A stretch of 64,000 nucleotides of DNA from Haloprofundus halobius (GTDB lineage Archaea > Halobacteriota > Halobacteria > Halobacteriales > Haloferacaceae): the NCBI RefSeq assembly GCF_020097835.1, contig NZ_CP083666.1, forward strand, positions 2,542,001 through 2,606,000, written 5' to 3'. How positions within the stretch are numbered: the stretch's first letter is position 1; every line of letters starts with the position of its first letter. Under the pieces are notes generated by a model, which saw only the letters and a list, made by a program, of their open reading frames with translations, did not search any database and had not been told where the DNA came from. Positions 1 through 64,000 of the stretch are shown in pieces. The position numbers and the translations under genes were made by a program.

Positions 1-45
1 GAACAGGGCCTCGAAGTCGTCGAACGGGTTGGAACGTCGCATCAT
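1..45 (-). CDS. Hsp20/alpha-crystallin family protein, N-terminus only (cut by window edge)
   Basis: Only the first 15 codons are inside the window. They read MMRRSNPFDDFEALF, with the second ATG at 42 as an alternative start. This resembles the start of haloarchaeal Hsp20 chaperones and parallels the start of the neighbouring complete Hsp20 (MPDRNNPFNEIERLFDQ). It therefore appears to be a second Hsp20 paralogue on the same strand, downstream of the complete one. The alpha-crystallin domain itself lies outside the window, so the assignment rests on N-terminal similarity alone. Confidence 0.55.
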   Translation of the reverse strand, partial: MMRRSNPFDDFEALF

Positions 46-181
46 CTCAAATTCACCGAGACGCTGTAAGGCGTCGTTCGAATATAAAGATTACTGGAAC
101 GGAGATAGCAGTTCACACGGTAGAGATCTCTCAAACCCTCATTTCTGCTTTTTCCGAGAAATAACGTTCGAACGAATGGCG

Positions 182-601
182 TCACTCGATGTCGATACGG
201 TGGCCTTCCTCGTCGTCGCGGCGGTCCCGCTTCGGCAGCCGAACCGTGAGGACGCCGTGTCTGTACGCGGCGTCGGAGGCCTCCTCCTCGACCGGTTCGG
301 GGAGGTGGACGGTCCGAGAGACGCTCCGGTGGCTCCGCTCGCGACGGAGATACGCATCGTCGCGTTCCTCGGCGGTGTCGCTGTGTTCGGCGCGAATCGT
401 CAGTTGGCGGTCCCGCACCGCGAGGTCGATATCCTCGGTCTCGTACCCCGGTAGATCGGCGGTGACGACGAACTCGTCGTCGCGCTCTTCGAGGTCGACG
501 GAGATGTCTCTGAGCTTCGACATCCCCGACGACTCGAAGTTCCGACTGAGTTGGTCGAACAGGCGCTCGATCTCGTTGAACGGGTTGTTGCGGTCCGGCA
601 T
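182..601 (-). CDS. Hsp20/alpha-crystallin family small heat-shock protein
   Basis: A 139-residue ATP-independent holdase chaperone that would bind unfolding proteins in the cytoplasm. The N-terminal arm (MPDRNNPFNEIERLFDQ) is followed by an alpha-crystallin domain at roughly residues 38-125 (DLPGYETEDIDL, then YRHGVLTVRLPKRD) and a short tail ending HRIDIE, whose I-x-I element is the usual oligomer contact. Length is typical for the family. The ATG at 601 is chosen because it begins the recognisable N-terminal arm; the frame stays open upstream without family similarity. A second Hsp20 follows about 135 bp downstream on the same strand. Confidence 0.9.
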   Translation of the reverse strand: MPDRNNPFNEIERLFDQLSRNFESSGMSKLRDISVDLEERDDEFVVTADLPGYETEDIDLAVRDRQLTIRAEHSDTAEERDDAYLRRERSHRSVSRTVHLPEPVEEEASDAAYRHGVLTVRLPKRDRRDDEEGHRIDIE

Positions 602-695
602 GACACGAGAGAGTGCGACCGCCGACAGTAAGAATATTGTCCGCGCGACGGAGCGCAGGCCATCGCTGCGAGGGGTCAGTATCGGACGTGGTGCG

Positions 696-1502
696 TCAGT
701 ACAGGACGTGGCGCGTGTCGTACGACCCGAGACGACGGACCCACCCCTTCTTCGCAATCTCCTCGACGTCGGCGACCGCTTCCTTCGCGCGCTCCTCGTA
801 CAGTCCGGCCTCGAAGTCGATGTGGAACAGGTAGTCGCCCAAGCGATTGCCGCTCGGCCGCGACTCGATGCGCGAGAGGTTGATGTCTCGCTCGGCGAAC
901 GCTTCGAGCAGTTCGAGCAGCAGTCCGGGGTAGTTGGCGTTCGGATAGACGACGAGCGACGTCTTGCCACCGGCCTCCGAGCGCTCCTCGGCGGGCGCGA
1001 CGACCAGAAAGCGCGTCGCGTTCGAGGAACGGTCCTGAATGTCCTCGGCGAGCACGCGGAGGTCCGCCCCGGCCGTCTCGGGGTGGGCGATACCGGCGAC
1101 GCGGGGGTCCTCGCGGGCGCGCTCGACGCCGCGGGCGGTGCTCGCGACCGCCTCCAGCGACACGTCCGGATAGTTCGCTTCGAGGTAGCCGCGGCACTGC
1201 GCGAGCGCCTGCGAGTGGCTGGCGACCACGTCGAAGGAATCGCCCTGCGCGACGAGCGCGTGACGGATCGGCGTGATGAGTTCGCCGACGACGCTCACCT
1301 CGCGCTCGGCGAGCGCGTCGAGGCTCTCGGTGACGCTACCTTCGATGCTGTTCTCGATGGGGACGACGCCGCGGCGGAACTCGCCGTCGGCGACGGCGTC
1401 GACGATGCTCGCGACCGACTCGCGGAACTCCACGTCGTCGGCGACGGCGCTGGCGGCGCGGTGCGAGTACGTCCCCGCGGGTCCGAGGGTGACTGCCTGC
1501 AT
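696..1502 (-). CDS. pheA: prephenate dehydratase
   Basis: A 268-residue enzyme of phenylalanine biosynthesis converting prephenate to phenylpyruvate. It opens MQAVTLGPAGTYSHRAA, the standard substrate-site start of monofunctional prephenate dehydratases. The central part contains VVPIENSIEGSVTESLD, and the C-terminal ACT regulatory domain (about residues 185-255) shows NANYPGLLLELLEAFAERDI and ESRPS, which in relatives mediate feedback by phenylalanine. The ATG at 1502 is preferred over an in-frame ATG at 1568 because the conserved region starts exactly there. The gene is monocistronic as far as can be seen; a 440-bp non-coding stretch lies upstream. Confidence 0.95.
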   Translation of the reverse strand: MQAVTLGPAGTYSHRAASAVADDVEFRESVASIVDAVADGEFRRGVVPIENSIEGSVTESLDALAEREVSVVGELITPIRHALVAQGDSFDVVASHSQALAQCRGYLEANYPDVSLEAVASTARGVERAREDPRVAGIAHPETAGADLRVLAEDIQDRSSNATRFLVVAPAEERSEAGGKTSLVVYPNANYPGLLLELLEAFAERDINLSRIESRPSGNRLGDYLFHIDFEAGLYEERAKEAVADVEEIAKKGWVRRLGSYDTRHVLY

Positions 1503-1939
1503 TGCCGCGTTGTTGTCGGGAACGGGGGAAAAACGCGTCGGGTGTGACAGATGTGGCGACGAGACCAATCGATACTCGCCTCGACGCCGGGTAAACTACC
1601 GGCGTGGGTGGGATTGAAAGGGGCCGTGCGCTCGACGAACCCCAACGAAGTAAGACCGCAGGACGGAGTTCCCGGGAGCGCAGCGAACGGGAGCACGGAA
1701 GAGCTTCGCTCTTCCGGAGCCCGAGGACCGTGGTTCGAGAGAGCTTCGCTCTCTCGTTACTGAGCGAATCGGAGATTCGCGAGGTCTGCGAACGCTCCGG
1801 GTTCGCCCGATCACGAAAGAGCGCGAAGCGCTCTTTCGAACGACAGCGAGTCGCGGGAGTCGAGCGTGCGAAGGTTTTCGAGGCGTTCGCGACTGGTTCG
1901 CTAGAAGTAGAGCCGCTGGCTAGGTAACCTGGAGAAAAA
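1503..1939. other. non-coding spacer with palindrome cluster
   Basis: Gap of 437 bp between hisH (leftward, ending at 1940) and the start of pheA. No convincing gene is seen. Its right half is packed with perfect inverted repeats with three-base loops, listed separately. The pheA promoter should lie in about 1503-1560, but I see no clear TATA element. Confidence 0.7.
1696..1838. repeat. cluster of perfect triloop palindromes
   Basis: Four perfect hairpins follow one another. They are cggaagagc-ttc-gctcttccg (1696-1716), cgagagagc-ttc-gctctctcg (1736-1756), gcgaatc-gga-gattcgc (1764-1780), and an 11-bp stem with loop gaa (1814-1838, stem cgaaagagcgc). The loops are only three bases, and three of the four share the core GCTTCGC/GCGAAGC. 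They are too evenly spaced and perfect for chance. They lie between genes and would form stems on either strand. Confidence 0.8.
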
Positions 1940-2605
1940 TCACCGACTAGCGCAGAACTCGACGAAATTACGAAGAATCCGCAGCCCCGTCTCGCCGCTC
2001 TTCTCGGGGTGAAACTGCGTGCCGAAGACGTTGCCCGCTTCGTTGGCGACGACGGCCGGGAACTCCACGCCGTAGTCGGTGGTGGCGACGACGGCGTCGT
2101 CGTCCTCGGGAACGGCGTAGTAGGAGTGGACGAAGTAGGCGTGTTCGCCGTCGACTCCCTCGACGAGCGGGTGGTCACGCTCAACGGAGAGTTCGTTCCA
2201 GCCCATGTGCGGCACTTTCTGGCCCTGCGAGAAGCGGACGTTCGTCCCGGGAACGAAGCCGAGGCCCTCCACGTCGCCTTCGCCCGCGTGTTCGGCCTCC
2301 TCGCTCGTCGTCAGAAGCATCTGCATGCCGAGACAGATGCCGAAGATGGGTTGGCCGCGTTCGTTGGCCGCTTCGAGCGCTTGCCTGTATGGGTCTGCGT
2401 TCTCCATCCCCTCGCGGAACGCACCTACGCCGGGGAGGACGATGCCGTCGGCGTCGGCGAACGTCTCCGGGTCGTCGGAGACGGTCACGTTCGCGCCCGC
2501 GCGTTCGAGGCCGCGGACCGCGCTTCGGAGGTTGCCGACGCCGTAGTCGACCACGACGACGGCGGCCAGCGTCTCCTCGGGCGGAGTCGGAGATGTCGTA
2601 CTCAT
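1940..2605 (-). CDS. hisH: imidazole glycerol phosphate synthase, glutaminase subunit
   Basis: A 221-residue class-I glutamine amidotransferase that supplies ammonia to HisF in histidine biosynthesis. The nucleophile elbow GICLGMQM places the catalytic cysteine at residue 91, and FHPEKSG supplies the His and Glu of the triad near residues 199 and 201. The start DYGVGNLRSA and LPGVGAFREGM are typical of HisH. The ATG at 2605 is used; upstream in-frame sequence to 2683 is not conserved-looking. HisF is not in the window; hisE lies separately near 10 kb. Confidence 0.95.
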   Translation of the reverse strand: MSTTSPTPPEETLAAVVVVDYGVGNLRSAVRGLERAGANVTVSDDPETFADADGIVLPGVGAFREGMENADPYRQALEAANERGQPIFGICLGMQMLLTTSEEAEHAGEGDVEGLGFVPGTNVRFSQGQKVPHMGWNELSVERDHPLVEGVDGEHAYFVHSYYAVPEDDDAVVATTDYGVEFPAVVANEAGNVFGTQFHPEKSGETGLRILRNFVEFCASR

Positions 2606-2708
2606 GCTCGAAGGTAGGCGGGTCAGCGTCCAAGTGTGTTTCCGTCCGGGCGAACGTGGCCGAATCGGCCCGCGGTGCAACAAGAGAGAACAGCGGAAGC
2701 CAGAACGG

Positions 2709-3740
2709 CTACTTCGTCAACGACTCGGCCATCCGACGCGGGAAGCCCAGAAGCAGCGTGAGGAAGCCGTCGGGGGTCTCGTCGGCGCGGAGCCGCGAGC
2801 GAACCCGCTGGCTGAACATCTCGACGCTGATGATGAGCACGATGATGACGAGGATGGTCGCCATCATGTTCGTGAAGTCCAGCAGTCCCTGCTGGACCGA
2901 CAGCACCCGACCGAGCCCGCCACCGCCGATGATGCCGAGCGTGACGGCGATGCGGACGTTGATCTCGAAGATGTACAGCGTCCACGCGATAAAGGGCGTC
3001 GTCACCTGACTCAGCATCCCGAAGGTGATGGTCTGCGGGCCGTTCGCGCCCGTCGTGCGCATCGCCTCGATGGGGCCGTCCTCGACCTCTTCGAGTTCGT
3101 CGGTGTAGAGACGACCGAGGTTACCGATGGTGTCGGTGGCGATGGCGAGCGTCGCCGTCGCCGGACCGAGGCCGCCGAGGGGAACGTAGATGAGCGCCCA
3201 CACCAGCGCCGGGATAGCGCGAATCGACGACATGATCCCGCGGAACACGAAGTTCAGCGGGAACGGGAGCACGCGCTCGGAGCCGAGGATGCCGAACAGG
3301 AGCGCGAGCGGGAAGCCGATGAGCGTGCCCGCAAAGCCCATCGCGAGCGTGATGCCGGCCTCGCCGAACATGGCGAGCGGACCGCCGGTCGAGGGGTCGG
3401 TGAGGCTCGCGTCGGGGTCGAAGATGAGGTTGCGTTCCTCGATGAACGCCCAGTACTGGCCGAATCCGCTTGGGTCGACGAAGGGGAACGCCGAGAAGTC
3501 GAGGAACGGGAAGTAGTCGGTGAGCGCGTTGAGGAAGTTCGGGAAGTAGCGCCCCAGCTCCGCCTGGAACAGTTCGACGGCGTACAGCGCGTTGTAGAAG
3601 AAGAACAGGACGACGCCGACGCCGACGGCGATGAGCAACCACCGGATGCGGCGACTTCGTCGAATCTCGTCGAACTGTTCTTCGATACGCGGGTCTCTCT
3701 CCGTGTTCGTCTTCGTCTCGGAACTCGTGTCGGTGCTCAT
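2709..3740 (-). CDS. phnE: phosphonate/phosphite-type ABC transporter permease PhnE
   Basis: A 343-residue integral membrane permease of an importer for phosphonates or a related phosphorus oxyanion. It has one membrane helix at about 34-55 after a charged N-terminus, then a block of helices from about residue 130 onward. The inner-membrane permease loop reads EAMRTTGANGPQTITFGMLSQ (about 228-248), the region that docks on the ATPase. It overlaps the ATPase gene by 4 bp at its start, so the two are translationally coupled. It is the last gene of a three-gene phnD-phnC-phnE unit. Confidence 0.93.
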   Translation of the reverse strand: MSTDTSSETKTNTERDPRIEEQFDEIRRSRRIRWLLIAVGVGVVLFFFYNALYAVELFQAELGRYFPNFLNALTDYFPFLDFSAFPFVDPSGFGQYWAFIEERNLIFDPDASLTDPSTGGPLAMFGEAGITLAMGFAGTLIGFPLALLFGILGSERVLPFPLNFVFRGIMSSIRAIPALVWALIYVPLGGLGPATATLAIATDTIGNLGRLYTDELEEVEDGPIEAMRTTGANGPQTITFGMLSQVTTPFIAWTLYIFEINVRIAVTLGIIGGGGLGRVLSVQQGLLDFTNMMATILVIIVLIISVEMFSQRVRSRLRADETPDGFLTLLLGFPRRMAESLTK

Positions 3741-4528
3741 TCCGACACCACCTGTTCGTCGGCGTCTCCGTCGCTGTCGGCTTCGAACATCCCTTCGGTG
3801 TCGATGTCGCCGTAGATGCGGTCGATGACGTCCATCGTGAACTCGTCGCGATAGCCGTCGAAGACGAGTTCGCCGTCGCGGAGTCCGATGAACCGCTCGC
3901 CGAACTTCCGGGCGAGGTTCACCTGATGGAGGCTGATGACGGTCGTCAGACCGCGTTCCGCGGCGGCCTGACGCAGATACCGCATCACCTGCTGGGAGCT
4001 ACCGGGGTCGAGACTGGCGACCGGCTCGTCCGCGAGCAGGATGTTCGGCTGCTGGACGAGCGCGCGGGCGATACCGACGCGCTGTTGCTGGCCGCCACTC
4101 ATCTGTCGCGCCCGCTTCTGGGATTCGCCGAGCAGTCCGACGGTGTCGAGCGCCTCCAGCGCGCGGTGTTTCTCCTCGTCGCTCTGCAGTTGGAAGACGC
4201 TCCGGAGGAAGTCAGTCCGGCTCAGCGAACCGGTGAGCGCGTTCGAGTAGGCGCTCATCTGGCCGATGATGTTGTGCTGTTGGAAGATCATCGCGATGTC
4301 TTTGCGAGGGCTGTCGACCGGCGTCCCGTCGACTCGTATCTCGCCGTCGGTCGGACTGGTGAGTCCGTTCATACACCGAAGTAGCGTCGACTTGCCGGAG
4401 CCGGAGACGCCCAACACGATGACGAACTCCCCGTCCGGAACGGTGAAGCTGACGTCTCGTAAGGCGACCGTGTCGCCGAACTCCTTCGTGACCCCCTCTA
4501 CGGAAATGTTGCTCATTTTGCTGGTCAA
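3737..4528 (-). CDS. phnC: phosphonate-type ABC transporter ATP-binding protein PhnC
   Basis: A 263-residue cytoplasmic ATPase driving the PhnDCE importer. It has Walker A GVSGSGKST, Q-loop region MIFQQHN, ABC signature MSGGQQQR, Walker B ILLADEP and the switch His in ISLHQVN. The length is normal for PhnC. Two starts are possible: ATG at 4528 (MTSKMSNISVEGV) or ATG at 4516 (MSNISVEGV); the latter matches the usual family start. It overlaps phnE by 4 bp and follows phnD by 18 bp. Confidence 0.94.
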   Translation of the reverse strand: MTSKMSNISVEGVTKEFGDTVALRDVSFTVPDGEFVIVLGVSGSGKSTLLRCMNGLTSPTDGEIRVDGTPVDSPRKDIAMIFQQHNIIGQMSAYSNALTGSLSRTDFLRSVFQLQSDEEKHRALEALDTVGLLGESQKRARQMSGGQQQRVGIARALVQQPNILLADEPVASLDPGSSQQVMRYLRQAAAERGLTTVISLHQVNLARKFGERFIGLRDGELVFDGYRDEFTMDVIDRIYGDIDTEGMFEADSDGDADEQVVSE

Positions 4529-4546
4529 AAACAGTCGATAGTCAGT

Positions 4547-5581
4547 CTACGAAAGGTCTTCGAACTCGAGGTCGAGTTCGTCGAGCACCTGTCCGATCGG
4601 TTCGTAGTCGTCGATGCTCCCCTCCTCGACGCCGGTGAACCACAGCGGTTCGCCGTCGTAGTCGTCGCCGTGGCTGAGATCGTCCTCGGTGACGTTCAGA
4701 ATGGCCTCCTCGACGTCCTCGCGGACGGGGTCGTCCCAGTTACTGCGCGAGACGAGCGGCGCGCGCGGCAGCGGGTCGGAGACGGCGAGCAGGCGAAGCT
4801 CGGGGTCCTCGGTGCCGGCGTTCTCGTACTCCGCGGAGATCTCGACGAACTCCTCGGACATCTCGTCGAACTGCGCTTTCGGCACGTGCGGGGCCGCCGA
4901 GAACGCCCCGGTCGTCGCCGCGGCGACGTCGTCGCGGGCGATCATCTGTTCTTTCGCCGTCGTGTGGTCGGAGTAGTCCGCGCTGAAGTCCGCCGCCTCG
5001 CCGTCGGGGGCGTCGCCGATGTCGAGTCCGGCGTCCTGCAGGAGCGTCAGCGGAACGAGCGTCCCGCTCACAGAGAGGAGGTCTCCCATGTAGATCTGCT
5101 CGCCCTGGAGGTCCGAGAGCTGCTCGATGCCGCTGTCGGGCGTCGTCGTGATGACTGAGAAGTACTGCGCCGCGCCGTAGGCGACGCGGATACCGATGAC
5201 GTCGGCGACGTCCTCGCCGGCGATGGCAGCCGAGGGGGAGGTGTCGGCGATCTCGCCCTGGTCGTTGCGGATCGCCTGCAGCGTCGCCGTGTAGCTCTCC
5301 GCGCGCGACGGTTCGATCGTGACCGACGCCTCGGATTCGAGGTACTCGAACATCGGCTGGTACTGCTCGGTGATTTCGACGTCGGCTTCCGCCGGATTCA
5401 GGAGGAACCGGACGGTCGTCTCCGAGTCCGCGTCGCCCGCAGTCGACCCGTTCGACCCCGAGTCGTTGCCGCCGCCGTCGGAGCTACCCTCGGTGCAGCC
5501 CGCGAGACCCGCGATACCGGCCGCGCCAGTCGCTTTCAGAAACGTACGTCGATTCGATGCCCAGCCGAACTTGTCGGACAT
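4547..5581 (-). CDS. phnD: phosphonate-type ABC transporter substrate-binding lipoprotein PhnD
   Basis: A 344-residue extracellular binding protein. The N-terminus has a twin-arginine signal (RRTFLKATGAAGIAG, Arg 11-12) ending in the lipobox LAGC with Cys29, so it should be folded before Tat export and anchored by lipid, as is common in haloarchaea. A Gly/Ser/Asp-rich linker follows, then a PhnD-type domain (SRAESYTATLQAIRN, with a conserved YxAxxxA-like stretch). It is first in the phnDCE unit and has a good promoter and Shine-Dalgarno-like site upstream. The ligand (phosphonate, phosphite or phosphate) cannot be told from sequence. Confidence 0.93.
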   Translation of the reverse strand: MSDKFGWASNRRTFLKATGAAGIAGLAGCTEGSSDGGGNDSGSNGSTAGDADSETTVRFLLNPAEADVEITEQYQPMFEYLESEASVTIEPSRAESYTATLQAIRNDQGEIADTSPSAAIAGEDVADVIGIRVAYGAAQYFSVITTTPDSGIEQLSDLQGEQIYMGDLLSVSGTLVPLTLLQDAGLDIGDAPDGEAADFSADYSDHTTAKEQMIARDDVAAATTGAFSAAPHVPKAQFDEMSEEFVEISAEYENAGTEDPELRLLAVSDPLPRAPLVSRSNWDDPVREDVEEAILNVTEDDLSHGDDYDGEPLWFTGVEEGSIDDYEPIGQVLDELDLEFEDLS

Positions 5582-5587
5582 GGATAA

Positions 5588-5635
5588 CTCCTTCGACTAT
5601 CTACATTTAGAAGTTTCTATGTCGCCTATATATTA
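5588..5635 (-). promoter_or_regulatory. phnDCE promoter and ribosome-binding site
   Basis: On the minus strand the sequence TAATATATAG (5626-5635) is a strong archaeal TATA element in an otherwise GC-rich genome. A start of transcription about 25 bp downstream would give a leader of roughly 20 nt, and AAGGAG (5588-5593) lies six bases before the phnD ATG. Both elements fit a leadered mRNA for phnDCE. This is read by eye and not mapped. Confidence 0.6.
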
Positions 5636-5732
5636 GTGAGTTTGAAATCCCAATTAGATTATGTTTCTGGGACAGCCACAGCCGCGTGAACGACCACGGC
5701 TCGGGTGACCCGTAGAACGCTCGCTGTTTTCT

Positions 5733-6329
5733 TTAGAAGTCACCGAAGTTCGACTGACCGCTCCCGCTGTCACCGACGCCCGCGACGTCGGCGGCGCTGG
5801 CGATGACCTCCGCGAACGTCTCCTCCTGGCTCCGGTCGTAGAGCGTTGCCGCCGGATGCAGCGAGATGAGCACCCGGAACGACCGCTCGCCGATTCGAAC
5901 GTCCTCGACGGTTCCGGCCTCCTTCGTGACGGCGACCGAGCGGTTCAAGAGGTGTTGCGAGGGTACTTTCCCGAGCGTGACGACGAGTTCGGGGTCGACG
6001 CGCTCCAGTTCGGTCTCCAGATACCCACGGCAGTTCGCGAGTTCCTCCTTCGTGGGGTCGCGGTTCTCCGCCGGGCGACACCGGATGCAGTTCGTAATCC
6101 GAACGTCCGCGCGCGCGAGACCCACGTCGCGGAGGGCGCTGTCGAGCACACTCCCCGACCGTCCGACGAACGGCTCACCCTCCGAATCCTCGTTCGCGCC
6201 GGGTGCCTCACCGAGAAACACGAGGTCGGCGTCGTCCGGACCGGTGCCGTTGACGATCTGACTCCGAGATTCGACCAGCGCCGGGCAGCGCGTGCAGCCG
6301 CGGACACAGAGCCCGTCCATCTCGTCCAT
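5733..6329 (-). CDS. uracil-DNA glycosylase, family 4
   Basis: A 198-residue base-excision repair enzyme that removes uracil from DNA. Family-4 marks are the N-terminal cysteine cluster (CVRGCTRC, residues 8-15), two later cysteines (NCIRC and ANCRG) that in relatives ligate a 4Fe-4S cluster, the active-site stretch FLGEAPGANEDSEGEPF and the downstream SLHPAA motif. The ATG at 6329 gives the normal start. It precedes phnD on the same strand but the 150-bp gap contains an independent phn promoter, so they are probably separate units. Confidence 0.93.
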   Translation of the reverse strand: MDEMDGLCVRGCTRCPALVESRSQIVNGTGPDDADLVFLGEAPGANEDSEGEPFVGRSGSVLDSALRDVGLARADVRITNCIRCRPAENRDPTKEELANCRGYLETELERVDPELVVTLGKVPSQHLLNRSVAVTKEAGTVEDVRIGERSFRVLISLHPAATLYDRSQEETFAEVIASAADVAGVGDSGSGQSNFGDF

Positions 6330-6353
6330 ACGGTACCCCCGGACGGCAGCGTC

Positions 6354-6962
6354 TTAACTATCGGTCGTTTCGTCGGTCACTCCGTCGCCTGCGTCACCAG
6401 TCACCGAGCGACCGGCGGCCCACCGACACGCCCCGCGAGCGGCGAGGCGCGCGACCCGAACCGGTTCGGGTCGCCCGCCGTCGAGGGTGAGTGCGCGGAC
6501 GATCGCCGCGGCCTCGTCGTCGTCGCAGCCGACGGCTCTGACGAACAGCGTCTCGTCGCTGACGACGATCCGGCGGCGCGGCGGCTGTGCGCGGTAGATT
6601 CGTCGACGCTCCGCGAGTTCCTCACCCGAAAAATGAGCGCAAAGAGCGTCGTCCAGTCCGGGACTCCGCTCGAACGAGACCGACAGCACCGGACGGTCGA
6701 CGGCGGCGTGGACCGTCCGGAGGTCGACCAGGTTGAACCACGCTGGCGCGATGCCCGCGACGACGAGGGCGCGGACGTCCTCGCGGCCGAGCGAGTCGTA
6801 AAGCGACGTGACGGCGACCGTCGCGTCCGTTCCGCCGACGGTACAGGTCTCGAACGCGACTCCGTCGACGACGCCGTCGGCGCGGACGACGACGCCACCG
6901 AGAACGCTCTCGTCGTCGCTGTCGGAGAACGCGAGTCCGAGCGCTCGCGCCCCGGACTTCAC
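6354..6962 (-). CDS. DUF99 family protein
   Basis: A 202-residue protein of the archaeal DUF99 family. The conserved start VKSGARALGLAFSDS is followed by LGGVVVRADGVVDGV and the core CTVGGTDATVAV. DUF99 proteins have been linked structurally to endonuclease-V-like folds, but no function is established. A GTG start at 6962 is chosen because it matches the family start and forms a GTGA overlap with the stop of the upstream small gene. The frame continues upstream to 7139, but that part is the antisense-like shadow of the neighbour. Downstream lies the uracil-DNA glycosylase after 24 bp. Confidence 0.85.
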   Translation of the reverse strand: MKSGARALGLAFSDSDDESVLGGVVVRADGVVDGVAFETCTVGGTDATVAVTSLYDSLGREDVRALVVAGIAPAWFNLVDLRTVHAAVDRPVLSVSFERSPGLDDALCAHFSGEELAERRRIYRAQPPRRRIVVSDETLFVRAVGCDDDEAAAIVRALTLDGGRPEPVRVARLAARGACRWAAGRSVTGDAGDGVTDETTDS

Positions 6963-7135
6963 TCGCTCTTGATGTCTTTCAGCGTGCTCAGAAGTTCCTC
7001 GTTCGACGCACCGATTTCGAACTCCACGCTCCCCTTGTGGTTGTTTTCGCTGGTCGCAACGCCGTCCTCTTCGTCGAAGTCGGTGCTGTACTCCTGGTTC
7101 TCCTGTTCGGATTCGTCGTAGCTCCCAAAGCCCAT
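6959..7135 (-). CDS. small acidic haloarchaeal protein (DUF5786-like)
   Basis: A 58-residue acidic protein beginning MGFGSYDESEQENQEY and ending NEELLSTLKDIKSE. This pattern matches a small family conserved in haloarchaea that I recall as DUF5786; no function is known. The ATG at 7135 matches the family start, so the longer frame to 7201 is rejected. Its stop overlaps the GTG of the DUF99 gene, implying a two-gene transcription unit. No cysteines or membrane segment are present in the chosen protein. Confidence 0.8.
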   Translation of the reverse strand: MGFGSYDESEQENQEYSTDFDEEDGVATSENNHKGSVEFEIGASNEELLSTLKDIKSE

Positions 7136-7245
7136 GCACGTAAACGTTGCCGATTCACACGGAAAAAACTCTCGGAACCCTTGAGACACAATGACAATCA
7201 CGCCGCATCCACCGCTGTTTTCACCGTCCGAACCGAGGTGCCCGT

Positions 7246-7881
7246 ATGGAACCGATATGCGTCACCGCAGACGCCGAGGAGTTCACCTGTAACGCGTATC
7301 TCGTCCTCGGCGAGCACCCGACGCTCGTCGACGTGGGGACGATGCCGGGCGTCGTCGACGCGATTCGCGAACACACCGACGAACTCGAGGCCGTCGTGCT
7401 CACCCACCAGCACACCGACCACATCGGCGAACTCGACGCCGTCCTCGACGCGTTCGACGCCGACCTCTACGCCCACGGTGACCATCCGCGGCGGACACAC
7501 GCGTTCGAACCCGACGAGACGGTCCCCATCGGCGACGAGATGGCGGAAGTCGTCTACACGCCGGGCCACGCCGCCGACCACGTCTCGTTCGTCACCGACA
7601 CGAAACTGTACAGCGGCGACGTCGTCGTCTACAACGACGGCGCGTTCGACGACGGCAGTTTCGGCCGCACCGACATGGCCGGGCAGTCCCGCGAGCGACT
7701 CATCGAGAGCCTCCACGACCTCTTAGAGCATCTCCCCGACACCGTGACGGGGATGTACGCCGGTCACGGCGACGTGTTCGAGGCCGAGGAGGGCGAAGAA
7801 GACGGCGACAGCGTCCGCGATGTCGTCGAGCGCGCGCTCGAACGGGCCGAGCGACGCGAACCGAAGTACCCTGAGCAGTAA
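7246..7881 (+). CDS. MBL-fold metallo-hydrolase
   Basis: A 211-residue metallo-beta-lactamase-fold hydrolase. The metal-binding signature THQHTDH gives His54, His56, Asp58 and His59; the later ligands are in TPGHAADH (His) and YSGDVVVYN (Asp), with a C-terminal AGHGD His. The order matches glyoxalase-II-like members, but the substrate cannot be assigned. The ATG at 7246 is followed directly by a typical beta-strand start. It is divergent from the DUF5786-like gene, with a 110-bp space between them that must hold both promoters. Confidence 0.88.
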   Translation: MEPICVTADAEEFTCNAYLVLGEHPTLVDVGTMPGVVDAIREHTDELEAVVLTHQHTDHIGELDAVLDAFDADLYAHGDHPRRTHAFEPDETVPIGDEMAEVVYTPGHAADHVSFVTDTKLYSGDVVVYNDGAFDDGSFGRTDMAGQSRERLIESLHDLLEHLPDTVTGMYAGHGDVFEAEEGEEDGDSVRDVVERALERAERREPKYPEQ

Positions 7882-8004
7882 CGCGGCCCAGGCGAGCGAG
7901 ACAGCGCGAGAGAACGAGGCGACGAGGTCGGAGACCCCGAGGCGCGCGGACGGTCGAAACGACGGTGCAGGGAGTTATCCCGTCAGCGAACCATATATAC
8001 CGGT

Positions 8005-8370
8005 ATGGCTGCGACGACCGCTCGCCGCGTCGATACGGCGACGCTGAACAGATTGCACTACGTCGGTATTGTACTGGCCGCGGTTACGGGCGGCATCCAC
8101 CTCGTCCTCGGGGTTGCGAACCTCACGAGTACGCTCGGCGTCCTGTTCGTGCTCGCCGGCGTCGGCTACGTCGGCGGCGTCGCACTCCTGATTCGCGGCG
8201 TCCGACGCCGACCGCTGTATCTCGCCGGCATCGGCTTCGCGGTCGTGCAAATCGTCGCCTACGTCGCGCTCAACGCCGGAAACCTGTTCAGTCCGGTCGC
8301 CGTCGTCGACAAGGCGGCGCAGTTGGCACTCGTCGGCGTACTCGTTCTCTTGTACAGAAGAGAGACCTGA
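8005..8370 (+). CDS. small four-helix membrane protein, haloarchaeal
   Basis: A 121-residue hydrophobic protein with about four membrane helices (roughly residues 20-40, 42-64, 70-90, 98-116) separated by short loops such as IRGVRRRP. It resembles a small conserved haloarchaeal membrane family without known function (I recall the label DUF7475, unverified). An AT-rich stretch (catatatacc) ends only a few bases before the ATG at 8005, too close to be the TATA of a leaderless start, so either the promoter is elsewhere or the start is further in. Confidence 0.7.
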   Translation: MAATTARRVDTATLNRLHYVGIVLAAVTGGIHLVLGVANLTSTLGVLFVLAGVGYVGGVALLIRGVRRRPLYLAGIGFAVVQIVAYVALNAGNLFSPVAVVDKAAQLALVGVLVLLYRRET

Positions 8371-8374
8371 GAAC

Positions 8375-8524
8375 TCAGGCGTTGCGCGGTTCCTTCGACT
8401 TCGGGCGAAGGTGCTTGTAGCCGCACTTGCGGCAGAAGTCGCTGCGCTTCGGATTGCGGGCGTTGCATCGCATACAGATCTGTTTTTCCAGCGTCCGATT
8501 GACGGCGTGCTCGAAGCTAGGCAT
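8375..8524 (-). CDS. rpl40e: 50S ribosomal protein L40e
   Basis: A 49-residue zinc-ribbon ribosomal protein. It starts [20 protein letters not shown] and has the two CxxC pairs (ICMRCNARN and [10 protein letters not shown]) and the basic tail [11 protein letters not shown] that define archaeal L40e. The ATG at 8524 matches the family; the longer open frame is spurious. It is convergent with the membrane-protein gene, the two stop codons being 4 bp apart, so one or both transcripts must terminate inside the opposite gene. Confidence 0.95.
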
Positions 8525-8640
8525 GCAACCTGCTTCCGGTGCGAGTCGTATAACGCTTGCGAGAACGGTGCGGGCGTACCGACGGCTCTCGCTCGCCATC
8601 TCGACGACTCCGGTCCGAAAATTCGGGCGAGTTCCGCGCT

Positions 8641-8907
8641 CTAGGCGCCCGCTTCCTGCAGCGCCGCCTCGATGTCCTCGCGCTGGGTGACGCCGACGAA
8701 CCGGTCGACGACGCCGTCGTCGTTCTCGACGACGAGCGTCGGGAGCGAACGGACCTGATACTGGTTGGCGACGTCCTGCTCCTCGTCGACGTTCACCTTC
8801 TCGAAGTCGACGTCGCCGTAGTCGGCCTCCAGTTCTTCGAGAATCGGGTCCTGCGTCTTGCACGGGCCGCACCAATCGGCGTAGAAGTCCTTGAGTCGAA
8901 CAGTCAT
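8641..8907 (-). CDS. trxA: thioredoxin
   Basis: An 88-residue thioredoxin for cytoplasmic thiol-disulfide exchange. The active site is WCGPC at residues 12-16 and the cis-proline loop is SLPTL. At 88 residues it is about 15-20 shorter than bacterial thioredoxins, because the first beta-alpha unit is nearly absent; the Cys pair is only 12 residues from the start. Compact forms of this kind are known in archaea. The ATG at 8907 immediately precedes the conserved DFYADWC. Confidence 0.92.
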
Positions 8908-9060
8908 GGTTTCCCGACACGGGGTTACCTATCGGCGCGCATAAGAGTTTCTCACCTGTTCGGCGGCCGCACCCGAGCGCAGCGGAGCCTCGTATCCGGC
9001 CCGCGACCCGTCGGCGCGCGAGTCGAAACGTTTAGGCGGACGACTGACAGAGGTGGCCTT

Positions 9061-9222
9061 ATGAGCAAGGGAGACAACAGCGGCGGCCTGATGTCGAGTG
9101 CGGGGCTCGTCCGCTACTTCGACGCCGAGGACCGAAACGCCATCCGGATGAACCCCAAGACGGTGGTCGCGTTCGGCCTGCTGTTCGGCATCGGCGTCCT
9201 CGTATTGAACCTCGTGGCGTAG
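9061..9222 (+). CDS. secG: preprotein translocase subunit Sec61-beta (SecG)
   Basis: A 53-residue tail-anchored subunit of the Sec translocon. It has the archaeal Sec61-beta pattern: a polar N-terminus ([21 protein letters not shown]) followed by one C-terminal membrane helix ([17 protein letters not shown]). The ATG at 9061 is preceded by GAGGTG eight bases upstream. Length and start are standard. It stands alone between thioredoxin (opposite strand) and pdxT. Confidence 0.95.
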
Positions 9223-9282
9223 CCGCCGCGCAACCGCCGCAACAACGCGTTCTTTTTCCGCGACACCCCCTAATCGGAGCGT

Positions 9283-9879
9283 ATGCTCACCGCAGGCGTC
9301 GTCGCCGTTCAGGGCGACGTGTCCGAACACGCCCGCGCCGTCGAACGCGCCGCCCGCGCCCACGGCGAAGAGGCGGAACTCGTCGAAATCCGCCACTCGG
9401 GTCTCGTTTCCGACTGCGACGTGCTTCTCATGCCGGGCGGGGAGTCGACGACCATCTCCCGCCTCCTCGAACGCGAAGGCATCGACGAGGAGATTCGCGC
9501 CCACGTCGCCGCCGGGAAACCCGTTCTCGCCACCTGCGCGGGCCTCATCGTCGCCGCGCGCGACGCGAAGGACGAGCGCGTCCACAACCTCGACATCTTG
9601 GACGTGACCGTCGACCGCAACGCGTTCGGCCGCCAGAAGGACAGTTTCGAGGCTCCGCTCGACATCGACGGTCTCTCCGACCCCTTCCCTGCAGTATTCA
9701 TCCGCGCGCCGCTCATCGACGAGGTGGGCGACGGCGTGTCGGTGCTCGCGCGCTGGGACGACACGCCCGTCGCGGTCACGCAGGGCCCGGTCGTCGCGAC
9801 ATCGTTCCACCCGGAGCTAACCGAAGACGTGCGGCTTCATCGGCTGGCGTTCTTCGAGCAGGCCGCGGCGTCGCGGTGA
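9283..9879 (+). CDS. pdxT: pyridoxal 5'-phosphate synthase glutaminase subunit PdxT
   Basis: A 198-residue glutaminase that delivers ammonia to the PdxS synthase in the DXP-independent vitamin B6 route. The start LTAGVVAVQGDVSEH, the oxyanion segment LMPGGESTTISRLL, the nucleophile Cys85 in ATCAGLI and the His176/Glu178 pair in SFHPELTED are diagnostic. PdxS is not in the window. The next gene, hisE, is 67 bp downstream on the same strand and may be cotranscribed. Confidence 0.95.
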   Translation: MLTAGVVAVQGDVSEHARAVERAARAHGEEAELVEIRHSGLVSDCDVLLMPGGESTTISRLLEREGIDEEIRAHVAAGKPVLATCAGLIVAARDAKDERVHNLDILDVTVDRNAFGRQKDSFEAPLDIDGLSDPFPAVFIRAPLIDEVGDGVSVLARWDDTPVAVTQGPVVATSFHPELTEDVRLHRLAFFEQAAASR

Positions 9880-9946
9880 GACGAGCAAAGCGCGAGCATC
9901 GCCCCGAAACGCACGCTTTTCACCGTCGGCGCGCGTCCGACCGGAT

Positions 9947-10279
9947 ATGAGCGATACGAACTCGGGGTCGGACGCGGCGGAGACGACCGACGCCGACGAC
10001 ATCCTCGACGACCTCTTCGAACTCGTCGAACAGCGCAAAGAGGAACTGCCCGAAGGCTCCTACACGACGTCGCTTTTCACCCACGAGAAGGGCGAAAATG
10101 CGGTCCTCGAAAAGTTGGGCGAGGAGTCCACCGAGATCGTCCTCGCGGCCAAAGACGACGACACCGAGGAGTTGGCCCACGAGAGCGCCGACTTCGTCTA
10201 CCACCTTCTGGTCCTCCTCTCGATGAAAGGGATGACGCTCGACGACCTCCGGGAAGAACTCGCCGCGCGGTTCGGTTAA
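9947..10279 (+). CDS. hisE: phosphoribosyl-ATP diphosphatase
   Basis: A 110-residue all-alpha MazG-like enzyme for the second step of histidine biosynthesis. An acidic, probably flexible N-terminus of about 18 residues precedes LFELVEQRKEELPEGSYT. The metal-binding motifs EKLGEESTEIVLAAKD and HESADFVYHLLVLL are intact. It is a stand-alone HisE, not fused to HisI. The gene is convergent with the zinc-finger gene at 10303, with 23 bp between stops. Confidence 0.95.
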   Translation: MSDTNSGSDAAETTDADDILDDLFELVEQRKEELPEGSYTTSLFTHEKGENAVLEKLGEESTEIVLAAKDDDTEELAHESADFVYHLLVLLSMKGMTLDDLREELAARFG

Positions 10280-10302
10280 ACCGGTCGAGAGACAGAACCC
10301 GG

Positions 10303-10710
10303 TCAGTCGACGAACTGCGCCAACTGCGGGCGACGCCGGTCGACGTCGAAGTGCGGTTGCACCGACCCCGCAGCGGCGATTCGGTCGAGCGTCAGCATCG
10401 GGTCGCCGCCCGCGCGCTCGGTCTCGTCGTACAGCGCCTCGATAGGGCTGCGTTCGAGCGCCAGCGAGTCGAGTTTGCCGAGCAAGAGTGCGAACGCGAC
10501 GCCCGCGCGCCCGTCGGGGAACGAGTCGAGCACGTGCGAGAAGTCGGCGTCGTCGACGGGAGTGGCCGAGTCGGCGGCCGCGTCGCTCGGTTGCGTACGG
10601 AGACAGACGGTACAGAGTTCGGCGGCGTCGCTGCGGCCGGGCGCGTACTCGCGGAGGTCCTCGGGGACGGCGAACGAGACTGTGGGCGACTCGCAACTCG
10701 AACAGACCAT
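10303..10710 (-). CDS. conserved haloarchaeal zinc-finger protein (DUF6276-like)
   Basis: A 135-residue protein starting MVCSSCESP, with a second pair CTVCLRTQ near residue 33, so four cysteines could bind zinc. The rest has no recognised domain; the region VLDSFPDGRAGVAFALLLGKLDSLALER looks helical. It resembles a haloarchaeal family I recall as DUF6276 (unverified). The start codon immediately precedes the first CxxC pair. Function unknown. Confidence 0.7.
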   Translation of the reverse strand: MVCSSCESPTVSFAVPEDLREYAPGRSDAAELCTVCLRTQPSDAAADSATPVDDADFSHVLDSFPDGRAGVAFALLLGKLDSLALERSPIEALYDETERAGGDPMLTLDRIAAAGSVQPHFDVDRRRPQLAQFVD

Positions 10711-10865
10711 GCACGAACGAAGGGGGCGAACCCCCGAAAAGCCAGCGGCCCGTCGGTCGACGTGTCGCTGTCGTGTGATTTTCGGAGACCGCCGAACGGA
10801 CGCTTCGCTGGTGGAGACGGTGAGAAGAAAAAGAGAGAAAAAACGGATCGAGGTGGCTTCGACGC

Positions 10866-11561
10866 TCAGTCGGCCGTGACGGTGCCGGGTTCCTTCGCGG
10901 CGGCCTTGTCGGCCTCCTCTTTGGCCTCCTTCTCCTCTTCTTCCTTCTTGGCCTTGATCTTCTTCATGCGGAAGATCTCCTCGCGCTCCTGTTCTTCGAG
11001 TTTCTGCTCGATGTACTCCTGGCCGTCGTAGAGGTCCGGGAGCACTTTGAACTCCAGTGCGTTGACGCGGCGCTTCGTCGTCTCGATCTCGTGGAGCATC
11101 TTCTTCATCGCCGTCTCGACCTCCGCGGCGAGGATGATGGATTCGAGCAGTTCCTCGTAGGCGTCGGCGGCCTCGTCGATTCGCGCCGAGGAGCCGAGCA
11201 GGCCGTAGCCGCGCTGGTCGAGGCTCTTTCTCACCCGACTGGACTCGATCTGGGGGACGACGACGCCCATGATGTTCTTCGACTGCGTCGTGATCTCGGG
11301 GTGCTCTTTGAGCGCCGCGGCCGCGCCGCGGACGGCGACGTCTCCCTCCATCGCGCGCGCCATGTTGATCTTGTGCTGGGCGCGCTCGTAGTCGTCGGAC
11401 AGGCCCGACCGCACGTCCTGCGCCTGGTCGAGGATGTCCATGAACTCCATGATGAGGCCGTCGCGTTTCTGTTCGAGCGTGTCGTGACCCCGCTCGGAGA
11501 GCTCGATGCGGTCCTCGATCTCCATGAGGTTCTTCCGGGTCGGTTTGACGTCTTCGGCCAT
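10866..11561 (-). CDS. atpD: A-type ATP synthase subunit D
   Basis: A 231-residue central-stalk subunit, a long coiled coil that transmits rotation between the membrane ring and the catalytic A3B3 head. It opens [19 protein letters not shown], matching the family, and keeps the conserved C-terminal helix ([15 protein letters not shown]). A Lys/Glu-rich tail ([20 protein letters not shown]) follows, as in halophile homologues. It is the last gene of the operon, 126 bp after atpB; the spacer has T-rich runs but no clear hairpin. Confidence 0.96.
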
Positions 11562-11687
11562 CTGTTGTCGGAAGCTTGCGGATGGAGGCGGTTAACCTTT
11601 TTCTGTTTTTGCCGTCGCTGTCGGAGTCACGCAGGAGAGAGCGCCGTCGCTATCGGGGTGGATAAACGAAGAGAAGAGGTGCCGAGA

Positions 11688-13112
11688 TTAGTCCGCGGCG
11701 ACTTCTTCGGCTTCGGCCTCGCCGACGTCCTCGCGGTAGTACTTCTCGATGAGCTCCTCGTCGATGCGGTTCAGTTCCGTCTTCGGGAACATCGACAGCA
11801 GGTCCCAGCCGATGTCGAGCGTCTCCTCAATGGTTCGGTTGGTGTCGAAGCCCTGGTCGAGGAACTCCTCCTCGAAGCGGTCCGCGAAGTCGAGATACTG
11901 GTTGTCGCGCTCGGAGAGCGCCTCGCGGCCGACGATGTTCACCAGGTCGCGGAGGTCCTCTCCCTCGGCGTAGGCGGCGAACATCTGGTCGGAGACGTCA
12001 CCGTGATCCTCGCGGGTGAGCCCCTCGCCGATACCGTCGTCCATCAGCCGTGAGAGGCTGGGCAACGGGTTGATCGGCGGTTCGATACCTTGGGAGTTGA
12101 GGTTCCGGTCGATGTAGATCTGGCCCTCGGTGATGTAGCCGGTCAGGTCCGGAATCGGGTGGGTGTCGTCGTCACCCGGCATCGTGAGGATGGGAATCTG
12201 CGTGACGGAACCATCGCGGCCCTCGATACGACCCGCGCGCTCGTACAGCTGCGCCAGGTCGGTGTACATGTAGCCGGGGTAGCCGCGTCGGCCCGGCACC
12301 TCTTCGCGCGCCGCGCCGATTTCGCGCAGCGCCTCGCAGTAGTTTGTCATGTCCGTGAGGATGACCAGCACGTGGTAGTCCTTCTCGAAGGCGAGGTACT
12401 CGGCGGTCGTCAGCGCCATCCGCGGCGTGACCGTCCGCTCGACTGCGGGGTCGTCCGCGAGGTTCATGAAGACCACCGAGCGCTCCAGCGCGCCGGTGCG
12501 CTCGAAGTCCTCCATGAACTCGTTGGCCTCCTCGGCGGTGATACCCATCGCGCCGAAGATAACGGCGAACTCGCTGGCCTCTTCGCCCTCTTCGGCGGCC
12601 TCCTCGGGCACCGTCGCCTGACGGGCGATCTGGAGCGCGAGGTCGTTGTGCGGCAGGCCGGACGCCGAGAAGATGGGCAGCTTCTGCCCGCGGACGAGCG
12701 TGTTCATCCCGTCGATGGCGGAGACGCCCGACTGGATGAACTCCTCGGGGTACTCCCGCGAGAACGGGTTGATGGCCTCGCCGACGATGTCGTGTCGGTC
12801 GTCGGGGACGATCTCCGGACCGCCGTCGATGGGCTGGCCGGAGCCGTCGAGCACCCGCCCGAGGAGGTCCTCGGTGACGGGCATCTTCAGCGTCTCGCCG
12901 AGGAATCGGACGGACGCGTTCCTGTCGATACCGGTGGTGCCCTCGAACACCTGGATGGCGACGATGCCCTCCGAGGATTCGAGAATCTGGCCGCGCTTCG
13001 TCTCGCCGTTCGGCGTCTCGATCTCGACGATCTCGTCGTAGCCGACGGGTTCGTCGACCTCTGCGTACACCAGCGGGCCACTAATCTCGGTGATGGTTTG
13101 GTACTCTTTCAT
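11688..13112 (-). CDS. atpB: A-type ATP synthase subunit B
   Basis: A 474-residue non-catalytic nucleotide-binding subunit alternating with A in the head. It begins [20 protein letters not shown], with a beta-barrel at about residues 1-75, a nucleotide-binding-like core ([21 protein letters not shown] replacing a classical Walker A, as expected for B) and the [17 protein letters not shown] segment. It overlaps the stop of atpA by a single base (TAATG type). Length is standard. Confidence 0.97.
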
Positions 13113-14872
13113 TAGTAGAGCTCCCGGAGTTCCGCCGTAAGGTCCTCTTTGAGTTCGGCGATGTACTCCTCGTAGTTCTCCTGGACGCCGACGCGGTTGA
13201 TGCGCGGCGCGGCCTCGGTATCCGTGATCTCCTCGACGGGAACGCCGGCCTCCAGGGCCTTGAACGCCTCGTCGTGGTAGTGGTGTATAGCCGTCAGGAG
13301 CAGGTACGTCTTCTTCGGCGGACAGTAGGTGTCCGTCGGGTGGAACGCGTTCTGCTGGAGGTACGCCTCACGCAGGTAGCGTGCGACGTCGAGCGTCAAC
13401 TGCTGGTCCTCCGGCAGCGCGTCCTTACCGACCAGTTGGACGATCTCCTGCAGTTCGCTCTCTTCGTCGAGCACGTCGACGCCCCACTGGCGCTCCTCGG
13501 GCCAGTCGTCGGCGACGTTCTCGACGAACCACGGGTCGAGCTGGTTCTTGTACAGCGAGTACGACTCGCTCCAGTTGATCGCCGGGAAGTGCCGTCGTTC
13601 GGCGAGGTCTGCGTCGAGCGCCCAGAACGTCTTGACGATACGCAGCGTGTTCTGGGTGACCGGCTCGGAGAAGTCGCCGCCCGGCGGCGACACCGCGCCG
13701 ATAGCCGAGACGGAGCCCTCGGTCCCGTTGATGTTCTCGAAGTAGCCGGCGCGCTCGTAGAACTCGCTGAGGCGCGCGGCGAGGTAGGCGGGGTAGCCCT
13801 CCTCGCCGGGCATCTCCTCCAGTCGCGAGGAGATCTCGCGCATGGCCTCGGCCCACCGCGAGGTGGAGTCAGCCATCAGCGCGACGTCGTAGCCCATGTC
13901 GCGGTAGTACTCCGCGATGGTGATTCCCGTGTAGATGCACGACTCGCGCGCGGCGACGGGCATGTTCGAGGTGTTCGCGATGAGCGACGTCCGGGCCATC
14001 AGCGGGTTGCCGGTCGTCGGGTCCTCCAGTTCGGGGAAGTCCTCGATGACCTCGGTCATCTCGTTGCCGCGCTCGCCGCAGCCGACGTAGACGATGATGT
14101 CGGCGTCGGCGTACTTCGCGAGTTGGTGCTGGGTGACCGTCTTCCCGGAGCCGAACGGACCGGGAATGGCGGCCGTCCCGCCTTTCGCGATGGGGAAGAG
14201 GCCGTCGAGGATGCGCTGCCCGGAGATGAGCGGCGTCCGCGGCGTTTTCTTCTCCGACGACGGGCGCGCCTCGCGCACCGGCCACTCCTGGTGCATCGTG
14301 ATCTCTTCGCCGTTGTCGAGTTCGACGACCGTCTCCTCGACGGTGAACGAACCGGATTCGACGGCGGCGACTTCGCCACCCTCGAAGTTCGGCGGGACGA
14401 GCACCTTGTGGTCGATAGTGACCGTCTCCTCGACGGTCCCGACGACGTCGCCGGGGGCGACCTCGTCGCCCTCGGAGACTTCGGGTACGAACTCCCACTG
14501 TTTGTCCATCTCGATACCGGGCGCGTCGACACCGCGGTCGAGGAAGGCGCTGTTCATCTTCTCTTCGAGCACGTCGAGCGGTCGCTGGACACCGTCGTAG
14601 ATGGTGTTCAACAGGCCGGGACCGAGGTCGACGGTCAGCGGCTCGCCCGTGTTCTCGACGGGTTCGCCGGGACTGACGCCCGAGGTCTCCTCGTACACTT
14701 GGATGGTCGTGGTGTCGCCTTCGATCTCGATGACTTCGCCCATCAGCCCTTCCTGACCGACGTACACGACGTCGTTCATCCGGGCGTCGAGGTCGACGGC
14801 GACTACGACCGGACCGCTCACGCTCTGAATTCGGCCGTCCTCTCGGACGGTCTCTTGTGTTGCTTGGCTCAT
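13112..14872 (-). CDS. atpA: A-type ATP synthase subunit A (catalytic)
   Basis: A 586-residue catalytic subunit. Walker A is GPFGSGKT at about residue 235, followed by the A-specific region [13 protein letters not shown] and the Walker B neighbourhood [23 protein letters not shown]. The non-homologous insertion typical of A/V subunits lies between residues about 110 and 190. No intein interrupts it, although archaeal and fungal A subunits sometimes carry one. It overlaps atpF by 4 bp and atpB by 1 bp. Confidence 0.97.
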
Positions 14873-15201
14873 TGGTTCTCGTCCTCCATTAGGTCGATGC
14901 CGATCGCTCGTTTGATCTGCTCGCGCAGGCCGCCGCCGCCGGCGCCGCCCGCACCGAGCGTGACGAGCGTCGGTTCGATGCTCTGCTCGACGGACTGCCG
15001 CACGTTGCGCGACAGGTGGTCGAGGTCCTCGTCGTGCATCACGACGATGCCGACGTCGTCGTCGGCGAGCGTCTCCTCGACGGCGGCGTCGAGGCGCTCG
15101 CCCTTCTCCTCCTCGGGGACGTTCTGGAACTTCCGAACGCCCGCGAGGCGGAAGCCGGTGGTGAAGTCGGGGCTGCCGATGACGGCGATTTCCTGACTCA
15201 T
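14869..15201 (-). CDS. atpF: A-type ATP synthase subunit F
   Basis: A 110-residue central-stalk regulatory subunit. The family start [20 protein letters not shown] is intact, followed by [15 protein letters not shown] Gly-rich loop ([10 protein letters not shown]) lies before the C-terminal helix. The ATG at 15201 is taken because it begins the family signature; the much longer open frame upstream is antisense-type noise over atpC. It overlaps atpA and atpC by 4 bp each. Confidence 0.95.
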
Positions 15202-16244
15202 AGTATCACCAGTTCCGCTTCGATTTCGTCTTCCGTGAGACCGGCCTCGCGTCCGCGGGCGATGGCCCGGATGTTCTCGACTTCCCGCTCCTTGGCGAGG
15301 ATGTACGAGATGACCGGAGACACCGACAGCGGGAACACGTGACCGAGACTCCCCGAGTACTCCAACAGCGCCGCTTCGAGCGCGCGCTCGAAGCCGATGA
15401 GGCTGTCCGCCTGTTCGAGTTCGTCGAGCGCCGACGAGAGTCGGTCGCCGTAGACGCTGTCTCGAATCCGCGTCACCAACTCGTCGGGGCTCTGTGCCAA
15501 CTGCGACAGTTCGGCGGCACTGAACAGCCGTCCGCCGGGGATGTAGTACTCCGATGGGTCGATGTCCGCCCCGCTTCGAGCGAGTCGGAGCGCGTTCCGC
15601 GCGTTGCGGAAGTCGATCTCGGCGTACAGGAACTCGCGGTACTGCTCGGTCGCCTCGTCGACGACGAGTCCGTCGAGCAGGTTCTCGTAGAACGCGCGGT
15701 CGACCGCGTTCTCCAGCGGGACCAGTACGCCCGACTCTTCGTAGTCGTCGTACGCCTCCCGGAGCGGTCGTCCGTAGATCGTTCCGTCGAGGGAGTCGAT
15801 CACTTCTTCGATGGTCGTCGCTTCGAGCAGTCGCTCCGTCCGACGGTCGTCGAACTCGCCGGCGCGGATGAGGTCGGTCTCGACCACCTCGCGCGGCGTG
15901 TCGGCGTAGATGCCGCGGATGGCGGTCTTCACGTTCCACGCGTCGAACTTCCGGAGGTAGCGTGCGATGAGGTCGTACAGCCGCCCGTTGGCCCAGTCGA
16001 GGATGTCGTTGAACTGCTTGGCGAGGTTGCGGTTCAGCGCGAACTCGATCAGGTCGACGCCCGAGAACCGGGCGCCGAGGGCATTGATCTCTTCTTCGTA
16101 CGTCGACTCCTCCATGAAGCGAGCGATCTCGGCGGGGCCCATCCGGACGAATTTTCGGTAGTCCTCGTCGTCGAACAGTGCGCCGCGTCGCGAACGGACG
16201 CGGGCGTTGACGTACTCCGGATTCGAGCTGCCGGTTGCGCTCAT
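15198..16244 (-). CDS. atpC: A-type ATP synthase subunit C
   Basis: A 348-residue funnel-shaped subunit linking the central stalk to the membrane rotor ring. Conserved parts include [25 protein letters not shown] near the N-terminus and [23 protein letters not shown] at the C-terminus. Length is typical. It overlaps atpE and atpF by 4 bp on either side, so translation through this part of the operon is probably coupled. Confidence 0.95.
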
Positions 16245-16822
16245 TGGTCGAACAGTCGGGCGCTCACGTCCTTCAAGTTGTCCTCCCAGACGGAGTCGAG
16301 GACGGAGTCGAACGTGTTGTTCACCCGAACGCGGGAGTTTTTACCTTCGACGTAGACGCCACCGAGACAGTCGCGGTCGCCCGCGAACTCGTAGCCGTCG
16401 TAGTCGGCGAGGATCTTCGTGATGAGCGCCTCGTCGTCGGCACGTCCGTACACGTACACTTCGTTTTCGTCTTCGAACTCCGTCGAGGCCGCGTCGAGCA
16501 ACTCGTGGGTGAGTTCCTCGCGGCCGTCACCGGAAAGGTCGGCGAGTTCCGCCTCGACCCGCTCGTACACGTCTTCGAGCACATCGCGGCGGGCTTCGAG
16601 GCGCTGCTGTTTCGCCTGCAGTTTCGCGCTCGACAGCGCCTGTTCGCGCTCCTGCGCGATCTTTCGCTCGACGGCGCGTTCGCGCTCTTCGAGCAGTTCC
16701 TCTGCGTCGGCCTCGGCTTCGGCGACGATTTCGTCGGCGCGTGCTTGGCCCTCCTCGCGGAGGTCCTCCGCACGTGCGCGGGCCTCGTCCCGAATGTCCT
16801 CAGCGACAGTATCCAAACTCAT
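16241..16822 (-). CDS. atpE: A-type ATP synthase subunit E
   Basis: A 193-residue peripheral-stalk subunit. Its N-terminal half is a continuous charged helix (DEARARAEDLREEGQARADEI, ELLEERERAVERKIAQERE) that pairs with subunit H in relatives; the C-terminal globular domain contains VYGRADDEALITKILADYDG and CLGGVYVEGKN. It follows atpK by 22 bp and overlaps atpC by 4 bp. Confidence 0.95.
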   Translation of the reverse strand: MSLDTVAEDIRDEARARAEDLREEGQARADEIVAEAEADAEELLEERERAVERKIAQEREQALSSAKLQAKQQRLEARRDVLEDVYERVEAELADLSGDGREELTHELLDAASTEFEDENEVYVYGRADDEALITKILADYDGYEFAGDRDCLGGVYVEGKNSRVRVNNTFDSVLDSVWEDNLKDVSARLFDQ

Positions 16823-16844
16823 GGTGGAAAGAGAGAGGGGTGGT

Positions 16845-17108
16845 TTAGACCAGGAAGATGACGACGAGCGCGAGAATGACGAGCGTCTCCGGGAGGACTG
16901 TCAGAATCAGGCCCTGCACGAAGAGGCTCTCGTCCTCGGCGATAGCGCCGACCGCCGCGGCACCGATACCGCGTTCGGCGTAGCCCGCGCCGAACGCGGC
17001 GAGACCGACGGCGAGCGCCGCTGCCGCGGACGGCTCGATGGCGGGGCCGCTGGTGGTTCCGTCTGCTTGCAATGCAACGTTTGCGAGTTCGGGTAGGGTT
17101 TCGAACAT
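16845..17108 (-). CDS. atpK: A-type ATP synthase rotor ring subunit K (proteolipid)
   Basis: An 87-residue two-helix hairpin forming the ion-translocating ring. Helix 1 spans about 27-46, a short polar loop (EDES) follows, and helix 2 spans about 63-86 with the ion-binding carboxylate Glu74 in VLPETLVIL. A polar 25-residue N-terminus precedes helix 1. The ATG at 17108 gives the family start MFETLPEL; the frame is open further but dissimilar. It is separated from atpI by 207 bp, the largest early gap in the operon, consistent with extra expression of the ring subunit. Confidence 0.95.
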   Translation of the reverse strand: MFETLPELANVALQADGTTSGPAIEPSAAAALAVGLAAFGAGYAERGIGAAAVGAIAEDESLFVQGLILTVLPETLVILALVVIFLV

Positions 17109-17184
17109 AGTGGATGAGTCGTCAGTACCGTGTGGCACTGCTTTTGGTCGTCTCCGAACAGTTCGTATTTGACCGCACAGCAGT

Positions 17185-17191
17185 CATAAAG
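17185..17191 (-). promoter_or_regulatory. possible internal TATA element before atpK
   Basis: In the 207-bp gap between atpI and atpK the minus strand carries CTTTATG, an AT-rich box in a GC-rich spacer. A start 25 bp downstream would give a leader of about 55 nt to atpK. Ring subunits are needed in many copies, so an internal promoter would make sense, but this is only a visual match. Confidence 0.3.
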
Positions 17192-17315
17192 CTTCCCAAA
17201 GAAGTCCGTCAGCGGTGGCGAAACGGGCCGTTATCGGCGCTTCTGAATGCCATTGTGTACCAAGCTCACGGCCCGGCGAGAGACGAAAAGAAACGAGAAC
17301 GGGGCGTCTCCCGCG

Positions 17316-19511
17316 TCAGTCCTCGGTGGTGTACCGGCGTTCGTACCCGAACGGTTCGTACTCCCTGCCGCCGCCCTCGTAGAACTTGCCGAAGAACTCG
17401 ACGTACTCGAGACGGACTGCCTGCAGGCCGGCGCTCGTCACGCCGAGCGCGAGCACGAGCAGGTGGCCGAGCACGAGCACGACGAGGCCGACGAGGACGA
17501 GCGCGGCCCCGCCGTGGACGAGGCCGGGGTACATGATCGCTTCGGCCCCGTACTCGCTGGTGACGTACTCCGGTCCGTAGCTGAGCATGAAGTGGAACTC
17601 GCCGTCGTGCTCGTACGCGCCGAAGAACAGGAGATTGACGACGAACGCCATCCCCGCCTTCGCGAGCAGCACCGCGGCGATCCGCGTGTACGAGAGCACG
17701 TTGACGAGCACGTTCAGCGACTCGACGATCTCGATCGGTTCGCCCAGCGCGAGGAGGACGACGCCGACGAAGAACGCGCCGAGACCGAGCCAGCCGACGA
17801 CGGCCGGGAAGCCGTTGAAGCCGAGGGGAATGACGCCGTTCACCGAGAACGTCTGGAAGACGAACTCCGGCGCGGTGCCCTTCAGGATGTCGCTGAAGAC
17901 GAACACCCACAGCCCGTTGAGCATCAACAACCACGAGCCGCTCTCGTAGAGGGCGTGCTTGAAGTCGTGGTGCTCGTTGACCTCGACGAAGTCGAGAATC
18001 CACCCGAGGTTCAGGTGGAAGATGCCGACGAGCACGCTCACGACGAGCCAGCCCGTCGCCCAGCCGAGCTGAGAGGGCGACAGCCCCTTCAACAGCGGCG
18101 CGTGACCCATCCCGAGCGCGCCCTCCCAGAAGTGCGTCGAGATGAGGTGTAGCCCGAAGATCTCGCCGTACAGCACGCCGAAGATCATCGTGAACAGGCC
18201 GGCCCAGATGGTGATCCCGCCCATGCTCTTGAACGCCTCGCTGTCGAACTTCGTGTAGAGGTAGTAGCCGATGAGCGTGTAGATGGCACCGTAGCCGAGG
18301 TCGCCGATCATGAAGCCGAAAAAGGCCGGGAACGTCAGGAAGACGAGCACCGACGGGTCGAACTCGTTGTACTTCGGTCGGCTGACCGCGTTGACGAGCA
18401 CCTCGAACGGCTTGGCGACGCCGGGGTTGTCCTGGATGACCGGCGGGTCGTCGCGCCGCATGACGACGTTGTTGCCCCCGTCGGCGCGGACCTCCTCGTC
18501 GCCGCCGTCGGCGGCGGCGGGTTCGCCGGGCGTACTGTCGACCTGGTCGATCCACGCCTCGTGTCCGCCGCTCTTGAAGCTCGCGCGCTCTATCTCCTCG
18601 ACCTCGACGTGCTGACCGACGTCCTCGCGGAGCGCGCTCGCGAACTGCGTGTAGCGCTCGGTCGGAATCCACCCTTCGGCGACGAACGCGTTCTCCGTCG
18701 TCGCGAAGGAGAGCGGCGCTTCGGTCTTCTGGACCTCGATGGAGAGTTGCTCTTCAGCCGCGAGCAGGAAGCCCGCGGCGTCGATTTTGACCTCTTCGAG
18801 TTCGTCCTCGACCGTCGCCAGCCTCGATTCGAGTTGCTGTTCGCGATGGCGGAGTTCGCCGACGTACTCCTCGGGACTCGACTCCGACTTCGGCACTTCG
18901 TACGTCGTGAAGTCGGTGCCGACGAGCGCCTCGTCGAGTGCGTCCTCGTCCGCGGCGTCGGCGGGGTACGCGACGACGGCGAACACGTCGTCACCCTCGA
19001 AGATCTCGAACTCGTCGACCGTCTCGGCGTCGACGAGCGCGCGCTCGACCTCGTCGCGGTTCCCTTCGCCGACGGCGACCTGTATCGAGTCGTAGCCCGA
19101 CAGCAGGTCGAGGTCGATGCCGAGGTCCGCGAACGGTTCGACGGCGTCGATGTCCTCACGGACGCTCCGCAGTTCGTCGCGGAGTTCCTCGCGGCGGTCG
19201 TTGAGTTCGTTGACCTCGGCACGGACCTCCGCGAGTTCGGCTTCGACTTCCTCGTCGTCGTCGAAGGTGCGGGTCGGCCCGGCGTCCTCGTCGTCGACGT
19301 CGAGGATACTCTCCAGAGAGCGAACCGTGACGAGTTTGTCCGAGGCCTGTTCGGCGCCCGAGACGGGGTCGCCGCGCGAGAACCCCTCCCACGAGTCGGT
19401 GTAGTCGGTTACGTGCAGGAGGTTCAGGTCGTGCACCGTCTCGATGACGTCGTCCATGAACCGCTTGGACCCGGTCACCGAGACCTTACTCATCTGCTCA
19501 GGTCTGAGCAT
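17316..19511 (-). CDS. atpI: A-type ATP synthase subunit I (membrane stator, a-subunit homologue)
   Basis: A 731-residue stator subunit. The N-terminal cytoplasmic half (to about residue 390) is mixed alpha/beta with a coiled coil (EVEAELAEVRAEVNELNDRREEL). The C-terminal half has about seven to eight membrane helices, including FFGFMIGDLGYGAIYTLIGY and the half-channel region LNVLVNVLSYTRIAAVLLAKAGMA with its conserved Arg. It starts MLRPEQMSKVSVTG and overlaps atpH by 14 bp. Confidence 0.96.
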   Translation of the reverse strand: MLRPEQMSKVSVTGSKRFMDDVIETVHDLNLLHVTDYTDSWEGFSRGDPVSGAEQASDKLVTVRSLESILDVDDEDAGPTRTFDDDEEVEAELAEVRAEVNELNDRREELRDELRSVREDIDAVEPFADLGIDLDLLSGYDSIQVAVGEGNRDEVERALVDAETVDEFEIFEGDDVFAVVAYPADAADEDALDEALVGTDFTTYEVPKSESSPEEYVGELRHREQQLESRLATVEDELEEVKIDAAGFLLAAEEQLSIEVQKTEAPLSFATTENAFVAEGWIPTERYTQFASALREDVGQHVEVEEIERASFKSGGHEAWIDQVDSTPGEPAAADGGDEEVRADGGNNVVMRRDDPPVIQDNPGVAKPFEVLVNAVSRPKYNEFDPSVLVFLTFPAFFGFMIGDLGYGAIYTLIGYYLYTKFDSEAFKSMGGITIWAGLFTMIFGVLYGEIFGLHLISTHFWEGALGMGHAPLLKGLSPSQLGWATGWLVVSVLVGIFHLNLGWILDFVEVNEHHDFKHALYESGSWLLMLNGLWVFVFSDILKGTAPEFVFQTFSVNGVIPLGFNGFPAVVGWLGLGAFFVGVVLLALGEPIEIVESLNVLVNVLSYTRIAAVLLAKAGMAFVVNLLFFGAYEHDGEFHFMLSYGPEYVTSEYGAEAIMYPGLVHGGAALVLVGLVVLVLGHLLVLALGVTSAGLQAVRLEYVEFFGKFYEGGGREYEPFGYERRYTTED

Positions 19512-19830
19512 GCACCGCCTCCTCGAACCGTTCTACCGTGTACTCGACCGCCTCCTCGACGTTCGATTGCGCCTCGGAGACGAGTTCCTCGCGGGCGTGT
19601 TCGCCCTCCTCGATGATCTCCTCGCGTTCGGCCTCGATGTCCGCTCGGGCCTCCGCGAGTCGTCGTTCCTCCATCTCGGATGCCTCCGCTTCTGCCTCGG
19701 CCCGAATCTGTTCTGCACGGTCGCGGGCGTCGGAGATCAGTTCCTCGCGCTCACGCTCTGCCTGCGCGATGATGTCGTCGGCGTCGGACTCGGCCGACTT
19801 GATCCGTTCGAGAACCTCTGGTCTCGGCAT
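19498..19830 (-). CDS. atpH: A-type ATP synthase subunit H
   Basis: A 110-residue peripheral-stalk subunit, nearly all one heptad-rich charged helix (AQAEREREELISDARDRAEQ, EAEAEASEMEERRLAEARAD). It starts MPRPEVLERIKSAESDADDI at the ATG at 19830; the extra 24 in-frame residues upstream are not helical or conserved-looking. It is the first gene of the nine-gene operon H-I-K-E-C-F-A-B-D. Confidence 0.93.
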   Translation of the reverse strand: MPRPEVLERIKSAESDADDIIAQAEREREELISDARDRAEQIRAEAEAEASEMEERRLAEARADIEAEREEIIEEGEHAREELVSEAQSNVEEAVEYTVERFEEAVHAQT

Positions 19831-19864
19831 ACTCAGTAATCGTTGGAAAGTTGCATCACGGCCG

Positions 19865-19870
19865 TATAAG
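19865..19870 (-). promoter_or_regulatory. possible promoter of the ATP synthase operon
   Basis: The minus strand shows CTTATA about 37 bp before the atpH start. A transcription start some 25 bp downstream would leave a leader of roughly 13 nt. It is the only AT-rich box in the spacer between atpH and the divergent methyltransferase gene. Confidence 0.4.
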
Positions 19871-20039
19871 GTGTTTGCGGAACCCGTCCGAGGGAGTCGC
19901 ACACGGCGGCGCAGTTTCGCGTCGCTGTCGACGTCGTTTCGCGGCGGCGTCGACCCCGACGGAGAGACCGTCCGGACGTCGAACCGGTCGCTGCCGGAGA
20001 ATCCGCAGCGTTATGATTGCCGAGTTCGAAGCGCCGACA

Positions 20040-20663
20040 ATGGGTATCCTCGAGGACAAGGGACGGGCACGGCTGTTCTACAAGTACCTCTCGAAGGTGT
20101 ACGACCAGGTCAACCCGTTCATCTGGAACGAAGAGATGCGCGCGGAGGCGCTGGCGCTGCTCGACATCGAACAGGGTGACCGCGTCCTCGACGTCGGCTG
20201 CGGCACAGGTTTCGGCACCGAGGGGCTGCTCCAGCACACCGACGACGTCCACGGCCTCGACCAGAGCGTCCACCAGATGGAGAAGGCGTTCCAGAAGTTC
20301 GGCAAGCGCGACAGGGTGCGCTTCTACCGCGGCGACGCCGAGCGCCTCCCGTTCACCGACGACAGCTTCGATATCGTCTGGTCCTCCGGTTCAATCGAGT
20401 ACTGGCCGAACCCGGTCGACGCGCTCGAAGAGTTCCGCCGCGTCGTCAAACCCGGCCAACAGGTGCTCGTCGTCGGCCCGAACTATCCGAAGACGACGGT
20501 GATGCAGAAGGTCGCCGACTCCATCATGCTGTTCTACGACGAGGAGGAAGCCGACCGGATGTTCGAGGAGGCGGGCTTCGAGGACGTCGAACACGTGCTG
20601 ATGGGGCCGTCGTACGACCCGGACATCGCCATCACCACCGTCGCCCGCGCACCCGAGGAGTAA
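20040..20663 (+). CDS. SAM-dependent methyltransferase (UbiE/MPBQ-methyltransferase-like)
   Basis: A 207-residue class-I methyltransferase. The SAM-binding motif VLDVGCGTGFG is followed by LDQSVHQMEKA, RFYRGDAERLPFTDDSFDIVWSSG and RRVVKPGQQVLVV, the full motif I-III order. The sequence resembles quinone-type methyltransferases of plants and halophiles (IEYWPNPVDALEEFRRV), so a role in menaquinone modification is possible but not shown. ATG at 20040 (MGILEDKGRARLFYKYL) is preferred to an upstream in-frame ATG at 20013. It is divergent from the ATP synthase operon. Confidence 0.85.
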   Translation: MGILEDKGRARLFYKYLSKVYDQVNPFIWNEEMRAEALALLDIEQGDRVLDVGCGTGFGTEGLLQHTDDVHGLDQSVHQMEKAFQKFGKRDRVRFYRGDAERLPFTDDSFDIVWSSGSIEYWPNPVDALEEFRRVVKPGQQVLVVGPNYPKTTVMQKVADSIMLFYDEEEADRMFEEAGFEDVEHVLMGPSYDPDIAITTVARAPEE

Positions 20664-20741
20664 CAGCCGGTCGCAGACGAAACCAACCATAGACGAAACC
20701 GACCGCAGACGACGACGTCTCGACGATTCCCGCCAGTCCGC

Positions 20742-21227
20742 TCATCGAACGACCGCCGAGAGCGTCGCGAGCGGCCGCTCGTCGTACCGAACGTCGACGG
20801 TCACCGACGAGCCGACGGTCAGTTCGGGATCGTTGGTTTCGGCGACGGCGAACGACGCCGTCTCGCCCGCGCCCCACTGTGACTCCGCGGCGCTGTTGAA
20901 CGGCCCCGCCGGGCCGGGACGGAAGCCGGTCGCGGAGAAGAACGGGAGCGAGGGTTGCTCGGCGAGCGGCGTGCCGTCGACGCTGACGCGGAGGTCGAGA
21001 CGTCGCACGTCGAGCGTCTCGCCGCCCCGGTGGACGAAGCGGAGGGTATCCTCGCTCGCCGAGAGCGACAGTACCGCCCGCGAACCGCTAGACGGCGTCT
21101 CGGCGTCGAGGGCGAGGGCACCGACGCTGGCGGCGAGGCCGACCGACACGAACAGCAGGAGGACGACACCGACGGCCGGAACCGAAGCACGGGCGCGAGA
21201 CGACACGCCACGGAGTGGATCCCTCAT
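20742..21227 (-). CDS. exported pilin-like protein with N-terminal membrane helix
   Basis: A 161-residue protein whose N-terminus (RARASVPAVGVVLLLFVSVGLAASVGALAL) looks like the class of archaeal type IV pilin-like signals: basic residues, then a hydrophobic helix at about residues 15-38. The rest is a beta-rich domain (SEDTLRFVHRGGETLDVRRLDLRVSVDG) that recalls the archaellin/pilin-associated folds of haloarchaea. I recall related proteins labelled DUF7311 (unverified). It lies downstream of the 443-residue secreted protein on the same strand, with a repeat-rich 162-bp spacer. Confidence 0.65.
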   Translation of the reverse strand: MRDPLRGVSSRARASVPAVGVVLLLFVSVGLAASVGALALDAETPSSGSRAVLSLSASEDTLRFVHRGGETLDVRRLDLRVSVDGTPLAEQPSLPFFSATGFRPGPAGPFNSAAESQWGAGETASFAVAETNDPELTVGSSVTVDVRYDERPLATLSAVVR

Positions 21228-21274
21228 CGGTCAAAAGGATGCGCCTCCACCGAGAGCGAATACGAGAGCGAGCG

Positions 21275-21377
21275 GAGATGAGGTGAGTAGGTGAACGGAG
21301 GTGAGTGGGTGAGCAGAGGTGCGGTGAGTGGTACGAGTGGAGGTGAGATGAGTAGGAGCGAACCGCGGTGAGAAGTC
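21275..21377. repeat. degenerate GGTGAG tandem repeats
   Basis: The spacer between two minus-strand genes has six GGTGAG copies plus near-copies (GGTGAA, GATGAG) within about 100 bp, mostly in the setting GAGGTGAG or GGGTGAG. The plus strand is purine-rich there. It is non-coding and unlike the palindromic spacers elsewhere in the window. Confidence 0.7.
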
Positions 21378-21389
21378 GGCGAGGCGTCC

Positions 21390-22721
21390 CTACGCGCCGT
21401 CCGAGGCCCGAGTGTGATACTGTGGGGGTGCGTTCAGGGACTGATTCGAATCACGGACGTTCAGCGGGTCGGAAGCGTCGATTTCGATGGAGACGAAGGA
21501 GTTGCCGCGGATCGACTGGACGACGAACTCGTCGTCGGGGGTGATCGTCCAGAGCACGCCGTTCGAGTCCGTTCGACCGAGGTACGCGGGCTGTTCGTTG
21601 CTGTCCGGACGGCCGATGCTGACGTTGCCCTGAACGGGGTCACCGCTATTTGCGTCGACCAGTTCGATGCGGAGCGGCCCCCCGGCGTACGTTCGGTTGA
21701 CACGCAGTTCGAGCCCCGAGCGGGTGCCGTTGGTCGACTGCGCGGTGTGGACGGCGTCGAGGTGAACGCGCTGTATCTCGCGGAACACGCTTCCGTCGTC
21801 GCCCCGGTCGATGTAGGCGGTGAGGTCGCCGCCGGCGTACTGCACCTTGCCGACGAAGATGTTACTCGCCTGAACACCGGTCGGACTGTTGAACTCGCCG
21901 CGCTGCATGATGGTGGGGTAAGCCCGTTCCATCACGTCGGGGAGTTCACCGACGGAGATGCGACCGCTCGTGTCGGAACTGCGGCGCGCCCCGTCGTACA
22001 CCTCGCGGATGTAGACACCCTCCTCGATGGTCGAGAGGACGACGCCGTCGTCGGTCGTCTGGACGTAGATGCGACTGGGGTTCTCCGCGCCGCCGAGGGC
22101 GGCCGCGGCGCGCTCGCGGACCGGTCCTCGCATCGTCTGCAGTTCGAGTCGAACCGCACCGGTTCGGCCGGCGACGTTGAGCCCCTCCATGTCGTCGGCC
22201 GTCGTCTCGAGCATCGTCGCGTTCTGTCGGAGCTGCGACGCCTCGGTGTGGACCCTCGCCAACCGGATGAGGAGCTCCTCCGTCGTAATCTCGCCGCTCG
22301 TGTGGGCGTCCAGCGCCGCCCGTTCGTCGGCTCGGAGGTCGTTGACGCGGATTTCGAGTTCGGTCAACGCGCGAAGCACCGCTTTGCGGCGCTCGTTTTC
22401 GTTCTCCATGGCGTCGAGTCGCTGCTGCATCGTTCGCGTCCGGAGGTCGGTCCGAACTCGCGCATCGCGGACCGACAGCGCGGCGCTCAGATTCGACGAA
22501 GCGGCCCCGAACTCCGCGGTTGCGGCGTCGTCGTCGGTCAGCGTCAGTACGCTCGTCTCGTTGTGAATCTCGGGGAGCGATGCGTCGGAGTCGGTGGAGA
22601 GCGACGGCGACGGGTCGGTGGCCGACGATTCGCCCGGCGGCGGTGCGGCGGTGACCCCGCCGCCGACCGACGAGACCAGGAGGAGGACCGCAGTAATCAG
22701 CGCGGCGGACTGTCTCATCAT
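21390..22721 (-). CDS. secreted helical/coiled-coil protein (DUF7096/DUF7094-like)
   Basis: A 443-residue exported protein. A signal peptide (SAALITAVLLLVSSVGGGVTA) is followed by an acidic linker, a long helical region (MQQRLDAMENENERRKAVLR, LRADERAALDAHTSGEIT), then a mixed domain, and a beta-rich C-terminus (LVDANSGDPVQGNVSIGRP) like a carboxypeptidase-regulatory/transthyretin-like fold. The ATG at 22721 (MMRQSAAL) is chosen because a TATA-like TTTTAG lies 28 bp upstream, fitting a leaderless mRNA; an ATG at 22742 is also in frame. It is divergent from the membrane-bound regulator gene at 22934. Confidence 0.7.
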   Translation of the reverse strand: MMRQSAALITAVLLLVSSVGGGVTAAPPPGESSATDPSPSLSTDSDASLPEIHNETSVLTLTDDDAATAEFGAASSNLSAALSVRDARVRTDLRTRTMQQRLDAMENENERRKAVLRALTELEIRVNDLRADERAALDAHTSGEITTEELLIRLARVHTEASQLRQNATMLETTADDMEGLNVAGRTGAVRLELQTMRGPVRERAAAALGGAENPSRIYVQTTDDGVVLSTIEEGVYIREVYDGARRSSDTSGRISVGELPDVMERAYPTIMQRGEFNSPTGVQASNIFVGKVQYAGGDLTAYIDRGDDGSVFREIQRVHLDAVHTAQSTNGTRSGLELRVNRTYAGGPLRIELVDANSGDPVQGNVSIGRPDSNEQPAYLGRTDSNGVLWTITPDDEFVVQSIRGNSFVSIEIDASDPLNVRDSNQSLNAPPQYHTRASDGA

Positions 22722-22933
22722 CGCCGCGTACACAGTCATCATACTAAAACCGGTCGCTGTGCACCACACGACAGCGAGCGGACACGATACGCCGGATAGT
22801 CGGCCGGAACCGGCCGTCCGATGTACACGGGACGACACCCCGCGGACGAGGCGAAGCGTCGTCCGGCGGTCGGCCGTCCGTCGGTCGTCCGATGGAAAGC
22901 GTTTTGCCATCCCCACGAGAGTTGACAAACTGT

Positions 22934-24094
22934 ATGCGGTACGCCGCCCTCGTGCTCGCCTTCCTCGTCTTCTCAGCCGGGTTCGCGCCACCGGCCGCCG
23001 CCGTCGTCGGAGCCGACGACGGCCAGGGAGCGACGACCTTCCAGACCGACGACCCACCGGACACGAAGCTCGTCGTCTCGGTGAGAGGTAACGGCAACGC
23101 GCAGTGGTCGGTCGTGACGCGCTATCCGCTGAGCGGGAACAACAGCACGGCGGCGTTCGAGCAGTTCGTCGCGGACCTCCAACGCGGCGAGGCTAACGCC
23201 ACGGTAGACGAGCGGACGTTCGAACGGTTCGCCGCGCTCTCCTCGGAGGCGACGAACCGCCCGATGGAGATACGGAACGTCAGCTACAACGGGACCGTAC
23301 AGAACGAGACCGGCGTCGTGAACATGACGTTCACGTGGACGAACTTCGCCGAGGAGACGAGTCAAGGGCTCAGAGTCGGTGACGCGTTCGAAACGCCGGA
23401 CGGCGGAACGTGGTTGCCGCGCATCGAAGCAGGCCAGCAGTTGGTCATCGAGGCGCCGGACGGGTGGAACTCACAGGACGTGAGCTTCCCCGCTCGGACA
23501 CGTGACGGAACCACCGTCATCGTGGACGGCCCTCGCGACTTCACCGACGACTCCGAGGACGAGGCGAACATCATCTCCGTCTCGTACAAGTCGCCGGGGT
23601 CCGGACGACTGACAGAGGAAAGCGAGAACGAAAACGACCTCGCGCTCATCGCGGGTATCGGCGCGATACTCGTCTTCGCGGCGATGGTCGCCGCCGTCGT
23701 TCTCCGTCGGCGACAGGGGTTCGAGGAGACCGACGGCGAAATCATCACCGTCGACGACTCGACGCCGACGCCTCGGCCGACCGGCGACGGCGGGGAGGCG
23801 GTCGCCGACTCGTCGCCGGAGGACGCGGCGGACGACCCGGACGACGACGTCGACCTCTCGCTGCTCTCGGACGGCGAACGCGTCGAGCGACTGCTCGAAC
23901 GCAACGGCGGACGGATGCGGCAGGCCAACATCGTCAAGGAGACGAAGTGGTCCGACGCGAAAGTGTCGCAACTGCTCTCCTCGCTTGCCGACGAGGATCG
24001 CATCGAGAAACTGCGCCTCGGACGCGAGAACCTGATCTCGCTCCCCGACTACGACGGCAGCGACGGCGGCGGGAGCGACGACGACGACATCTGA
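22934..24094 (+). CDS. membrane-anchored winged-helix regulator (DUF7345/DUF7343-like)
   Basis: A 386-residue protein with a signal peptide (residues about 1-22), an extracytoplasmic beta-rich domain (about 30-225, with VVTRYPLSGNNSTAAFEQF and LPRIEAGQQLVIEAPDGW), one membrane helix (ALIAGIGAILVFAAMVAAVVL), an acidic linker, and a C-terminal winged helix (ERLLERNGGRMRQANIVKET, AKVSQLLSSLADEDRIEKL). This topology puts the DNA-binding domain in the cytoplasm, so the protein could sense something outside and regulate genes directly. I recall the domains as DUF7345 and DUF7343. The divergent partner at 22721 is a natural target. Confidence 0.78.
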   Translation: MRYAALVLAFLVFSAGFAPPAAAVVGADDGQGATTFQTDDPPDTKLVVSVRGNGNAQWSVVTRYPLSGNNSTAAFEQFVADLQRGEANATVDERTFERFAALSSEATNRPMEIRNVSYNGTVQNETGVVNMTFTWTNFAEETSQGLRVGDAFETPDGGTWLPRIEAGQQLVIEAPDGWNSQDVSFPARTRDGTTVIVDGPRDFTDDSEDEANIISVSYKSPGSGRLTEESENENDLALIAGIGAILVFAAMVAAVVLRRRQGFEETDGEIITVDDSTPTPRPTGDGGEAVADSSPEDAADDPDDDVDLSLLSDGERVERLLERNGGRMRQANIVKETKWSDAKVSQLLSSLADEDRIEKLRLGRENLISLPDYDGSDGGGSDDDDI

Positions 24095-24168
24095 ACCCAT
24101 CACCGAGTGAGAATTTGTCGCACGTCGTCGTCTGCGGCCCCCGGTTCCGAAAACGTTTACCGGCGAGT

Positions 24169-24174
24169 GGAGGT
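24169..24174 (+). promoter_or_regulatory. Shine-Dalgarno site of etfBA
   Basis: GGAGGT, fully complementary to the 3' end of 16S rRNA, lies eight bases before the ATG at 24183. A weak TTTAC box lies about 15 bp further upstream, too close to be this mRNA's TATA if a leader is made, so the promoter is uncertain. Confidence 0.55.
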
Positions 24175-24182
24175 AGTGGTCG

Positions 24183-24974
24183 ATGATGAAGATTCTCGTA
24201 ACCGTCAAGGAAGTCGCCGAAGTCGAAGACGACTTCGAGATCGACGGGCTCGGAATCGACGAGGCGTACCTCGAGTACGACCTCAACGAGTGGGACGACT
24301 ACGCCGTCGAGGAGGCGGTCCAGATAGCGGAGGCGGGCGACGACGTGGAGGTCGTCAGCGTCACTATCGGCCCCGAACGGAGCGAGGAGACGATTCGGAT
24401 GGCGCTCGCGAAGGGCGCGGACCGCGCGATTCGCGTCTGGGACGACGCGTTCGAGGACGTCGACCTGCTCGACGTGGCCGCGAAGACGCGTCTCTTCGCC
24501 GCCGTCGTCGAACAGGAAGACCCCGACCTCGTACTGACCGGCGTCCAGGCCTCCGACGACGGCTTCGGCGCGACGGGCGTCTCCGTCGCCGACGAAGTCG
24601 GCTTCGAGTGGGCCGCCGTCGTCAACGAACTCGAACTGGGTGAGGACGTCGCGAACGTCCGCCGCGAGCTCGAAGGCGGCGTCGAGGAGCTCACCGAGGT
24701 CGACCTCCCCGCCGTGCTCACCATCCAGACGGGTATCAACGAACCGCGCTACGCGAGCCTGCGCGGCATTCGACAGGCCCAGCGCAAGGAGATCGCGCCG
24801 ATGGGACTCGGCGACCTCGGTCTCGACGCCTCGGCGCTCGACAGCCCCATCGAACTCACGGGAATGCGCGAACCCGAGAGCGAATCGGACGCGACCATCT
24901 TCGAGGGCAGCGCCGAGGAGACGGCCGCGCAACTTGCCGATGTCCTCCGCGAGAAGGGGGTGGGCGCACAATGA
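24183..24974 (+). CDS. etfB: electron transfer flavoprotein subunit beta
   Basis: A 263-residue FAD/AMP-associated subunit of electron transfer flavoprotein, carrying electrons from acyl-CoA and other dehydrogenases. It begins MMKILVTVKEVAEVEDDFEI, has the acidic segment YLEYDLNEWDDYAVEEAVQ, and the beta-subunit signature around INEPRYASLRGIRQAQRKEI. It overlaps etfA by 4 bp (ATGA), so the subunits are translationally coupled. A second in-frame ATG at 24186 is possible. Confidence 0.95.
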   Translation: MMKILVTVKEVAEVEDDFEIDGLGIDEAYLEYDLNEWDDYAVEEAVQIAEAGDDVEVVSVTIGPERSEETIRMALAKGADRAIRVWDDAFEDVDLLDVAAKTRLFAAVVEQEDPDLVLTGVQASDDGFGATGVSVADEVGFEWAAVVNELELGEDVANVRRELEGGVEELTEVDLPAVLTIQTGINEPRYASLRGIRQAQRKEIAPMGLGDLGLDASALDSPIELTGMREPESESDATIFEGSAEETAAQLADVLREKGVGAQ

Positions 24975-25918
24975 CGGTGCTCGCCGTCGCCGACCACCGC
25001 CGCGGGAGCCTCCGCGACGTGAGCTACGAACTCGTCACGGCGGGCCGCCAACTCGCCGACTCGACGGGGGGCGACCTCCACGTCGCCGTCATCAGCGGCA
25101 ACGTCGAGGAGTTCGGAGAGAAACTGAATCTCGACGGCGTCGACACCGTCCACACCGTCGCGAACGGCGAGGAGTTCAACCACGACGTGTACGCGGGCGC
25201 GGTCGAGGCGCTGTACGCCGAACTCGACCCGACCGTCCTCCTGATGCCGAACAGCGTCAACGGCCTCGACTACGCGCCCGCCGTCGCGAACGCGCTCGAC
25301 CTGCCGCTCGTGAGCGACGCCGTCGACTTCGACTACGACGACGGACTCACCGCGACCCGCGAGATGTACGAGTCGAAGGTCGAGACGACCGTCGACGTCG
25401 ACGCAGATCAGGTCGCCGTCACGATTCGCGGTGGCGAGTGGCCCGCCTCGACGAAGGCAGGTGACGCCGAGATTTCGGCGTTCGACTTCGAACCGGAGGG
25501 CGAACTCGGCTCCCGCGTGCTCGGCTTCGAGGAAGTCGTCGGCGGCGACGTCGACATCACCGACGCGGACGTGTTGGTCTCGGTCGGTCGCGGCATCGAG
25601 GAGGAGGAGAACCTCGAACTCGTCGAGGAACTCGCCGACGCGCTGGGCGCGACGCTCTCCTCGTCGCGGCCCATCGTCGACGCCGGCTGGCTCCCGCCGA
25701 ACCGGCAGGTCGGCCAGTCCGGCAAGGTCGTCACCCCCGACGTCTACCTCGCCGTCGGCATCTCCGGGGCGGTCCAGCACGTCGCCGGGATGAAAGGTGC
25801 CGACACCATCATCGCCATCAACACCGACCCGAACGCGCCGATCTTCGACATCGCCGACTACGGCATCGTCGGCGACCTGTTCGAGGTTGTCCCCGAGCTC
25901 ATAGAGCAGTTCAACTAG
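24971..25918 (+). CDS. etfA: electron transfer flavoprotein subunit alpha
   Basis: A 315-residue subunit that binds the catalytic FAD. The C-terminal FAD domain shows [60 protein letters not shown] and [13 protein letters not shown] in the standard order. The N-terminal domain is the usual alpha/beta fold. A strong palindrome sits just after the stop (25934-25952) and may end the transcript. Confidence 0.96.
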
Positions 25919-25920
25919 AA

Positions 25921-26110
25921 CCTTTTGCGCTGCGGGGCGGCTGCGCCGCCCCTCGGCAACAGCTTCACCAAAAGCACCGTCGGAGCGGAGCTCTGACGAG
26001 CCCTCGTTCGTTCCACTCACGGGGACACTCCTCCTTCGCTTCGGCGCTTCGCGCCTCCGGGAGACCTCTGCTCTCCCGTGCCCTCGCTCACTCCGTTCGC
26101 GAGGCCTTGC
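25921..26110. repeat. palindromic intergenic repeat, copy 1
   Basis: The 308-bp space between etfA and the prenyl synthase gene has no gene but holds a repeat. It opens CCTTTTGC, has a perfect hairpin ggggcggc-tgc-gccgcccc (25934-25952), then CTCGGCAACAGCTTCACCAAAAGC, and later shorter stems such as ggcgc-ttc-gcgcc (26043-26055). The same order (CCTTTTGC, hairpin, CTCGGCAA-AGCT-ACCAAAAGC) recurs at 33340. Both copies start within a few bases of a stop codon. Confidence 0.75.
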
Positions 26111-26226
26111 CGCCTCGTTTGCGGAGTAGCTCTCGACGCGAGTAGACCGTGACAGGACGCCTATCGCCAACCCCGTTTCTCCGCGTTTCGGTACGTACTT
26201 CCCTGACCGACACCACCTGTCCGATA

Positions 26227-27069
26227 ATGGAGTATCTGGAGCGCCGGGTCGCCATGGTCAACGACCGCCTCGAAGCGGTCGTCGAGTCGGTCGAACCCGA
26301 CGAGTTGTCCGAGCAACTCGGCCACGTCTCCCTCGCGGGGGGCAAACGCGTACGACCCACGGTGACGCTCCTCGTCTGTGAAGCGGTCGGCGGCGACCCC
26401 ACCGACGCCGTCGACTTCGCCGTCGGCGTCGAACTCGTCCACAACGCTTCACTCGTCGTCGACGACATCATCGACCGCTCGGACCTCCGTCGGGGGTCGT
26501 CGAGCGCGTGGGCCGAGTACGGCTACGGCCCGGCGATTCTCGCCTCCGACGGCCTGCTGGGCGAGGCGTTCGCGCTGTTCTCGGCCGAGGAGCAGGCGAT
26601 GCAGACCGTCGCCGAGTCGATGGTCGAACTCGGCGAGGGCGAGGCGACCGAACTCGTCGCTCAGCCGACGAACGAGGAGGAGTACATGGAACTGGCGCGC
26701 CGGAAGACGGGCGCGCTGTTCCGCGCCGCCGCCGAGGTCGGCGCAGTAGCGGGCGGGGCCAACGCCTTCGCGGTCGAATCGTTCGGCGAGTACGCCGAGC
26801 GCGTCGGCATCGCCTTCCAGATTCGAGACGACGTGCTCGACGCGACGGCCGACGCCGCTGAGCTCGGCAAACCCGCCGGGCAGGACGAGACGATGGAGCG
26901 ACCGTCGCTCGTCCAGATTACGGATTTGACGCCCGAGGAGGCGGACGAACGCGCCCGCGCGCAGTCGGAGGCGGCGCTCGACGCGCTCGATGCGACCGAC
27001 ATCGCCGAGTCATCGGCGAGGAAGTATCTCCGCGACCTCGCGGAGTTCGTCGTCGTCCGCGAGCGTTGA
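26227..27069 (+). CDS. polyprenyl (geranylgeranyl-type) diphosphate synthase
   Basis: A 280-residue trans-isoprenyl diphosphate synthase, which would condense isopentenyl diphosphate units for archaeal lipids or quinone tails. The first aspartate-rich motif DDIID is at 79-83 followed by LRRG, and the second, DDVLD, at 201-205. At 280 residues it is shorter than the usual 320-350 residues, and the region ahead of the first motif is compact. The ATG at 26227 begins MEYLERRVAMVNDRLE; an upstream in-frame ATG at 26149 has no support. Chain length cannot be predicted from sequence alone. Confidence 0.85.
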   Translation: MEYLERRVAMVNDRLEAVVESVEPDELSEQLGHVSLAGGKRVRPTVTLLVCEAVGGDPTDAVDFAVGVELVHNASLVVDDIIDRSDLRRGSSSAWAEYGYGPAILASDGLLGEAFALFSAEEQAMQTVAESMVELGEGEATELVAQPTNEEEYMELARRKTGALFRAAAEVGAVAGGANAFAVESFGEYAERVGIAFQIRDDVLDATADAAELGKPAGQDETMERPSLVQITDLTPEEADERARAQSEAALDALDATDIAESSARKYLRDLAEFVVVRER

Positions 27070-27072
27070 TTC

Positions 27073-28230
27073 TCAGGCGGGTTCGGCACCCGTCGGATAC
27101 TTCGACTCCGCGATGGCGAACGTGAGCGTGCTCAACACGCCGAGCAGCGTCCCCGCCGTCAGCGCTAGCGCGAGGTCGGTCAGCGAGAGCGTCCGGACCA
27201 GCGCCACGGTCTCGCCCGCCGGGAACAGCCCCGAGAGGAAGAACCCCGACAGCGCGTAGAGCACGAGCGCGATTGCGACGACGTAAAAGGGCGCGTTGAG
27301 GTACCGCCACTTGAACTCGTCGACGAGATACTCGTCGGTCACCTGCCCGAGACTGCTCGTGACGCCCGCCGCGGCGAACCACTGAACCGCGCCGTGGACG
27401 AACGCCGCCACGAGCGCCGGAACGGTGAGCGAGCCGTCGACGGCCCGTTCGACTGCCTGTATCGTCTCGGCGCCCTGCGCGCCGCCGACGATGATGAGCG
27501 CGGCGGCGACGACGTAGGTGATGAGCGTCACCCGGCCGGCGTAGAGGATGTTCCGTGCGCGAGCGGCCGCGTCGTCGACGAATCGCTCCAGACCTAAGCC
27601 GCGGAACAGGACATAGAGACCCAGTAAGGCCGAGATGAGTCCGAGCACCGTCGCGCCCTCGACGTCGAACAGCGTCGCGATAGTGACGAACGGGTAGATG
27701 AGAAGCAGGATGCCCAGTGGGACGAGAATCGTGCCGCGCGTCTCCGGGTCGTCGAGCACCTGCTTGATAGTGTAGTACATCGACTCCAAGTCTTGCGCTT
27801 GCCGGACGACGACCCGGCGGACGCTGTCGATGGGGACCCGAGAGCGGATGACCGGCAGGACGGACTCGTCCTGCGCGCCGTCGGTGATGACGACCGCGCG
27901 GACGGTCTCACCGGTCTGGAGGCTCGCCAACACCTCGTCGACCTCGTCGCCGACGGCGCGGTTAGCTTTCACGTCGTTACCGTTGAGACCGGTGACAGCG
28001 GCGACTTCGACCTCCTCGACGTCGTCGGGGTCGCCCGCTTCGAACTCCGCGACGAGGTCGTCGTGGACGTGAATTCCTTGAAACAGGACGTTCACGTCGG
28101 AGTCCTCCGGGTCGGCCGTCGCGAGCGCCACCGCGGCCTCCTCGACGGACTCTCGACCGACAACCGGCGTCTTCAGACCGGTTTTGCGGCCGAGGTCGTC
28201 GTCGAGGTCGACACAGAGGACGAGCAGCAT
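27073..28230 (-). CDS. DUF373 family membrane protein
   Basis: A 385-residue protein of the archaeal DUF373 family. The N-terminal soluble domain (LVLCVDLDDDLGRKTGLKTP, VNVLFQGIHVHDDL, RVVVRQAQDLESMYYTIKQV) is highly characteristic. From about residue 160 it has six or seven membrane helices. Function is unknown in the family; the aspartate-rich DLDDDLG start could bind metal. The stop lies 3 bp from the stop of the converging prenyl synthase gene. Confidence 0.9.
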   Translation of the reverse strand: MLLVLCVDLDDDLGRKTGLKTPVVGRESVEEAAVALATADPEDSDVNVLFQGIHVHDDLVAEFEAGDPDDVEEVEVAAVTGLNGNDVKANRAVGDEVDEVLASLQTGETVRAVVITDGAQDESVLPVIRSRVPIDSVRRVVVRQAQDLESMYYTIKQVLDDPETRGTILVPLGILLLIYPFVTIATLFDVEGATVLGLISALLGLYVLFRGLGLERFVDDAAARARNILYAGRVTLITYVVAAALIIVGGAQGAETIQAVERAVDGSLTVPALVAAFVHGAVQWFAAAGVTSSLGQVTDEYLVDEFKWRYLNAPFYVVAIALVLYALSGFFLSGLFPAGETVALVRTLSLTDLALALTAGTLLGVLSTLTFAIAESKYPTGAEPA

Positions 28231-28446
28231 CGTCAGCGGCTACGCCAGCATGCTATATTTGCTTTCGGGAGCGGCGGCACTGTTCGGTCGGTCTCCGGTC
28301 GGTCGGTTATCGCCGTTCGAGTCCCGAGAGGAGGTGTCAGCCGACGGCGAGAACTAGTCACGCTGGATGCGAACAGACGCCACGCATGGGCGAGAGACGA
28401 GTCGCACGCCTTTTGACGCTGCGCCGAATACGACGGTAACAAGCGA

Positions 28447-29442
28447 ATGATCTCGAAGGGCTGCGAACAGTGCGCCATGGGAGGGAAGATGGTACTCTTC
28501 GTCTACGGGTACTGCGACCAGCGGGACTGTTTCTACTGCCCTCTCGGCGAGAACCGCAAGAACGTCACCGACGTGTACGCCAACGAGCGCCTCGTCGAGG
28601 AGGACGAGGACGTCATCCGCGAGGCCGAGCGGATGGACGCCCTCGGCACCTCCATCACCGGCGGCGAACCCCAGGAGGCGCTCGACAAGACCTGTCGGTA
28701 CCTCCGCCTGCTGAAAGAGGAGTTCGGCGAGGACCACCACACCCACCTCTACACGGGTATCACGGGCGGCCGCGAGAACATGCGTCGCCTCGCCGAGGCC
28801 GGACTCGACGAGATACGGTTCCACCCGCCGCTGGAACTGTGGGGCGAGATGCACGGCACCGAGTGGGAGGAGATTCTCTACATCGCCCGCGAGGAGGGGC
28901 TCACCCCCGCCTTCGAGATTCCCGGCATCCGCGCCGAGGAGGAGTTTCTCGAGTTCCTCGACGAGGGCGCGGCCGACTTCTGCAACGTCAACGAGTTCGA
29001 GATGTCCGACGGCAACTATCGACGGATGCAGGAGAAAGGCTTCGAACTGCAGGAGGGCCACATGTCGGCCGTCGACGGCTCGAAGGAAGCGATCTTGGAC
29101 GTGATGGGCGACCACGAGCGCGTCTACTTCTGCACCTCGGTGTTCAAAGACGCCGCCCAGCACCGCAACCGCCTGAAGCGGATGGCCCGCAACATCCGCC
29201 GGGAGTTCGACGAGATAACCGACGACGGCACCCTCGTCTACGGGAAGACGTGGGAACCCGAAGCCCGCCTCCGGGAACTCGGCGTCCCCGAGGAGTTCTA
29301 CACCGTCAAGTCCGACCACGTCGAACTCGCGTGGTGGCTCCTCAAAGAGATGGTCCAGGAGGGCGACGTGGAGAAGGGCGAAATCGTCGAGCAGTATCCG
29401 ACCGTCGACGGGACGGTCGTCGAGCGCACGCCGCTCGCGTAA
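28447..29442 (+). CDS. radical SAM protein with non-canonical cysteine spacing
   Basis: A 331-residue radical SAM enzyme. The cluster-binding cysteines are Cys23, Cys28 and Cys31 in GYCDQRDCFYCPL, a C-x4-C-x2-C pattern instead of the usual C-x3-C-x2-C. A CxxC pair (GCEQC) precedes it at residues 6-9. The glycine-rich SAM motif is GTSITGGEP. The remainder is a partial TIM barrel (YTGITGGRENMRRLAEAGLD, HPPLELWG) and a C-terminal helical part. The family looks conserved in halophilic archaea, but I cannot name a substrate. The ATG at 28447 is consistent with a short 5' space. Confidence 0.85.
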   Translation: MISKGCEQCAMGGKMVLFVYGYCDQRDCFYCPLGENRKNVTDVYANERLVEEDEDVIREAERMDALGTSITGGEPQEALDKTCRYLRLLKEEFGEDHHTHLYTGITGGRENMRRLAEAGLDEIRFHPPLELWGEMHGTEWEEILYIAREEGLTPAFEIPGIRAEEEFLEFLDEGAADFCNVNEFEMSDGNYRRMQEKGFELQEGHMSAVDGSKEAILDVMGDHERVYFCTSVFKDAAQHRNRLKRMARNIRREFDEITDDGTLVYGKTWEPEARLRELGVPEEFYTVKSDHVELAWWLLKEMVQEGDVEKGEIVEQYPTVDGTVVERTPLA

Positions 29443-29582
29443 CTGAGGTGGTTTTTTGGCCCAGATTTTTGCGAGGAGGAGCGCGAGCGAAGCGTGCGCG
29501 GCGACAGCGCGAAAAGGTGGACGGTGCTGTGGTCGAGCGGACGCCGTCGGTCTACGTTCGACGGGCTGACGCCCTCCGAGTC

Positions 29583-30269
29583 TCAGACGTACTCCACGGT
29601 GAGCGCGTAGTACGCGCTCGGGCCGAACATTAGCGCCGCTGCGACGACTACCCACTCGTCGAGCGCCACGCCGAGTGCGCTCCCGACAGCGAGTAGGCAG
29701 ACACCGGCGGCGACGCCGCCGAGGACGCACAGACGACGGGTCGACGGAGACGGCAGCGCCCCCCGGCGGGCGGCGTACAGCGCACCGGTGAGCGAGACGA
29801 GGAGCGCGTCCGCCGTCGCGTACAGCGCGGTGTCGGCGAAAAATCCAACGGCTAAGAGGCCGACAGCGACGCCGAGACACCCGAACGCGGTCCGAGTAGG
29901 CGAGAGGGGGTTCACCGCCGTACCGTATCGGAGGTAGTAGACGAGCGGCGGCAGGAACGCCACCAACGCCAGTAGCACGCCGAACGTGAACCCGGCGAGC
30001 GGCGTCGTAGTTCGGACCCCGCCGAGCGTCGCTTCGGCGAGGAGGACGAGACCGACGAGAGCGCCGAGTGCGAGCACGGCCATCGGTGGAAGCACGTTCG
30101 TCGGCTTCTCGTCGTGGACGACGGCGTAGGCGGCGAAGGGGTACCCGAGGAGGACGGCGACGAGCGTCGTCCGAAGGACGTCGCCGGTGAGGACGAGCGA
30201 CGAGACGAGAAGCGACAGCGAGAGCAACGCCCCGGTGACGAGCGCGAACTCCGGGACGTGGCGACTCAT
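29583..30269 (-). CDS. multi-pass membrane protein, unknown function
   Basis: A 228-residue very hydrophobic protein with about seven or eight predicted helices (for example FALVTGALLSLSLLVSSLVL, VLPPMAVLALGALVGLVLL, AFGCLGVAVGLLAVGFF). No motif or domain is recognised. The ATG at 30269 gives MSRHVPEF directly before the first helix; upstream in-frame sequence to 30341 is not membrane-like. Its 5' end faces the TRAM gene. Confidence 0.7.
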   Translation of the reverse strand: MSRHVPEFALVTGALLSLSLLVSSLVLTGDVLRTTLVAVLLGYPFAAYAVVHDEKPTNVLPPMAVLALGALVGLVLLAEATLGGVRTTTPLAGFTFGVLLALVAFLPPLVYYLRYGTAVNPLSPTRTAFGCLGVAVGLLAVGFFADTALYATADALLVSLTGALYAARRGALPSPSTRRLCVLGGVAAGVCLLAVGSALGVALDEWVVVAAALMFGPSAYYALTVEYV

Positions 30270-30358
30270 ACATAGAGCTTTGAGCAGCGCAGCAAAACGG
30301 GTTTCGACCCGGTGAGCGATACACAAGCGTTTAGACGGCACCCTGAGTAGTCACGTCC

Positions 30359-30805
30359 ATGCCGGACTGTCCACTGGCCGACGAATGCCCGAGTTTTTCA
30401 GAGCGAATCCAGGGAATGGGCTGTCAACACTACGGCGACCGCGGGGGCGCCGAGTGGTGTAACCACTACAGCATGCCCATCCGCGAACTGAAACAGCAAC
30501 CGGTCAAACCCGGCGAGGAGATCGTCGTCGAGGTGACCGACATCCACGAGAGCGGCGCTGGCGTCGGTCGAACCGACGACGGCTTCATCGTGATGGTCGA
30601 CGGCGTGCTCCCCGACGCGCGGGCGCTTGTGAAAATTACGCAGGTGAAGTCGAGTCACGCGCGTGCCGACGAGATAGAACGCCTACCGATGGACCCCGAG
30701 GAGGACGAACCCGAGGGACGCGGCGAGGGGGACGGCGACACCGACGACGAGGGACCGAAGCGTCCCACGGCGCTCGGTAGCCGCGACAACTTCTGGGGTT
30801 CGTAA
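30359..30805 (+). CDS. TRAM domain protein with N-terminal cysteine cluster
   Basis: A 148-residue probable RNA-binding protein. The TRAM domain covers about residues 48-105 (VKPGEEIVVEVTDIHESGAGVGR, GFIVMVDGVLPDARALVKI), a fold that binds RNA in archaeal cold-response and methyltransferase proteins. Four cysteines (4, 10, 22, 34) in the first 37 residues suggest a small metal site. The C-terminus is a long acidic tail. Start chosen at the ATG at 30359, which begins MPDCPLADECPSF. Confidence 0.88.
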   Translation: MPDCPLADECPSFSERIQGMGCQHYGDRGGAEWCNHYSMPIRELKQQPVKPGEEIVVEVTDIHESGAGVGRTDDGFIVMVDGVLPDARALVKITQVKSSHARADEIERLPMDPEEDEPEGRGEGDGDTDDEGPKRPTALGSRDNFWGS

Positions 30806-30896
30806 GAGACGCTTGCCGCCGACTCGGCAGCCATGGACAGTCCCGACTTTCGGTCTTTTCTGTACCCTTTTTGACGACGGCGTTCGACGCACGCGT

Positions 30897-31358
30897 ATGG
30901 ACGAGCAGGACGTGACGGAGATACTCGAACAGGCGGGCTTTGCGCCCGACGAGAGCGTCCTGACGCGCCGACAGGCCGAGGTGCTCGCGCTCCGCGAGCG
31001 TGGCGTCCGCCAGTCCGACATCGCCGAGTTCCTCGGCACCTCCCGAGCGAACGTCTCCAGCATCGAGGCCAGCGCCCGCGACAACGTCACGAAGGCCCGC
31101 GAGACGGTAGCGTTCGCCGAGGCGCTGACCGCACCCGTCCGCGTGGAGGTCCCCGAGGGGACTGACCTCTACGACGTGCCGAAACAGGTGTACGACGCCT
31201 GCGACGCCGCGGGCGTGAAGGTGAATCACACCGCTCCCGACCTGATGAAGATCGTCAGCGACGCGGCGGGCGAGGCCATCCGCGGGCGCGAGGTCCGGGT
31301 GCCGCTTTTCGTCGGGGTGACGAGCGAGGGGGCGGTCCGGGTTCGGCGGTCAATTTGA
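30897..31358 (+). CDS. Tfx family DNA-binding protein
   Basis: A 153-residue transcription regulator of the archaeal Tfx type. The N-terminal helix-turn-helix reads LTRRQAEVLALRERGVRQSDIA followed by EFLGTSRANVSSIEASARDN, and the C-terminal domain contains DVPKQVYDACDAAGVKVNH. Tfx was first described as a regulator near molybdenum-enzyme genes in a methanogen; no such genes are adjacent here. The ATG at 30897 is the family start; the longer frame to 30813 is discarded. Confidence 0.9.
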   Translation: MDEQDVTEILEQAGFAPDESVLTRRQAEVLALRERGVRQSDIAEFLGTSRANVSSIEASARDNVTKARETVAFAEALTAPVRVEVPEGTDLYDVPKQVYDACDAAGVKVNHTAPDLMKIVSDAAGEAIRGREVRVPLFVGVTSEGAVRVRRSI

Positions 31359-31464
31359 GCACAGATGGACGGACCGCGCCGTTCGACGGCGTTCGAGGAC
31401 GCTCGACGGACGGTGTACGAGTTCGACGACAGTAATATGCAGGTGTAGTACACAGTACCCAACG

Positions 31465-32406
31465 TTGATAGAAACGTCGAATCGAGGGCGTGCGGTCTTG
31501 CCTGTCGTCGGAGTCGCGCTGCTCCTCGCGGTGGTGGTCGCGCTCTCGGCAGTCGGAGCGTACGTGTTCCTGGGCCTCTCGGAGGAGCGCGAGCCGGCAC
31601 CCGAGGTCGTGTTGGAGCTCTCGGCGGAGGAGGGCGAGGTCGCCCACGCGCTCTCCCACGAACAGGGACGGACGCTGGAGGGCGAGAAGGTGACGCTGCG
31701 CGGCACCACCGACCCCGAGGCACTCTCCGGAAGTGAACTGGCAGCCGGGGAAGCCGTCGAACTGCTCCCGACCGACGAGGAGGTTCGCGTCGTCTGGACC
31801 GGAGAACACGGGGCCAGCTACACGCTGAAGACGTTCACCGTCGAACGGACCGTACCGGAGCCGGACGTGGGATGTCCGTGGGTCGACAGCGAGACCGACG
31901 ATGGCGTCGAGAAACTCGACGTCGACGGACATGTCGTCGACTGCGACGCGGAGACCGAGAAAGACGTCGAACTGACGACCGGCGGGGTCATCATCGGCGA
32001 CACGCGGAGCGGGGCGGTCGTCGACGCCGACGGGGCGACGTTCTACGGCGACGTCGTCGCAGAGCGACTCGTCAACCACCAGGACGGGCCGATTTCGGGT
32101 TCGGTGTCGTCGAACGACGACGTCAAAATCGACGGCGCGACGGTCGGTGAGTCGGCCGAGGCGGACGACGAGACGGAGATCGTCGCCGGAAGCACCGTCG
32201 GCGGCGACGCGGGCGGCGGCGACCTCGTGAAAGTGCTCGACAGCGACGTCTCGGGCTCGGTCGCCTCCGACGGGTCGGTGAAACTGCAGGACGCGACGGT
32301 CGAAGGCGACGTCTACGTCCCGGACGGAGGGTTCGACTGCACGAACTCGACGGTCGGCGGCGAGAACTGCGGAGAGTACACGCCGAAAGATCCCGACGAG
32401 CGGTGA
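31465..32406 (+). CDS. type IV pilin-like protein with bactofilin-like repeat domain
   Basis: A 313-residue surface protein. Residues 1-37 (SNRGRAVLPVVGVALLLAV and onwards) are an archaeal pilin-type signal and helix. A beta domain follows, and from about residue 150 there is a right-handed beta-solenoid-like region with short alternating turns (GATFYGDVVAERLVNHQDG, GSVSSNDDVKIDGATVGESA, GSVASDGSVKLQDATVEGDV) resembling polymer-forming bactofilin-type repeats. No ATG is available in frame, so the start is a TTG at 31465. C-terminal cysteines (FDCTNSTVGGENCGEY) could form a disulfide. Confidence 0.7.
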   Translation: MIETSNRGRAVLPVVGVALLLAVVVALSAVGAYVFLGLSEEREPAPEVVLELSAEEGEVAHALSHEQGRTLEGEKVTLRGTTDPEALSGSELAAGEAVELLPTDEEVRVVWTGEHGASYTLKTFTVERTVPEPDVGCPWVDSETDDGVEKLDVDGHVVDCDAETEKDVELTTGGVIIGDTRSGAVVDADGATFYGDVVAERLVNHQDGPISGSVSSNDDVKIDGATVGESAEADDETEIVAGSTVGGDAGGGDLVKVLDSDVSGSVASDGSVKLQDATVEGDVYVPDGGFDCTNSTVGGENCGEYTPKDPDER

Positions 32407-32548
32407 GCGCTCGCGAGACCGCCACGGACCGCCACGGATCGCCACGAGAGCACCACAGACGACGGAACCCCGGCGAATGCCCGCGGCGTATCGGCAACCG
32501 TCGCCGACTGGGCAGGGACTTTTCTCGCGGTACCGCGTGACACCCCAC

Positions 32549-33334
32549 ATGGATCTCGGAGTATCCGGAGACGTAGCACTGGTGACGGCGAGTTCGAGCG
32601 GCCTCGGCCACGCGAGCGCCGAGTCGCTGGCGGCCGAAGGCGCGCACGTGGTCATCTGCGGCCGCGACGAGGAGCGTCTCGACGCGGCGGCCGAGGAGCT
32701 GGAGTCGGTCGGCGACGGCGACGTGCTCGCGGTGCCGACGGACCTCACCGACCGCGACGACATCGCGGCGCTCGTCGAGGCGACCGTCGAGGAGTTCGGC
32801 CAGTTGGACCACCTCGTCACCTCCGCGGGCGGCCCGCCGAGCGGCAGTTTCGACGATATGTCCTCCGAAGACTGGTACGACGCGTACGACCTGCTCGTGA
32901 TGAGCGCCGTCTGGACCGTCAAGGAGGCCGAACCCCACCTGAAGGAGAGCGACGCCGGCACCATCACCTGCATCACCTCGACGAGCGTCCGCGAGGTCAT
33001 CGACGACCTCATCCTCTCGAACAGCGTCCGCCGCGGCGTCATCGGCCTCGTCAAATCGCTCTCGCGGGAGTTCGCCCCCGACGTGCGCGTCAACGCCGTC
33101 TTGCCGGGCGCACACGAGACTTCGCGCGTCGAGGAACTCGTCGAGGACGCCGTCGAACGCGGCGACGTCGACAGCTACGAGGAAGGACTGAAGGGTTGGT
33201 CGAACGGCATCCCGATGGGTCGCATCGGCAAGCCCGAGGAACTGGGCGATACCGTCGCGTTCCTCGCCAGCGACCGCGCGAGCTTCGTCAACGGCGTGGC
33301 GCTCCCCGTCGACGGCGGGAAGCTGCGGAGCTAA
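32549..33334 (+). CDS. SDR family oxidoreductase-like protein lacking the catalytic tyrosine
   Basis: A 261-residue short-chain dehydrogenase/reductase-fold protein. The nucleotide motif is ALVTASSSGLGHASAE and ICGRDEERLDAA follows; NAVLPGAHETSRV and the end SFVNGVALPVDGGKL are standard. At the catalytic position, where YxxxK is expected, the sequence is DLILSNSVRRGVIGLVKSL, so the Tyr-Lys pair is absent. Related divergent SDRs with LSN in place of the Tyr occur in bacteria and archaea. The ATG at 32549 is the family start. Confidence 0.85.
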   Translation: MDLGVSGDVALVTASSSGLGHASAESLAAEGAHVVICGRDEERLDAAAEELESVGDGDVLAVPTDLTDRDDIAALVEATVEEFGQLDHLVTSAGGPPSGSFDDMSSEDWYDAYDLLVMSAVWTVKEAEPHLKESDAGTITCITSTSVREVIDDLILSNSVRRGVIGLVKSLSREFAPDVRVNAVLPGAHETSRVEELVEDAVERGDVDSYEEGLKGWSNGIPMGRIGKPEELGDTVAFLASDRASFVNGVALPVDGGKLRS

Positions 33335-33340
33335 GCCACC

Positions 33341-33488
33341 TTTTGCCGAGGGCTGGCTTCGCCAGCCCTCGGCAAAAGCTGGACCAAAAGCGCTCCTCCT
33401 TCACTTCGTCACGGCAAGCCGTGACTCCGTTCAGTCGTCGGCCGAAAATCGCAGAGCGATTTTCTGGCACATCAGAACGGAGTTCTGA
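33341..33488. repeat. palindromic intergenic repeat, copy 2
   Basis: Right after the SDR stop lies a perfect 17-bp stem (33341-33357, ttttgccgagggctggc) with loop TTC and its exact complement (33361-33377). Further perfect stems follow at 33408-33425 (8 bp, loop aa), 33444-33464 (9 bp, gaaaatcgc, loop aga) and 33472-33488 (7 bp, loop gga). The first part shares its order of elements with the repeat at 25921. The first stem could also act as a bidirectional terminator between the SDR gene and the converging nucleotidyltransferase gene. Confidence 0.8.
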
Positions 33489-33533
33489 GGGCGGCCCGCT
33501 CGCGCCTCCGGCGCTCGCGGTATGGTGTTCTAC

Positions 33534-34547
33534 CTAGAACCGCCCTTCCTCTCTCAACACCGAAACCACCTCCCGAACCCGTTGCGCCTGCTCCTTCGGC
33601 ACGACGAGTACCCGGTCGTCGTAGGCGACGACGGCGAGTCCGTCAACCCCGACCAGCGAGACGTGTTTGTCGTCGCTGGCGACGACGTTGTCGGCAGCGT
33701 CGACGGCGAGAAACTCGCCGAGTGCGACGTTTCCGGCGTCGTCTTCGTTCAAAACTCTCTCCAGCGCGTCCCACGAGCCCAAATCGTCCCAGTCGAAGGT
33801 CGCAGAGACGACGGCGGCGTGGTCGGCGTGTTCCATCACCGCGTAGTCGACGCTCACGTCGTCGACGGCGGCGAACCCGGCCTCGGCGTCGCCCGCGTCG
33901 AGCGCATCGAGGAGAGGTGCGAGTTCCGAGTCGCGGGCAGCCGCGAGGAACGAGTCGGGCGTCCACGCGAAGATGCCCGCGTTCCACAGATAGCCCGATT
34001 CGACGTAGTCGGCCGCCGTCTCGCTATCTGGTTTCTCGTGGAACGCCGCGAGTTCGGCGTGCGGTTCGGGCTTTTCGCGCTGCTCGCCGGATTCGATGTA
34101 GCCGTAGCCGGTGTCCGGTCGAGTGGGTTCGACGCCGAAGGTGACGAGTGCACCCGTCTCGGCGGCGACGCGAGCGCCCGCACGGGTGACCGATTCGAAG
34201 TTTCCGGAGACGGTATGGTCGCTCGGGAGGACGAGCACGACGCAGTCGCCGACTTCTTCTCGAATCCGGTGGGTCGCGTACGTCAGCGCCGGACCGGTGT
34301 CTTTGCCTTCGGGTTCGACGAGCACGCTCGCCTCGGGGACGCGTTCGGAAACCTCGCCGGCGAAGTCGGCACGCGTGCAGACGAACAGGTGGTCGGCGAA
34401 ACTCGCGCGCTCGACCGTCTTCGAGAGCAACGAGTCGTCGGAGTCCGACAGCGAGAGAAACTGCTTGGGGCGATGGCTCCGACTGGCGGGATAGAGTCGG
34501 GTGCCGGTGCCGCCTGCGAGCACGAGGGCGACGAGCGGTCTGTCCAT
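33534..34547 (-). CDS. mannose-1-phosphate guanylyltransferase-type nucleotidyltransferase
   Basis: A 337-residue sugar nucleotidyltransferase that would form GDP-mannose from GTP and mannose-1-phosphate for glycan synthesis. The N-terminal signature LAGGTGTRLYPASRSHRPKQF is exact for this family, followed by VEPEGKDTGPAL, VVLVLPSDHTV and AFHEKPDSETAADYVESG. The catalytic domain fills the whole length, with no fused isomerase domain. The next gene downstream on the opposite strand ends at 33334 across the palindrome cluster. Confidence 0.9.
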   Translation of the reverse strand: MDRPLVALVLAGGTGTRLYPASRSHRPKQFLSLSDSDDSLLSKTVERASFADHLFVCTRADFAGEVSERVPEASVLVEPEGKDTGPALTYATHRIREEVGDCVVLVLPSDHTVSGNFESVTRAGARVAAETGALVTFGVEPTRPDTGYGYIESGEQREKPEPHAELAAFHEKPDSETAADYVESGYLWNAGIFAWTPDSFLAAARDSELAPLLDALDAGDAEAGFAAVDDVSVDYAVMEHADHAAVVSATFDWDDLGSWDALERVLNEDDAGNVALGEFLAVDAADNVVASDDKHVSLVGVDGLAVVAYDDRVLVVPKEQAQRVREVVSVLREEGRF

Positions 34548-34635
34548 GGGCTACGGACTCGCGGCGGGGAGAAAACGACGGCGACTGCGGCGGCATCGGC
34601 GGCGGGGCGGGGACGGAGGCGAAAGCGAGAGCGCG

Positions 34636-34917
34636 TTACCACGTCTCGACGACGCCCGCGCGGACGTCCTCGGCGCAGCCCTGGCAGTCGGGGTGGTCGG
34701 CGTCGAAACAGGAGGGACGGCCCTCGTCGTCGATGGCGACGGCTCTGCGCTCGGCGTAGCGGCGACAGACGAGTTTGGCACGGCCCTCCTCGTCGACGGG
34801 GAGCGCGTCGGGAACGCCGCCCGACTGCCCTTCCTGATAGGCGCGTTTGGATTCGGCCCACTGCCGACCCGCCTTTCGGAACGTCTGTCGGACGATGCGT
34901 TCGAGGCGCGGGTCCAT
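34636..34917 (-). CDS. small conserved haloarchaeal protein (DUF7091-like)
   Basis: A 93-residue protein with a basic helical N-terminus (MDPRLERIVRQTFRKAGRQW) and a C-terminal cysteine group (VCRRYAERRAV, SCFDADHPDCQGCAEDV) that could bind a metal. I recall similar haloarchaeal proteins under the label DUF7091, unverified. It precedes the nucleotidyltransferase gene on the same strand with 88 bp between, so cotranscription is possible. Confidence 0.7.
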   Translation of the reverse strand: MDPRLERIVRQTFRKAGRQWAESKRAYQEGQSGGVPDALPVDEEGRAKLVCRRYAERRAVAIDDEGRPSCFDADHPDCQGCAEDVRAGVVETW

Positions 34918-35124
34918 GCTCGCCGATTGCGGCCGCGCGGTAATAATCCTCGTGGAGTCGGCGCGTTCACTTTCGCTCGCCGAACGGGCCTCCGGCGACT
35001 GTCGGCAAATAACTCCGCCAAAACGCTCGAAAACGCGCGCCCCGAGCGTCAGACGTGCGTCCGACGTAGAACGCGGAGAGACGGCGTCAGACGCGCGTCT
35101 TCACTTCCGTCGCGGTGGCGCAAC

Positions 35125-35132
35125 TTTTTATA
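35125..35132 (+). promoter_or_regulatory. TATA element of the rpa operon
   Basis: TTTTTATA lies about 27 bp before the ATG at 35154 and 65-70 bp before the rpa start. The distance to 35154 is what is expected for a leaderless transcript beginning at that ATG, which opens a 14-codon reading frame. Confidence 0.65.
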
Positions 35133-35153
35133 GGGGTAGGAGCCAACGGGCGT

Positions 35154-35198
35154 ATGCCTCTCGTAGAAAACCAAAGAAGAGGCAGTGAGACCACATGA
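35154..35198 (+). CDS. 14-residue leader peptide ORF upstream of the RPA gene
   Basis: The ATG at 35154 opens MPLVENQRRGSETT and its TGA stop overlaps the ATG of the RPA gene (ATGA). Together with the TATA box 27 bp upstream this suggests a leaderless mRNA whose first translated product is this peptide, with termination-reinitiation onto rpa. A GAGG stretch 13 bases before the rpa ATG could help. It may instead be a chance frame. Confidence 0.4.
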   Translation: MPLVENQRRGSETT

Positions 35199-36130
35199 CA
35201 GATTTGCGTACACACGCAGCGGAGATTGCGGAACAGTTCTCGGACCACCTCGACGTGGACGAAGACGAGATCGAAGAGCGACTGGACAACCTCGTCAACG
35301 AGTACAAAGTCCCCGTGGATGAGGCGCGACGGAGCGTCGTCAACCACTACCTCGACGAGGCGGGACTCGAACGCGACGCGATTCGCGCCGGCGGCGGCGG
35401 GAGTCAGGCCGTCCAAGTCTCGGACATCGACGAGGACGAACAGTGGGTCGACCTCACTGTCAAACTCGTCGAACTGTGGGAGCCGCGAAGCGACTCCATA
35501 TCGCAGGTCGGCCTGCTGGGAGACGAGTCCGGCACCATCAAGTTCGTCTCGTTCACCACGTCCGAGCTTCCGGAACTCGAAGAAGGAAGCGTGTACTCGC
35601 TTCAGAACGTCGTCACCGACGAGTACCAGGGTCGGTACTCGGTGAAGCTCAACCGGACGACGACCATCACCGAACTCGACGAGGACATCGAAGTCGGCGA
35701 CGACTCAGTGAGCGTCGAGGGCGCGTTCGTCGACATCCAGAGCGGGTCGGGGCTCATCAAGCGCTGCCCCGAGGAAGGCTGCACGCGCGTGCTCCAGAAC
35801 GGCCGCTGTTCGGAGCACGGTAACGTCGAAGGCGAGTTCGACCTGCGCATCAAGGGCGTCCTCGACGACGGCAACGAGGTGCAGGAGATCATCTTCAACA
35901 AGGAGATGACCGAGGAGCTCACCGGCATCACGCTGGAGGAGGCCAAACAGATGGCGATGGACGCGCTCGACACGACCATCGTCGCCGACGAGATGGCCGA
36001 GGACGTCCTCGGGCGCTACTACCGCGTCTCCGGGCCGACGCTCGGCCGCTACGTGCTCGTCAACGAGTTCGAACAGCTCACCGGTCCGGTCGACGCCGAG
36101 GCCGTGCTCATCAAAGCGAGGTCGATGTAA
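35195..36130 (+). CDS. rpa3: replication protein A, single-strand DNA-binding (RPA3-type)
   Basis: A 311-residue single-stranded-DNA-binding protein for replication and repair. An N-terminal helical part (EIAEQFSDHLDVDEDEIEER) precedes OB folds at about 85-165 (WVDLTVKLVELWEPRSDS, FVSFTTSELPELEEGSVYSL), then a zinc finger (RCPEEGCTRVLQNGRCSEHG) and a C-terminal OB-like region. Size and the adjacent associated-protein gene match the RPA3 type of Haloferax. The associated gene starts immediately after the stop at 36130. Confidence 0.9.
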   Translation: MTDLRTHAAEIAEQFSDHLDVDEDEIEERLDNLVNEYKVPVDEARRSVVNHYLDEAGLERDAIRAGGGGSQAVQVSDIDEDEQWVDLTVKLVELWEPRSDSISQVGLLGDESGTIKFVSFTTSELPELEEGSVYSLQNVVTDEYQGRYSVKLNRTTTITELDEDIEVGDDSVSVEGAFVDIQSGSGLIKRCPEEGCTRVLQNGRCSEHGNVEGEFDLRIKGVLDDGNEVQEIIFNKEMTEELTGITLEEAKQMAMDALDTTIVADEMAEDVLGRYYRVSGPTLGRYVLVNEFEQLTGPVDAEAVLIKARSM

Positions 36131-36724
36131 ATGAGTCAATCCGCACCCACCCGCGAAGTCGCCCGCCGCGTCTTCGCCCAGGAGTTCAACGACGCTGCAT
36201 ACACGTTCAAAGAGTCCGACGACGAGCGCGCGCCCGTCTACCTGCTGCTGCCCTCGGGCGCACAGGCGAACCGCGTGTTCCTCGTGGGGACGCTGACCGA
36301 GAAAGAGGACGTCGGCGAGGACAACGAGTACTGGCGGGGTCGCATCGTCGACCCCACGGGGACGTTCTTCGTCTACGCCGGGCAGTACCAGCCCGAGGCG
36401 GCGAGTACCCTTCGGGACCTCGACGCACCCTCCTACGTCTCCATCGTGGGCAAGCCGCGGACGTACGAGACCGACGACGGCACGGTGAACGTCTCGGTTC
36501 GCCCCGAGTCCATCAGCGAAGTCGACGCCGCGACGCGCGACCGCTGGGTCGTCGAGGCCGCCGAGCGCACGCTCGAACGCGTCGAGCGCTTCGAGGAGGA
36601 GGGCAACGAGTACGGCCGGATGGCTCGCGAACAGTACGACCTCCCGGTCGACAGCTACCGGCAGGCCGCCATCGCCGCGCTCCAGAGTCTGGAGACGACC
36701 GACGAACTCGAAGCCGAAGCGTAG
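36131..36724 (+). CDS. rpap3: RPA-associated protein
   Basis: A 197-residue partner of RPA, COG3390 type, itself with an OB-like fold (RVFLVGTLTEKEDVGEDNEYW, IVDPTGTFFVYAGQYQPEA, VSIVGKPRTYETDDGTVNVS). In halophiles such genes are cotranscribed with their specific RPA and the two proteins bind each other; here the two reading frames abut with no spacer. The C-terminus is helical and charged. Confidence 0.9.
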   Translation: MSQSAPTREVARRVFAQEFNDAAYTFKESDDERAPVYLLLPSGAQANRVFLVGTLTEKEDVGEDNEYWRGRIVDPTGTFFVYAGQYQPEAASTLRDLDAPSYVSIVGKPRTYETDDGTVNVSVRPESISEVDAATRDRWVVEAAERTLERVERFEEEGNEYGRMAREQYDLPVDSYRQAAIAALQSLETTDELEAEA

Positions 36725-37013
36725 TCGCGCTCGCATCGCCGCGCGGACGTGACCGACGCGGCACGACACACCATCGACCACCCATCCGGACCGGGTGCAC
36801 ACAGCATTCCCCCGGTGTGCCCGGTTCGGCCGCGTGGTCGTCGCGGCGCAGCGCGTAGTTGGACCGGAAACTGACGGCGAAGTCGCACAGAGAGCGACAG
36901 CTACGGAGAGACAGGGAGTATCGACGACAGAACGCCGCCTGGCACGACGCGAGCGGAAACGCGTCGGGTGTTGCAGCACCCGGACGCCGGGCATCCCAAC
37001 CACGGAGAGCCCA

Positions 37014-37241
37014 GTGAGCACTAATAACCCACTCTCACAAGAAGCTACGGAAAGCGAGCACCGACAGCGGCGCGTCAGCGGACCGCATCGCGCCTACGAC
37101 GACCACGGCCGCCTCGACCACCGTTACTGGCGCTGTGAGCGCTGCGGATTCGAGAGCGCCGATCCCCGACTTCGCGACGGCTGTTTCCGATGCGGCGCGG
37201 CGAAGGCGGACGAAAACGAGGGAGGCGACGATGCCGACTGA
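37014..37241 (+). CDS. small zinc-finger protein
   Basis: A 75-residue protein from a GTG start. The middle reads RYWRCERCGFESADPRLRDGCFRCG in two parts, giving two CxxC pairs (CERC and CFRC) that form a typical zinc ribbon. The N-terminus is polar. Upstream in-frame sequence to 36795 is longer but basic and low-complexity and is left out. The next small gene starts inside its last codons. Function unknown. Confidence 0.6.
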   Translation: MSTNNPLSQEATESEHRQRRVSGPHRAYDDHGRLDHRYWRCERCGFESADPRLRDGCFRCGAAKADENEGGDDAD

Positions 37242-37446
37242 CCGCGACTCGCCGAGCGCCGACTGGCGGTGCGTGTACGAGGCGATGGGCGTCGGCGCTG
37301 ACGAGTCGGACGCAGCGGAAGAACACCTCGACGACGCGCGAATCGACACTTACGCGGAGGAGGCAGACTCGAAGGAGTCCGACGGCGACGAAGCGACCCC
37401 GTCCGAGTCCGAGAGTGGACCGACCCGTCGGGAAGGCCACGCCTGA
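37231..37446 (+). CDS. small acidic protein of unknown function
   Basis: A 71-residue acidic protein (MPTDRDSPSADWRCVYEAMGV, then EEHLDDARIDTYAEEAD and a Ser/Glu-rich tail). It overlaps the zinc-finger gene by 11 bp and would be cotranslated with it. No domain is recognised; the composition is typical of real halophile proteins, which is the main support. Confidence 0.5.
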   Translation: MPTDRDSPSADWRCVYEAMGVGADESDAAEEHLDDARIDTYAEEADSKESDGDEATPSESESGPTRREGHA

Positions 37447-37505
37447 TTCGGGGCACTCACTCGACCCGACAGCGTCGCAATCTGGTCCCCGCTAACCGCG
37501 GCCCC

Positions 37506-38951
37506 GTGAGTGATACGCCTCGCGGCCGTACCCTCCACAGTCATATGCGAGAGCCGCCAGCCGCGCCGATCGTCAGTTCGCCCACGCCCGACGAGTACGA
37601 CACCGTCGTCGACGCCGTCGACGTGGGGGCCGACCCAGACGGCGAGCGCCCGTTCGACGTAGCTCCTCACCTCGACGACGATACGCTCGTCCACTTTTCG
37701 TCCGGCACGTACCTGCTCGATCCGCTTCGGAAATCGGGGCTGTCGAGCGCGGCGCTGTACGCGCCCGACAGCGCGACGCTCGTCTCGAACGGCTCCGGCC
37801 TCCACGACGTGATTCACCTCCGTGACGCCAGCGACGTCCGCGTCGAGGGGTTCGACCTCCAGCAGCGACCCCAGCATCCCGCGCGGACGAAACTCGTCGT
37901 CGACGGCGGGACGAGCTGCCTCCGTGACTACCGCGTCGTCGGCGCGTACGACCCGAACGACTACTCCGGCGACAGTCGGGCGGGGAACCAGCGACGGAAT
38001 CAGGCGGTACTCCTCGAATGTGCCGGCGAATCGACCGAGTTGCTCGTCGAGCGCGTCGACCTCTCCGACGGCGGGATGGCATCAGCCGTCTTCGTCGACC
38101 CGACGCTCGAAGCGAGCGACGACTTTCGAATCGGCGGCACCGTCGCGTTCGTCGACTGTCGGGTGGAGGGATGGACCGAAGGGCTGTACGCCAGCGCCCA
38201 CGCCGGGCCGCTCGTCGTCCGCGGCGGCCGCTACGCGAACAACAACCTCGCGCAGGTTCGAACCGGTGGCCCGAACGCACTAGTCGAAAACGTCGAGGTG
38301 GCGCTCGACAACTCCGAAACAGTCGCCAACGAGTGGACGACACGCGGCATCTGGGCGCGCGACGGTGAGTTGACGCGCATCGCCGACTGCGGCGTGGTCG
38401 TCTCGGACGCGTTCGGCGTTGCAGACGGCCACGACGAGTCGGACGGCAACGCGGATGACGTACCGAGTGTCTCAGGTGCGGTCGTCCACGGTGCGAAAGC
38501 GGGTCGACTCCGCGTCGAGAGGACGAGCATCCGTGTCGACGCCGACGGCGTCAACGCGGTTCGGTCGCTCGCGGCGAAAGACGAACCGTTCTACGCGCCG
38601 TCGATGGTCGCCAGCGGCGAGACGGTCGACCCGGCGACGCTCGACCGGCGACTCGAACTCGTCGGCGCGGTGATTCGAGGCGACGCGGCGGGGGTCGGGA
38701 GATACGGCCGGATGGCCGTCGATATCCGGAACCGGCGGCACGGTTCGACGGTTCGCGACTGCGAGATACGGCAATCGGGACGCGAGCGCGACGGGATGCG
38801 CGTCGTCGCCGCCGACCGAGTCAGCGTCGTCGATTCGGTGGTCGACGTGACCGGCGTCCCGTTCGACGTGGACGACCGGAGCGCGGAGACGTTCGAGCGG
38901 TCGGGAGTGAGCGACGGCGGCGACGGGTCGGACACGTTGTCTCGAACGTGA
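37506..38951 (+). CDS. right-handed beta-helix repeat protein
   Basis: A 481-residue protein with the periodic beta-strand pattern of pectate-lyase-like solenoids (HDVIHLRDASDVRVEGFDLQQ, LVVRGGRYANNNLAQVRTGG, GRMAVDIRNRRHGSTVRDCEI, VVAADRVSVVDSVVDVTGV). No signal peptide is visible, so it is probably cytoplasmic. Some solenoids of this class act on polysaccharides, but no catalytic residues can be pointed out. A GTG at 37506 or ATG at 37545 may be the start. It is preceded by a space of 59 bp. Confidence 0.75.
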   Translation: MSDTPRGRTLHSHMREPPAAPIVSSPTPDEYDTVVDAVDVGADPDGERPFDVAPHLDDDTLVHFSSGTYLLDPLRKSGLSSAALYAPDSATLVSNGSGLHDVIHLRDASDVRVEGFDLQQRPQHPARTKLVVDGGTSCLRDYRVVGAYDPNDYSGDSRAGNQRRNQAVLLECAGESTELLVERVDLSDGGMASAVFVDPTLEASDDFRIGGTVAFVDCRVEGWTEGLYASAHAGPLVVRGGRYANNNLAQVRTGGPNALVENVEVALDNSETVANEWTTRGIWARDGELTRIADCGVVVSDAFGVADGHDESDGNADDVPSVSGAVVHGAKAGRLRVERTSIRVDADGVNAVRSLAAKDEPFYAPSMVASGETVDPATLDRRLELVGAVIRGDAAGVGRYGRMAVDIRNRRHGSTVRDCEIRQSGRERDGMRVVAADRVSVVDSVVDVTGVPFDVDDRSAETFERSGVSDGGDGSDTLSRT

Positions 38952-39020
38952 CGTACAGTCGAACGAACTGGTAGCTCGTCTGACGAACGATTAAGTAGCA
39001 CGAAGCCCCATGTCGAGAAT

Positions 39021-39437
39021 ATGGGCAACAAGAACAAGACAATCTCGTTTCGCGTCAACGAGGACGCGTTCGAGACCCTCCGCGAAATCGCCGAGGAGCG
39101 GGATATCTCGCTGTCGGCGGTGTTTCGTGACTACGTGGACACGCTCGTTGCCCACGACGGCCAGGTGCGAGTCGTCCCCGAAGACGAGTTAGAACGGAGT
39201 CACGACGACGCCGGAACGGGGTTCCCGCCGACCGTGGAGGTGCCGAAGAGTTTCATCCGCGAACACGAGCGTCTCGAACTGGAGACCGAACACCTCCGCG
39301 AGCAACTCGAAGAACACAAACGCTACGTCAACTACCTGCGCGAACAGGTGGAGGAACTCGACGGCGACGACGAAGACGTGATTCAACTCGAAGAACTCGA
39401 CGGCGAGCGAGACGACCAACCGTTCCGTCTGGGCTGA
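39021..39437 (+). CDS. ribbon-helix-helix protein with C-terminal coiled coil
   Basis: A 138-residue probable DNA-binding protein. The N-terminal ribbon-helix-helix is NKTISFRVNEDAFETLREIA followed by EERDISLSAVFRDYVDTLV. A hydrophilic linker and the segment PPTVEVPKSFIREHERLELE lead into a coiled coil (TEHLREQLEEHKRYVNYLRE) that could dimerise it. The end is acidic. It has a start at the ATG at 39021. Targets are unknown; the 69-bp space upstream is too small to tell its regulation. Confidence 0.82.
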   Translation: MGNKNKTISFRVNEDAFETLREIAEERDISLSAVFRDYVDTLVAHDGQVRVVPEDELERSHDDAGTGFPPTVEVPKSFIREHERLELETEHLREQLEEHKRYVNYLREQVEELDGDDEDVIQLEELDGERDDQPFRLG

Positions 39438-39461
39438 CGATCCCCGATTTTTCTGCCTCGC

Positions 39462-39917
39462 TCACCGCGTCAGCGACCGCTTCGCCTCGGCGGACGTCTG
39501 CTGCATCTCCTGATTGCCGTCGACGGCCGCGAGCGACTCGACGGCTTCGAGCGTCCGCACCGACTGGTCGAGAAACGAGAGCACGTCGCCGGGATACGCG
39601 TAGAGCATGTAGTCGTCGGTCATCACGTCGACGATGGCGTCGGGTCCGAGTCCCTGCGCGCGGAGGTCCAGGAGGTAACTGACGAACTTGCGCTCGGGAT
39701 GGCCGCAGTAGGGGTTGGTGTCGCAGTCGCAGTCCAGAAAGTCCTGTGCGAAGTCCAGCACTCGTTCGCGGGTCGCCTCGTCGAGTTTTTCGAGGCCGTC
39801 GCCGGTGTACAGCACGTCCAGCGTCGCGCCCTTGAACGCGCCTTTCGGAATACTCGTCTCCAGTTGGGAGGCGATTTGGCGGTGGTTCTTCAGATAGATT
39901 TTGTCCGTGATGGCCAC
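39462..39917 (-). CDS. conserved haloarchaeal protein with Cys/His cluster
   Basis: A 151-residue protein, start MAITDKIYLKNHRQIASQLE. The centre has a conserved cluster DFLDCDCDTNPYCGHPERKF with three cysteines and a histidine, which could bind metal, then a helical half (LLDLRAQGLGPDAIVDVM). I recall a small family like this as DUF5806 but cannot confirm it. Its 3' end faces the ribbon-helix-helix gene, 24 bp away. Confidence 0.75.
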   Translation of the reverse strand: MAITDKIYLKNHRQIASQLETSIPKGAFKGATLDVLYTGDGLEKLDEATRERVLDFAQDFLDCDCDTNPYCGHPERKFVSYLLDLRAQGLGPDAIVDVMTDDYMLYAYPGDVLSFLDQSVRTLEAVESLAAVDGNQEMQQTSAEAKRSLTR

Positions 39918-40058
39918 TGTTGGGCGGGAGTAGACGGGGCGACCCCAAAAGCGTCTCGGCTCTCGGGGCGGTGAGGACGGGCGTGCGCCCTGTCGCCGAC
40001 TGGCGAATCTCCCGGAAGTCGTAACGTATTTGAGTCACAGCGGAGTACGATTGGATGT

Positions 40059-40132
40059 GTCCGGGTTGGGGTAGTGGACCATCCTTCAGCCTTGTGGAGG
40101 CTGAGACGCGGGTTCGATTCTCGCACCTGGAC
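40059..40132 (+). tRNA. tRNA-His (GTG)
   Basis: A full cloverleaf can be drawn. The acceptor stem is TCCGGGT/ACCTGGA, the D arm has A14, G15, G18, G19 and A21, the anticodon stem is CAGCC/GGCTG with loop TTGTGGA (anticodon GTG), and the T arm is GCGGG-TTCGATT-CTCGC. A G at -1 (40059) faces the discriminator C73 (40132), the hallmark of tRNA-His. No CCA is encoded. A poorly coding, island-like region begins at its 3' end. Confidence 0.95.
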
Positions 40133-40232
40133 CTGAAATTAACCTCTCCGAATGGGGGTTTTCTTGGTTACAGTTAGGAGCCGGAGTGACAACTGTAGCG
40201 AATTCCGATATGGAAGTGATTCGTAGTGAACG

Positions 40233-41144
40233 CTATGGGTCGAATACTGGGTCGTCCACGTCGAGCAACGACCACAGTTCGTCTTGGGTGATCTTTCCGA
40301 AGTCGGCTTTCCGGTGACAGCGAATACAGAGCGAAATCACGTTTTCGAGGAAGTGAGCGTCTTCTGTCTCGTGTTCGCGTGAGTCGGTGAACCACCGAAC
40401 GGGGACGATGTGATGGACGTCTGGATTTCGTCCAATCTCGTCACGTGTGACGCTACAAACCGAACACTGATGTCCATCACGTTCGAGTGCCTTTTTTCGA
40501 ATCCGAGTCCACCCTTTGCCGTAGGGTTCGTTTCCGCCACCCTTCCAGTTCGGGTGTCCCGACCCGCTGAATTCCTCTGAGAGCCATGTTCTCCGACAGT
40601 CCTCGCTACAGACAGTAACCGACGCAATGTTACTGGGGTATCGTTCAACGGTGGTTCCGCAAACACCACAGTCGACAGAGCGTTTTCCGCCGTTCCACCG
40701 TGGGTTGTCTTCGCCACTCGGTCGTGGTGGGTGCCGCCAGTTTTCGTTTCGAACACACTCGGGGCAAAAGTGCCCTTTCTTGTCGGAAGGATAAAACCAG
40801 AACGTCTCGCCACACAGCGTACACGCTGTCTTAGTTCGCTTCCCATTGAGTTTTGAGAGGCGCTCTTTCTCGTTTGCAATACCGCTTCGTCGACACTTAT
40901 CCGAGCAGTATTTTCTCGGAGATTCAGCGCGAAACTCTGCTCCACACTGCGGACAGGTGTGTGTCTGAGAGCGTTCTTTGTGTAGACGTCCGATGTGGGT
41001 GTCGAATCCACGGCGGAAATCGAACGTTCGTCCGCAGATCGGACAGCTGTATTCGTCCTCGTCGGTCTCACCTCTGTCACGTCGACTGTTGGGTGGTTCA
41101 CGCAGCTGATCATCACTTACTGGGTTGCTATCGTCTCCGTTCAT
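40233..41144 (-). CDS. HNH endonuclease with multiple zinc fingers
   Basis: A 303-residue protein. An N-terminal C2H2 finger (CPICGRTFDFRRGFDTHIGRL; Cys34, Cys37, His50, His55) is followed by several treble-clef or ribbon pairs (CPQC with CSDKC, CTLC with CPEC, CGVC with CSEDC) and short NPRWNGGK and HPNWKGGG motifs like those in homing nucleases. The C-terminal HNH has CSVCSVTRDEIG, VHHIVPVRWF and NVISLCIRCHRK. It may be a mobile-element or defence nuclease. It is the first gene after tRNA-His. Confidence 0.88.
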   Translation of the reverse strand: MNGDDSNPVSDDQLREPPNSRRDRGETDEDEYSCPICGRTFDFRRGFDTHIGRLHKERSQTHTCPQCGAEFRAESPRKYCSDKCRRSGIANEKERLSKLNGKRTKTACTLCGETFWFYPSDKKGHFCPECVRNENWRHPPRPSGEDNPRWNGGKRSVDCGVCGTTVERYPSNIASVTVCSEDCRRTWLSEEFSGSGHPNWKGGGNEPYGKGWTRIRKKALERDGHQCSVCSVTRDEIGRNPDVHHIVPVRWFTDSREHETEDAHFLENVISLCIRCHRKADFGKITQDELWSLLDVDDPVFDP

Positions 41145-41515
41145 GTGTTGACGCAGGCCTAACTGTGCGCGCCTGCACCCCTGCAGGCGCGCTGGAAAAC
41201 TGGAACTCGTCGCGAGAGACGACTCTGTAGAGAAGCGAGTGCTTCAAATCAAGCCTCGAAGCGTTTCACTAGAGCAGGTGTATGTCTGGATAGGCTGGAC
41301 TCGTGGGGTTCTGTCGAACCTCATAGCTTGTGACAGTTCAGTAAGACTGTACTGATACAGAGCGCAAATGCAGCCTTCTCTCTTCGTCGATTAAGGGGAG
41401 AGCCTTCAACTACTACAGGAGAGGCGACTCTCAAACGAGCGACCGACTGGAGAGCAGTTCCTCATCGTATCCAATTAATGAGAAGGATTATTCGGAGTAA
41501 TTTCTTCGCCCCGAT
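41145..41515. other. non-coding stretch upstream of the HNH gene
   Basis: No gene is seen in these 371 bp. It holds a perfect hairpin at 41167-41192 and one copy (41355-41369) of the short repeat ATACAGAGCGC(A/G)AAT also present at 42111. The right end holds AT-rich sequence ahead of the lipoprotein gene at 41516. Confidence 0.6.
41167..41192. repeat. perfect hairpin in the HNH gene leader
   Basis: An 11-bp perfect stem (gcgcgcctgca, loop cccc, tgcaggcgcgc) lies 23 bp before the HNH start codon on its upstream side. It would form in the 5' leader of the HNH mRNA if transcription starts further upstream. Confidence 0.7.
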
Positions 41516-42043
41516 ATGCAATGGCCTCGGCGAGCAGTCGTGGCAGCTCTCGCAGGGTTCGGAAGCGGCTGTCTCAGTTCTTGCCGCGCCGAAACGCCGA
41601 CATCAGAACCTGACACGGACGGCGACGGAGTTCCCGATCACATGGACGACTATCTGACCGATGCCCGCAGGGCGTTCAAGGACTTCCGTGCGGAGGGAAT
41701 CCAGACGCTCCAGCCCGGTGAGTTCTCGGCCATTGCGCTCACGAACTCGCCACAGGCCAGCGGCAAGGTCCTTCACTACGACATCGCCGTCGAGGGCGAC
41801 ACGTCGGTTGACTGCCTCGTGTTCGAGCGGGAGGCGTACGACGCCTACGAAGACGGTGCCCGCGACGTCCCGTTCGTCCCGGAATACAGCCGAACAGGGG
41901 TCAGCGAGACGACCCTAATTCGCACACTCGACCGAGGTGAGTACATCTTCTCGCTAGATTACACCGAACAGGTGACCGCCCCTGGCGAGGAAAGTGTTAC
42001 CGTGACCCGCCTACTCGAACTCAGCGAATCTGCCGGTGGTTGA
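41516..42043 (+). CDS. Tat-type lipoprotein with thrombospondin type 3-like calcium motif
   Basis: A 175-residue protein starting MQWPRRAVVAALAGFGSGC: twin arginines, a hydrophobic core and a lipobox-like GSGC at Cys19. The segment DTDGDGVPDHMDDY is a calcium-binding motif of the thrombospondin type 3/dockerin class. The rest is a beta-rich domain (GKVLHYDIAVEGDTSVDCLVF, GEYIFSLDYTEQV) of unknown role. The neighbourhood gives no functional hint. Confidence 0.7.
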   Translation: MQWPRRAVVAALAGFGSGCLSSCRAETPTSEPDTDGDGVPDHMDDYLTDARRAFKDFRAEGIQTLQPGEFSAIALTNSPQASGKVLHYDIAVEGDTSVDCLVFEREAYDAYEDGARDVPFVPEYSRTGVSETTLIRTLDRGEYIFSLDYTEQVTAPGEESVTVTRLLELSESAGG

Positions 42044-42393
42044 AATACACCCTCTGTATCTTGCACTCCGTTATTGACCGCTATCCAGGATTTTTCTCAC
42101 CGATTGCTGAATACAGAGCGCGAATCGGCCAGCTCTACGCAGACGGCTTCGCTGAAGAGTCGCACAGTGCGATACGGACGCTACTCTTCTCGACACTGAT
42201 TATCACAACGTCTAATTCATATCTTTTTGCGATGTTGCGGATACTGTCAGGAGCAGCCTCTGGATTAGTAGTGACGGCACCCCCGCTACCCGGAAGTGAA
42301 TCCAAAGATGCATAGGCATGCTGTGAATTATTACCTACCGTGCAGCACTGGAAAAGATGTCGTCAACAGTATTAGAGGTTGTAAGCCCCTTTA
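42044..42393. other. non-coding stretch with short dispersed repeats
   Basis: No supported gene; an open frame at 42040-42315 has no similarity or composition to back it. Just after the lipoprotein stop, AATACACCCTCTGTAT recalls GATACACCCTCTCTAT after the remnant gene at 43578, and ATACAGAGCGCGAAT (42111-42125) nearly repeats 41355-41369. These look like mobile-element scars. Confidence 0.5.
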
Positions 42394-43065
42394 CTATTCT
42401 ACAGTAAATTGCACTGCTGGCGATTTCTTTTCATTGAGACCCCAATATGTGAAACGGTATTCGCCTGGGATCAGCTCAGAACAGACAGTAAAAGGACCCT
42501 TACTGAAGCCTGGTTGGGAAACAGTAAAATGCCATTGGAACCCACTCCCTGGCTTGATCCTGTACAGTTCGTCGGTGAATCCAAAACCCTCATGTATATG
42601 GAATATATTTAGCCATTCTTCCTCATCAAATATTTCAATATTTATTTTATTATATGATCCAAATTCTTTCCTTTCCTTAGTATTGTTAATCAGCGATAGA
42701 CGTATTTCTTCTCCAATCTGTAGTGTTTCATGTGATGATTTGAGAACAACCCCGTTTACGGAATCGTCACTATGACGAATTGACATATCGCCAAGATATT
42801 TGTTTAGTGGGATTTTCTGTGAACAGGAACTAGTGTCTGATCGTTCGTCCTCGAAAGAACTGATTTGTGGTTCGCTTTTGAATGTAGGCTCTTCCGAGGA
42901 AGTTGTAGAGTCAGGATTTGGGGATATCGTGGCGTTTCTGTCTGTCCGGGGATCTTCACTTGACGAATTGTTTGCTGACGACTTCTCAGTATTGTTTGTA
43001 CCGATACATCCACAGGTAGTACAGAGGGACCCAGCGAGCACGATTACCTCACGTCTATTTCTCAT
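42394..43065 (-). CDS. AT-rich lipoprotein of unknown function
   Basis: A 223-residue protein with a lipoprotein-like N-terminus (MRNRREVIVLAGSLCTTCGC) and a Ser/Thr/Asn-rich linker, then an Ig-like beta domain (GVVLKSSHETLQIGEEIRLS, SLINNTKERKEFGSYNKINI, PGSGFQWHFTVSQPGFS, LIPGEYRFTYWGLNEK). Codon use is clearly more AT-rich and less acidic than the neighbours, a sign of recent transfer. Ig-like domains of this sort occur in bacterial lipoproteins. Function unknown. Confidence 0.7.
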   Translation of the reverse strand: MRNRREVIVLAGSLCTTCGCIGTNNTEKSSANNSSSEDPRTDRNATISPNPDSTTSSEEPTFKSEPQISSFEDERSDTSSCSQKIPLNKYLGDMSIRHSDDSVNGVVLKSSHETLQIGEEIRLSLINNTKERKEFGSYNKINIEIFDEEEWLNIFHIHEGFGFTDELYRIKPGSGFQWHFTVSQPGFSKGPFTVCSELIPGEYRFTYWGLNEKKSPAVQFTVE

Positions 43066-43241
43066 AATAATCTGAAATTGCTCACCTAATAAAGGTTTTC
43101 TGTGAACTGTTCGCAGTAGAATTAGTTTGCTATACCACTAAAGTCAAAATTAAAGCCGTGTTTGTTAGCTAGGCGATACGCAGGCGGACCAGATGGTACG
43201 TGCCCACCGGTATGTAGCCCGATTATAGCAATATACGTACT

Positions 43242-43577
43242 TCCGTCAACCTTCACGTCGACGTGCAACCGCCAGATGAGGAGTTGGCCGACGGACAGGC
43301 TACCACACACATCAACGACAAGGACCCGCGAATCCGCGACCGCTGGCGCACCGCAGCACTCCAGATTCTGAAGGGACTAGGTCACGCAGGGATGGCGGAC
43401 GTATTCCGCTATTAGTGGGGCTACGGTGACATCGACACGCTGGACGAGAGTTTCGGCAACAGCCGGTTCGACCACATCATCGCCTCCGAGGATCTGAACC
43501 CAATGCATTGTGAATACGACCCTGACTCGTTCAACTATAGTGACCACGCCGCGCTCATCGCAGATTTCGAAATTTGA
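43242..43577 (+). pseudogene. decayed endonuclease/exonuclease/phosphatase-family remnant
   Basis: Translation from 43242 gives SVNLHVDVQPPDEELADGQ, then DRWRTAALQILKGLGHAGMADVFRY, an in-frame TAG at 43413-43415, and WGYGDIDTLDESFGNSRFDH, IIASEDLN, NYSDHAALIADFEI to a stop at 43577. The end (FDHIIAS followed by SDHAAL) is the C-terminal signature of the EEP nuclease superfamily. No start codon or N-terminal half is recognisable, so it is a truncated and interrupted copy. Confidence 0.7.
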
Positions 43578-44602
43578 CAGATACACCCTCTCTATTCAGC
43601 ACGCTATTCCTGACACATTCTCGGTAGATCATCACGAAATATGCGAGAACCAAAGTGCGATGCTGACAGGAGGCCGAACATATGATGTCAAATACAACGT
43701 GAAAGTCGTAGTCACTAAGAAGGAAATTCATAATCGACTCCGAGCAGTCCCCAGGCGCAAGCGTGGCTCTCTGGCTCTCTCATTCGGTCAAGACGGTTCA
43801 TAATCGGATGGTGCCTCCGCAAGAAGAGCCAAAGACCCACTAAGGGGACGCGATTAGGATTGAGGAGTAGAGAAGGGACGAAGACGCTGGTATCGGTGGC
43901 GAACAGATGGGGAGGGGGACCGACGATGCTCCGCCACTCAAATTGGTGGCAACCGACGAGAGTGAGACTCGGGCGTCTGCGCCTCACCAGATTACGTGAA
44001 ACCGAGAGACGGGAACCGATTATGAGAACGCGCTCCGGTGTAACCGGAGAACGAGACGGAGCTCCTAAAACACATCCTTCGTCAAATCGACCGCTTTCTC
44101 GAGAATACTGCCATGGTTGCCCAAAACGGAGAGTTGCGAGAGAGTTCATAATCGCCTGTTCGTGAGCGGAAGTGGTAGTTATCGGGGCTCGATGACGGTT
44201 ATGAACGTCTGATGAAGCCCGTCCGACTGGAGAGAGCGTTTCTGTTCCTCTCTCAGGTACCTCGGCCAGTTATGAAATTCGTGACGGAGTGAGTTTGTCG
44301 TGTTCGGGCATCTCGGAGACGTACAGCTGGAAATCCGAAAAGTACGAGAAGTCGATGAAAATCGGCGAGCAAATGTTTGAGCACATGCACCACGCCTCGG
44401 ACGAAATGGCAAAACCGAGTGTCCAACCTGCTCAATACAGATGGAACACGGCACCAGTTACAGAATCCGTCATCCGCTACAGGTTCTCGAAGAAGCCCTC
44501 GTCTGAGCATAAGATGTCAACTATCCTGCCAGGAGTGTTCGTTCACGGAGAACCAGAAGGCGAATACGGCGAGGAGACGGAGAGACGCGGAGTCGACGAG
44601 AG
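43578..44602. other. about 1 kb without a recognisable gene
   Basis: Several open frames overlap here on both strands, but none has a convincing domain or halophile composition. Short elements TTCATAATCG occur at 43727, 43797 and 44145, with inverted near-copies at 44018 and 44196. A possible decayed frame at 44291-44480 reads EFVVFGHLGDVQLEIRKVRE, a stop, then KTECPTCSIQMEHGTSYRI, a zinc-finger-like scrap. Confidence 0.5.
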
Positions 44603-44821
44603 CTAATATCCGCCCGCATCGTCGAAACAGCGCCCACACCGCGACGCGCCGCCCTCGTCGACGGCGGTCGCCAGATCGACGACAACCGTCGACTCCTCGG
44701 AGACGTGAAACAGCGCGCCACAGGCGGCGAGTCTGTGGGCGTGGTCGTCGTTGGGTTTGTGAACGGTCTTCGTCTGTTCGTTTAGCACTCCGCGCATAGT
44801 CTCCACCGACGGTGTGGACAT
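44603..44821 (-). CDS. small haloarchaeal CxxC protein
   Basis: A 72-residue protein with a C-terminal CGRCFDDAGGY and the pattern VHKPNDDHAHRLAACGALFHV, which I recognise from small proteins common in haloarchaeal genomes (a Cys earlier plus the final CxxC could bind zinc). Start at 44821 (MSTPSVETMRG) or ATG at 44797 (MRGVLNEQTK). Function unknown. It lies just beyond a decayed methyltransferase gene on the same strand. Confidence 0.6.
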   Translation of the reverse strand: MSTPSVETMRGVLNEQTKTVHKPNDDHAHRLAACGALFHVSEESTVVVDLATAVDEGGASRCGRCFDDAGGY

Positions 44822-44879
44822 GCTAAAAGACAGTACCCGTCAACTCCGGGAAATCGACGGTCAGTAGACACGTCGACGA

Positions 44880-45535
44880 CTCCGTCGGGCTCTCGAAACG
44901 ACGGGTCCTTCCGCCTCGCGACTACCGCGTAGAACGGATCGGACCCCAATTGAGCCTCCGAAATCACGTCGACGTCGTCGAATCCGCCGACGCCTCGAAA
45001 TACCGCCGGACGAGCGCCGCCCGCTCGTCCATCGACACCGTCCGCCACGCCCAAACCGCTTTCTGCGCGAACAGCCAGTTCGAGAAGGAGACGATACAGA
45101 CACCCCTGGGTCGGAGTACACGCCGAATCTCGGCGACGACGGCTCCGGAATACTGGACAGATACTGCGACGAGGACGGCGTCGACGGAGACGTTCTCCAT
45201 CGGAAGCGAAGGGGTTTCGTCGATATTTCTGACGGAGAGCCCGTCTAATCTGGGATTTTCGGCTAAGTCGTCTCAGTTCAATCCGTGGCCCACGACGCGC
45301 ACGTACTGAACGTCCTCGGGCAGATGCGACACCCAACTGCTCATCAGGTCGAGAGCGACGCCGTCAGAGCGGAGTTCGCGTCAGTAGAGTTCGGTTAGTC
45401 GAGTGTGGAACGCACCGCCGATGTGGTGGACGGAGCGCGGCGAACGGTAGAACCGAGCGTCGTCGCCGGTATCGAGTTTCGAGCGTTTTACCGAGGACAA
45501 CAGGGCGGGCGTGTCCGTCGCCTCCGATTCGGTCG
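44880..45535 (-). pseudogene. SAM-dependent methyltransferase pseudogene
   Basis: A continuous methyltransferase can be read in pieces: LLSSVKRSKLDTGDDARFYR and SVHHIGGAFHTRLTELY, a TGA (45381-45383), LDLMSSWVSHLPEDVQYVRV and VGHGLN, a second TGA (45273-45275), LAENPRLDGLSVRNIDETPS, LVAVSVQYSGAVVAEIRRVL, VCIVSFSNWLFAQKAV. A frameshift near 44985 then continues as FDDVDVISEAQLGSDPFYAV. Two in-frame stops and a frame change, plus no start codon, make this a clear pseudogene. It resembles haloarchaeal UbiE-like methyltransferases. Confidence 0.85.
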
Positions 45536-45559
45536 ACGTCTCCGAGTCGTGGGGTCACC

Positions 45560-46735
45560 TCAGAGCGACCCCGGCGGGTTCGAGGAACGGAGCGAACGAA
45601 TGGAGTCCGGGGAACCGCTGGTCTGGATGATATCGAACGCCGTCATCAGGTCCGTCCGCGAGACGATGCCGACGATGTCGCCGTTGGTGTCGATAACGGG
45701 GAGGCGGCCGACGCCGTTCTCCTGCATCAGCTGCAGCGCCTCCATCGCGTCGAGGTCCGGGGTGACGCTCGCGATGTCGCGCGACATCACGTCCTCGACG
45801 CGGTAGGCGTCGCGTTCGACTTCGTTGACCGAGCGGGCGTCGTTGAGCGTCACCATCCCTGTGAGTCGCCCGTCGCGCATCACCGGGTAGCCCGTGTGCC
45901 GCTCGGTGAACATCCGGTTCATCAGTTCGGCGATACTCGCCTTCTCGTCGACGGTGTGGAGGTCCTCCTTGCCGGTCATGATGTCGCGGACGGTGACGTC
46001 CTGGAACGCGGCCTTCATCACGGTCTGTTGGGCCTCGCTGGACGCGCCGATGTAGATGAAGAACGCGAGCGCGACGAGCCAGAGGTTGGCGAAGAGCCCG
46101 AAAATCCCGAGCAGGAGCGCGAACCCTTTGCCGACTTCGGCCGCAATCTGGGTCGCGCGGGCGTACGACCGGTCGCGGGCCAACAGCGCCCGGAGGACGC
46201 GGCCGCCGTCCATCGGGAAACCCGGAAGCATGTTGAACACCGCGAGCAGCACGTTCGTCAGCGCGAGGTAGCCGAGGACGAACTTGGCGGCGTCGAGACT
46301 CGACGGGAGGGCGAGAAACGCGAGGTACGAGAGGACGCCGAGAGCGACGCTGACGACGGGGCCGGCGAGCGCGACGTTGAGTTCCTGCTTCCAGTTCTCG
46401 GGAATCTCGGTGAACCGGGCGACGCCGCCGAACAGCCAGAGGGTGATGGAGTCGATCTCGTAGCCGTAGCGCAGCGCCACGAGCGAGTGACCGAACTCGT
46501 GGAGGAGGACGCAGCCGAACAGTCCAACCGCGGCGGCGCTGCCGAGAATCCACGGCATCGCGCCCGCCGTCAGCGCGTCGGCGTCGAGCGCCGAACCGAA
46601 CAGGTCGTTGACCGTTCCCGCGAGCGCCCCGACATCGAGACCGATGAGATAGGCGAAAAGCGGCAACACCAAGAGGAAGGTGAAGTCCAACCGGATGGGG
46701 ATGCCGAAGGCGCTCCCAATTCGAATGCCTCGCAT
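45560..46735 (-). CDS. site-2 protease (M50) with tandem CBS domains
   Basis: A 391-residue intramembrane zinc protease. Helices at about 18-32 and 62-78 surround the metal site HEFGH (His79, Glu80, His83); the third ligand is in NMLPGFPMDGG (Asp176). A CBS pair follows from about residue 245 (VRDIMTGKEDLHTVDEKAS, VEDVMSRDIASVTPDLDAM), which may bind adenosine nucleotides and regulate the enzyme. Substrates of haloarchaeal S2P homologues are largely unknown. The methyltransferase pseudogene lies just downstream. Confidence 0.93.
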   Translation of the reverse strand: MRGIRIGSAFGIPIRLDFTFLLVLPLFAYLIGLDVGALAGTVNDLFGSALDADALTAGAMPWILGSAAAVGLFGCVLLHEFGHSLVALRYGYEIDSITLWLFGGVARFTEIPENWKQELNVALAGPVVSVALGVLSYLAFLALPSSLDAAKFVLGYLALTNVLLAVFNMLPGFPMDGGRVLRALLARDRSYARATQIAAEVGKGFALLLGIFGLFANLWLVALAFFIYIGASSEAQQTVMKAAFQDVTVRDIMTGKEDLHTVDEKASIAELMNRMFTERHTGYPVMRDGRLTGMVTLNDARSVNEVERDAYRVEDVMSRDIASVTPDLDAMEALQLMQENGVGRLPVIDTNGDIVGIVSRTDLMTAFDIIQTSGSPDSIRSLRSSNPPGSL

Positions 46736-46841
46736 ACCGCGGGTTAGGGTCCGAGCCTTCTTAAACTCGGTCGTAGGTTCGGCACTCGGTGAACGACCGC
46801 AGTCGGGAAACGCTTACGCTCCCGGCGTCGTAGTCGCGGGT

Positions 46842-47231
46842 ATGGAATCCAGCGAAGCGGGCGAGAGCGGTGCAGTCGTCAAGCGCGAATCGGAGGTCGA
46901 GTACGAGTCGGTCGGCGCGGCCGAGGGGATGCGAAAGGGCGTCCTCGTGAGCGACGCCGACGGTGCACCGAACTTCGCCATTCGGCGGTTCACCCTCGAC
47001 GCCGGCGCGTCGGTACCGAAACACACCAACGAGGTCGAACACGAGCAGTACGTCCTCGACGGCGAGTACACGGTGGGAATCGACGAGGAGGAGTACGAGG
47101 TGTCGGCGGGCGACTCGCTTTTCATCCCCGCGGGCGTCGTCCACTGGTACCGAAACGAGGGCGACGAGGCGGGCGCGTTCCTCTGTGCGGTGCCGAACGG
47201 CGACGACAGCATCGAGTTGGTCGAGGAGTGA
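46842..47231 (+). CDS. cupin domain protein
   Basis: A 129-residue single-cupin protein. Cupin motif 1 reads PKHTNEVEHEQYVLDGEYTVG and motif 2 reads GDSLFIPAGVVHWYRN, so the three-His, one-Glu metal site is largely kept. Such small cupins may be enzymes or sensors; the substrate is not evident. ATG at 46842 is chosen; longer in-frame sequence has no cupin features. It is divergent from the site-2 protease gene with about 100 bp between. Confidence 0.85.
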   Translation: MESSEAGESGAVVKRESEVEYESVGAAEGMRKGVLVSDADGAPNFAIRRFTLDAGASVPKHTNEVEHEQYVLDGEYTVGIDEEEYEVSAGDSLFIPAGVVHWYRNEGDEAGAFLCAVPNGDDSIELVEE

Positions 47232-47327
47232 GGAGAGAGTACTCCGAGACGGCGTGAGGAAACGATACCCGGAAGACCGCTCCACGGAGTCGAATCCCTG
47301 AAATACCCCGTTCTCGTACCATTCGGC

Positions 47328-49388
47328 GTGTCTCAGCAGGTCGCCAAGGTCGACACGCTGTTCCTCCACGAGAGCGGCGGCCGCGACGACTACACCGTCG
47401 TCGCCACCCGCGACGGCGAGCGCCTCTTCCGCGGTCGACTCGGCCTCAAGGAGACGAACGCCGGTCCCCGGCCCGGGAAGTTCCGCATCGTCGAGGGCTC
47501 CAGCGAGGAACCGAGAAGTCCCGACCAGTTCGTCGAACTGGCCCGCAGAGCGTCGCGTATCCGAATCTCTCAGCAGACCTCCCAGCACGGCCGGAACGAA
47601 CTCCAGGAGATGCTCGACGGCTACCAACTCGACGCGCTCGTCGTCCGCACCTGTCGCTTCTGTGCCTCCGGCGGCCGCTACTCGCCCATCACCGAGGAGA
47701 CGGCGATCAAGACGGACAGGGAGTACATCTGTCCGGACTGCGCGATTCGGGAACTGGAGCGCGAACTCTCGTTCAAAGGCAACCTGACCGCGGCGGCGCA
47801 GGACCGCCTCGAAGAACTCCTCCTCGACGTGCAGGACCTCGACCGCATCACGAACCTCCTGCAAGGGAATCTCGACCCCGACCTGACGAAGTTCGACGAG
47901 ATCAGTGCGACTGTCGAGGACGTCGACCCCGTACCGACGAGCGGTCTGGACCTGCATCCGAAGTTGCAGGGAATGACCGAGGAGCGATTCGAGAACCTCC
48001 TGCCGGTGCAGAGCCTCTCGGTCCGAAACGGCCTCTTCGACGGGCGAGACCAACTGGTCGTGAGCGCGACGGCGACGGGCAAGACCCTCGTCGGCGAACT
48101 CGCCGGGCTGAACCGCGTGCTGGAGGGCAAAGGGAAACTGCTGTTTCTCGTCCCGCTCGTCGCCCTCGCCAACCAGAAGTACGAGGACTTTCAGGAGCGC
48201 TACGGCCACCTCGCGAACGTCACGATTCGGGTGGGAGCGTCGCGCATCAACGACGACGGCAACCGCTTCGACCCGAACGCGGACATCATCGTCGGCACGT
48301 ACGAAGGCATCGACCACGCCCTCAGAACGGGCAAGGACCTCGGCGACATCGGAAGCGTCGTCATCGACGAGGTCCACACGCTGAAAGAAGACGAGCGCGG
48401 CCACCGCCTCGACGGTCTCATCTCGCGGCTGAAGTACTACTGCGAGAGTCGGTCCGAACGCCGCGAGGGCTACGGAGGCGCGCAGTGGATTTACCTCTCT
48501 GCGACCGTCGGCAACCCCGAGTGGCTGGCGCGGCGACTGGAGGCGACGCTCATCGAGTTCGAGGAGCGGCCCGTCCCCATCGAACGCCACCTCACGTTCG
48601 CCGACGGGCAGGAGAAGGTCAGAATCGAGAACAAACTCGTGCGCCGCGAGTTCGACACCAAATCCTCGAAGGGCTACCGCGGTCAGACCATCATCTTCAC
48701 CAACTCGCGCCGGCGCTGTCACGAGATCTCCCGGAAACTGGAGTACGACGCCGCGCCGTACCACGCCGGACTGGACTACGGGCGACGGAAGAAAGTCGAG
48801 CGGATGTTCGCCAATCAGGATCTGGCGGCCGTCGTGACGACGGCGGCGCTGGCGGCCGGTGTCGACTTCCCCGCCTCGCAGGTCGTGTTCGACTCGCTGG
48901 CGATGGGTATCGAGTGGCTCTCCGTCCAGGAGTTCAGCCAGATGCTCGGCCGCGCGGGCCGACCCGACTACCACGACAAGGGGAAGGTGTACATGCTGGT
49001 CGAACCCGACGCCGCCTACCACGGCTCGATGGAGATGAGCGAGGACGAAGTCGCGTTCATGCTCCTGAAAGGCGAGATGGAGGACGTCACAACGATGTAT
49101 GACGAGTCCGCCGCCGTCGAGGAGACGCTCGCGAACATCACCGTCGCGGGAAGGCGAGCGAAGCGCCTGAACGACCGGATGCTCGGCGAGATTCCGACGA
49201 AACACGCCGTCGGCAAGTTGCTCGAATGGAAGTTCATCGACGGTTTCGAACCCACTCCCTTGGGCCGAGCCATCACGCGACACTTCCTCGCGCCCGACGA
49301 GGCGTTCCGGATTCTGGACGGGATACGGAACGGTCTCGACCCCTACGCCATCGTCGCCGAGATGGAACTGGCCGAAGACGATCTCTGA
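47328..49388 (+). CDS. DEVH-box helicase with N-terminal zinc motif (DUF5814 type)
   Basis: A 686-residue superfamily-2 helicase. An N-terminal region has a zinc motif (CRFCASGG near 105, CPDC near 139), followed by SATATGKT (Walker A), VIDEVHTL (DEVH box), YLSATVGNP (motif III), IIFTNSRRR (motif IV) and QMLGRAGRPDY (motif VI). It resembles archaeal Ski2/Hel308-like enzymes but lacks their usual N-terminus; I recall the N-terminal domain as DUF5814. The start is a GTG at 47328. It may act in RNA or DNA processing. Confidence 0.88.
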   Translation: MSQQVAKVDTLFLHESGGRDDYTVVATRDGERLFRGRLGLKETNAGPRPGKFRIVEGSSEEPRSPDQFVELARRASRIRISQQTSQHGRNELQEMLDGYQLDALVVRTCRFCASGGRYSPITEETAIKTDREYICPDCAIRELERELSFKGNLTAAAQDRLEELLLDVQDLDRITNLLQGNLDPDLTKFDEISATVEDVDPVPTSGLDLHPKLQGMTEERFENLLPVQSLSVRNGLFDGRDQLVVSATATGKTLVGELAGLNRVLEGKGKLLFLVPLVALANQKYEDFQERYGHLANVTIRVGASRINDDGNRFDPNADIIVGTYEGIDHALRTGKDLGDIGSVVIDEVHTLKEDERGHRLDGLISRLKYYCESRSERREGYGGAQWIYLSATVGNPEWLARRLEATLIEFEERPVPIERHLTFADGQEKVRIENKLVRREFDTKSSKGYRGQTIIFTNSRRRCHEISRKLEYDAAPYHAGLDYGRRKKVERMFANQDLAAVVTTAALAAGVDFPASQVVFDSLAMGIEWLSVQEFSQMLGRAGRPDYHDKGKVYMLVEPDAAYHGSMEMSEDEVAFMLLKGEMEDVTTMYDESAAVEETLANITVAGRRAKRLNDRMLGEIPTKHAVGKLLEWKFIDGFEPTPLGRAITRHFLAPDEAFRILDGIRNGLDPYAIVAEMELAEDDL

Positions 49389-49404
49389 AGCGGCACGTCG
49401 GCCC

Positions 49405-49494
49405 TCAGACGCCCCAGAAGGCCTCGATGCCGCCGATAGTCACGATCGATAGCAGCAACTGTAGCGGCAGGCCGACGCGGGCGTAGTCGGTGCA
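49405..49494 (-). pseudogene. C-terminal stub of an SLC13-type permease
   Basis: Reading leftward, the sequence gives TDYARVGLPLQLLLSIVTIG then GIEAFWGV and a stop. It matches the end of the intact permease on the other side (IDYVRVGAPLQLLFAVVTTLG). It therefore is the last 30 or so codons of another SLC13 gene in opposite orientation, with everything upstream lost. The point where similarity ends, about 49495, is a likely deletion or recombination junction. Confidence 0.65.
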
Positions 49495-49670
49495 CCGATG
49501 GCAGTGACTGAGTACTCGCTTCGTGTACTGCAGCGCTCGCCGTGGAAGTGACAGAGAGACGTGCCATCTGCGGGGTGACTACAGAACCAACGCGGAAATA
49601 CGTTCAGCGGACCACCACGCCGCCTTGCGAATACCCCACTCTTTTGCCAGCGGAAGCCATCTGGACGTCC

Positions 49671-51521
49671 GTGGCAGCGATAACTCCGGGCATCGTCTTC
49701 GTCTTTCTCGTCATTCTCGTCGCGCTCGTTTTCTTCGCGACGGAACCCGTCCCGGTCGACGTCACCGCGCTCGGCGTGATGGTGACGCTGATGCTCGTGC
49801 AACCGATGAGCGAGACACTCGCGGCGGCCGGATTGCTGACGGCCCCGATGCAGTTGATTTCGGTCGAGCAGGGGCTGTCGGGCTTTGCGAGTCAAGCGAC
49901 GCTCACCGTGTTGGCGATGTTCATCCTCAGCGAAGGCGTTCAGCGGACGGGCGTCGTCCAGATCCTCGGCGCGAAAATCGCCGCGGTCACCCGCGAGAGC
50001 GAGAGCCGTCAGTTGGGAGCCATCGTCGGCGTCGTCGCGCCCATCTCGGGCTTTATCAACAACACGGCGGCCGTCGCGATTTTGCTCCCGATGGTGACCG
50101 ACCTCGCCGAACGCGGGCGCAACTCGCCGTCGAAACTGCTGTTGCCGCTGTCGTACGCGTCGATGTTCGGCGGCACGCTCACGCTCATCGGCACGTCCAC
50201 CAACATCCTCGCGAGCGACATCTCCGCCCGTCTCGGCGTCGGCGCGTTCTCGATGTTCGAGTTCACGGGACTCGGAATCGTCGTGACGCTCGTTGGGACC
50301 GTGTATCTGCTCACGGTCGGTCGGTATCTCACACCCGCGCGCATCAGACCGCAGTCGGACCTCACCGAGGAGTTCGAGATGGGCGAGTACCTCACCGAGG
50401 TGCTCGTCCGTGAGGACTCCCCGCTCGTCGGCCAGCGCGTGCAGGATGCGCTCGTCGAAACCGCCCTCGACGTCGACCTGCTGCAACTGATTCGCGGCGG
50501 CGAGGTGTTTCTCGAACCGCTCGGACCGAAGGAGATTCAGGCCGGCGACGTGTTCGCCGTCCGGACCGACCGCGACACGCTGGTCGAACTCCTCGACGTG
50601 GAGGGGCTCGATCTGGTGCCGGTTCGCGTCGACGAGGAGACGTTGGAGGCCGGAGAGGGCGGGCAGAACCTCGTCGAAGTCGTGGTCGCACCGCGGTCGG
50701 CGCTCGTCGGCGAATCGCTCTCCTCCATCGGATTTCGACAGCGCTACGACGCCACCGTGTTGGCGCTGCGGCGCGGCGGCGAACTCATCCGTCGACGGAT
50801 GGACGACGTCAGACTCCAGGTCGGCGACACGCTGCTCGTGCAGGCGTCGACCGACAGCATCGAGCGTCTCGACCGTAACCGCGACTTCATCGTCGCCCAG
50901 GAGATTGAGCGTCACGACTTCCGCGAGTCGAAGATTCCGGTCGCCGTCGGTATCGTCGCGCTCGTCGTCGCCGTCGCGGCGCTCACCCCGATTCCCATCG
51001 TCGTCTCGGCGCTGGCGGGCGCGCTGGCGATGATCGCGACGCGCTGTCTGAAACCGACCGAGATCTACGACGCCGTCCAGTGGGACGTCATCTTCCTGCT
51101 CGCGGGCGTCATCCCGCTCGGTATCGCCATGCAGGAAACCGGTGCCGATCAGTTGCTCGCCGATTCCATCGTCGCCAGCGCCACGGCGCTGCCGATGCTG
51201 GGGGTGCTCGCGCTGTTCTACGTCGTCACGGCGCTCTTGACGAACGTCATCTCGAACAACGCGAGCGTGGTTCTGATGGTCCCCGTGGCGGTGGAGGCGG
51301 CGACGCAGATCGGCGCGAACCCCCTCTCGTTCGTCATCGCGGTGACGTTTGCGGCGTCGACGGCGTTCATGACGCCTGTCGGCTACCAGACGAATCTCTT
51401 CGTCTACGGTCCCGGCGGCTACAAGTTCATCGACTACGTGCGAGTCGGCGCGCCGCTGCAGTTGCTGTTCGCCGTCGTCACGACGCTCGGAATCACGGTG
51501 TTCTTCCCTGTGACGGGGTGA
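49671..51521 (+). CDS. SLC13/DASS-type permease with two TrkA-C domains
   Basis: A 616-residue ion-coupled anion permease (a frame open from 49542 would give 659 residues). Two sets of membrane helices flank two soluble RCK_C/TrkA-C domains (about 220-300 and 310-390; SPLVGQRVQDALVETALDVDL and GESLSSIGFRQRYDATVLAL), a layout of bacterial and archaeal sulfate or dicarboxylate carriers. Helical hairpin motifs are GFINNTAAVAILLPM and SNNASVVLMVPVAVEAA. The GTG at 49671 is favoured because a TTTTG box lies about 29 bp upstream and membrane segments begin directly. Substrate unknown. Confidence 0.85.
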   Translation: MAAITPGIVFVFLVILVALVFFATEPVPVDVTALGVMVTLMLVQPMSETLAAAGLLTAPMQLISVEQGLSGFASQATLTVLAMFILSEGVQRTGVVQILGAKIAAVTRESESRQLGAIVGVVAPISGFINNTAAVAILLPMVTDLAERGRNSPSKLLLPLSYASMFGGTLTLIGTSTNILASDISARLGVGAFSMFEFTGLGIVVTLVGTVYLLTVGRYLTPARIRPQSDLTEEFEMGEYLTEVLVREDSPLVGQRVQDALVETALDVDLLQLIRGGEVFLEPLGPKEIQAGDVFAVRTDRDTLVELLDVEGLDLVPVRVDEETLEAGEGGQNLVEVVVAPRSALVGESLSSIGFRQRYDATVLALRRGGELIRRRMDDVRLQVGDTLLVQASTDSIERLDRNRDFIVAQEIERHDFRESKIPVAVGIVALVVAVAALTPIPIVVSALAGALAMIATRCLKPTEIYDAVQWDVIFLLAGVIPLGIAMQETGADQLLADSIVASATALPMLGVLALFYVVTALLTNVISNNASVVLMVPVAVEAATQIGANPLSFVIAVTFAASTAFMTPVGYQTNLFVYGPGGYKFIDYVRVGAPLQLLFAVVTTLGITVFFPVTG

Positions 51522-51571
51522 GGCGCATGGAACGAAACGTTTTACACTCGATGCCGATTCTGTACTGACGC

Positions 51572-51644
51572 GGGACCGTGGGTTAGCCTGGTATACTTCG
51601 GGCCTTGGGTGCCCGTGACCCCGGTTCGAATCCGGGCGGTCCCA
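51572..51644 (+). tRNA. tRNA-Pro (TGG)
   Basis: The cloverleaf is complete. Acceptor GGGACCG/CGGTCCC, anticodon stem CGGGC/GCCCG with loop CTTGGGT (anticodon TGG), T arm CCCGG-TTCGAAT-CCGGG, discriminator A. No CCA is encoded and no intron is seen. It sits exactly at the border between core chromosome and the mobile-element-like region to its right, so its 3' half is the probable attachment site. Confidence 0.97.
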
Positions 51645-51720
51645 TAGCGACCAAAACTATTGCGGAGCTTCTTACCGGTTCTAAACCTCACAGCTACCGC
51701 CACTTCGGAGGTGTCGTCTG

Positions 51721-51948
51721 ATGGCGACCCACCTTTCGGCGGTCGCCGGCGAACGTCGCTGCCTCAACTGTGGCGGCCACGTCACCGAGCAGTTCTGCCG
51801 CGTTTTCGGAGACCTCGACGACCGAGTACACCGCTGCCCCAGCTGCGACAATGGCAACCGGATTAGTCGTGGCAGCGCCGCCGGCCTGGACGTCAACCTC
51901 CGCGATCCCCAGGACGCTCCTCGACGCCTCGGAGGTGAGCGCCCATGA
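51721..51948 (+). CDS. small zinc-ribbon protein (DUF7563-like)
   Basis: A 75-residue protein with a zinc ribbon made of CLNCGG and CPSCDN around VTEQFCRVFGDLDDRVHR. This pattern (CxNCGxxVTxxFxRVF) is that of small proteins in many haloarchaeal plasmids and viruses, which I recall as DUF7563. GGAGGTG eight bases before the ATG is a good Shine-Dalgarno site. It is the first gene of the operon and overlaps the next by 4 bp. Confidence 0.75.
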   Translation: MATHLSAVAGERRCLNCGGHVTEQFCRVFGDLDDRVHRCPSCDNGNRISRGSAAGLDVNLRDPQDAPRRLGGERP

Positions 51949-52223
51949 TTCGCCAAAGTCGCTCACGAGTCCCCCAGGACCCCGCCGAGTGGCGAGAATC
52001 ACAGACGCTCGAACACCTCTACGTCGAGCTTCGCTGGGATCAGCGGAAGATCGCCAACCACTTTGACGCGCTCGTCGACGGCGAAGAAGTCACTCAGTGG
52101 AAAGTCAAGTGGGCGCTCCGACAGCGTAACATCGCCCGCGAGGAATCCTGTGGGGGCGTTTCCCATGGCCTCGCACGTCAACTCTGGGAAGCCGAACCCG
52201 AAGCAGTTGGAGGCGGTCGGTGA
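51945..52223 (+). CDS. helix-turn-helix-like small protein
   Basis: A 92-residue protein. The stretch LEHLYVELRWDQRKIANHFD, then VTQWKVKWALRQRNI looks like a helix-turn-helix of the type used in transposase and homing-nuclease DNA-binding modules, with the recognition helix WKVKWALRQ. It has no catalytic domain. It overlaps both neighbours by 4 bp. Probably a regulator of the element. Confidence 0.55.
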   Translation: MIRQSRSRVPQDPAEWRESQTLEHLYVELRWDQRKIANHFDALVDGEEVTQWKVKWALRQRNIAREESCGGVSHGLARQLWEAEPEAVGGGR

Positions 52224-52765
52224 TGTCGTCGGACCGCTACCAGCGCTCGGTTGCGACGCAACTCACTCCGTACGTCGGCCTCGTCGAGGACGACGACGAC
52301 ACCGACTGCCACATCGGAGTCTGTGACGAGGCTGCCGTCTACTCGGTGCCGCATCCCGCCTCGTTCGGTGCCGATCTCTCGAAGTGTGAGTTCCATCTCG
52401 CGCTATATCGGGACCAGCACCCCGAACTGTGGCAGAAGATTCGCAGCGCCGACATCCCGGACCCAAAGTTCTACACCGACACCGACGACCGGTTTACCGA
52501 CTTCGACGACGTTCCCGAGCAGGTCCGAGAGGATCAGTACCTGGTCGGTCTCGACGTACTCGGCCTCGCCATCTACCACGGTGATCCCGACGACGACGGT
52601 CTCGTCACCTTCGAGGCCGTCGACCGGCGCCTCGAGACACGCGCGACGAAGCAGGTCAAAGTCAACCAAGCCGGCCAGTTCATCGACCACCTTCGGCTGA
52701 ATCGCGGCTTCGTCGAGATGAATCCCGAGATTCTCGACATCATGTACCCGGAGGAGCCCCGATGA
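52220..52765 (+). CDS. hypothetical protein of the element's rightward operon
   Basis: A 181-residue acidic protein. It has a CHIGVCDEAAVYSVP segment and a later SKCEFHLALYRDQHPELW, which may form a loose metal site with three cysteines and a histidine. The second half (EQVREDQYLVGLDVLGLAIY and RLETRATKQVKVNQAGQF) is not recognised. Starts possible are a GTG at 52220, overlapping the previous stop, or ATG at 52223. Confidence 0.6.
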   Translation: MMSSDRYQRSVATQLTPYVGLVEDDDDTDCHIGVCDEAAVYSVPHPASFGADLSKCEFHLALYRDQHPELWQKIRSADIPDPKFYTDTDDRFTDFDDVPEQVREDQYLVGLDVLGLAIYHGDPDDDGLVTFEAVDRRLETRATKQVKVNQAGQFIDHLRLNRGFVEMNPEILDIMYPEEPR

Positions 52766-52968
52766 CTGACGTCAACGGTGCGCCTCCAGGCCTCGTCGCT
52801 GGTGTCGTCGGTGGGACGGTTGCCCTCCTGAGCGCTGTCACGGCAGGCAGTCTCGGACTGTTCTCGCTCGGCGCCGTGGTGACTGCGCTCGTCTCTGTCG
52901 CTGTCCTCGCGCTCGGACTGGGGACCGCCTGGAATATCGTCCGAGCGTACTCGGGTGGTCTCGCGTGA
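52762..52968 (+). CDS. 68-residue two-helix membrane protein
   Basis: A short hydrophobic protein (LVAGVVGGTVALLSAVTAGS, LFSLGAVVTALVSVAVLALG) with two membrane helices and a short tail. It overlaps both neighbours by 4 bp. It is the only membrane protein in this operon. Role unknown. Confidence 0.6.
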   Translation: MTDVNGAPPGLVAGVVGGTVALLSAVTAGSLGLFSLGAVVTALVSVAVLALGLGTAWNIVRAYSGGLA

Positions 52969-53222
52969 GTTCGGACGCCGACGGCCGCGACCTGGAAGCC
53001 GAACTCGACGCGCCCAACGCGGGCCAGAGCGGAATTCCTGTTGACGCTGTCTGCATCGGGTGCAAGCGAACTTCGGTTCGTCGCGCGCCTGTCGACAGCG
53101 TCGAGGACGTTCCCTCTTCGTTCCGTCACGTCTGTGGTGGCTGTCGGAAAGTCACCTGGTGGAACGTCGTCTCCGTGCTGCACGGACTGATCGATGCCGA
53201 AGAGGACGGTGATAAGCGGTGA
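52965..53222 (+). CDS. small zinc-ribbon protein
   Basis: An 85-residue protein from a GTG start. Cysteine pairs CIGCKR and CGGCRK are 29 residues apart, a zinc ribbon with a longer knuckle spacing. The N-terminus is acidic, the C-terminus ends LIDAEEDGDKR. It overlaps both neighbours by 4 bp. No known domain. Confidence 0.6.
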   Translation: MSSDADGRDLEAELDAPNAGQSGIPVDAVCIGCKRTSVRRAPVDSVEDVPSSFRHVCGGCRKVTWWNVVSVLHGLIDAEEDGDKR

Positions 53223-53587
53223 GCCTCGATGCTCCAGACCTCGCGCAGACGATGCTTCCGGTAGGTGCAGAGAACGACCTCGGTAGGCCAGAGAGATTCA
53301 ACGGCGCTCTTCGTTGTGGCTACTGCGAGCAGGATGTTGAGGGTACTCAAAAAGCCCACCGCGTCCCTCGTGAGTATCTCGCAGACCACGCCGTCGTTGA
53401 TACGGGACACGACGAAATCCCCGTCTTCGGCTTCTACTGCCGGTACTGCTCTCGCGTTCTCGCCATCGATCCGCACAGCGATACGACTGACCTCGGCCCC
53501 GGCACCGGATGGATCGCTGTCCAGGCGGACCTCGCGACCGGCGACTGTGGCCCCGTTCTCGTCCCCACTCAGGAGCTCTACAAATGA
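53219..53587 (+). CDS. zinc-finger protein of the rightward operon
   Basis: A 122-residue protein with CGYCEQ and CRYCSR pairs flanking a His (KAHRVPREYLADHAVVD). The HNH-like or treble-clef arrangement is suggestive but the third His of an HNH is not seen. It starts GTG at 53219 and overlaps the next gene by 4 bp. Function unknown. Confidence 0.6.
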   Translation: MSLDAPDLAQTMLPVGAENDLGRPERFNGALRCGYCEQDVEGTQKAHRVPREYLADHAVVDTGHDEIPVFGFYCRYCSRVLAIDPHSDTTDLGPGTGWIAVQADLATGDCGPVLVPTQELYK

Positions 53588-54138
53588 GCATCGACTCACC
53601 GATTTCCGGCGACATCACGCCGTCTCAGTTGACGGCAGGTACTGATACGAAGACACTACGTCGTACTTCACCTATCGCTCACGGTGCCGGCGTCTCGAAC
53701 GTCCTCGGAGATGACAACGCAGTCTACGACGCTCTTCGCGAACTCTGGCGCGACCGCGTCGGCGATCCCGACGACCGAGTGACTATCCCGGCCGACATCG
53801 ACTACAATCGGCACGGAGAGTACGTCTGGGTGTTCTTTTCGAGTGGCTACAAAGCGGGAGACACGAACCAGTACGGTAACTGGAAGAAGTGGTTTAAGTA
53901 CCATCTCATGCTTCGCGAGGTCGAACGCGATGAGCACGGCGGTATCAAGAATCTCCGAAAGCCTCCGACGTCGTGCCACGTCGTTATCGAACCACAGAAG
54001 GAAGGCATGACCTACAACCCCGAGAAGAACGGCGGAAGAGAGGTCGAAGTCGAACTGCCGTTCGGAGAAGGGACCCGGGTCAACGTGCAGACGACCTACG
54101 TCGAGCGTCCGAGTCAACCGGTTCGACGCGATGACTGA
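53584..54138 (+). CDS. hypothetical protein
   Basis: A 184-residue protein from an ATG overlapping the previous stop. The stretch YVWVFFSSGYKAGDTNQYGN then WKKWFKYHLMLREVERDEHG is conserved-looking and rich in aromatic and charged residues. The end (PFGEGTRVNVQTTYVERPSQ) is beta-like. No domain is recognised. It overlaps the next gene by 8 bp. Confidence 0.6.
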   Translation: MSIDSPISGDITPSQLTAGTDTKTLRRTSPIAHGAGVSNVLGDDNAVYDALRELWRDRVGDPDDRVTIPADIDYNRHGEYVWVFFSSGYKAGDTNQYGNWKKWFKYHLMLREVERDEHGGIKNLRKPPTSCHVVIEPQKEGMTYNPEKNGGREVEVELPFGEGTRVNVQTTYVERPSQPVRRDD

Positions 54139-55318
54139 TGCGCTCGGTCTCGTCGATGACGACGACCTCGTCGACGCTGGACAAATCAAGCGCGAAAGTT
54201 GCCGTATCTGGAAACTGGAGACGTATCTCCGGTTCGATATCGACCGTAAGCACTCGCTCGTCCGCACGATCGACAAGTCGGAGAACCTCATCGATGTCGG
54301 CGGTGGTGCCGAAATCGAGGCGTTCCGCGAGCGGCAGAAGGAGGGCTGGTTAGAGTCTCGCCTCGAGTCCGACCGTTGGGACCTCCTGGGTCTCGTTCCT
54401 GCTGAGACGACTGTAGAGCACGAAGACGGCGATACCTCCCGCGTGCGCTGGCAGCGCGAACTCAAAGTCTACCAGGCGCAGGACTGGGGTGAGAAACCTC
54501 GCGACCACTGGGCGCACCATCCGAAAGTCGAAGCATCACTCGGGAAAGGCCGGAACCCGCACGTCGATGAGTGGCACGAGGTTCTTGATCGCCTTCGTGA
54601 ACTCGTCCTCTCGCACTGCGAGTGGGCCGGTGTTACTGATGACGATCTTGTCGCCGATCCGTACTTCAAGCCGTCGACGAGGCCGACCGTTGAGGTTGAG
54701 CACCCGGAGGGACGTCGTGAGGACCTACAGCACTACTACAACCGCTTCGAGGCCGTCATCTACAGCGAGTGCATCAAGCGGCAGACCTACGCTGCGTACG
54801 ACATCCTATCGGTCCTCGTCGAGAGACACGGTGCGACCTACGGCGAACTTGAGGCCGAGACGGGGTATTCGCGGTCGAACCTACAGTACCACATCGGTCG
54901 GCTCGTCGACGTCGGCCTCCTGGAGACGCAGGGGAACCCGGCGGTGATTTGCTTCGCTGCTGGGAAGCTACTGGAGATAGCCGCCGAGTCCATTGAGGAC
55001 GTCGCAGCGTACTTTGGAGAAGAGACGCTCGGAAAGCGCCGCCTCGAGCGCGAGAAGCGCGCCGAGGAGACAGTCGAGAAACGAGAGAACGGAGAGGCCA
55101 ACGGCACACATGAACGCGAGAATGACCCTCGCGACCTCGGTCCCGACGCTCGAGGGGACGATGAGGATGACCCACTCCCCTTCGTGTATCTCAAGGACTG
55201 GTCCGGGACGCCGCAGATGATCATGGACCAGCTCGTCGATGACGAGCACCCGCGTGGAGAGACTGACGTCCGAGTAAGGGTCTTCCCGGACCACGACCCG
55301 GACGGCGGACGTCGGTAG
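54131..55318 (+). CDS. winged-helix protein with C-terminal acidic tail
   Basis: A 395-residue protein. The N-terminal 200 residues (WKLETYLRFDIDRKHSLVRT, EVLDRLRELVLSHCEWAGV) have no known domain; a winged helix lies at about 225-285 (YAAYDILSVLVERHGATYGE, YSRSNLQYHIGRLVDVGLLE). The C-terminus is a charged coiled coil and acidic tail ending in a short conserved-looking part (WSGTPQMIMDQLVDDEHP). Likely the operon's regulator or a replication-associated protein; I recall the family as DUF7845 (unverified). It is the last gene of the rightward operon. Confidence 0.6.
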   Translation: MTDALGLVDDDDLVDAGQIKRESCRIWKLETYLRFDIDRKHSLVRTIDKSENLIDVGGGAEIEAFRERQKEGWLESRLESDRWDLLGLVPAETTVEHEDGDTSRVRWQRELKVYQAQDWGEKPRDHWAHHPKVEASLGKGRNPHVDEWHEVLDRLRELVLSHCEWAGVTDDDLVADPYFKPSTRPTVEVEHPEGRREDLQHYYNRFEAVIYSECIKRQTYAAYDILSVLVERHGATYGELEAETGYSRSNLQYHIGRLVDVGLLETQGNPAVICFAAGKLLEIAAESIEDVAAYFGEETLGKRRLEREKRAEETVEKRENGEANGTHERENDPRDLGPDARGDDEDDPLPFVYLKDWSGTPQMIMDQLVDDEHPRGETDVRVRVFPDHDPDGGRR

Positions 55319-55639
55319 GCGCTGACGACGACGCGTTCGCTCCTTCTGTTAGCGGTAGCTATCGCCAGAGAACGCTCGTTTTCGCTTTTTTCCAGCCCCT
55401 GAAAAGACGCACACATCAGAGTCACCTCATTTCCGCTCCAAGTGGTGGTACGTCACAGTCGACCACCATTTTGGATCGGTTTCGACGTCGTCGCCGCCCC
55501 GATCGACGCCTCAACTTGGTGTGATTGTCCCTTCTCGACGATACACGAAAGTGAATTCCAGCGTCTGAGAAGGTCTCCGCTACAGATACGGTTTGCAAAA
55601 TGGCCCTACGGTAGTGCTACTAAGGTAGAACCAAATAAC

Positions 55640-55662
55640 GCGGGCGGCAGAACGCCGCCCGC
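55640..55662. terminator. possible bidirectional hairpin terminator
   Basis: gcgggcggc, loop agaac, gccgcccgc is a perfect 9-bp stem placed between two converging operons. There is no strong T-run after it, so termination is possible but not certain; archaeal terminators are usually U-rich. Confidence 0.4.
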
Positions 55663-55735
55663 TACCGCACCGCGGTGGTTGTTCGGTCGGTCGGAGACGC
55701 CCCGAGGACGGTGAACGCGGAGGTTTCACGAGTTG

Positions 55736-55742
55736 TATATAA
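55736..55742 (+). promoter_or_regulatory. orphan TATA-like element
   Basis: TATATAA in a GC-rich spacer, about 90 bp beyond the stop of the leftward operon's last gene. It is close to palindromic, so direction is unclear. No gene starts nearby in either direction; it could serve a small RNA. Confidence 0.3.
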
Positions 55743-55831
55743 GTGAAAATCTGTCTCTACTCTACCGCGTTCGACGCGAAAACCAAGGGTACAACAGCCC
55801 AGGTGCTTACGAAGAAGGTTGCAGAATCCGC

Positions 55832-56221
55832 TTAGGCGGGCTTCTGTGTCTGTCGGAAGGCAGCAACCCACTGTCGCAGAGGGACGAGATCGTATCCCGA
55901 CGGTCGCGCCCACACGTACGCGTTCCCGAGTAGCCAGATGTGGACTGGCGCGGCGAGCATCCCACCGACATCCCCCAGCGGTCCGAGATACAGCCGCAGG
56001 TACGCCGCGAGGAACAGGAGACCAGTTACCGCCGGAGCGACACCGACCGCGACAGCGCGCCAGAGAGCGGCCTCTCGCTTCATCTCCACGTCGACCCACG
56101 GTCGACCGTCGTCGTCGACGCCGAAACTGGCGCTGTGTCCGAGCACACGAGCGACGACGTAGTGGCTCAGTTCGTGGAACGCGTAGCCGGGCTTGAACCA
56201 GCGGTAGACGGCGGACGTCAC
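55832..56221 (-). CDS. minimal M50B-like membrane metalloprotease
   Basis: A 129-residue protein from a GTG start (GTGA overlap with the previous stop). The motif FHELSH (His16, Glu17, His20) is a zinc-protease HExxH, followed by a VVARVLGHSASF helix, and two or three membrane helices (VAVGVAPAVTGLLFLAAYL, VGGMLAAPVHIWLLGNAYVW). SGYDLVPLR could carry the third ligand. It is much shorter than cellular site-2 proteases and has no PDZ or CBS domain. It is the last gene of the leftward operon. Confidence 0.7.
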   Translation of the reverse strand: MTSAVYRWFKPGYAFHELSHYVVARVLGHSASFGVDDDGRPWVDVEMKREAALWRAVAVGVAPAVTGLLFLAAYLRLYLGPLGDVGGMLAAPVHIWLLGNAYVWARPSGYDLVPLRQWVAAFRQTQKPA

Positions 56222-56463
56222 GCGCCCGTCCTCCGTACATCGAAATCGCGGGGGTCGGCCCAGAGCGCGAACCCCCAGATGAGCGTGAACAGCGCTGCGA
56301 ACCAGAGCGATATCGCGACCATGCCGACGAAGTGAGCAAAGTCCGGAACGAATCCGAGGTTTCGAGCGATCGCGTGCGAACTCACCGCTGCGAGTTCGAG
56401 ACCGGCCGCCTCGTACACCGCGCGCTTGACTCGATCGGGGTCGTTGCCTTGCATCCCCATCAC
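56218..56463 (-). CDS. small membrane protein
   Basis: An 81-residue protein. A short amphipathic N-terminal half (DPDRVKRAVYEAAGLELAAV) and one membrane helix (VGMVAISLWFAALFTLIWGF). It overlaps the protease gene by 4 bp and the previous gene by 4 bp. Function unknown. Confidence 0.6.
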   Translation of the reverse strand: MMGMQGNDPDRVKRAVYEAAGLELAAVSSHAIARNLGFVPDFAHFVGMVAISLWFAALFTLIWGFALWADPRDFDVRRTGA

Positions 56464-56789
56464 CGTCGGAAGCGCTGGTAGAACGCGAACAGCGCCGCCG
56501 TTGCACCTCCGATGGCGAGCATGAGGATCATCCGGTTCGCCAGCGCCGGCAAAACCGTAATCGATGCCGCACCGACGACGACCGCGACGACGATGAGCGG
56601 AGCTGGCGAGCGCTGGTTGACTGCTAGGCCGCCGCCGAAGATGATGACGGCAAACAACACGAACACGGACCCGAGTTGATCAGTATACGGTGCGATCCAG
56701 CATGCCGGGTCTGGTCCTCCGGCGAAACAATCGTAGTCTCCCGACTGCAGTACCGTCGAGAGCGCGTTGGTGAGTAGTGTGGGTATCAT
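56460..56789 (-). CDS. three-helix membrane protein
   Basis: A 109-residue protein from ATG at 56789. It has a short N-terminus with two cysteines (YDCFAGGPDPACWIAP) that may form an extracellular disulfide, and membrane helices at about 37-55, 60-78 and 82-104. It overlaps both neighbours by 4 bp. Its small size, several helices and paired cysteines resemble small membrane components of secretion machines and virions, but no family is recognised. Confidence 0.6.
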   Translation of the reverse strand: MIPTLLTNALSTVLQSGDYDCFAGGPDPACWIAPYTDQLGSVFVLFAVIIFGGGLAVNQRSPAPLIVVAVVVGAASITVLPALANRMILMLAIGGATAALFAFYQRFRR

Positions 56790-57145
56790 AGTCTCTGTCT
56801 GATCGCTATCTGAAGGATGAACAGCCCGATCATCGCCGGGATGCCGTACGTGAGCCAACTGGCTGCCGATGGCGGCACCCCCAGGTTCTGCAGAATCCGA
56901 TCACCGTTGCTGACGATGTTCAACACGTCCGCGATGATACCGAGCGCCGTGATTGGACTGAAGATATCGCCGGCCACGTCACTATCTGCTCCCTCGAGGT
57001 CCTCGTTCGCCGACTCAACGTCACGTTCCTCGCCGGTCGTGAGGTTAATACCGAACGCCGGACCGAGCGTCGTGCTCGCAAAGGCCGTCGACCCCACCAA
57101 ACAGATGATGAGGACGATCGCCGCTTTCCCTCGAACTTCGACCAT
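56786..57145 (-). CDS. exported/membrane protein with N- and C-terminal helices
   Basis: A 119-residue protein. The first helix (AAIVLIICLVGSTAFASTTL) may be a signal or anchor, the middle is acidic (VESANEDLEGADSDVAGDIF), and the C-terminus has a helix (YGIPAMIGLFILQIAIRQRL). Its start overlaps the stop of the 659-residue protein gene (TGATG). Role unknown, but it is coupled to that large secreted protein. Confidence 0.6.
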   Translation of the reverse strand: MVEVRGKAAIVLIICLVGSTAFASTTLGPAFGINLTTGEERDVESANEDLEGADSDVAGDIFSPITALGIIADVLNIVSNGDRILQNLGVPPSAASWLTYGIPAMIGLFILQIAIRQRL

Positions 57146-59124
57146 CAGTTCAACCTCCCGCTTATGTAGAAGCCGATGCCGACCGTTATCGCGAAGACCA
57201 CGACAGTCTCCGGGATATCCAGCCAGCCGATGAGCACCAACAGGCCACTAAATCCGGCCGTGACGACAGCCCCGATGCCGGCATGGATACCGCCGAACAT
57301 GCCACCCACGAAAATGACCAGGAGCGACCCCACGATGGTCATCCACGTCGACGACAGTCCGAGGTCGACGTTGATGCCGGAGACGCCGACCGGGACCTTG
57401 TTACTCACCTCTTCGTCGTCGATCGTCGCCGACCACTCGACGATGAACGTGTCGTCGAGTTGCTCCTCCGAGAGCGCCACCGTCTCGCTGTAAATCGAGA
57501 CCTCACCGAACTGCGTCGTCTCGAACAGCGGTGTATCCTCGTTGTTGCGCTCGTAGACCGACAGCGAGAGGTCCTCGACGTCGGCCGTCCCGGCGTCGAA
57601 CTTGAAGACTACTCGTCCCTTATCCGTGTCGTTGATGCGTTCGGCGTAGATGTCCGTCGCGTACGTCTCCCCTTCCGGGATGCCGAGTCCCGCCTCCTCG
57701 ATGATTATCGGGAGGACCTCGTCCTTGCGGGAGCTATCCGCGCTGTAGCCTCCGACACCTTTCCGGACGCTGTCCTGATTCTCGACGGCCATTCGGTACT
57801 CTTCGCCGTCCTCGAGCGTGAGACACGCGATGTTCGCAGCGCCGAACTGAGCACCCATCACGTCACGGTGAGTCCCGTTGATCCGGACCTGACTCATGAG
57901 GTACGTCGATGAGGTCTCGAAGCGCCCGCTCTCGTCGACCAGCTCGTAGCACTGCCGGAACGTATCGTCGTCATCCTCGCGCTGCAACGTGGTGTAGACG
58001 CGCTGACTCGGGTCCGTCGTGATGACCGATCGGTTCGCGTATCCGTCCGCGTCGAACGTGAACCGGAGGTCCTCACGAGGGACGCCGGACAGATCCAGCG
58101 TGCCGTCGCTCGTACTCCGTTCGTCGTAGTAGTCGCCGGTCAGCGACTCGATGGTGACGTCGACGTCGTCATCGATGAGTTTCGACGTGTTCGAGGCGTT
58201 GTGAATCGTGAGGTCGTTCGGTGTCACAAAGGTGTAAGACACGGCGTCTTCCGGGTCGGTGTCCTGTTCCTGGATGACCGCTGTCCACTCGTTTTCTCCG
58301 GGGTCAGCCGTGTAGTCCACGCTTACCTCCTCGCCCGAACTCGTCTCCGAACCGACGGACTCCCACTCGCCGGAGTTGTTCACGTAGAATTCGACAGTAA
58401 ACTCGTCGTCACCCGCGTTCTCGACAGATGCACTCAGCGTGACGTTTCTGTCGCTGACGTAGTCCCCGCGTCGAGGCGACGGATCGTCGATGCTTGGGAC
58501 CTGTGACCCCGTCTGGATGATGTCTATCTCCCGGTCGCTCCCGTCGTTGGGCACGTCCAACGTCGCGACACCGTCACCGTTGCTCGCCGTCGAGTCCAGA
58601 ATCTCACCGGAATCGAGGTCAACCGCCGCGATGCCCGTACTCGCCGGAACGTCGTTGAGCGTCAGCGAGGTCGTGGTTCCGCCGGGGCCGGAGTAGACGA
58701 GGTCCGTCTCCCCGTTATCTTCGCCCGCCGCCGATACGTCGCCGTACTCGAACGACTCGACGTCGCCGCCGAATCCGACAGCGCTCCTCGAGTCGCCGTC
58801 GATGGTGATCTCGTCGTCGCCGGCGTCGACATTCGAAAACGTCGTCCACTCGTCGTCGTGGCTGTCGACTGTGAGTGATGTCGGTCCGTCCGAGGAGATT
58901 GATGGGAGCGGGTCGAGGTCGACCGTGTTGTCGTCGGGGAACGGATTCCCGCTGCTGGCCCACAGCTGGTATCCGACTTCGAGGTCCGGTCCGTCGATGG
59001 CGGCGAAGTGCGCGCCCTCACCGACGTAGTACGTGTCCGTGTCGGCGATGGCGACAGCTGCCGGGACGAAAACGCTGAGAAGTACGCCGATGGCGATGAG
59101 CAGTGCTCGGGTCTTCCGCTTCAT
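57145..59124 (-). CDS. large secreted protein with three C-terminal membrane helices
   Basis: A 659-residue protein. A Sec-type signal peptide (ALLIAIGVLLSVFVPAAVAIA) is followed by about 550 extracellular residues rich in Asp, Ser and Thr, including a CARDB/Ig-like part (VSDRNVTLSASVENAGDDEF, VEFYVNNSGEWESVGSETSS). Several N-glycosylation sequons are present (NVT, NNS, NAS, NTS, NRS, NGT, NDT). The end has three membrane helices (VGSLLVIFVGGMF, VVTAGFSGLLVLIGWL, VVVFAITVGIGFYISG). It looks like a surface or spike-like protein, but a single anchor would be usual. A 36-bp motif shared with the beta-helix gene lies upstream. Confidence 0.72.
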   Translation of the reverse strand: MKRKTRALLIAIGVLLSVFVPAAVAIADTDTYYVGEGAHFAAIDGPDLEVGYQLWASSGNPFPDDNTVDLDPLPSISSDGPTSLTVDSHDDEWTTFSNVDAGDDEITIDGDSRSAVGFGGDVESFEYGDVSAAGEDNGETDLVYSGPGGTTTSLTLNDVPASTGIAAVDLDSGEILDSTASNGDGVATLDVPNDGSDREIDIIQTGSQVPSIDDPSPRRGDYVSDRNVTLSASVENAGDDEFTVEFYVNNSGEWESVGSETSSGEEVSVDYTADPGENEWTAVIQEQDTDPEDAVSYTFVTPNDLTIHNASNTSKLIDDDVDVTIESLTGDYYDERSTSDGTLDLSGVPREDLRFTFDADGYANRSVITTDPSQRVYTTLQREDDDDTFRQCYELVDESGRFETSSTYLMSQVRINGTHRDVMGAQFGAANIACLTLEDGEEYRMAVENQDSVRKGVGGYSADSSRKDEVLPIIIEEAGLGIPEGETYATDIYAERINDTDKGRVVFKFDAGTADVEDLSLSVYERNNEDTPLFETTQFGEVSIYSETVALSEEQLDDTFIVEWSATIDDEEVSNKVPVGVSGINVDLGLSSTWMTIVGSLLVIFVGGMFGGIHAGIGAVVTAGFSGLLVLIGWLDIPETVVVFAITVGIGFYISGRLN

Positions 59125-59206
59125 CCGAGATCAGGCGGATTGCCCTCTCGATGGTGTGGTCTGCGAGCGGCTCAAATTCATACGTAGAAACACGCATAAA
59201 ATCGGA

Positions 59207-59242
59207 TAACAGTAGCGTGACGGGGCGTTACGAGTGGTTACG
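59207..59242 (-). promoter_or_regulatory. shared 36-bp regulatory motif, copy 1
   Basis: On the plus strand the motif starts taacagtagcgtgacgg and ends ggttacg. It matches copy 2 at 62576-62611 in 32 of 36 positions. On the coding (minus) strand it contains CGTAACC, CGTAACG and CGTCACG at 10-bp spacing, one helical turn, as for cooperative binding of a protein. It lies 83-118 bp before the start of the 659-residue protein gene, just before a TTTTATG box. Confidence 0.7.
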
Positions 59243-59288
59243 GGGAGCGATGGATAGGACTCGTCAATTCGTTATCTTCGTCTCGGAT

Positions 59289-60791
59289 TCATGATTTGCA
59301 CTCTGAAACAATAATGTCGTCCCCAGTATGGATCACCATCAGTTTACAATCGTTTGCCTCATCAGGTGATTGAGCGAATCTCGGCGAATAATCTCCGTGA
59401 TAGTCGTGGCCGGCATTTCGTGGGTCTTCCCAGCCTTTAACGAGATGACCAGAGTAGATGAGAACTCTCCCCACCGACGAATAGTAGTTCTGTTCCCAGT
59501 CACCGACGAACGTCACTTCCGATACTGTCTCGATTTCAGAGTCACTAATTTCCAGCCCTGCATTAATCGTCTGTTCGTGAGTTAAATTGTTTGAGGGTTG
59601 GACTTGGCCATCTGGCGAGCTCACTACGGGAAGTCCAGTCCCACCGAGTACCGCGGCTTCAAGAAGCCAGCCGTTTGTGACCGCGGCGACCAAGAGGAGC
59701 CCCGCGAGCCCGAGCGCGACCTGTCGCGTCGACACCGACGGAAGAACGCTGGCCAGATCCTCGGTCACGACGACGCCGACCGTCATCGCGAGCGGTGCGA
59801 GGAGCGCCCAGAGGTAGTAGTCGTGTCCAGCGAACCCGTGGGGGAGCAGGACGATGAGCGTGATGCCGCTCGCAAGCCACGACGAGAGGAGGACGTTCCA
59901 CGCCGTCTGGTCGTGTCGAGTGCGGTTTGTCCAGTACGCGAACGCGAGGATGCTCGCGGGGAGCGTGAGCGTGAACGCGATGTGGATGGGATGCCACGAG
60001 AAGTGGCTCAGCCACCACTCCGGACGTGCGTAGACCGTGAGGCCGGTCTTGAGAACCGAGTAGCCAAGCAGTTGCCCGGACTCGACGGGACCGTAGATCC
60101 GTCGGATGTACCAAATCAAGGCGAACATCGTCGCAACGACGAGGGGGACGCCGACCGCGTGCCGGTATCGACGCGCGTACAGGCAGAGCGCGGACAGCGG
60201 GAGCGCAACCGTGGCCTCCCACATGTGGTTCGTCATCGCGACGGCGAGCAGGCCGACGCTTGCGAGATACCAGCGGTTTTCGTCTGTCTGGGCGAACTGG
60301 TACATCGCGATTGCGGCTCCTGCGGTCAGGAGGATGCTGAGGGCTTCCGGGAGGTAGCCGAACGAAAACCGGAGGAAGAGCGGATGTGCCCACAGACTGA
60401 ACGCAGTGATGGTTCCCGCAAGGTAGCCGTAGTGGCGAGCGACGAACGAACCGACCAAGACGACGACGCCGATGGCGATGACGAAGTTGATGAGCCGCAT
60501 CCCGCTCGGGTAGCCGAGCGCCACGAACGGCGTGTTGAGGAGGCTATGCAGGTGGAGTGCGCTAAAACTTTCCCGGGGAGTGATGTATGTGAACGCGCCG
60601 AAGCCATCCCGGACGAACGAGAGCGTCTGGAAGTAGCCTGCGACCTCGCGGGTCGCTCGGTACTGGATCGGTGTCGCTGCCGTGAGCAGGGGGAGTGCCG
60701 CAATCGCGGGGAGAATCCAAAGGAAGAGATGGTGTAATCTATCAAACCGATAGAGTACGGATTCGGTTTGGTGAGTGATTCTGTCCAACAT
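59289..60791 (-). CDS. GT-C-fold glycosyltransferase-like membrane protein
   Basis: A 500-residue protein with about ten membrane helices (PAIAALPLLTAATPIQYRAT, INFVIAIGVVVLVGSFVARH, LAFAYWTNRTRHDQTAW) followed by a soluble C-terminal domain (SEVTFVGDWEQNYYSSVG). The first loop contains EVAGYFQTLSFVRDGFGAF, similar to GT-C enzymes that use dolichyl- or polyprenyl-phosphate sugars, such as the ArnT/PMT class. The ATG at 60791 is chosen; the longer frame adds nothing. It lies between two sequon-rich exported proteins and could glycosylate them. Confidence 0.65.
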   Translation of the reverse strand: MLDRITHQTESVLYRFDRLHHLFLWILPAIAALPLLTAATPIQYRATREVAGYFQTLSFVRDGFGAFTYITPRESFSALHLHSLLNTPFVALGYPSGMRLINFVIAIGVVVLVGSFVARHYGYLAGTITAFSLWAHPLFLRFSFGYLPEALSILLTAGAAIAMYQFAQTDENRWYLASVGLLAVAMTNHMWEATVALPLSALCLYARRYRHAVGVPLVVATMFALIWYIRRIYGPVESGQLLGYSVLKTGLTVYARPEWWLSHFSWHPIHIAFTLTLPASILAFAYWTNRTRHDQTAWNVLLSSWLASGITLIVLLPHGFAGHDYYLWALLAPLAMTVGVVVTEDLASVLPSVSTRQVALGLAGLLLVAAVTNGWLLEAAVLGGTGLPVVSSPDGQVQPSNNLTHEQTINAGLEISDSEIETVSEVTFVGDWEQNYYSSVGRVLIYSGHLVKGWEDPRNAGHDYHGDYSPRFAQSPDEANDCKLMVIHTGDDIIVSECKS

Positions 60792-60920
60792 CGTACTTTG
60801 AAGCGTTACAAGAAGATGGTTTACGTCTTGCGCTACCAATCCGGAGACGAGCCTCGTCCATCAGTGTGGTGTCCTCTACCCCCTGATGTTGAATATTATG
60901 AGGTGCGGCTATCAGACTTC

Positions 60921-62546
60921 TTAACTATCGTCCACAAGGTTGTCAGTGTTAACTGTGACTTCGGACGGAGTTTGGTCGTCTATTAAATTACTTTCGTACC
61001 CTTCGACCAATCCCTTAAACACCATTGTCCCATCCTTCCACCCATACGTCGATGTGTCATTCAGTTCAATCGCTGGATCGAGATACCGGTCCGGATTGTT
61101 ATTGTAGATATGGACTTCAAGCAGCGTCTTCCCAACCTCCTCGTCTTTATCGTTAATTTGGACGGCCGGTCGCGGGTCGGTGTCATCCGTGCTCCCGACG
61201 TCGATCAGCGACAACGTTCCCGTCGCGGAGTTATATCCACGCAGTTCGACACCGACACGTGTGGCATTTACCGTTGCATCCCGAAAGATGATGTCCATCG
61301 GGCCGTCAGCGATGATACCACGGTCCCCGTCATTATCGTTTGTCGGAAGGACCTCGCAGGACAGTACCGCCGTCCCCTGCCCCCGTAACGCCCATTGGTC
61401 TCCTTCGCCGGGTTGGGCCGCTGTACCGGCGAGGATTGCCGTCGCGTCGCTGGTTTCGGTGGTCGCTCGGGCACAGTAGTTTGAGACGTTCTCGTAGTAG
61501 CCACCGATGTATGCGTGTTTTTGCACACGAGCTTGGAATCCGCGAGAGCGGGCGTCTGAATCTTGTTGTCGAAAGTCATCCGAGATAACTCGCGTTGAGT
61601 CGTCAACGAATATGTGGTCAATCGATGCGTTCGAGTTCGCCCGGAGACACCAGTACCTTTCGGGCTGGATGCCGCTGAAGCTGTCTAGTCGGAACTCACA
61701 ACCGTCTATGACTTCGATGGATTCGATAGCTATCGGGTTCCCGCTTGCGGCGTTGATTATCCCCTGTTGGGTGGACTGGTCGCTAAGGTCTATGTCCCGG
61801 ACCTCGACGTTGGATAATCGAAGCATCCCCATCTCCGCGTCAACACCGTACCCCCATACCCGTCCGCCGTCGGTCGTGTCACTATTGCCGTCGACTGTGA
61901 GGTCTGCCCAGAGATGGGTGGCACTGGAGGCGTCGCCACTGACGAACTCCAGCATGGAGTTGCCAGCATTTTGGACGGTCGAGATGTTCTTACCACGACC
62001 CACGACCGCGAAGCTCTCTGTCTCTCCGACAGATCCATCCCAAGTTACTGTCCCCTCTGGGAGCACGAACAGAGCCGGAAGCGACGTATCATCAACAACA
62101 TCGTTCAGCACATCCCCAGAAGAGAGATACACGACGTTATTTATCTGCTCTACATCTATCCCTGACGCATCGTCAGGAAGTGTGTAGATACCATCGTCAT
62201 CATCGTCAGAGAAGGCACCGCCAGACGGCCACTCGGTTTCGGTCTCTCCTCCGAGAGTGAGCGACTCGGTATGAACGCCCGCGAGCGGGTCATCTTCTGT
62301 CCCAACCGTTCCCGATCCCGAAGATTGCGCCCGAACAGGTCCGGTCGAGGCCTTCAGCGCTGCCGAACTCGCCGAGTATCCCAGCGCCACCAGCCCGATC
62401 GCCTTCAGCGCCTCTCGACGAGACAGTCCCATCCTCTCGAACCACGACACCGACACTTCGTTTCCGTCGCTGTCCGTGGTCGCCAGCTCGTCGCCGACGA
62501 TCTCTCGAATCTGTGCTTCTTGCTCCTCGGAGAACCGAGAACTCAT
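60921..62546 (-). CDS. Tat-exported beta-helix protein
   Basis: A 541-residue protein with an unusually long leader. A 40-residue cytoplasmic extension precedes the twin-arginine signal SRREALKAIGLVALGYSA (Arg43-44), ending near VRAQSSGS. The rest is a beta-solenoid pattern (LSNVEVRDIDLSDQSTQQGI, ESIEVIDGCEFRLDSFSGIQ, IIFRDATVNATRVGVELRGY). It has several N-x-S/T sequons. Such folds in viruses bind or cut host glycans. Copy 2 of the shared motif lies 30-65 bp before the start. Confidence 0.72.
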   Translation of the reverse strand: MSSRFSEEQEAQIREIVGDELATTDSDGNEVSVSWFERMGLSRREALKAIGLVALGYSASSAALKASTGPVRAQSSGSGTVGTEDDPLAGVHTESLTLGGETETEWPSGGAFSDDDDDGIYTLPDDASGIDVEQINNVVYLSSGDVLNDVVDDTSLPALFVLPEGTVTWDGSVGETESFAVVGRGKNISTVQNAGNSMLEFVSGDASSATHLWADLTVDGNSDTTDGGRVWGYGVDAEMGMLRLSNVEVRDIDLSDQSTQQGIINAASGNPIAIESIEVIDGCEFRLDSFSGIQPERYWCLRANSNASIDHIFVDDSTRVISDDFRQQDSDARSRGFQARVQKHAYIGGYYENVSNYCARATTETSDATAILAGTAAQPGEGDQWALRGQGTAVLSCEVLPTNDNDGDRGIIADGPMDIIFRDATVNATRVGVELRGYNSATGTLSLIDVGSTDDTDPRPAVQINDKDEEVGKTLLEVHIYNNNPDRYLDPAIELNDTSTYGWKDGTMVFKGLVEGYESNLIDDQTPSEVTVNTDNLVDDS

Positions 62547-62575
62547 ACTACACTACAGACCGGGAGAAATGCAGG

Positions 62576-62611
62576 TAACAGTAGCGTGACGGCCCGTTAC
62601 GACCGGTTACG
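62576..62611 (-). promoter_or_regulatory. shared 36-bp regulatory motif, copy 2
   Basis: Same motif as at 59207-59242 (32 of 36 identical). Here it is followed by ctgcatttctcccg and the start codon of the beta-helix protein gene 30 bp away. The four differences fall in two dinucleotides between the conserved CGTAAC units, as expected for a binding site with spacer freedom. Confidence 0.7.
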
Positions 62612-62633
62612 AGTTTTGGAGGGCCGAAGGAGA

Positions 62634-62900
62634 TCAGTACCCGCGCTGCGCGATGGCCACCCGAATCACGGTCGCGAGAACCGCGATGCCGATGACGCCG
62701 ATTACCGTTGTCAGGGGGACCCAGACGAGCGTTACCTCCGCGAGTCGGTCCAGCGGTCCCATCGAGAACGTGCCGTCCTGGACCAACGAACTCTCTGCTG
62801 CCTTCTCCGCCAACACCGACAGAATCGTCGGCGCGAAGAGGAAGAACACGAACGCAGCGAACAGCGTACTGATGATCTGCGTGATTCGGCGCAGCACCAT
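62634..62900 (-). CDS. two-helix membrane protein
   Basis: An 88-residue protein, start MVLRRITQIISTLFAAF, with two membrane helices (IISTLFAAFVFFLFAPTIL, VPLTTVIGVIGIAVLATVI) flanking a polar loop (AEKAAESSLVQDGTFSMG). It shares a one-base overlap with the gene upstream (TGATG). Function unknown. Confidence 0.6.
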   Translation of the reverse strand: MVLRRITQIISTLFAAFVFFLFAPTILSVLAEKAAESSLVQDGTFSMGPLDRLAEVTLVWVPLTTVIGVIGIAVLATVIRVAIAQRGY

Positions 62901-63184
62901 CAGGCCCCACCTCTCGCCGACTGGTACACCGCAGCGCCGAAGACGAACAGCGCGACGAGAACCATCGTCACCGTCGGCATCCCGTCTTGCGCCTGGACGA
63001 TGTACCCGAGACCTTCCTCGGCCTCGACGCTGTACCGGACGTCCTCGTTTCGGTCTTCGGCGTTGTCCTGGAGCGTGCTGAACAGCGGCGCAACCCACAC
63101 GAGCGTCGCGCCGACAATGACGATCGTGATTAGCGCGATCATCAGCTGGTAGGACATCTGCCCGCGTTCGTCACGCCGGAACAT
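62900..63184 (-). CDS. two-helix membrane protein (pilin/VirB-like size)
   Basis: A 94-residue protein (MFRRDERGQMSYQLMIALIT), with membrane helices at about 14-33 and 70-88 and an acidic extracytoplasmic loop (DNAEDRNEDVRYSVEAEEG). The RRDERGQMSYQ start recalls pilin-like leader ends (G followed by Q-x-x-Y), but the second helix argues against a simple pilin. It shares one base with both neighbours. Confidence 0.55.
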   Translation of the reverse strand: MFRRDERGQMSYQLMIALITIVIVGATLVWVAPLFSTLQDNAEDRNEDVRYSVEAEEGLGYIVQAQDGMPTVTMVLVALFVFGAAVYQSARGGA

Positions 63185-64000
63185 CAGAACTCGACCTCCA
63201 TCGCCGCGTCGAGATCGGCGTCGACACCGCCGAAGTCGACCTCGGGCAGGTCGCCGACGTCGCCTGCAACGTCCTCGACGCTGGCGACGGGATTCTCGAA
63301 CTCGTCGGAGAAGAGCCGTCCCAGACGTGCGAGTTTGGCCTCGATGTCCGGTTCGTCCTTTCGCTCGAAGTCCGGGTCGCGTGGAATGCGGTCGACGGGC
63401 TCGCGGAGCGTTGGTTCACGGAGTGTCGGCTCTCTCGGGTCGCGAAACTCCGGCGGAACCTCGGTCGGTGTCTCCAGTATTCGGTCCATCTCGGTGTCGA
63501 CTCGAACGTCGGTTTCGATTTCTGGGAGTTCGAAGACGTCCTCCTCGATTCGGAGGTCAGTATCCGGAATCGTGTCGATATCCGGAATCTCTTCGATCAG
63601 TTCGTCGATGCCGACTTCGGTCTCGACGTCGAGTCCCGTGTCCAACGCCTCGTCGAGTCGGACCTCCGTTTCCTCGACGACATCGAGGAGTCCCTGGACT
63701 TCGCTGTCCGCAGCACGTTCAGAGAGTTCGAGGTCTTCCTTGACGCCCCGAACATTCGAGTCCCCGTCGAGGAACATCTGCTGAGCCTGCTCGATTCGAG
63801 CTTCTGCGCCCTCGATGAGCCGTCCGACGGGGCCTGCGCTCTCCTGTCCGGGTTCGACGCCGACCGCTCCGGGAGTCGCCTCTGACTCGTCGGAGCGCCG
63901 CTGTGGAACATCTCGATTCCGGAGGTCACGAGGGTCGAGTTCCGAGCCCTGAGACTCGCTTCTTCCCGTCTCTTGGAAGTCGCCCGGCTGTGCTTCGGGT
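63184..64000 (-). CDS. acidic, proline-repeat, probably disordered protein (5' part beyond window)
   Basis: The frame is open from the right window edge to a stop at 63184, at least 271 codons. An ATG at 63777 could be a start, but the sequence upstream (GRLIEGAEARIEQAQQ, SELDPRDLRNRDVPQRRSDE) is continuous and has the same style, so the real start is probably outside. It is very rich in Asp, Glu and Pro with repeats such as REPTLREPTLREP and alternating ET-DV runs. No membrane helix or domain is seen. It may be a scaffold or matrix protein. Confidence 0.6.
   Translation of the reverse strand, partial: PEAQPGDFQETGRSESQGSELDPRDLRNRDVPQRRSDESEATPGAVGVEPGQESAGPVGRLIEGAEARIEQAQQMFLDGDSNVRGVKEDLELSERAADSEVQGLLDVVEETEVRLDEALDTGLDVETEVGIDELIEEIPDIDTIPDTDLRIEEDVFELPEIETDVRVDTEMDRILETPTEVPPEFRDPREPTLREPTLREPVDRIPRDPDFERKDEPDIEAKLARLGRLFSDEFENPVASVEDVAGDVGDLPEVDFGGVDADLDAAMEVEF

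Follow-up and report, generated by a model that had tools for sequence, protein, structure and literature searches.

A foreign element begins at the 3′ end of tRNA-Pro

Near the right-hand end of the 64,000-nucleotide window of the Haloprofundus halobius chromosome that we analysed, a tRNA-Pro gene is followed by two opposed sets of genes. The question is what kind of DNA this is, where it ends and whether it could still move. A reading made without database searches (the sequence-only reading) had proposed that chromosome-type genes stop after the tRNA and that an element had integrated at the tRNA 3′ end. Comparison with four genomes of the same genus (G001-G004) bore out both proposals. The left attachment site is tRNA-Pro(TGG) (51572-51644, plus strand; ARAGORN), and DNA homology with these genomes ended at 51,644 or 51,645, exactly at the tRNA 3′ end, returning only at 64,982-65,000 (64,984 in the comparison with G003). 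From these breaks and a drop in GC content the element was placed at 51645-64,983 (right end G000:C1:2606983), a size of 13.3 kb. Its GC content is 0.609, compared with 0.647 and 0.651 in the flanks, and across the initial 40 kb of the window every 13.3-kb stretch had a value of at least 0.648. The element is missing from all four same-genus genomes, and the distance from permease-tRNA-Pro to MCM is 0.5-3 kb in G001-G004, G019 and G021, as opposed to 13.7 kb here. Footprints at the tRNA-Pro 3′ end in G001, G002 and G021 indicate that this site has been used repeatedly.

The right end of the element falls within a rhodanese gene adjoining MCM, and this rhodanese gene is intact in two of the four genomes that lack the element (G003 and G004). 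About 93% of the element lies inside the window and its end is only 0.98 kb past it, so that nothing larger continues to the right, contrary to what had been thought. The earlier proposal to look beyond 64 kb for an integrase, an ATPase and a repeat of the tRNA-Pro end yielded none of them before the element ended; neither integrase nor ATPase was found anywhere in the element. Local and whole-genome searches detected no second att copy (attR) near the element or elsewhere, and an own-genome pattern search found the final 20 bp of tRNA-Pro intact and only once, the nearest other sites having 2-3 mismatches. Lack of a second att copy had been named as grounds against integration; yet we attribute it to deletion of the right end, and the empty-site genomes show integration. 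Because attR was lost, site-specific integration of this particular copy is unproven. The described layout of eight rightward ORFs (51721-55318, plus strand) and ten leftward ORFs (55832 to 65091, minus strand) around a hairpin-containing gap (55319-55831) was correct, except that the last two rightward "genes" are halves of a single rep gene. Moreover, not all ten leftward ORFs are membrane or exported genes, the rightmost being a rhodanese/virion-protein fusion.

The leftward operon represents the second half of a lemon-shaped virus structural operon

LSV-48N (PP151251), a temperate virus of Haloferax Atlit 48N with lemon-shaped particles, was published in 2025; it integrates and also has an episomal form (PMC12714723). 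Within its group, lemon-shaped virions have been shown only for this one isolate, which was described as having no sequence relation to earlier haloarchaeal lemon-shaped viruses (PMC12714723). Although the sequence-only reading could recognise no class for the element, we found that it is of the LSV-48N type (PMC12714723). Its suggestion that the leftward operon specifies particle assembly proved sound, as these genes are the second half of the LSV-48N structural operon. The operon order is conserved in about 28 elements including LSV-48N, of which the window copy has the second half only. The first half (c292, c196, c99 and c144) and the ATPase were absent between the element and MCM and present in a sister provirus on the same chromosome. 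Searches of the leftward operon for pleolipovirus spike or membrane protein genes gave no significant PHROG or Pfam match, the matches being to LSV-48N instead. Single-protein scans of viral and genome contigs returned no relative.

All genes of this operon are on the minus strand. Transcription would first encounter a 635-codon fusion ORF (63184-65091, with 63184-64000 inside the window). Its opening stretch of about 36 codons is the chromosomal rhodanese start, and the remainder is the C-terminal ~600 aa of a virion protein of more than 1000 aa (phmmer E=1.6e-11 to a 1031-aa protein of the sister provirus). A tandem pair of small proteins follows, each with two TM helices: a 94-aa protein (62900-63184) and an 89-aa protein (62634-62903), predicted to be major capsid proteins A and B, respectively; PDB profile searches with these candidates gave nothing convincing. 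The next gene encodes an exported 541-aa protein with a twin-arginine (Tat) signal (60921-62546). Its N-terminus is conserved in 11 other elements and the C-termini differ, and we predict that it is an adhesin or receptor-binding accessory; the model of its fold was unusable (pLDDT 36). It is followed by a putative membrane glycosyltransferase of the PMT/ArnT kind (59289-60839; Pfam PMT_2 E=1e-4, below the curated cut-off), for which phmmer found no counterpart at that place in LSV-48N, the sister provirus, plasmid PL23 or a Natrinema DC36 plasmid.

The next gene product, the exported 659-aa protein of family c659 (57145-59124), is a homologue of LSV-48N CDS0012 (tblastn E=8e-21), and its profile matched in 36 of 391 genomes. 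In the AF2 model (mean pLDDT 82.8), beta-sandwich domains are strung in a chain that is followed by three TM helices at the C-terminus, and the protein is predicted to be a virion spike or tail-end protein. A structure search found generic Ig/FnIII-like domains only (best Z 10.9, to the CbhA FnIII modules); the SSV tail protein was not among the matches listed, which carries no weight against relatedness. The c659 alignment was too divergent to serve for a pattern scan. The operon ends with four membrane proteins. Those of families c119 (56786-57145) and c109 (56460-56789) have homologues in 27 and 23 other elements, respectively, and an 81-aa protein (56218-56463) was assigned to the LSV-48N CDS0009 position by synteny only. 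The final gene, of family c129 (55832-56221), has homologues in 19 other elements, among them LSV-48N CDS0008 and PL23.

The window copy thus resembles LSV-48N in its structural gene order, its spike- or tail-like protein, its two small two-helix proteins and a DUF7845 Rep. In contrast to LSV-48N, it lacks equivalents of CDS0016-0020, the ATPase and the integrase, and it has a Rep of another branch, a frameshifted rep gene, the extra glycosyltransferase, the Tat adhesin candidate and the tRNA-Pro site. Because the first half of the operon and the ATPase are absent, the element is, judged by its gene content, a truncated derivative and not a functional member of the LSV-48N type, the virion shape of which is known from LSV-48N alone.

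A split Rep-Arvir gene precedes a conserved hairpin

The rightward genes, all on the plus strand, begin with a 75-aa CxxC zinc-ribbon protein, DUF7563 (51721-51948; Pfam PF24444 E=2.5e-18), of a family present in 7 elements; its gene is the first after attL here and is also first in the sister provirus. It is followed by an ORF for a 92-aa small protein without a significant Pfam match (51945-52223), a 181-aa protein common to the sister provirus (E=4.5e-114) and PL23 (52220-52765), and a 68-aa hydrophobic protein common to the sister provirus (52762-52968; phmmer E=2.7e-30). An 85-aa CxxC protein found in three further LSV-type elements (52965-53222) and a 122-aa zinc-finger-like protein with a weak Pfam match (53219-53587) complete the small genes. 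A gene that by eye resembles the latter lies before rep in L096 and L097, the loci with the closest reps.

The element had been said to contain no Rep. However, the last two rightward ORFs together form one DUF7845/Rep-Arvir gene: the N-terminal part (53584-54138) matched phrog_15150 positions 21-192 of 561 (E=2e-23), and the C-terminal part (54131-55318) matched positions 194-554 (E=5e-87) as well as DUF7845 (E=7e-10). Both halves match this one family end to end across a frameshift at about 54,125, whereas nearly all listed rep homologues are one uninterrupted frame. Owing to this split, the Rep of the window copy is probably inactive, although the frameshift could be a sequencing error. Loss of the catalytic tyrosine, read by eye as HHPK in place of YHPK, was rejected since the alignment puts LKVYQ under the tyrosine; the C-terminal part retains this residue and a MarR-like winged helix. 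Searching phage and plasmid records with Rep returned nothing at thresholds of E<=0.01 and E<=1e-5, and neither phage records nor Pfam nor PHROG gave a match to the exported protein of L097. A pleolipovirus label for L096 and L097 thus found no support in these searches.

Downstream of rep, alignment with 20 relatives revealed a conserved imperfect inverted repeat, CCCTACGG-TAGTGC-TACTAAGG (55604-55627, plus strand), followed by a hairpin with a perfect 9-bp stem and the loop AGAAC (55640-55662, plus strand), 322 nt past the rep stop. The hairpin is kept at a matching place in the 20 relatives, 301-369 nt downstream of rep, with covariation at 8 of the 9 stem pairs, and none of 4200 shuffles yielded a comparable stem and loop. 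We predict that the inverted repeat and hairpin constitute the rolling-circle origin region of a Rep-Arvir replicon. The SNJ2/betapleolipovirus module likewise consists of a DUF7845 and wHTH Rep with a downstream inverted repeat and hairpin (PMC13107129). Its origin is at 156-197 nt downstream, in contrast to 301-369 nt and an AGA(A/G)C loop in the window branch; unlike SNJ2, the window module is coupled to a lemon-virus structural operon, and its rep is broken. The other LSV-type elements that were tested, including the sister provirus, lack the AGARC hairpin downstream of rep; several of these elements carry, at 162-193 nt, a hairpin of the CCTTAGG...CCTAAGG type in its place. The occurrence of one rep-origin cassette beside differing structural modules documents module exchange. 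This branch of the recently discovered Rep-Arvir enzymes now has a predicted origin element supported by covariation.

A complete sister provirus lies on the same chromosome

The sister provirus (G000:C1:2382351-2413980; 31.6 kb) is located 0.2 Mb away at tRNA-Ala(CGC). It is complete, with attL at the tRNA, attR as a 14-bp att repeat and an adjacent tyrosine integrase, and its ATPase is 63% identical to that of LSV-48N. The two proviruses share their module layout, DUF7563 as first gene and nearly identical 181-aa and 68-aa genes. The 181-aa gene sits in a 747-bp stretch with 91% DNA identity, which indicates that the two proviruses exchanged DNA or had a recent common source. Unlike the window copy, the sister has both attachment sites, integrase, ATPase and an uninterrupted 673-aa Rep, which belongs to the phrog_3288 branch instead of phrog_15150. 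Its spike is only about 23-29% identical to that of the window and has a LamG-like segment.

The element is very probably a dead, truncated provirus

From these data we consider it very probable that the region is a dead, truncated LSV-48N-type provirus that no longer excises. Its ancestor integrated at the tRNA-Pro 3′ end, as shown by a left border that coincides with the end of the tRNA and by the bare site in sister genomes. A later deletion would have taken the right half, with the upstream structural genes, assembly ATPase, integrase, attR and most of the rhodanese gene, and would have joined the rhodanese start in frame to the virion-protein remnant; the junction is observed, and the order of events is our reconstruction. 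Judging from intact relatives, the inverted repeat and hairpin that follow rep would be where the Rep-Arvir endonuclease initiates rolling-circle replication, and the leftward operon would produce an enveloped spindle-shaped particle from paired small two-helix coat proteins. The spike of this particle would be a beta-sandwich protein anchored in the membrane, and its adhesin modules would be exchangeable. With rep frameshifted and integrase, ATPase and attR gone, neither excision nor virions would be expected from the window copy on its own.

The retained genes are otherwise open, and they may therefore be under selection for some function. Open leftward ORFs extend over 7 kb, and the fusion ORF continues in frame from the rhodanese start, as might be expected if the remnant were kept for host use, such as superinfection exclusion via a surface protein or regulators, or a surface appendage. 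This is unlikely, however, as rep is broken and four same-genus genomes lack the element; the loss may also be too recent for more decay, which would leave the frames open without selection. The 91% identical 747 bp, the predicted origin element, the intact coat genes and the retained spike would suit a living, satellite-like element mobilised in trans by the Rep, ATPase and integrase of the sister provirus. We regard this as very improbable because the right att copy is absent near the element and elsewhere in the genome, the sister Rep is of the other branch, and no AGARC hairpin lies downstream of the sister rep.

The same 91% identical stretch, common to two related proviruses, would also fit an assembly artefact in which the right end of a full provirus was collapsed or misjoined, with a sequencing error behind the rep frameshift. 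The right junction lies outside that stretch, where unique DNA meets a chromosomal gene within a 3.2-Mb contig, and we think such an artefact highly unlikely. Absence of an integrase, and nothing further, speaks for an ordinary stable chromosomal operon of envelope or secretion genes; the empty-site genomes refute this notion, and the homology to viruses in conserved gene order, the Rep gene and the origin element also contradict it, leaving it a negligible probability. The truncated provirus remains our preferred reading.

The LSV-48N type is widespread and shares an ATPase with His1 and SSV1

LSV-type modules were found in 36 of 391 Halobacteria genomes, the 36 spanning 26 genera (about 1 in 11 species searched, or about 9%), both as proviruses and as plasmids. 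Natronomonas pharaonis PL23 (NC_007428) and the Natrinema DC36 plasmid (NZ_CP084478) have the same operon order as the window element, showing that circular plasmids are a further form of this type; unlike the window copy, each is a complete replicon that encodes its own integrase. LSV-48N is the sole studied virus of this Halobacteria-wide group.

Against His1 ORF16 and SSV1 B251, the ATPase of the complete relatives scored 122 bits and 20.4 bits, respectively, more than any of 3500 shuffles. The LSV-type ATPase is thus homologous to those of His1 (Halspiviridae) and SSV1 (Fuselloviridae), and the small two-helix architecture of the coat-protein candidates is alike; in the window copy, unlike these viruses and the complete relatives, the B251/ORF16-type ATPase is gone. 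The coat and spike proteins showed no significant sequence similarity to SSV1 VP3, C792 or His1 proteins, the profile scores not exceeding shuffled controls. The profile scores were therefore rejected as evidence of coat or spike homology (10.2 bits for SSV1 VP3, with shuffled sequences reaching 12.3). On balance, we favour the view that the locus is a remnant from a family of temperate spindle-shaped viruses that extends across the Halobacteria. The defining features of this family would be a fixed structural operon with a tandem two-helix capsid pair and an ATPase common to His1 and SSV1, combined with interchangeable Rep-Arvir/origin modules that further haloarchaeal elements employ as well. 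If so, LSV-48N would be tied to other spindle-shaped viruses. The window copy is a fossil, yet it points to a virus type found widely in Halobacteria. LSV-48N CDS0013 and CDS0014 can now be named as testable coat-protein candidates, of which its authors had none. Small hydrophobic proteins readily escape detection by trypsin. The ATPase CDS0023, deposited as "DnaA-like", links the LSV-type group to His1 and SSV1.

Boundaries of the element at tRNA-Pro

In relatives, the permease-tRNA-Pro pair adjoins the replicative helicase gene MCM, at a distance of 0.76 kb in G001, 1.6 kb in G002, 1.7 kb in G003 and 3.0 kb in G004 (same-genus genomes), and of 2.0 kb in G021 and 0.5 kb in G019; the distance is 13.7 kb in the source genome. 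DNA homology with the same-genus genomes broke at 51,644/51,645 of the window (G000:C1:2542001-2606000), which is the 3′ end of tRNA-Pro(TGG) (51572-51644), and resumed at 64,982-65,000 (64,984 against G003). The right break falls within a rhodanese gene that runs divergently from MCM and is uninterrupted in G003 and G004. In the source genome, its first ~36 codons are joined in frame to an element gene. From these two breaks we conclude that the element spans 51,645-64,983, about 13.3 kb.

The sequence-only reading had described opposed gene sets to the right of tRNA-Pro. This layout was confirmed: eight ORFs run rightward in close succession (51721-55318) and ten run leftward, the outermost of the latter crossing the window edge to reach 65,091, and the two sets converge on a 513-bp intergenic gap. 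The GC content of the element is 0.609, versus 0.647 and 0.651 for its flanks. The second att copy for which that reading had asked was not found, either right of the element or, with fewer than two mismatches, anywhere in the genome. Three genomes without the element carry, 130-165 bp downstream of tRNA-Pro, an extra copy of its final 22 bp (L015 1116-1137, L016 1082-1103 and L019 1070-1091); it is identical to the genome's own tRNA in G001, with 1 and 4 mismatches in G021 and G002, respectively. These copies are footprints of earlier integrations and show that tRNA-Pro has been targeted repeatedly. In Haloferax volcanii, tRNA-Pro is the site used by a pleolipovirus (PMC7911831). In another genus, a different insertion of ~8 kb with a polygalacturonase-like gene occupies the same tRNA-Pro/MCM site (L020 1123-9214, on G010:C11), indicating that the site is an insertion hotspot.

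Relationship to LSV-48N

The 659-aa exported protein of the element (57145-59124) matched a single phage record, LSV-48N (E=8e-21), and also plasmids of Halobaculum, Natrinema, Halomicrobium and Natronomonas (PL23). LSV-48N has lemon-shaped virions and both integrated and circular forms (PMC12714723). Iterated profiles across 29 elements revealed a single conserved order of protein families: c144, c99, c196, c292, a large protein and two small two-helix proteins, followed by a Tat-signal gene, c659, c119, c109 and c129. This structural operon is accompanied by c188, an ATPase and a divergent AbrB-like gene. The window element retains the stretch that runs from midway along the large protein through c129, and the remainder of the conserved set is gone. 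We conclude that it is a new but defective member of a kind described only recently. The new findings are the wide spread of LSV-type elements across Halobacteria, the link that their ATPase provides with His1 and SSV1, the candidate coat proteins and the predicted origin element. When 391 Halobacteria genomes were searched by profile, the c659 family was present in 36, representing 26 of 86 genera, and absent from all four same-genus genomes.

A complete LSV-type provirus lies on the same chromosome. It starts at tRNA-Ala(CGC) (2382279-2382350), ends where 14 bp of the tRNA's end are repeated (2413967) and, with the tRNA, occupies G000:C1:2382279-2413980 (L022 7279 to L030 13980). This sister provirus has a tyrosine integrase beside the repeat, a P-loop ATPase (63% identical to that of LSV-48N across 94% of its length), a full-length Rep of 673 aa and the entire operon, and also encodes a glycosyltransferase and a 615-aa transposase-like protein. 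The two elements have 747 bp in common (about 52210-52955) at 91% DNA identity, and most window-element genes outside this stretch are far diverged from those of the sister, which points to recent exchange.

Two further observations concern other members. In G127 the same LSV-type element is found on a chromosomal contig (L067, G127:C1) and on a second contig (G127:C3), with proteins matching those of plasmid PL23 (L006) in length; this strain may thus hold integrated and circular forms. The c659 homologue of a Natrinema DC36 plasmid (L007 15629-17482), a putative spike, is annotated as a 'sulfite exporter TauE/SafE family protein', a label apparently owed to its C-terminal membrane helices.

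Predicted particle proteins

Small proteins of about 75-95 aa with two predicted transmembrane helices, mostly arranged as a tandem pair, are encoded upstream of c659 in nearly all elements with readable sequence. The coat proteins of spindle viruses (SSV1 VP1/VP3, His1 ORF21) are likewise small two-helix proteins. Although the resemblance is one of architecture, with profile scores no higher than those of shuffled controls, we consider the two-helix proteins coat-protein candidates. The LSV-family ATPase matched His1 ORF16 (122 bits) and SSV1 B251 (20.4 bits), the best of 3500 shuffles scoring 5.5 bits. This homology indicates that the deposited label of LSV-48N CDS0023 (L005 14294-15247), 'DnaA-like replication initiation protein', is probably misleading.

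The confident model of the 659-aa protein (mean pLDDT 82.8) consists of a chain of beta-sandwich domains and three C-terminal transmembrane helices, and its structure matches were generic Ig/FnIII folds only. The most abundant supernatant protein of LSV-48N is described as having a beta-sandwich at its centre and a C-terminal part that resembles an SSV19 tail protein; CDS0012 fits this description, the ORF being unnamed in the paper's text (PMC12714723). In the product of the Tat-signal gene the N-terminus is conserved, whereas the C-terminus differs from element to element, as expected of the exchangeable adhesin that we predict it to encode.

A broken rep gene and a predicted origin

The sequence-only reading saw no Rep. 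However, ORFs 53584-54138 and 54131-55318 match positions 21-192 and 194-554, respectively, of the 561-aa family phrog_15150; the latter ORF contains DUF7845 plus a winged helix, and the two joined by an X match DUF7845 as a single domain. A 2026 study established DUF7845 as a family of rolling-circle endonucleases, Rep-Arvir (PMC13107129). In the window the two parts lie in different reading frames, whereas among the matches listed the homologues in 56 other genomes form a single open frame in nearly all cases, the great majority being 550-690 aa long. Thus, barring sequence error, the window rep is broken by a frameshift; its catalytic tyrosine is retained. The closest homologues among the matches listed are in G257 (55% identical) and G297 (54% identical). 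The elements carrying them (L096 on G257:C3 and L097 on G297:C1), whose Rep and origin hairpin are closest to those of the window, are of a different type with many membrane or exported genes, none of which had a Pfam or PHROG match among those tested. The window element therefore has a replication cassette in common with L096 and L097, combined with a different structural module.

The hairpin that had been noticed in the gap (55640-55662) proved to be conserved. All 20 Rep relatives examined for their downstream DNA have a hairpin with an 8-11-bp stem 301-369 nt past the rep stop codon, and its loop is AGA(A/G)C in 19. In most of them an inverted repeat resembling CCCYTA.GG..(G)TGCCCCTAAGGG is also conserved, shortly 5′ of the hairpin (55604-55627 in the window). 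Stems of at least 9 bp with this loop arose in 0 of 4200 shuffles. Among ten distinct sequences both sides change in eight of nine pairs, and pairing holds in 98.9% of cells. This was never equalled in 500 column shuffles, and slid controls paired at 26-56%. Since the experimentally required origin of SNJ2 is an inverted repeat plus hairpin downstream of rep (PMC13107129), we predict that 55604-55627 and 55640-55662 form a rolling-circle origin region. Several other LSV-type elements instead have a CCTTAGG-CCTAAGG-type hairpin at 162-193 nt.

Proposed history of the element

The best-supported history is integration at tRNA-Pro, after which a deletion would have removed the right half with the integrase, ATPase and attR and cut the rhodanese gene, the rep frameshift adding to this damage. 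Such a copy should neither excise nor form particles. The two junctions, the missing genes, the element-free sites in relatives, the synteny and, as sequenced, the frameshift are seen directly; the sequence of events, the loss of activity and the roles of spike, coat and adhesin are inferred.

Elsewhere in the window, a gene-poor stretch of low GC content (40134-45000; 0.44-0.57) lies directly behind tRNA-His (40060-40133). Among its ORFs are lipoprotein-like ones and one for a zinc-finger protein of the HNH type (40233-41144), and the stretch is probably another, older island.
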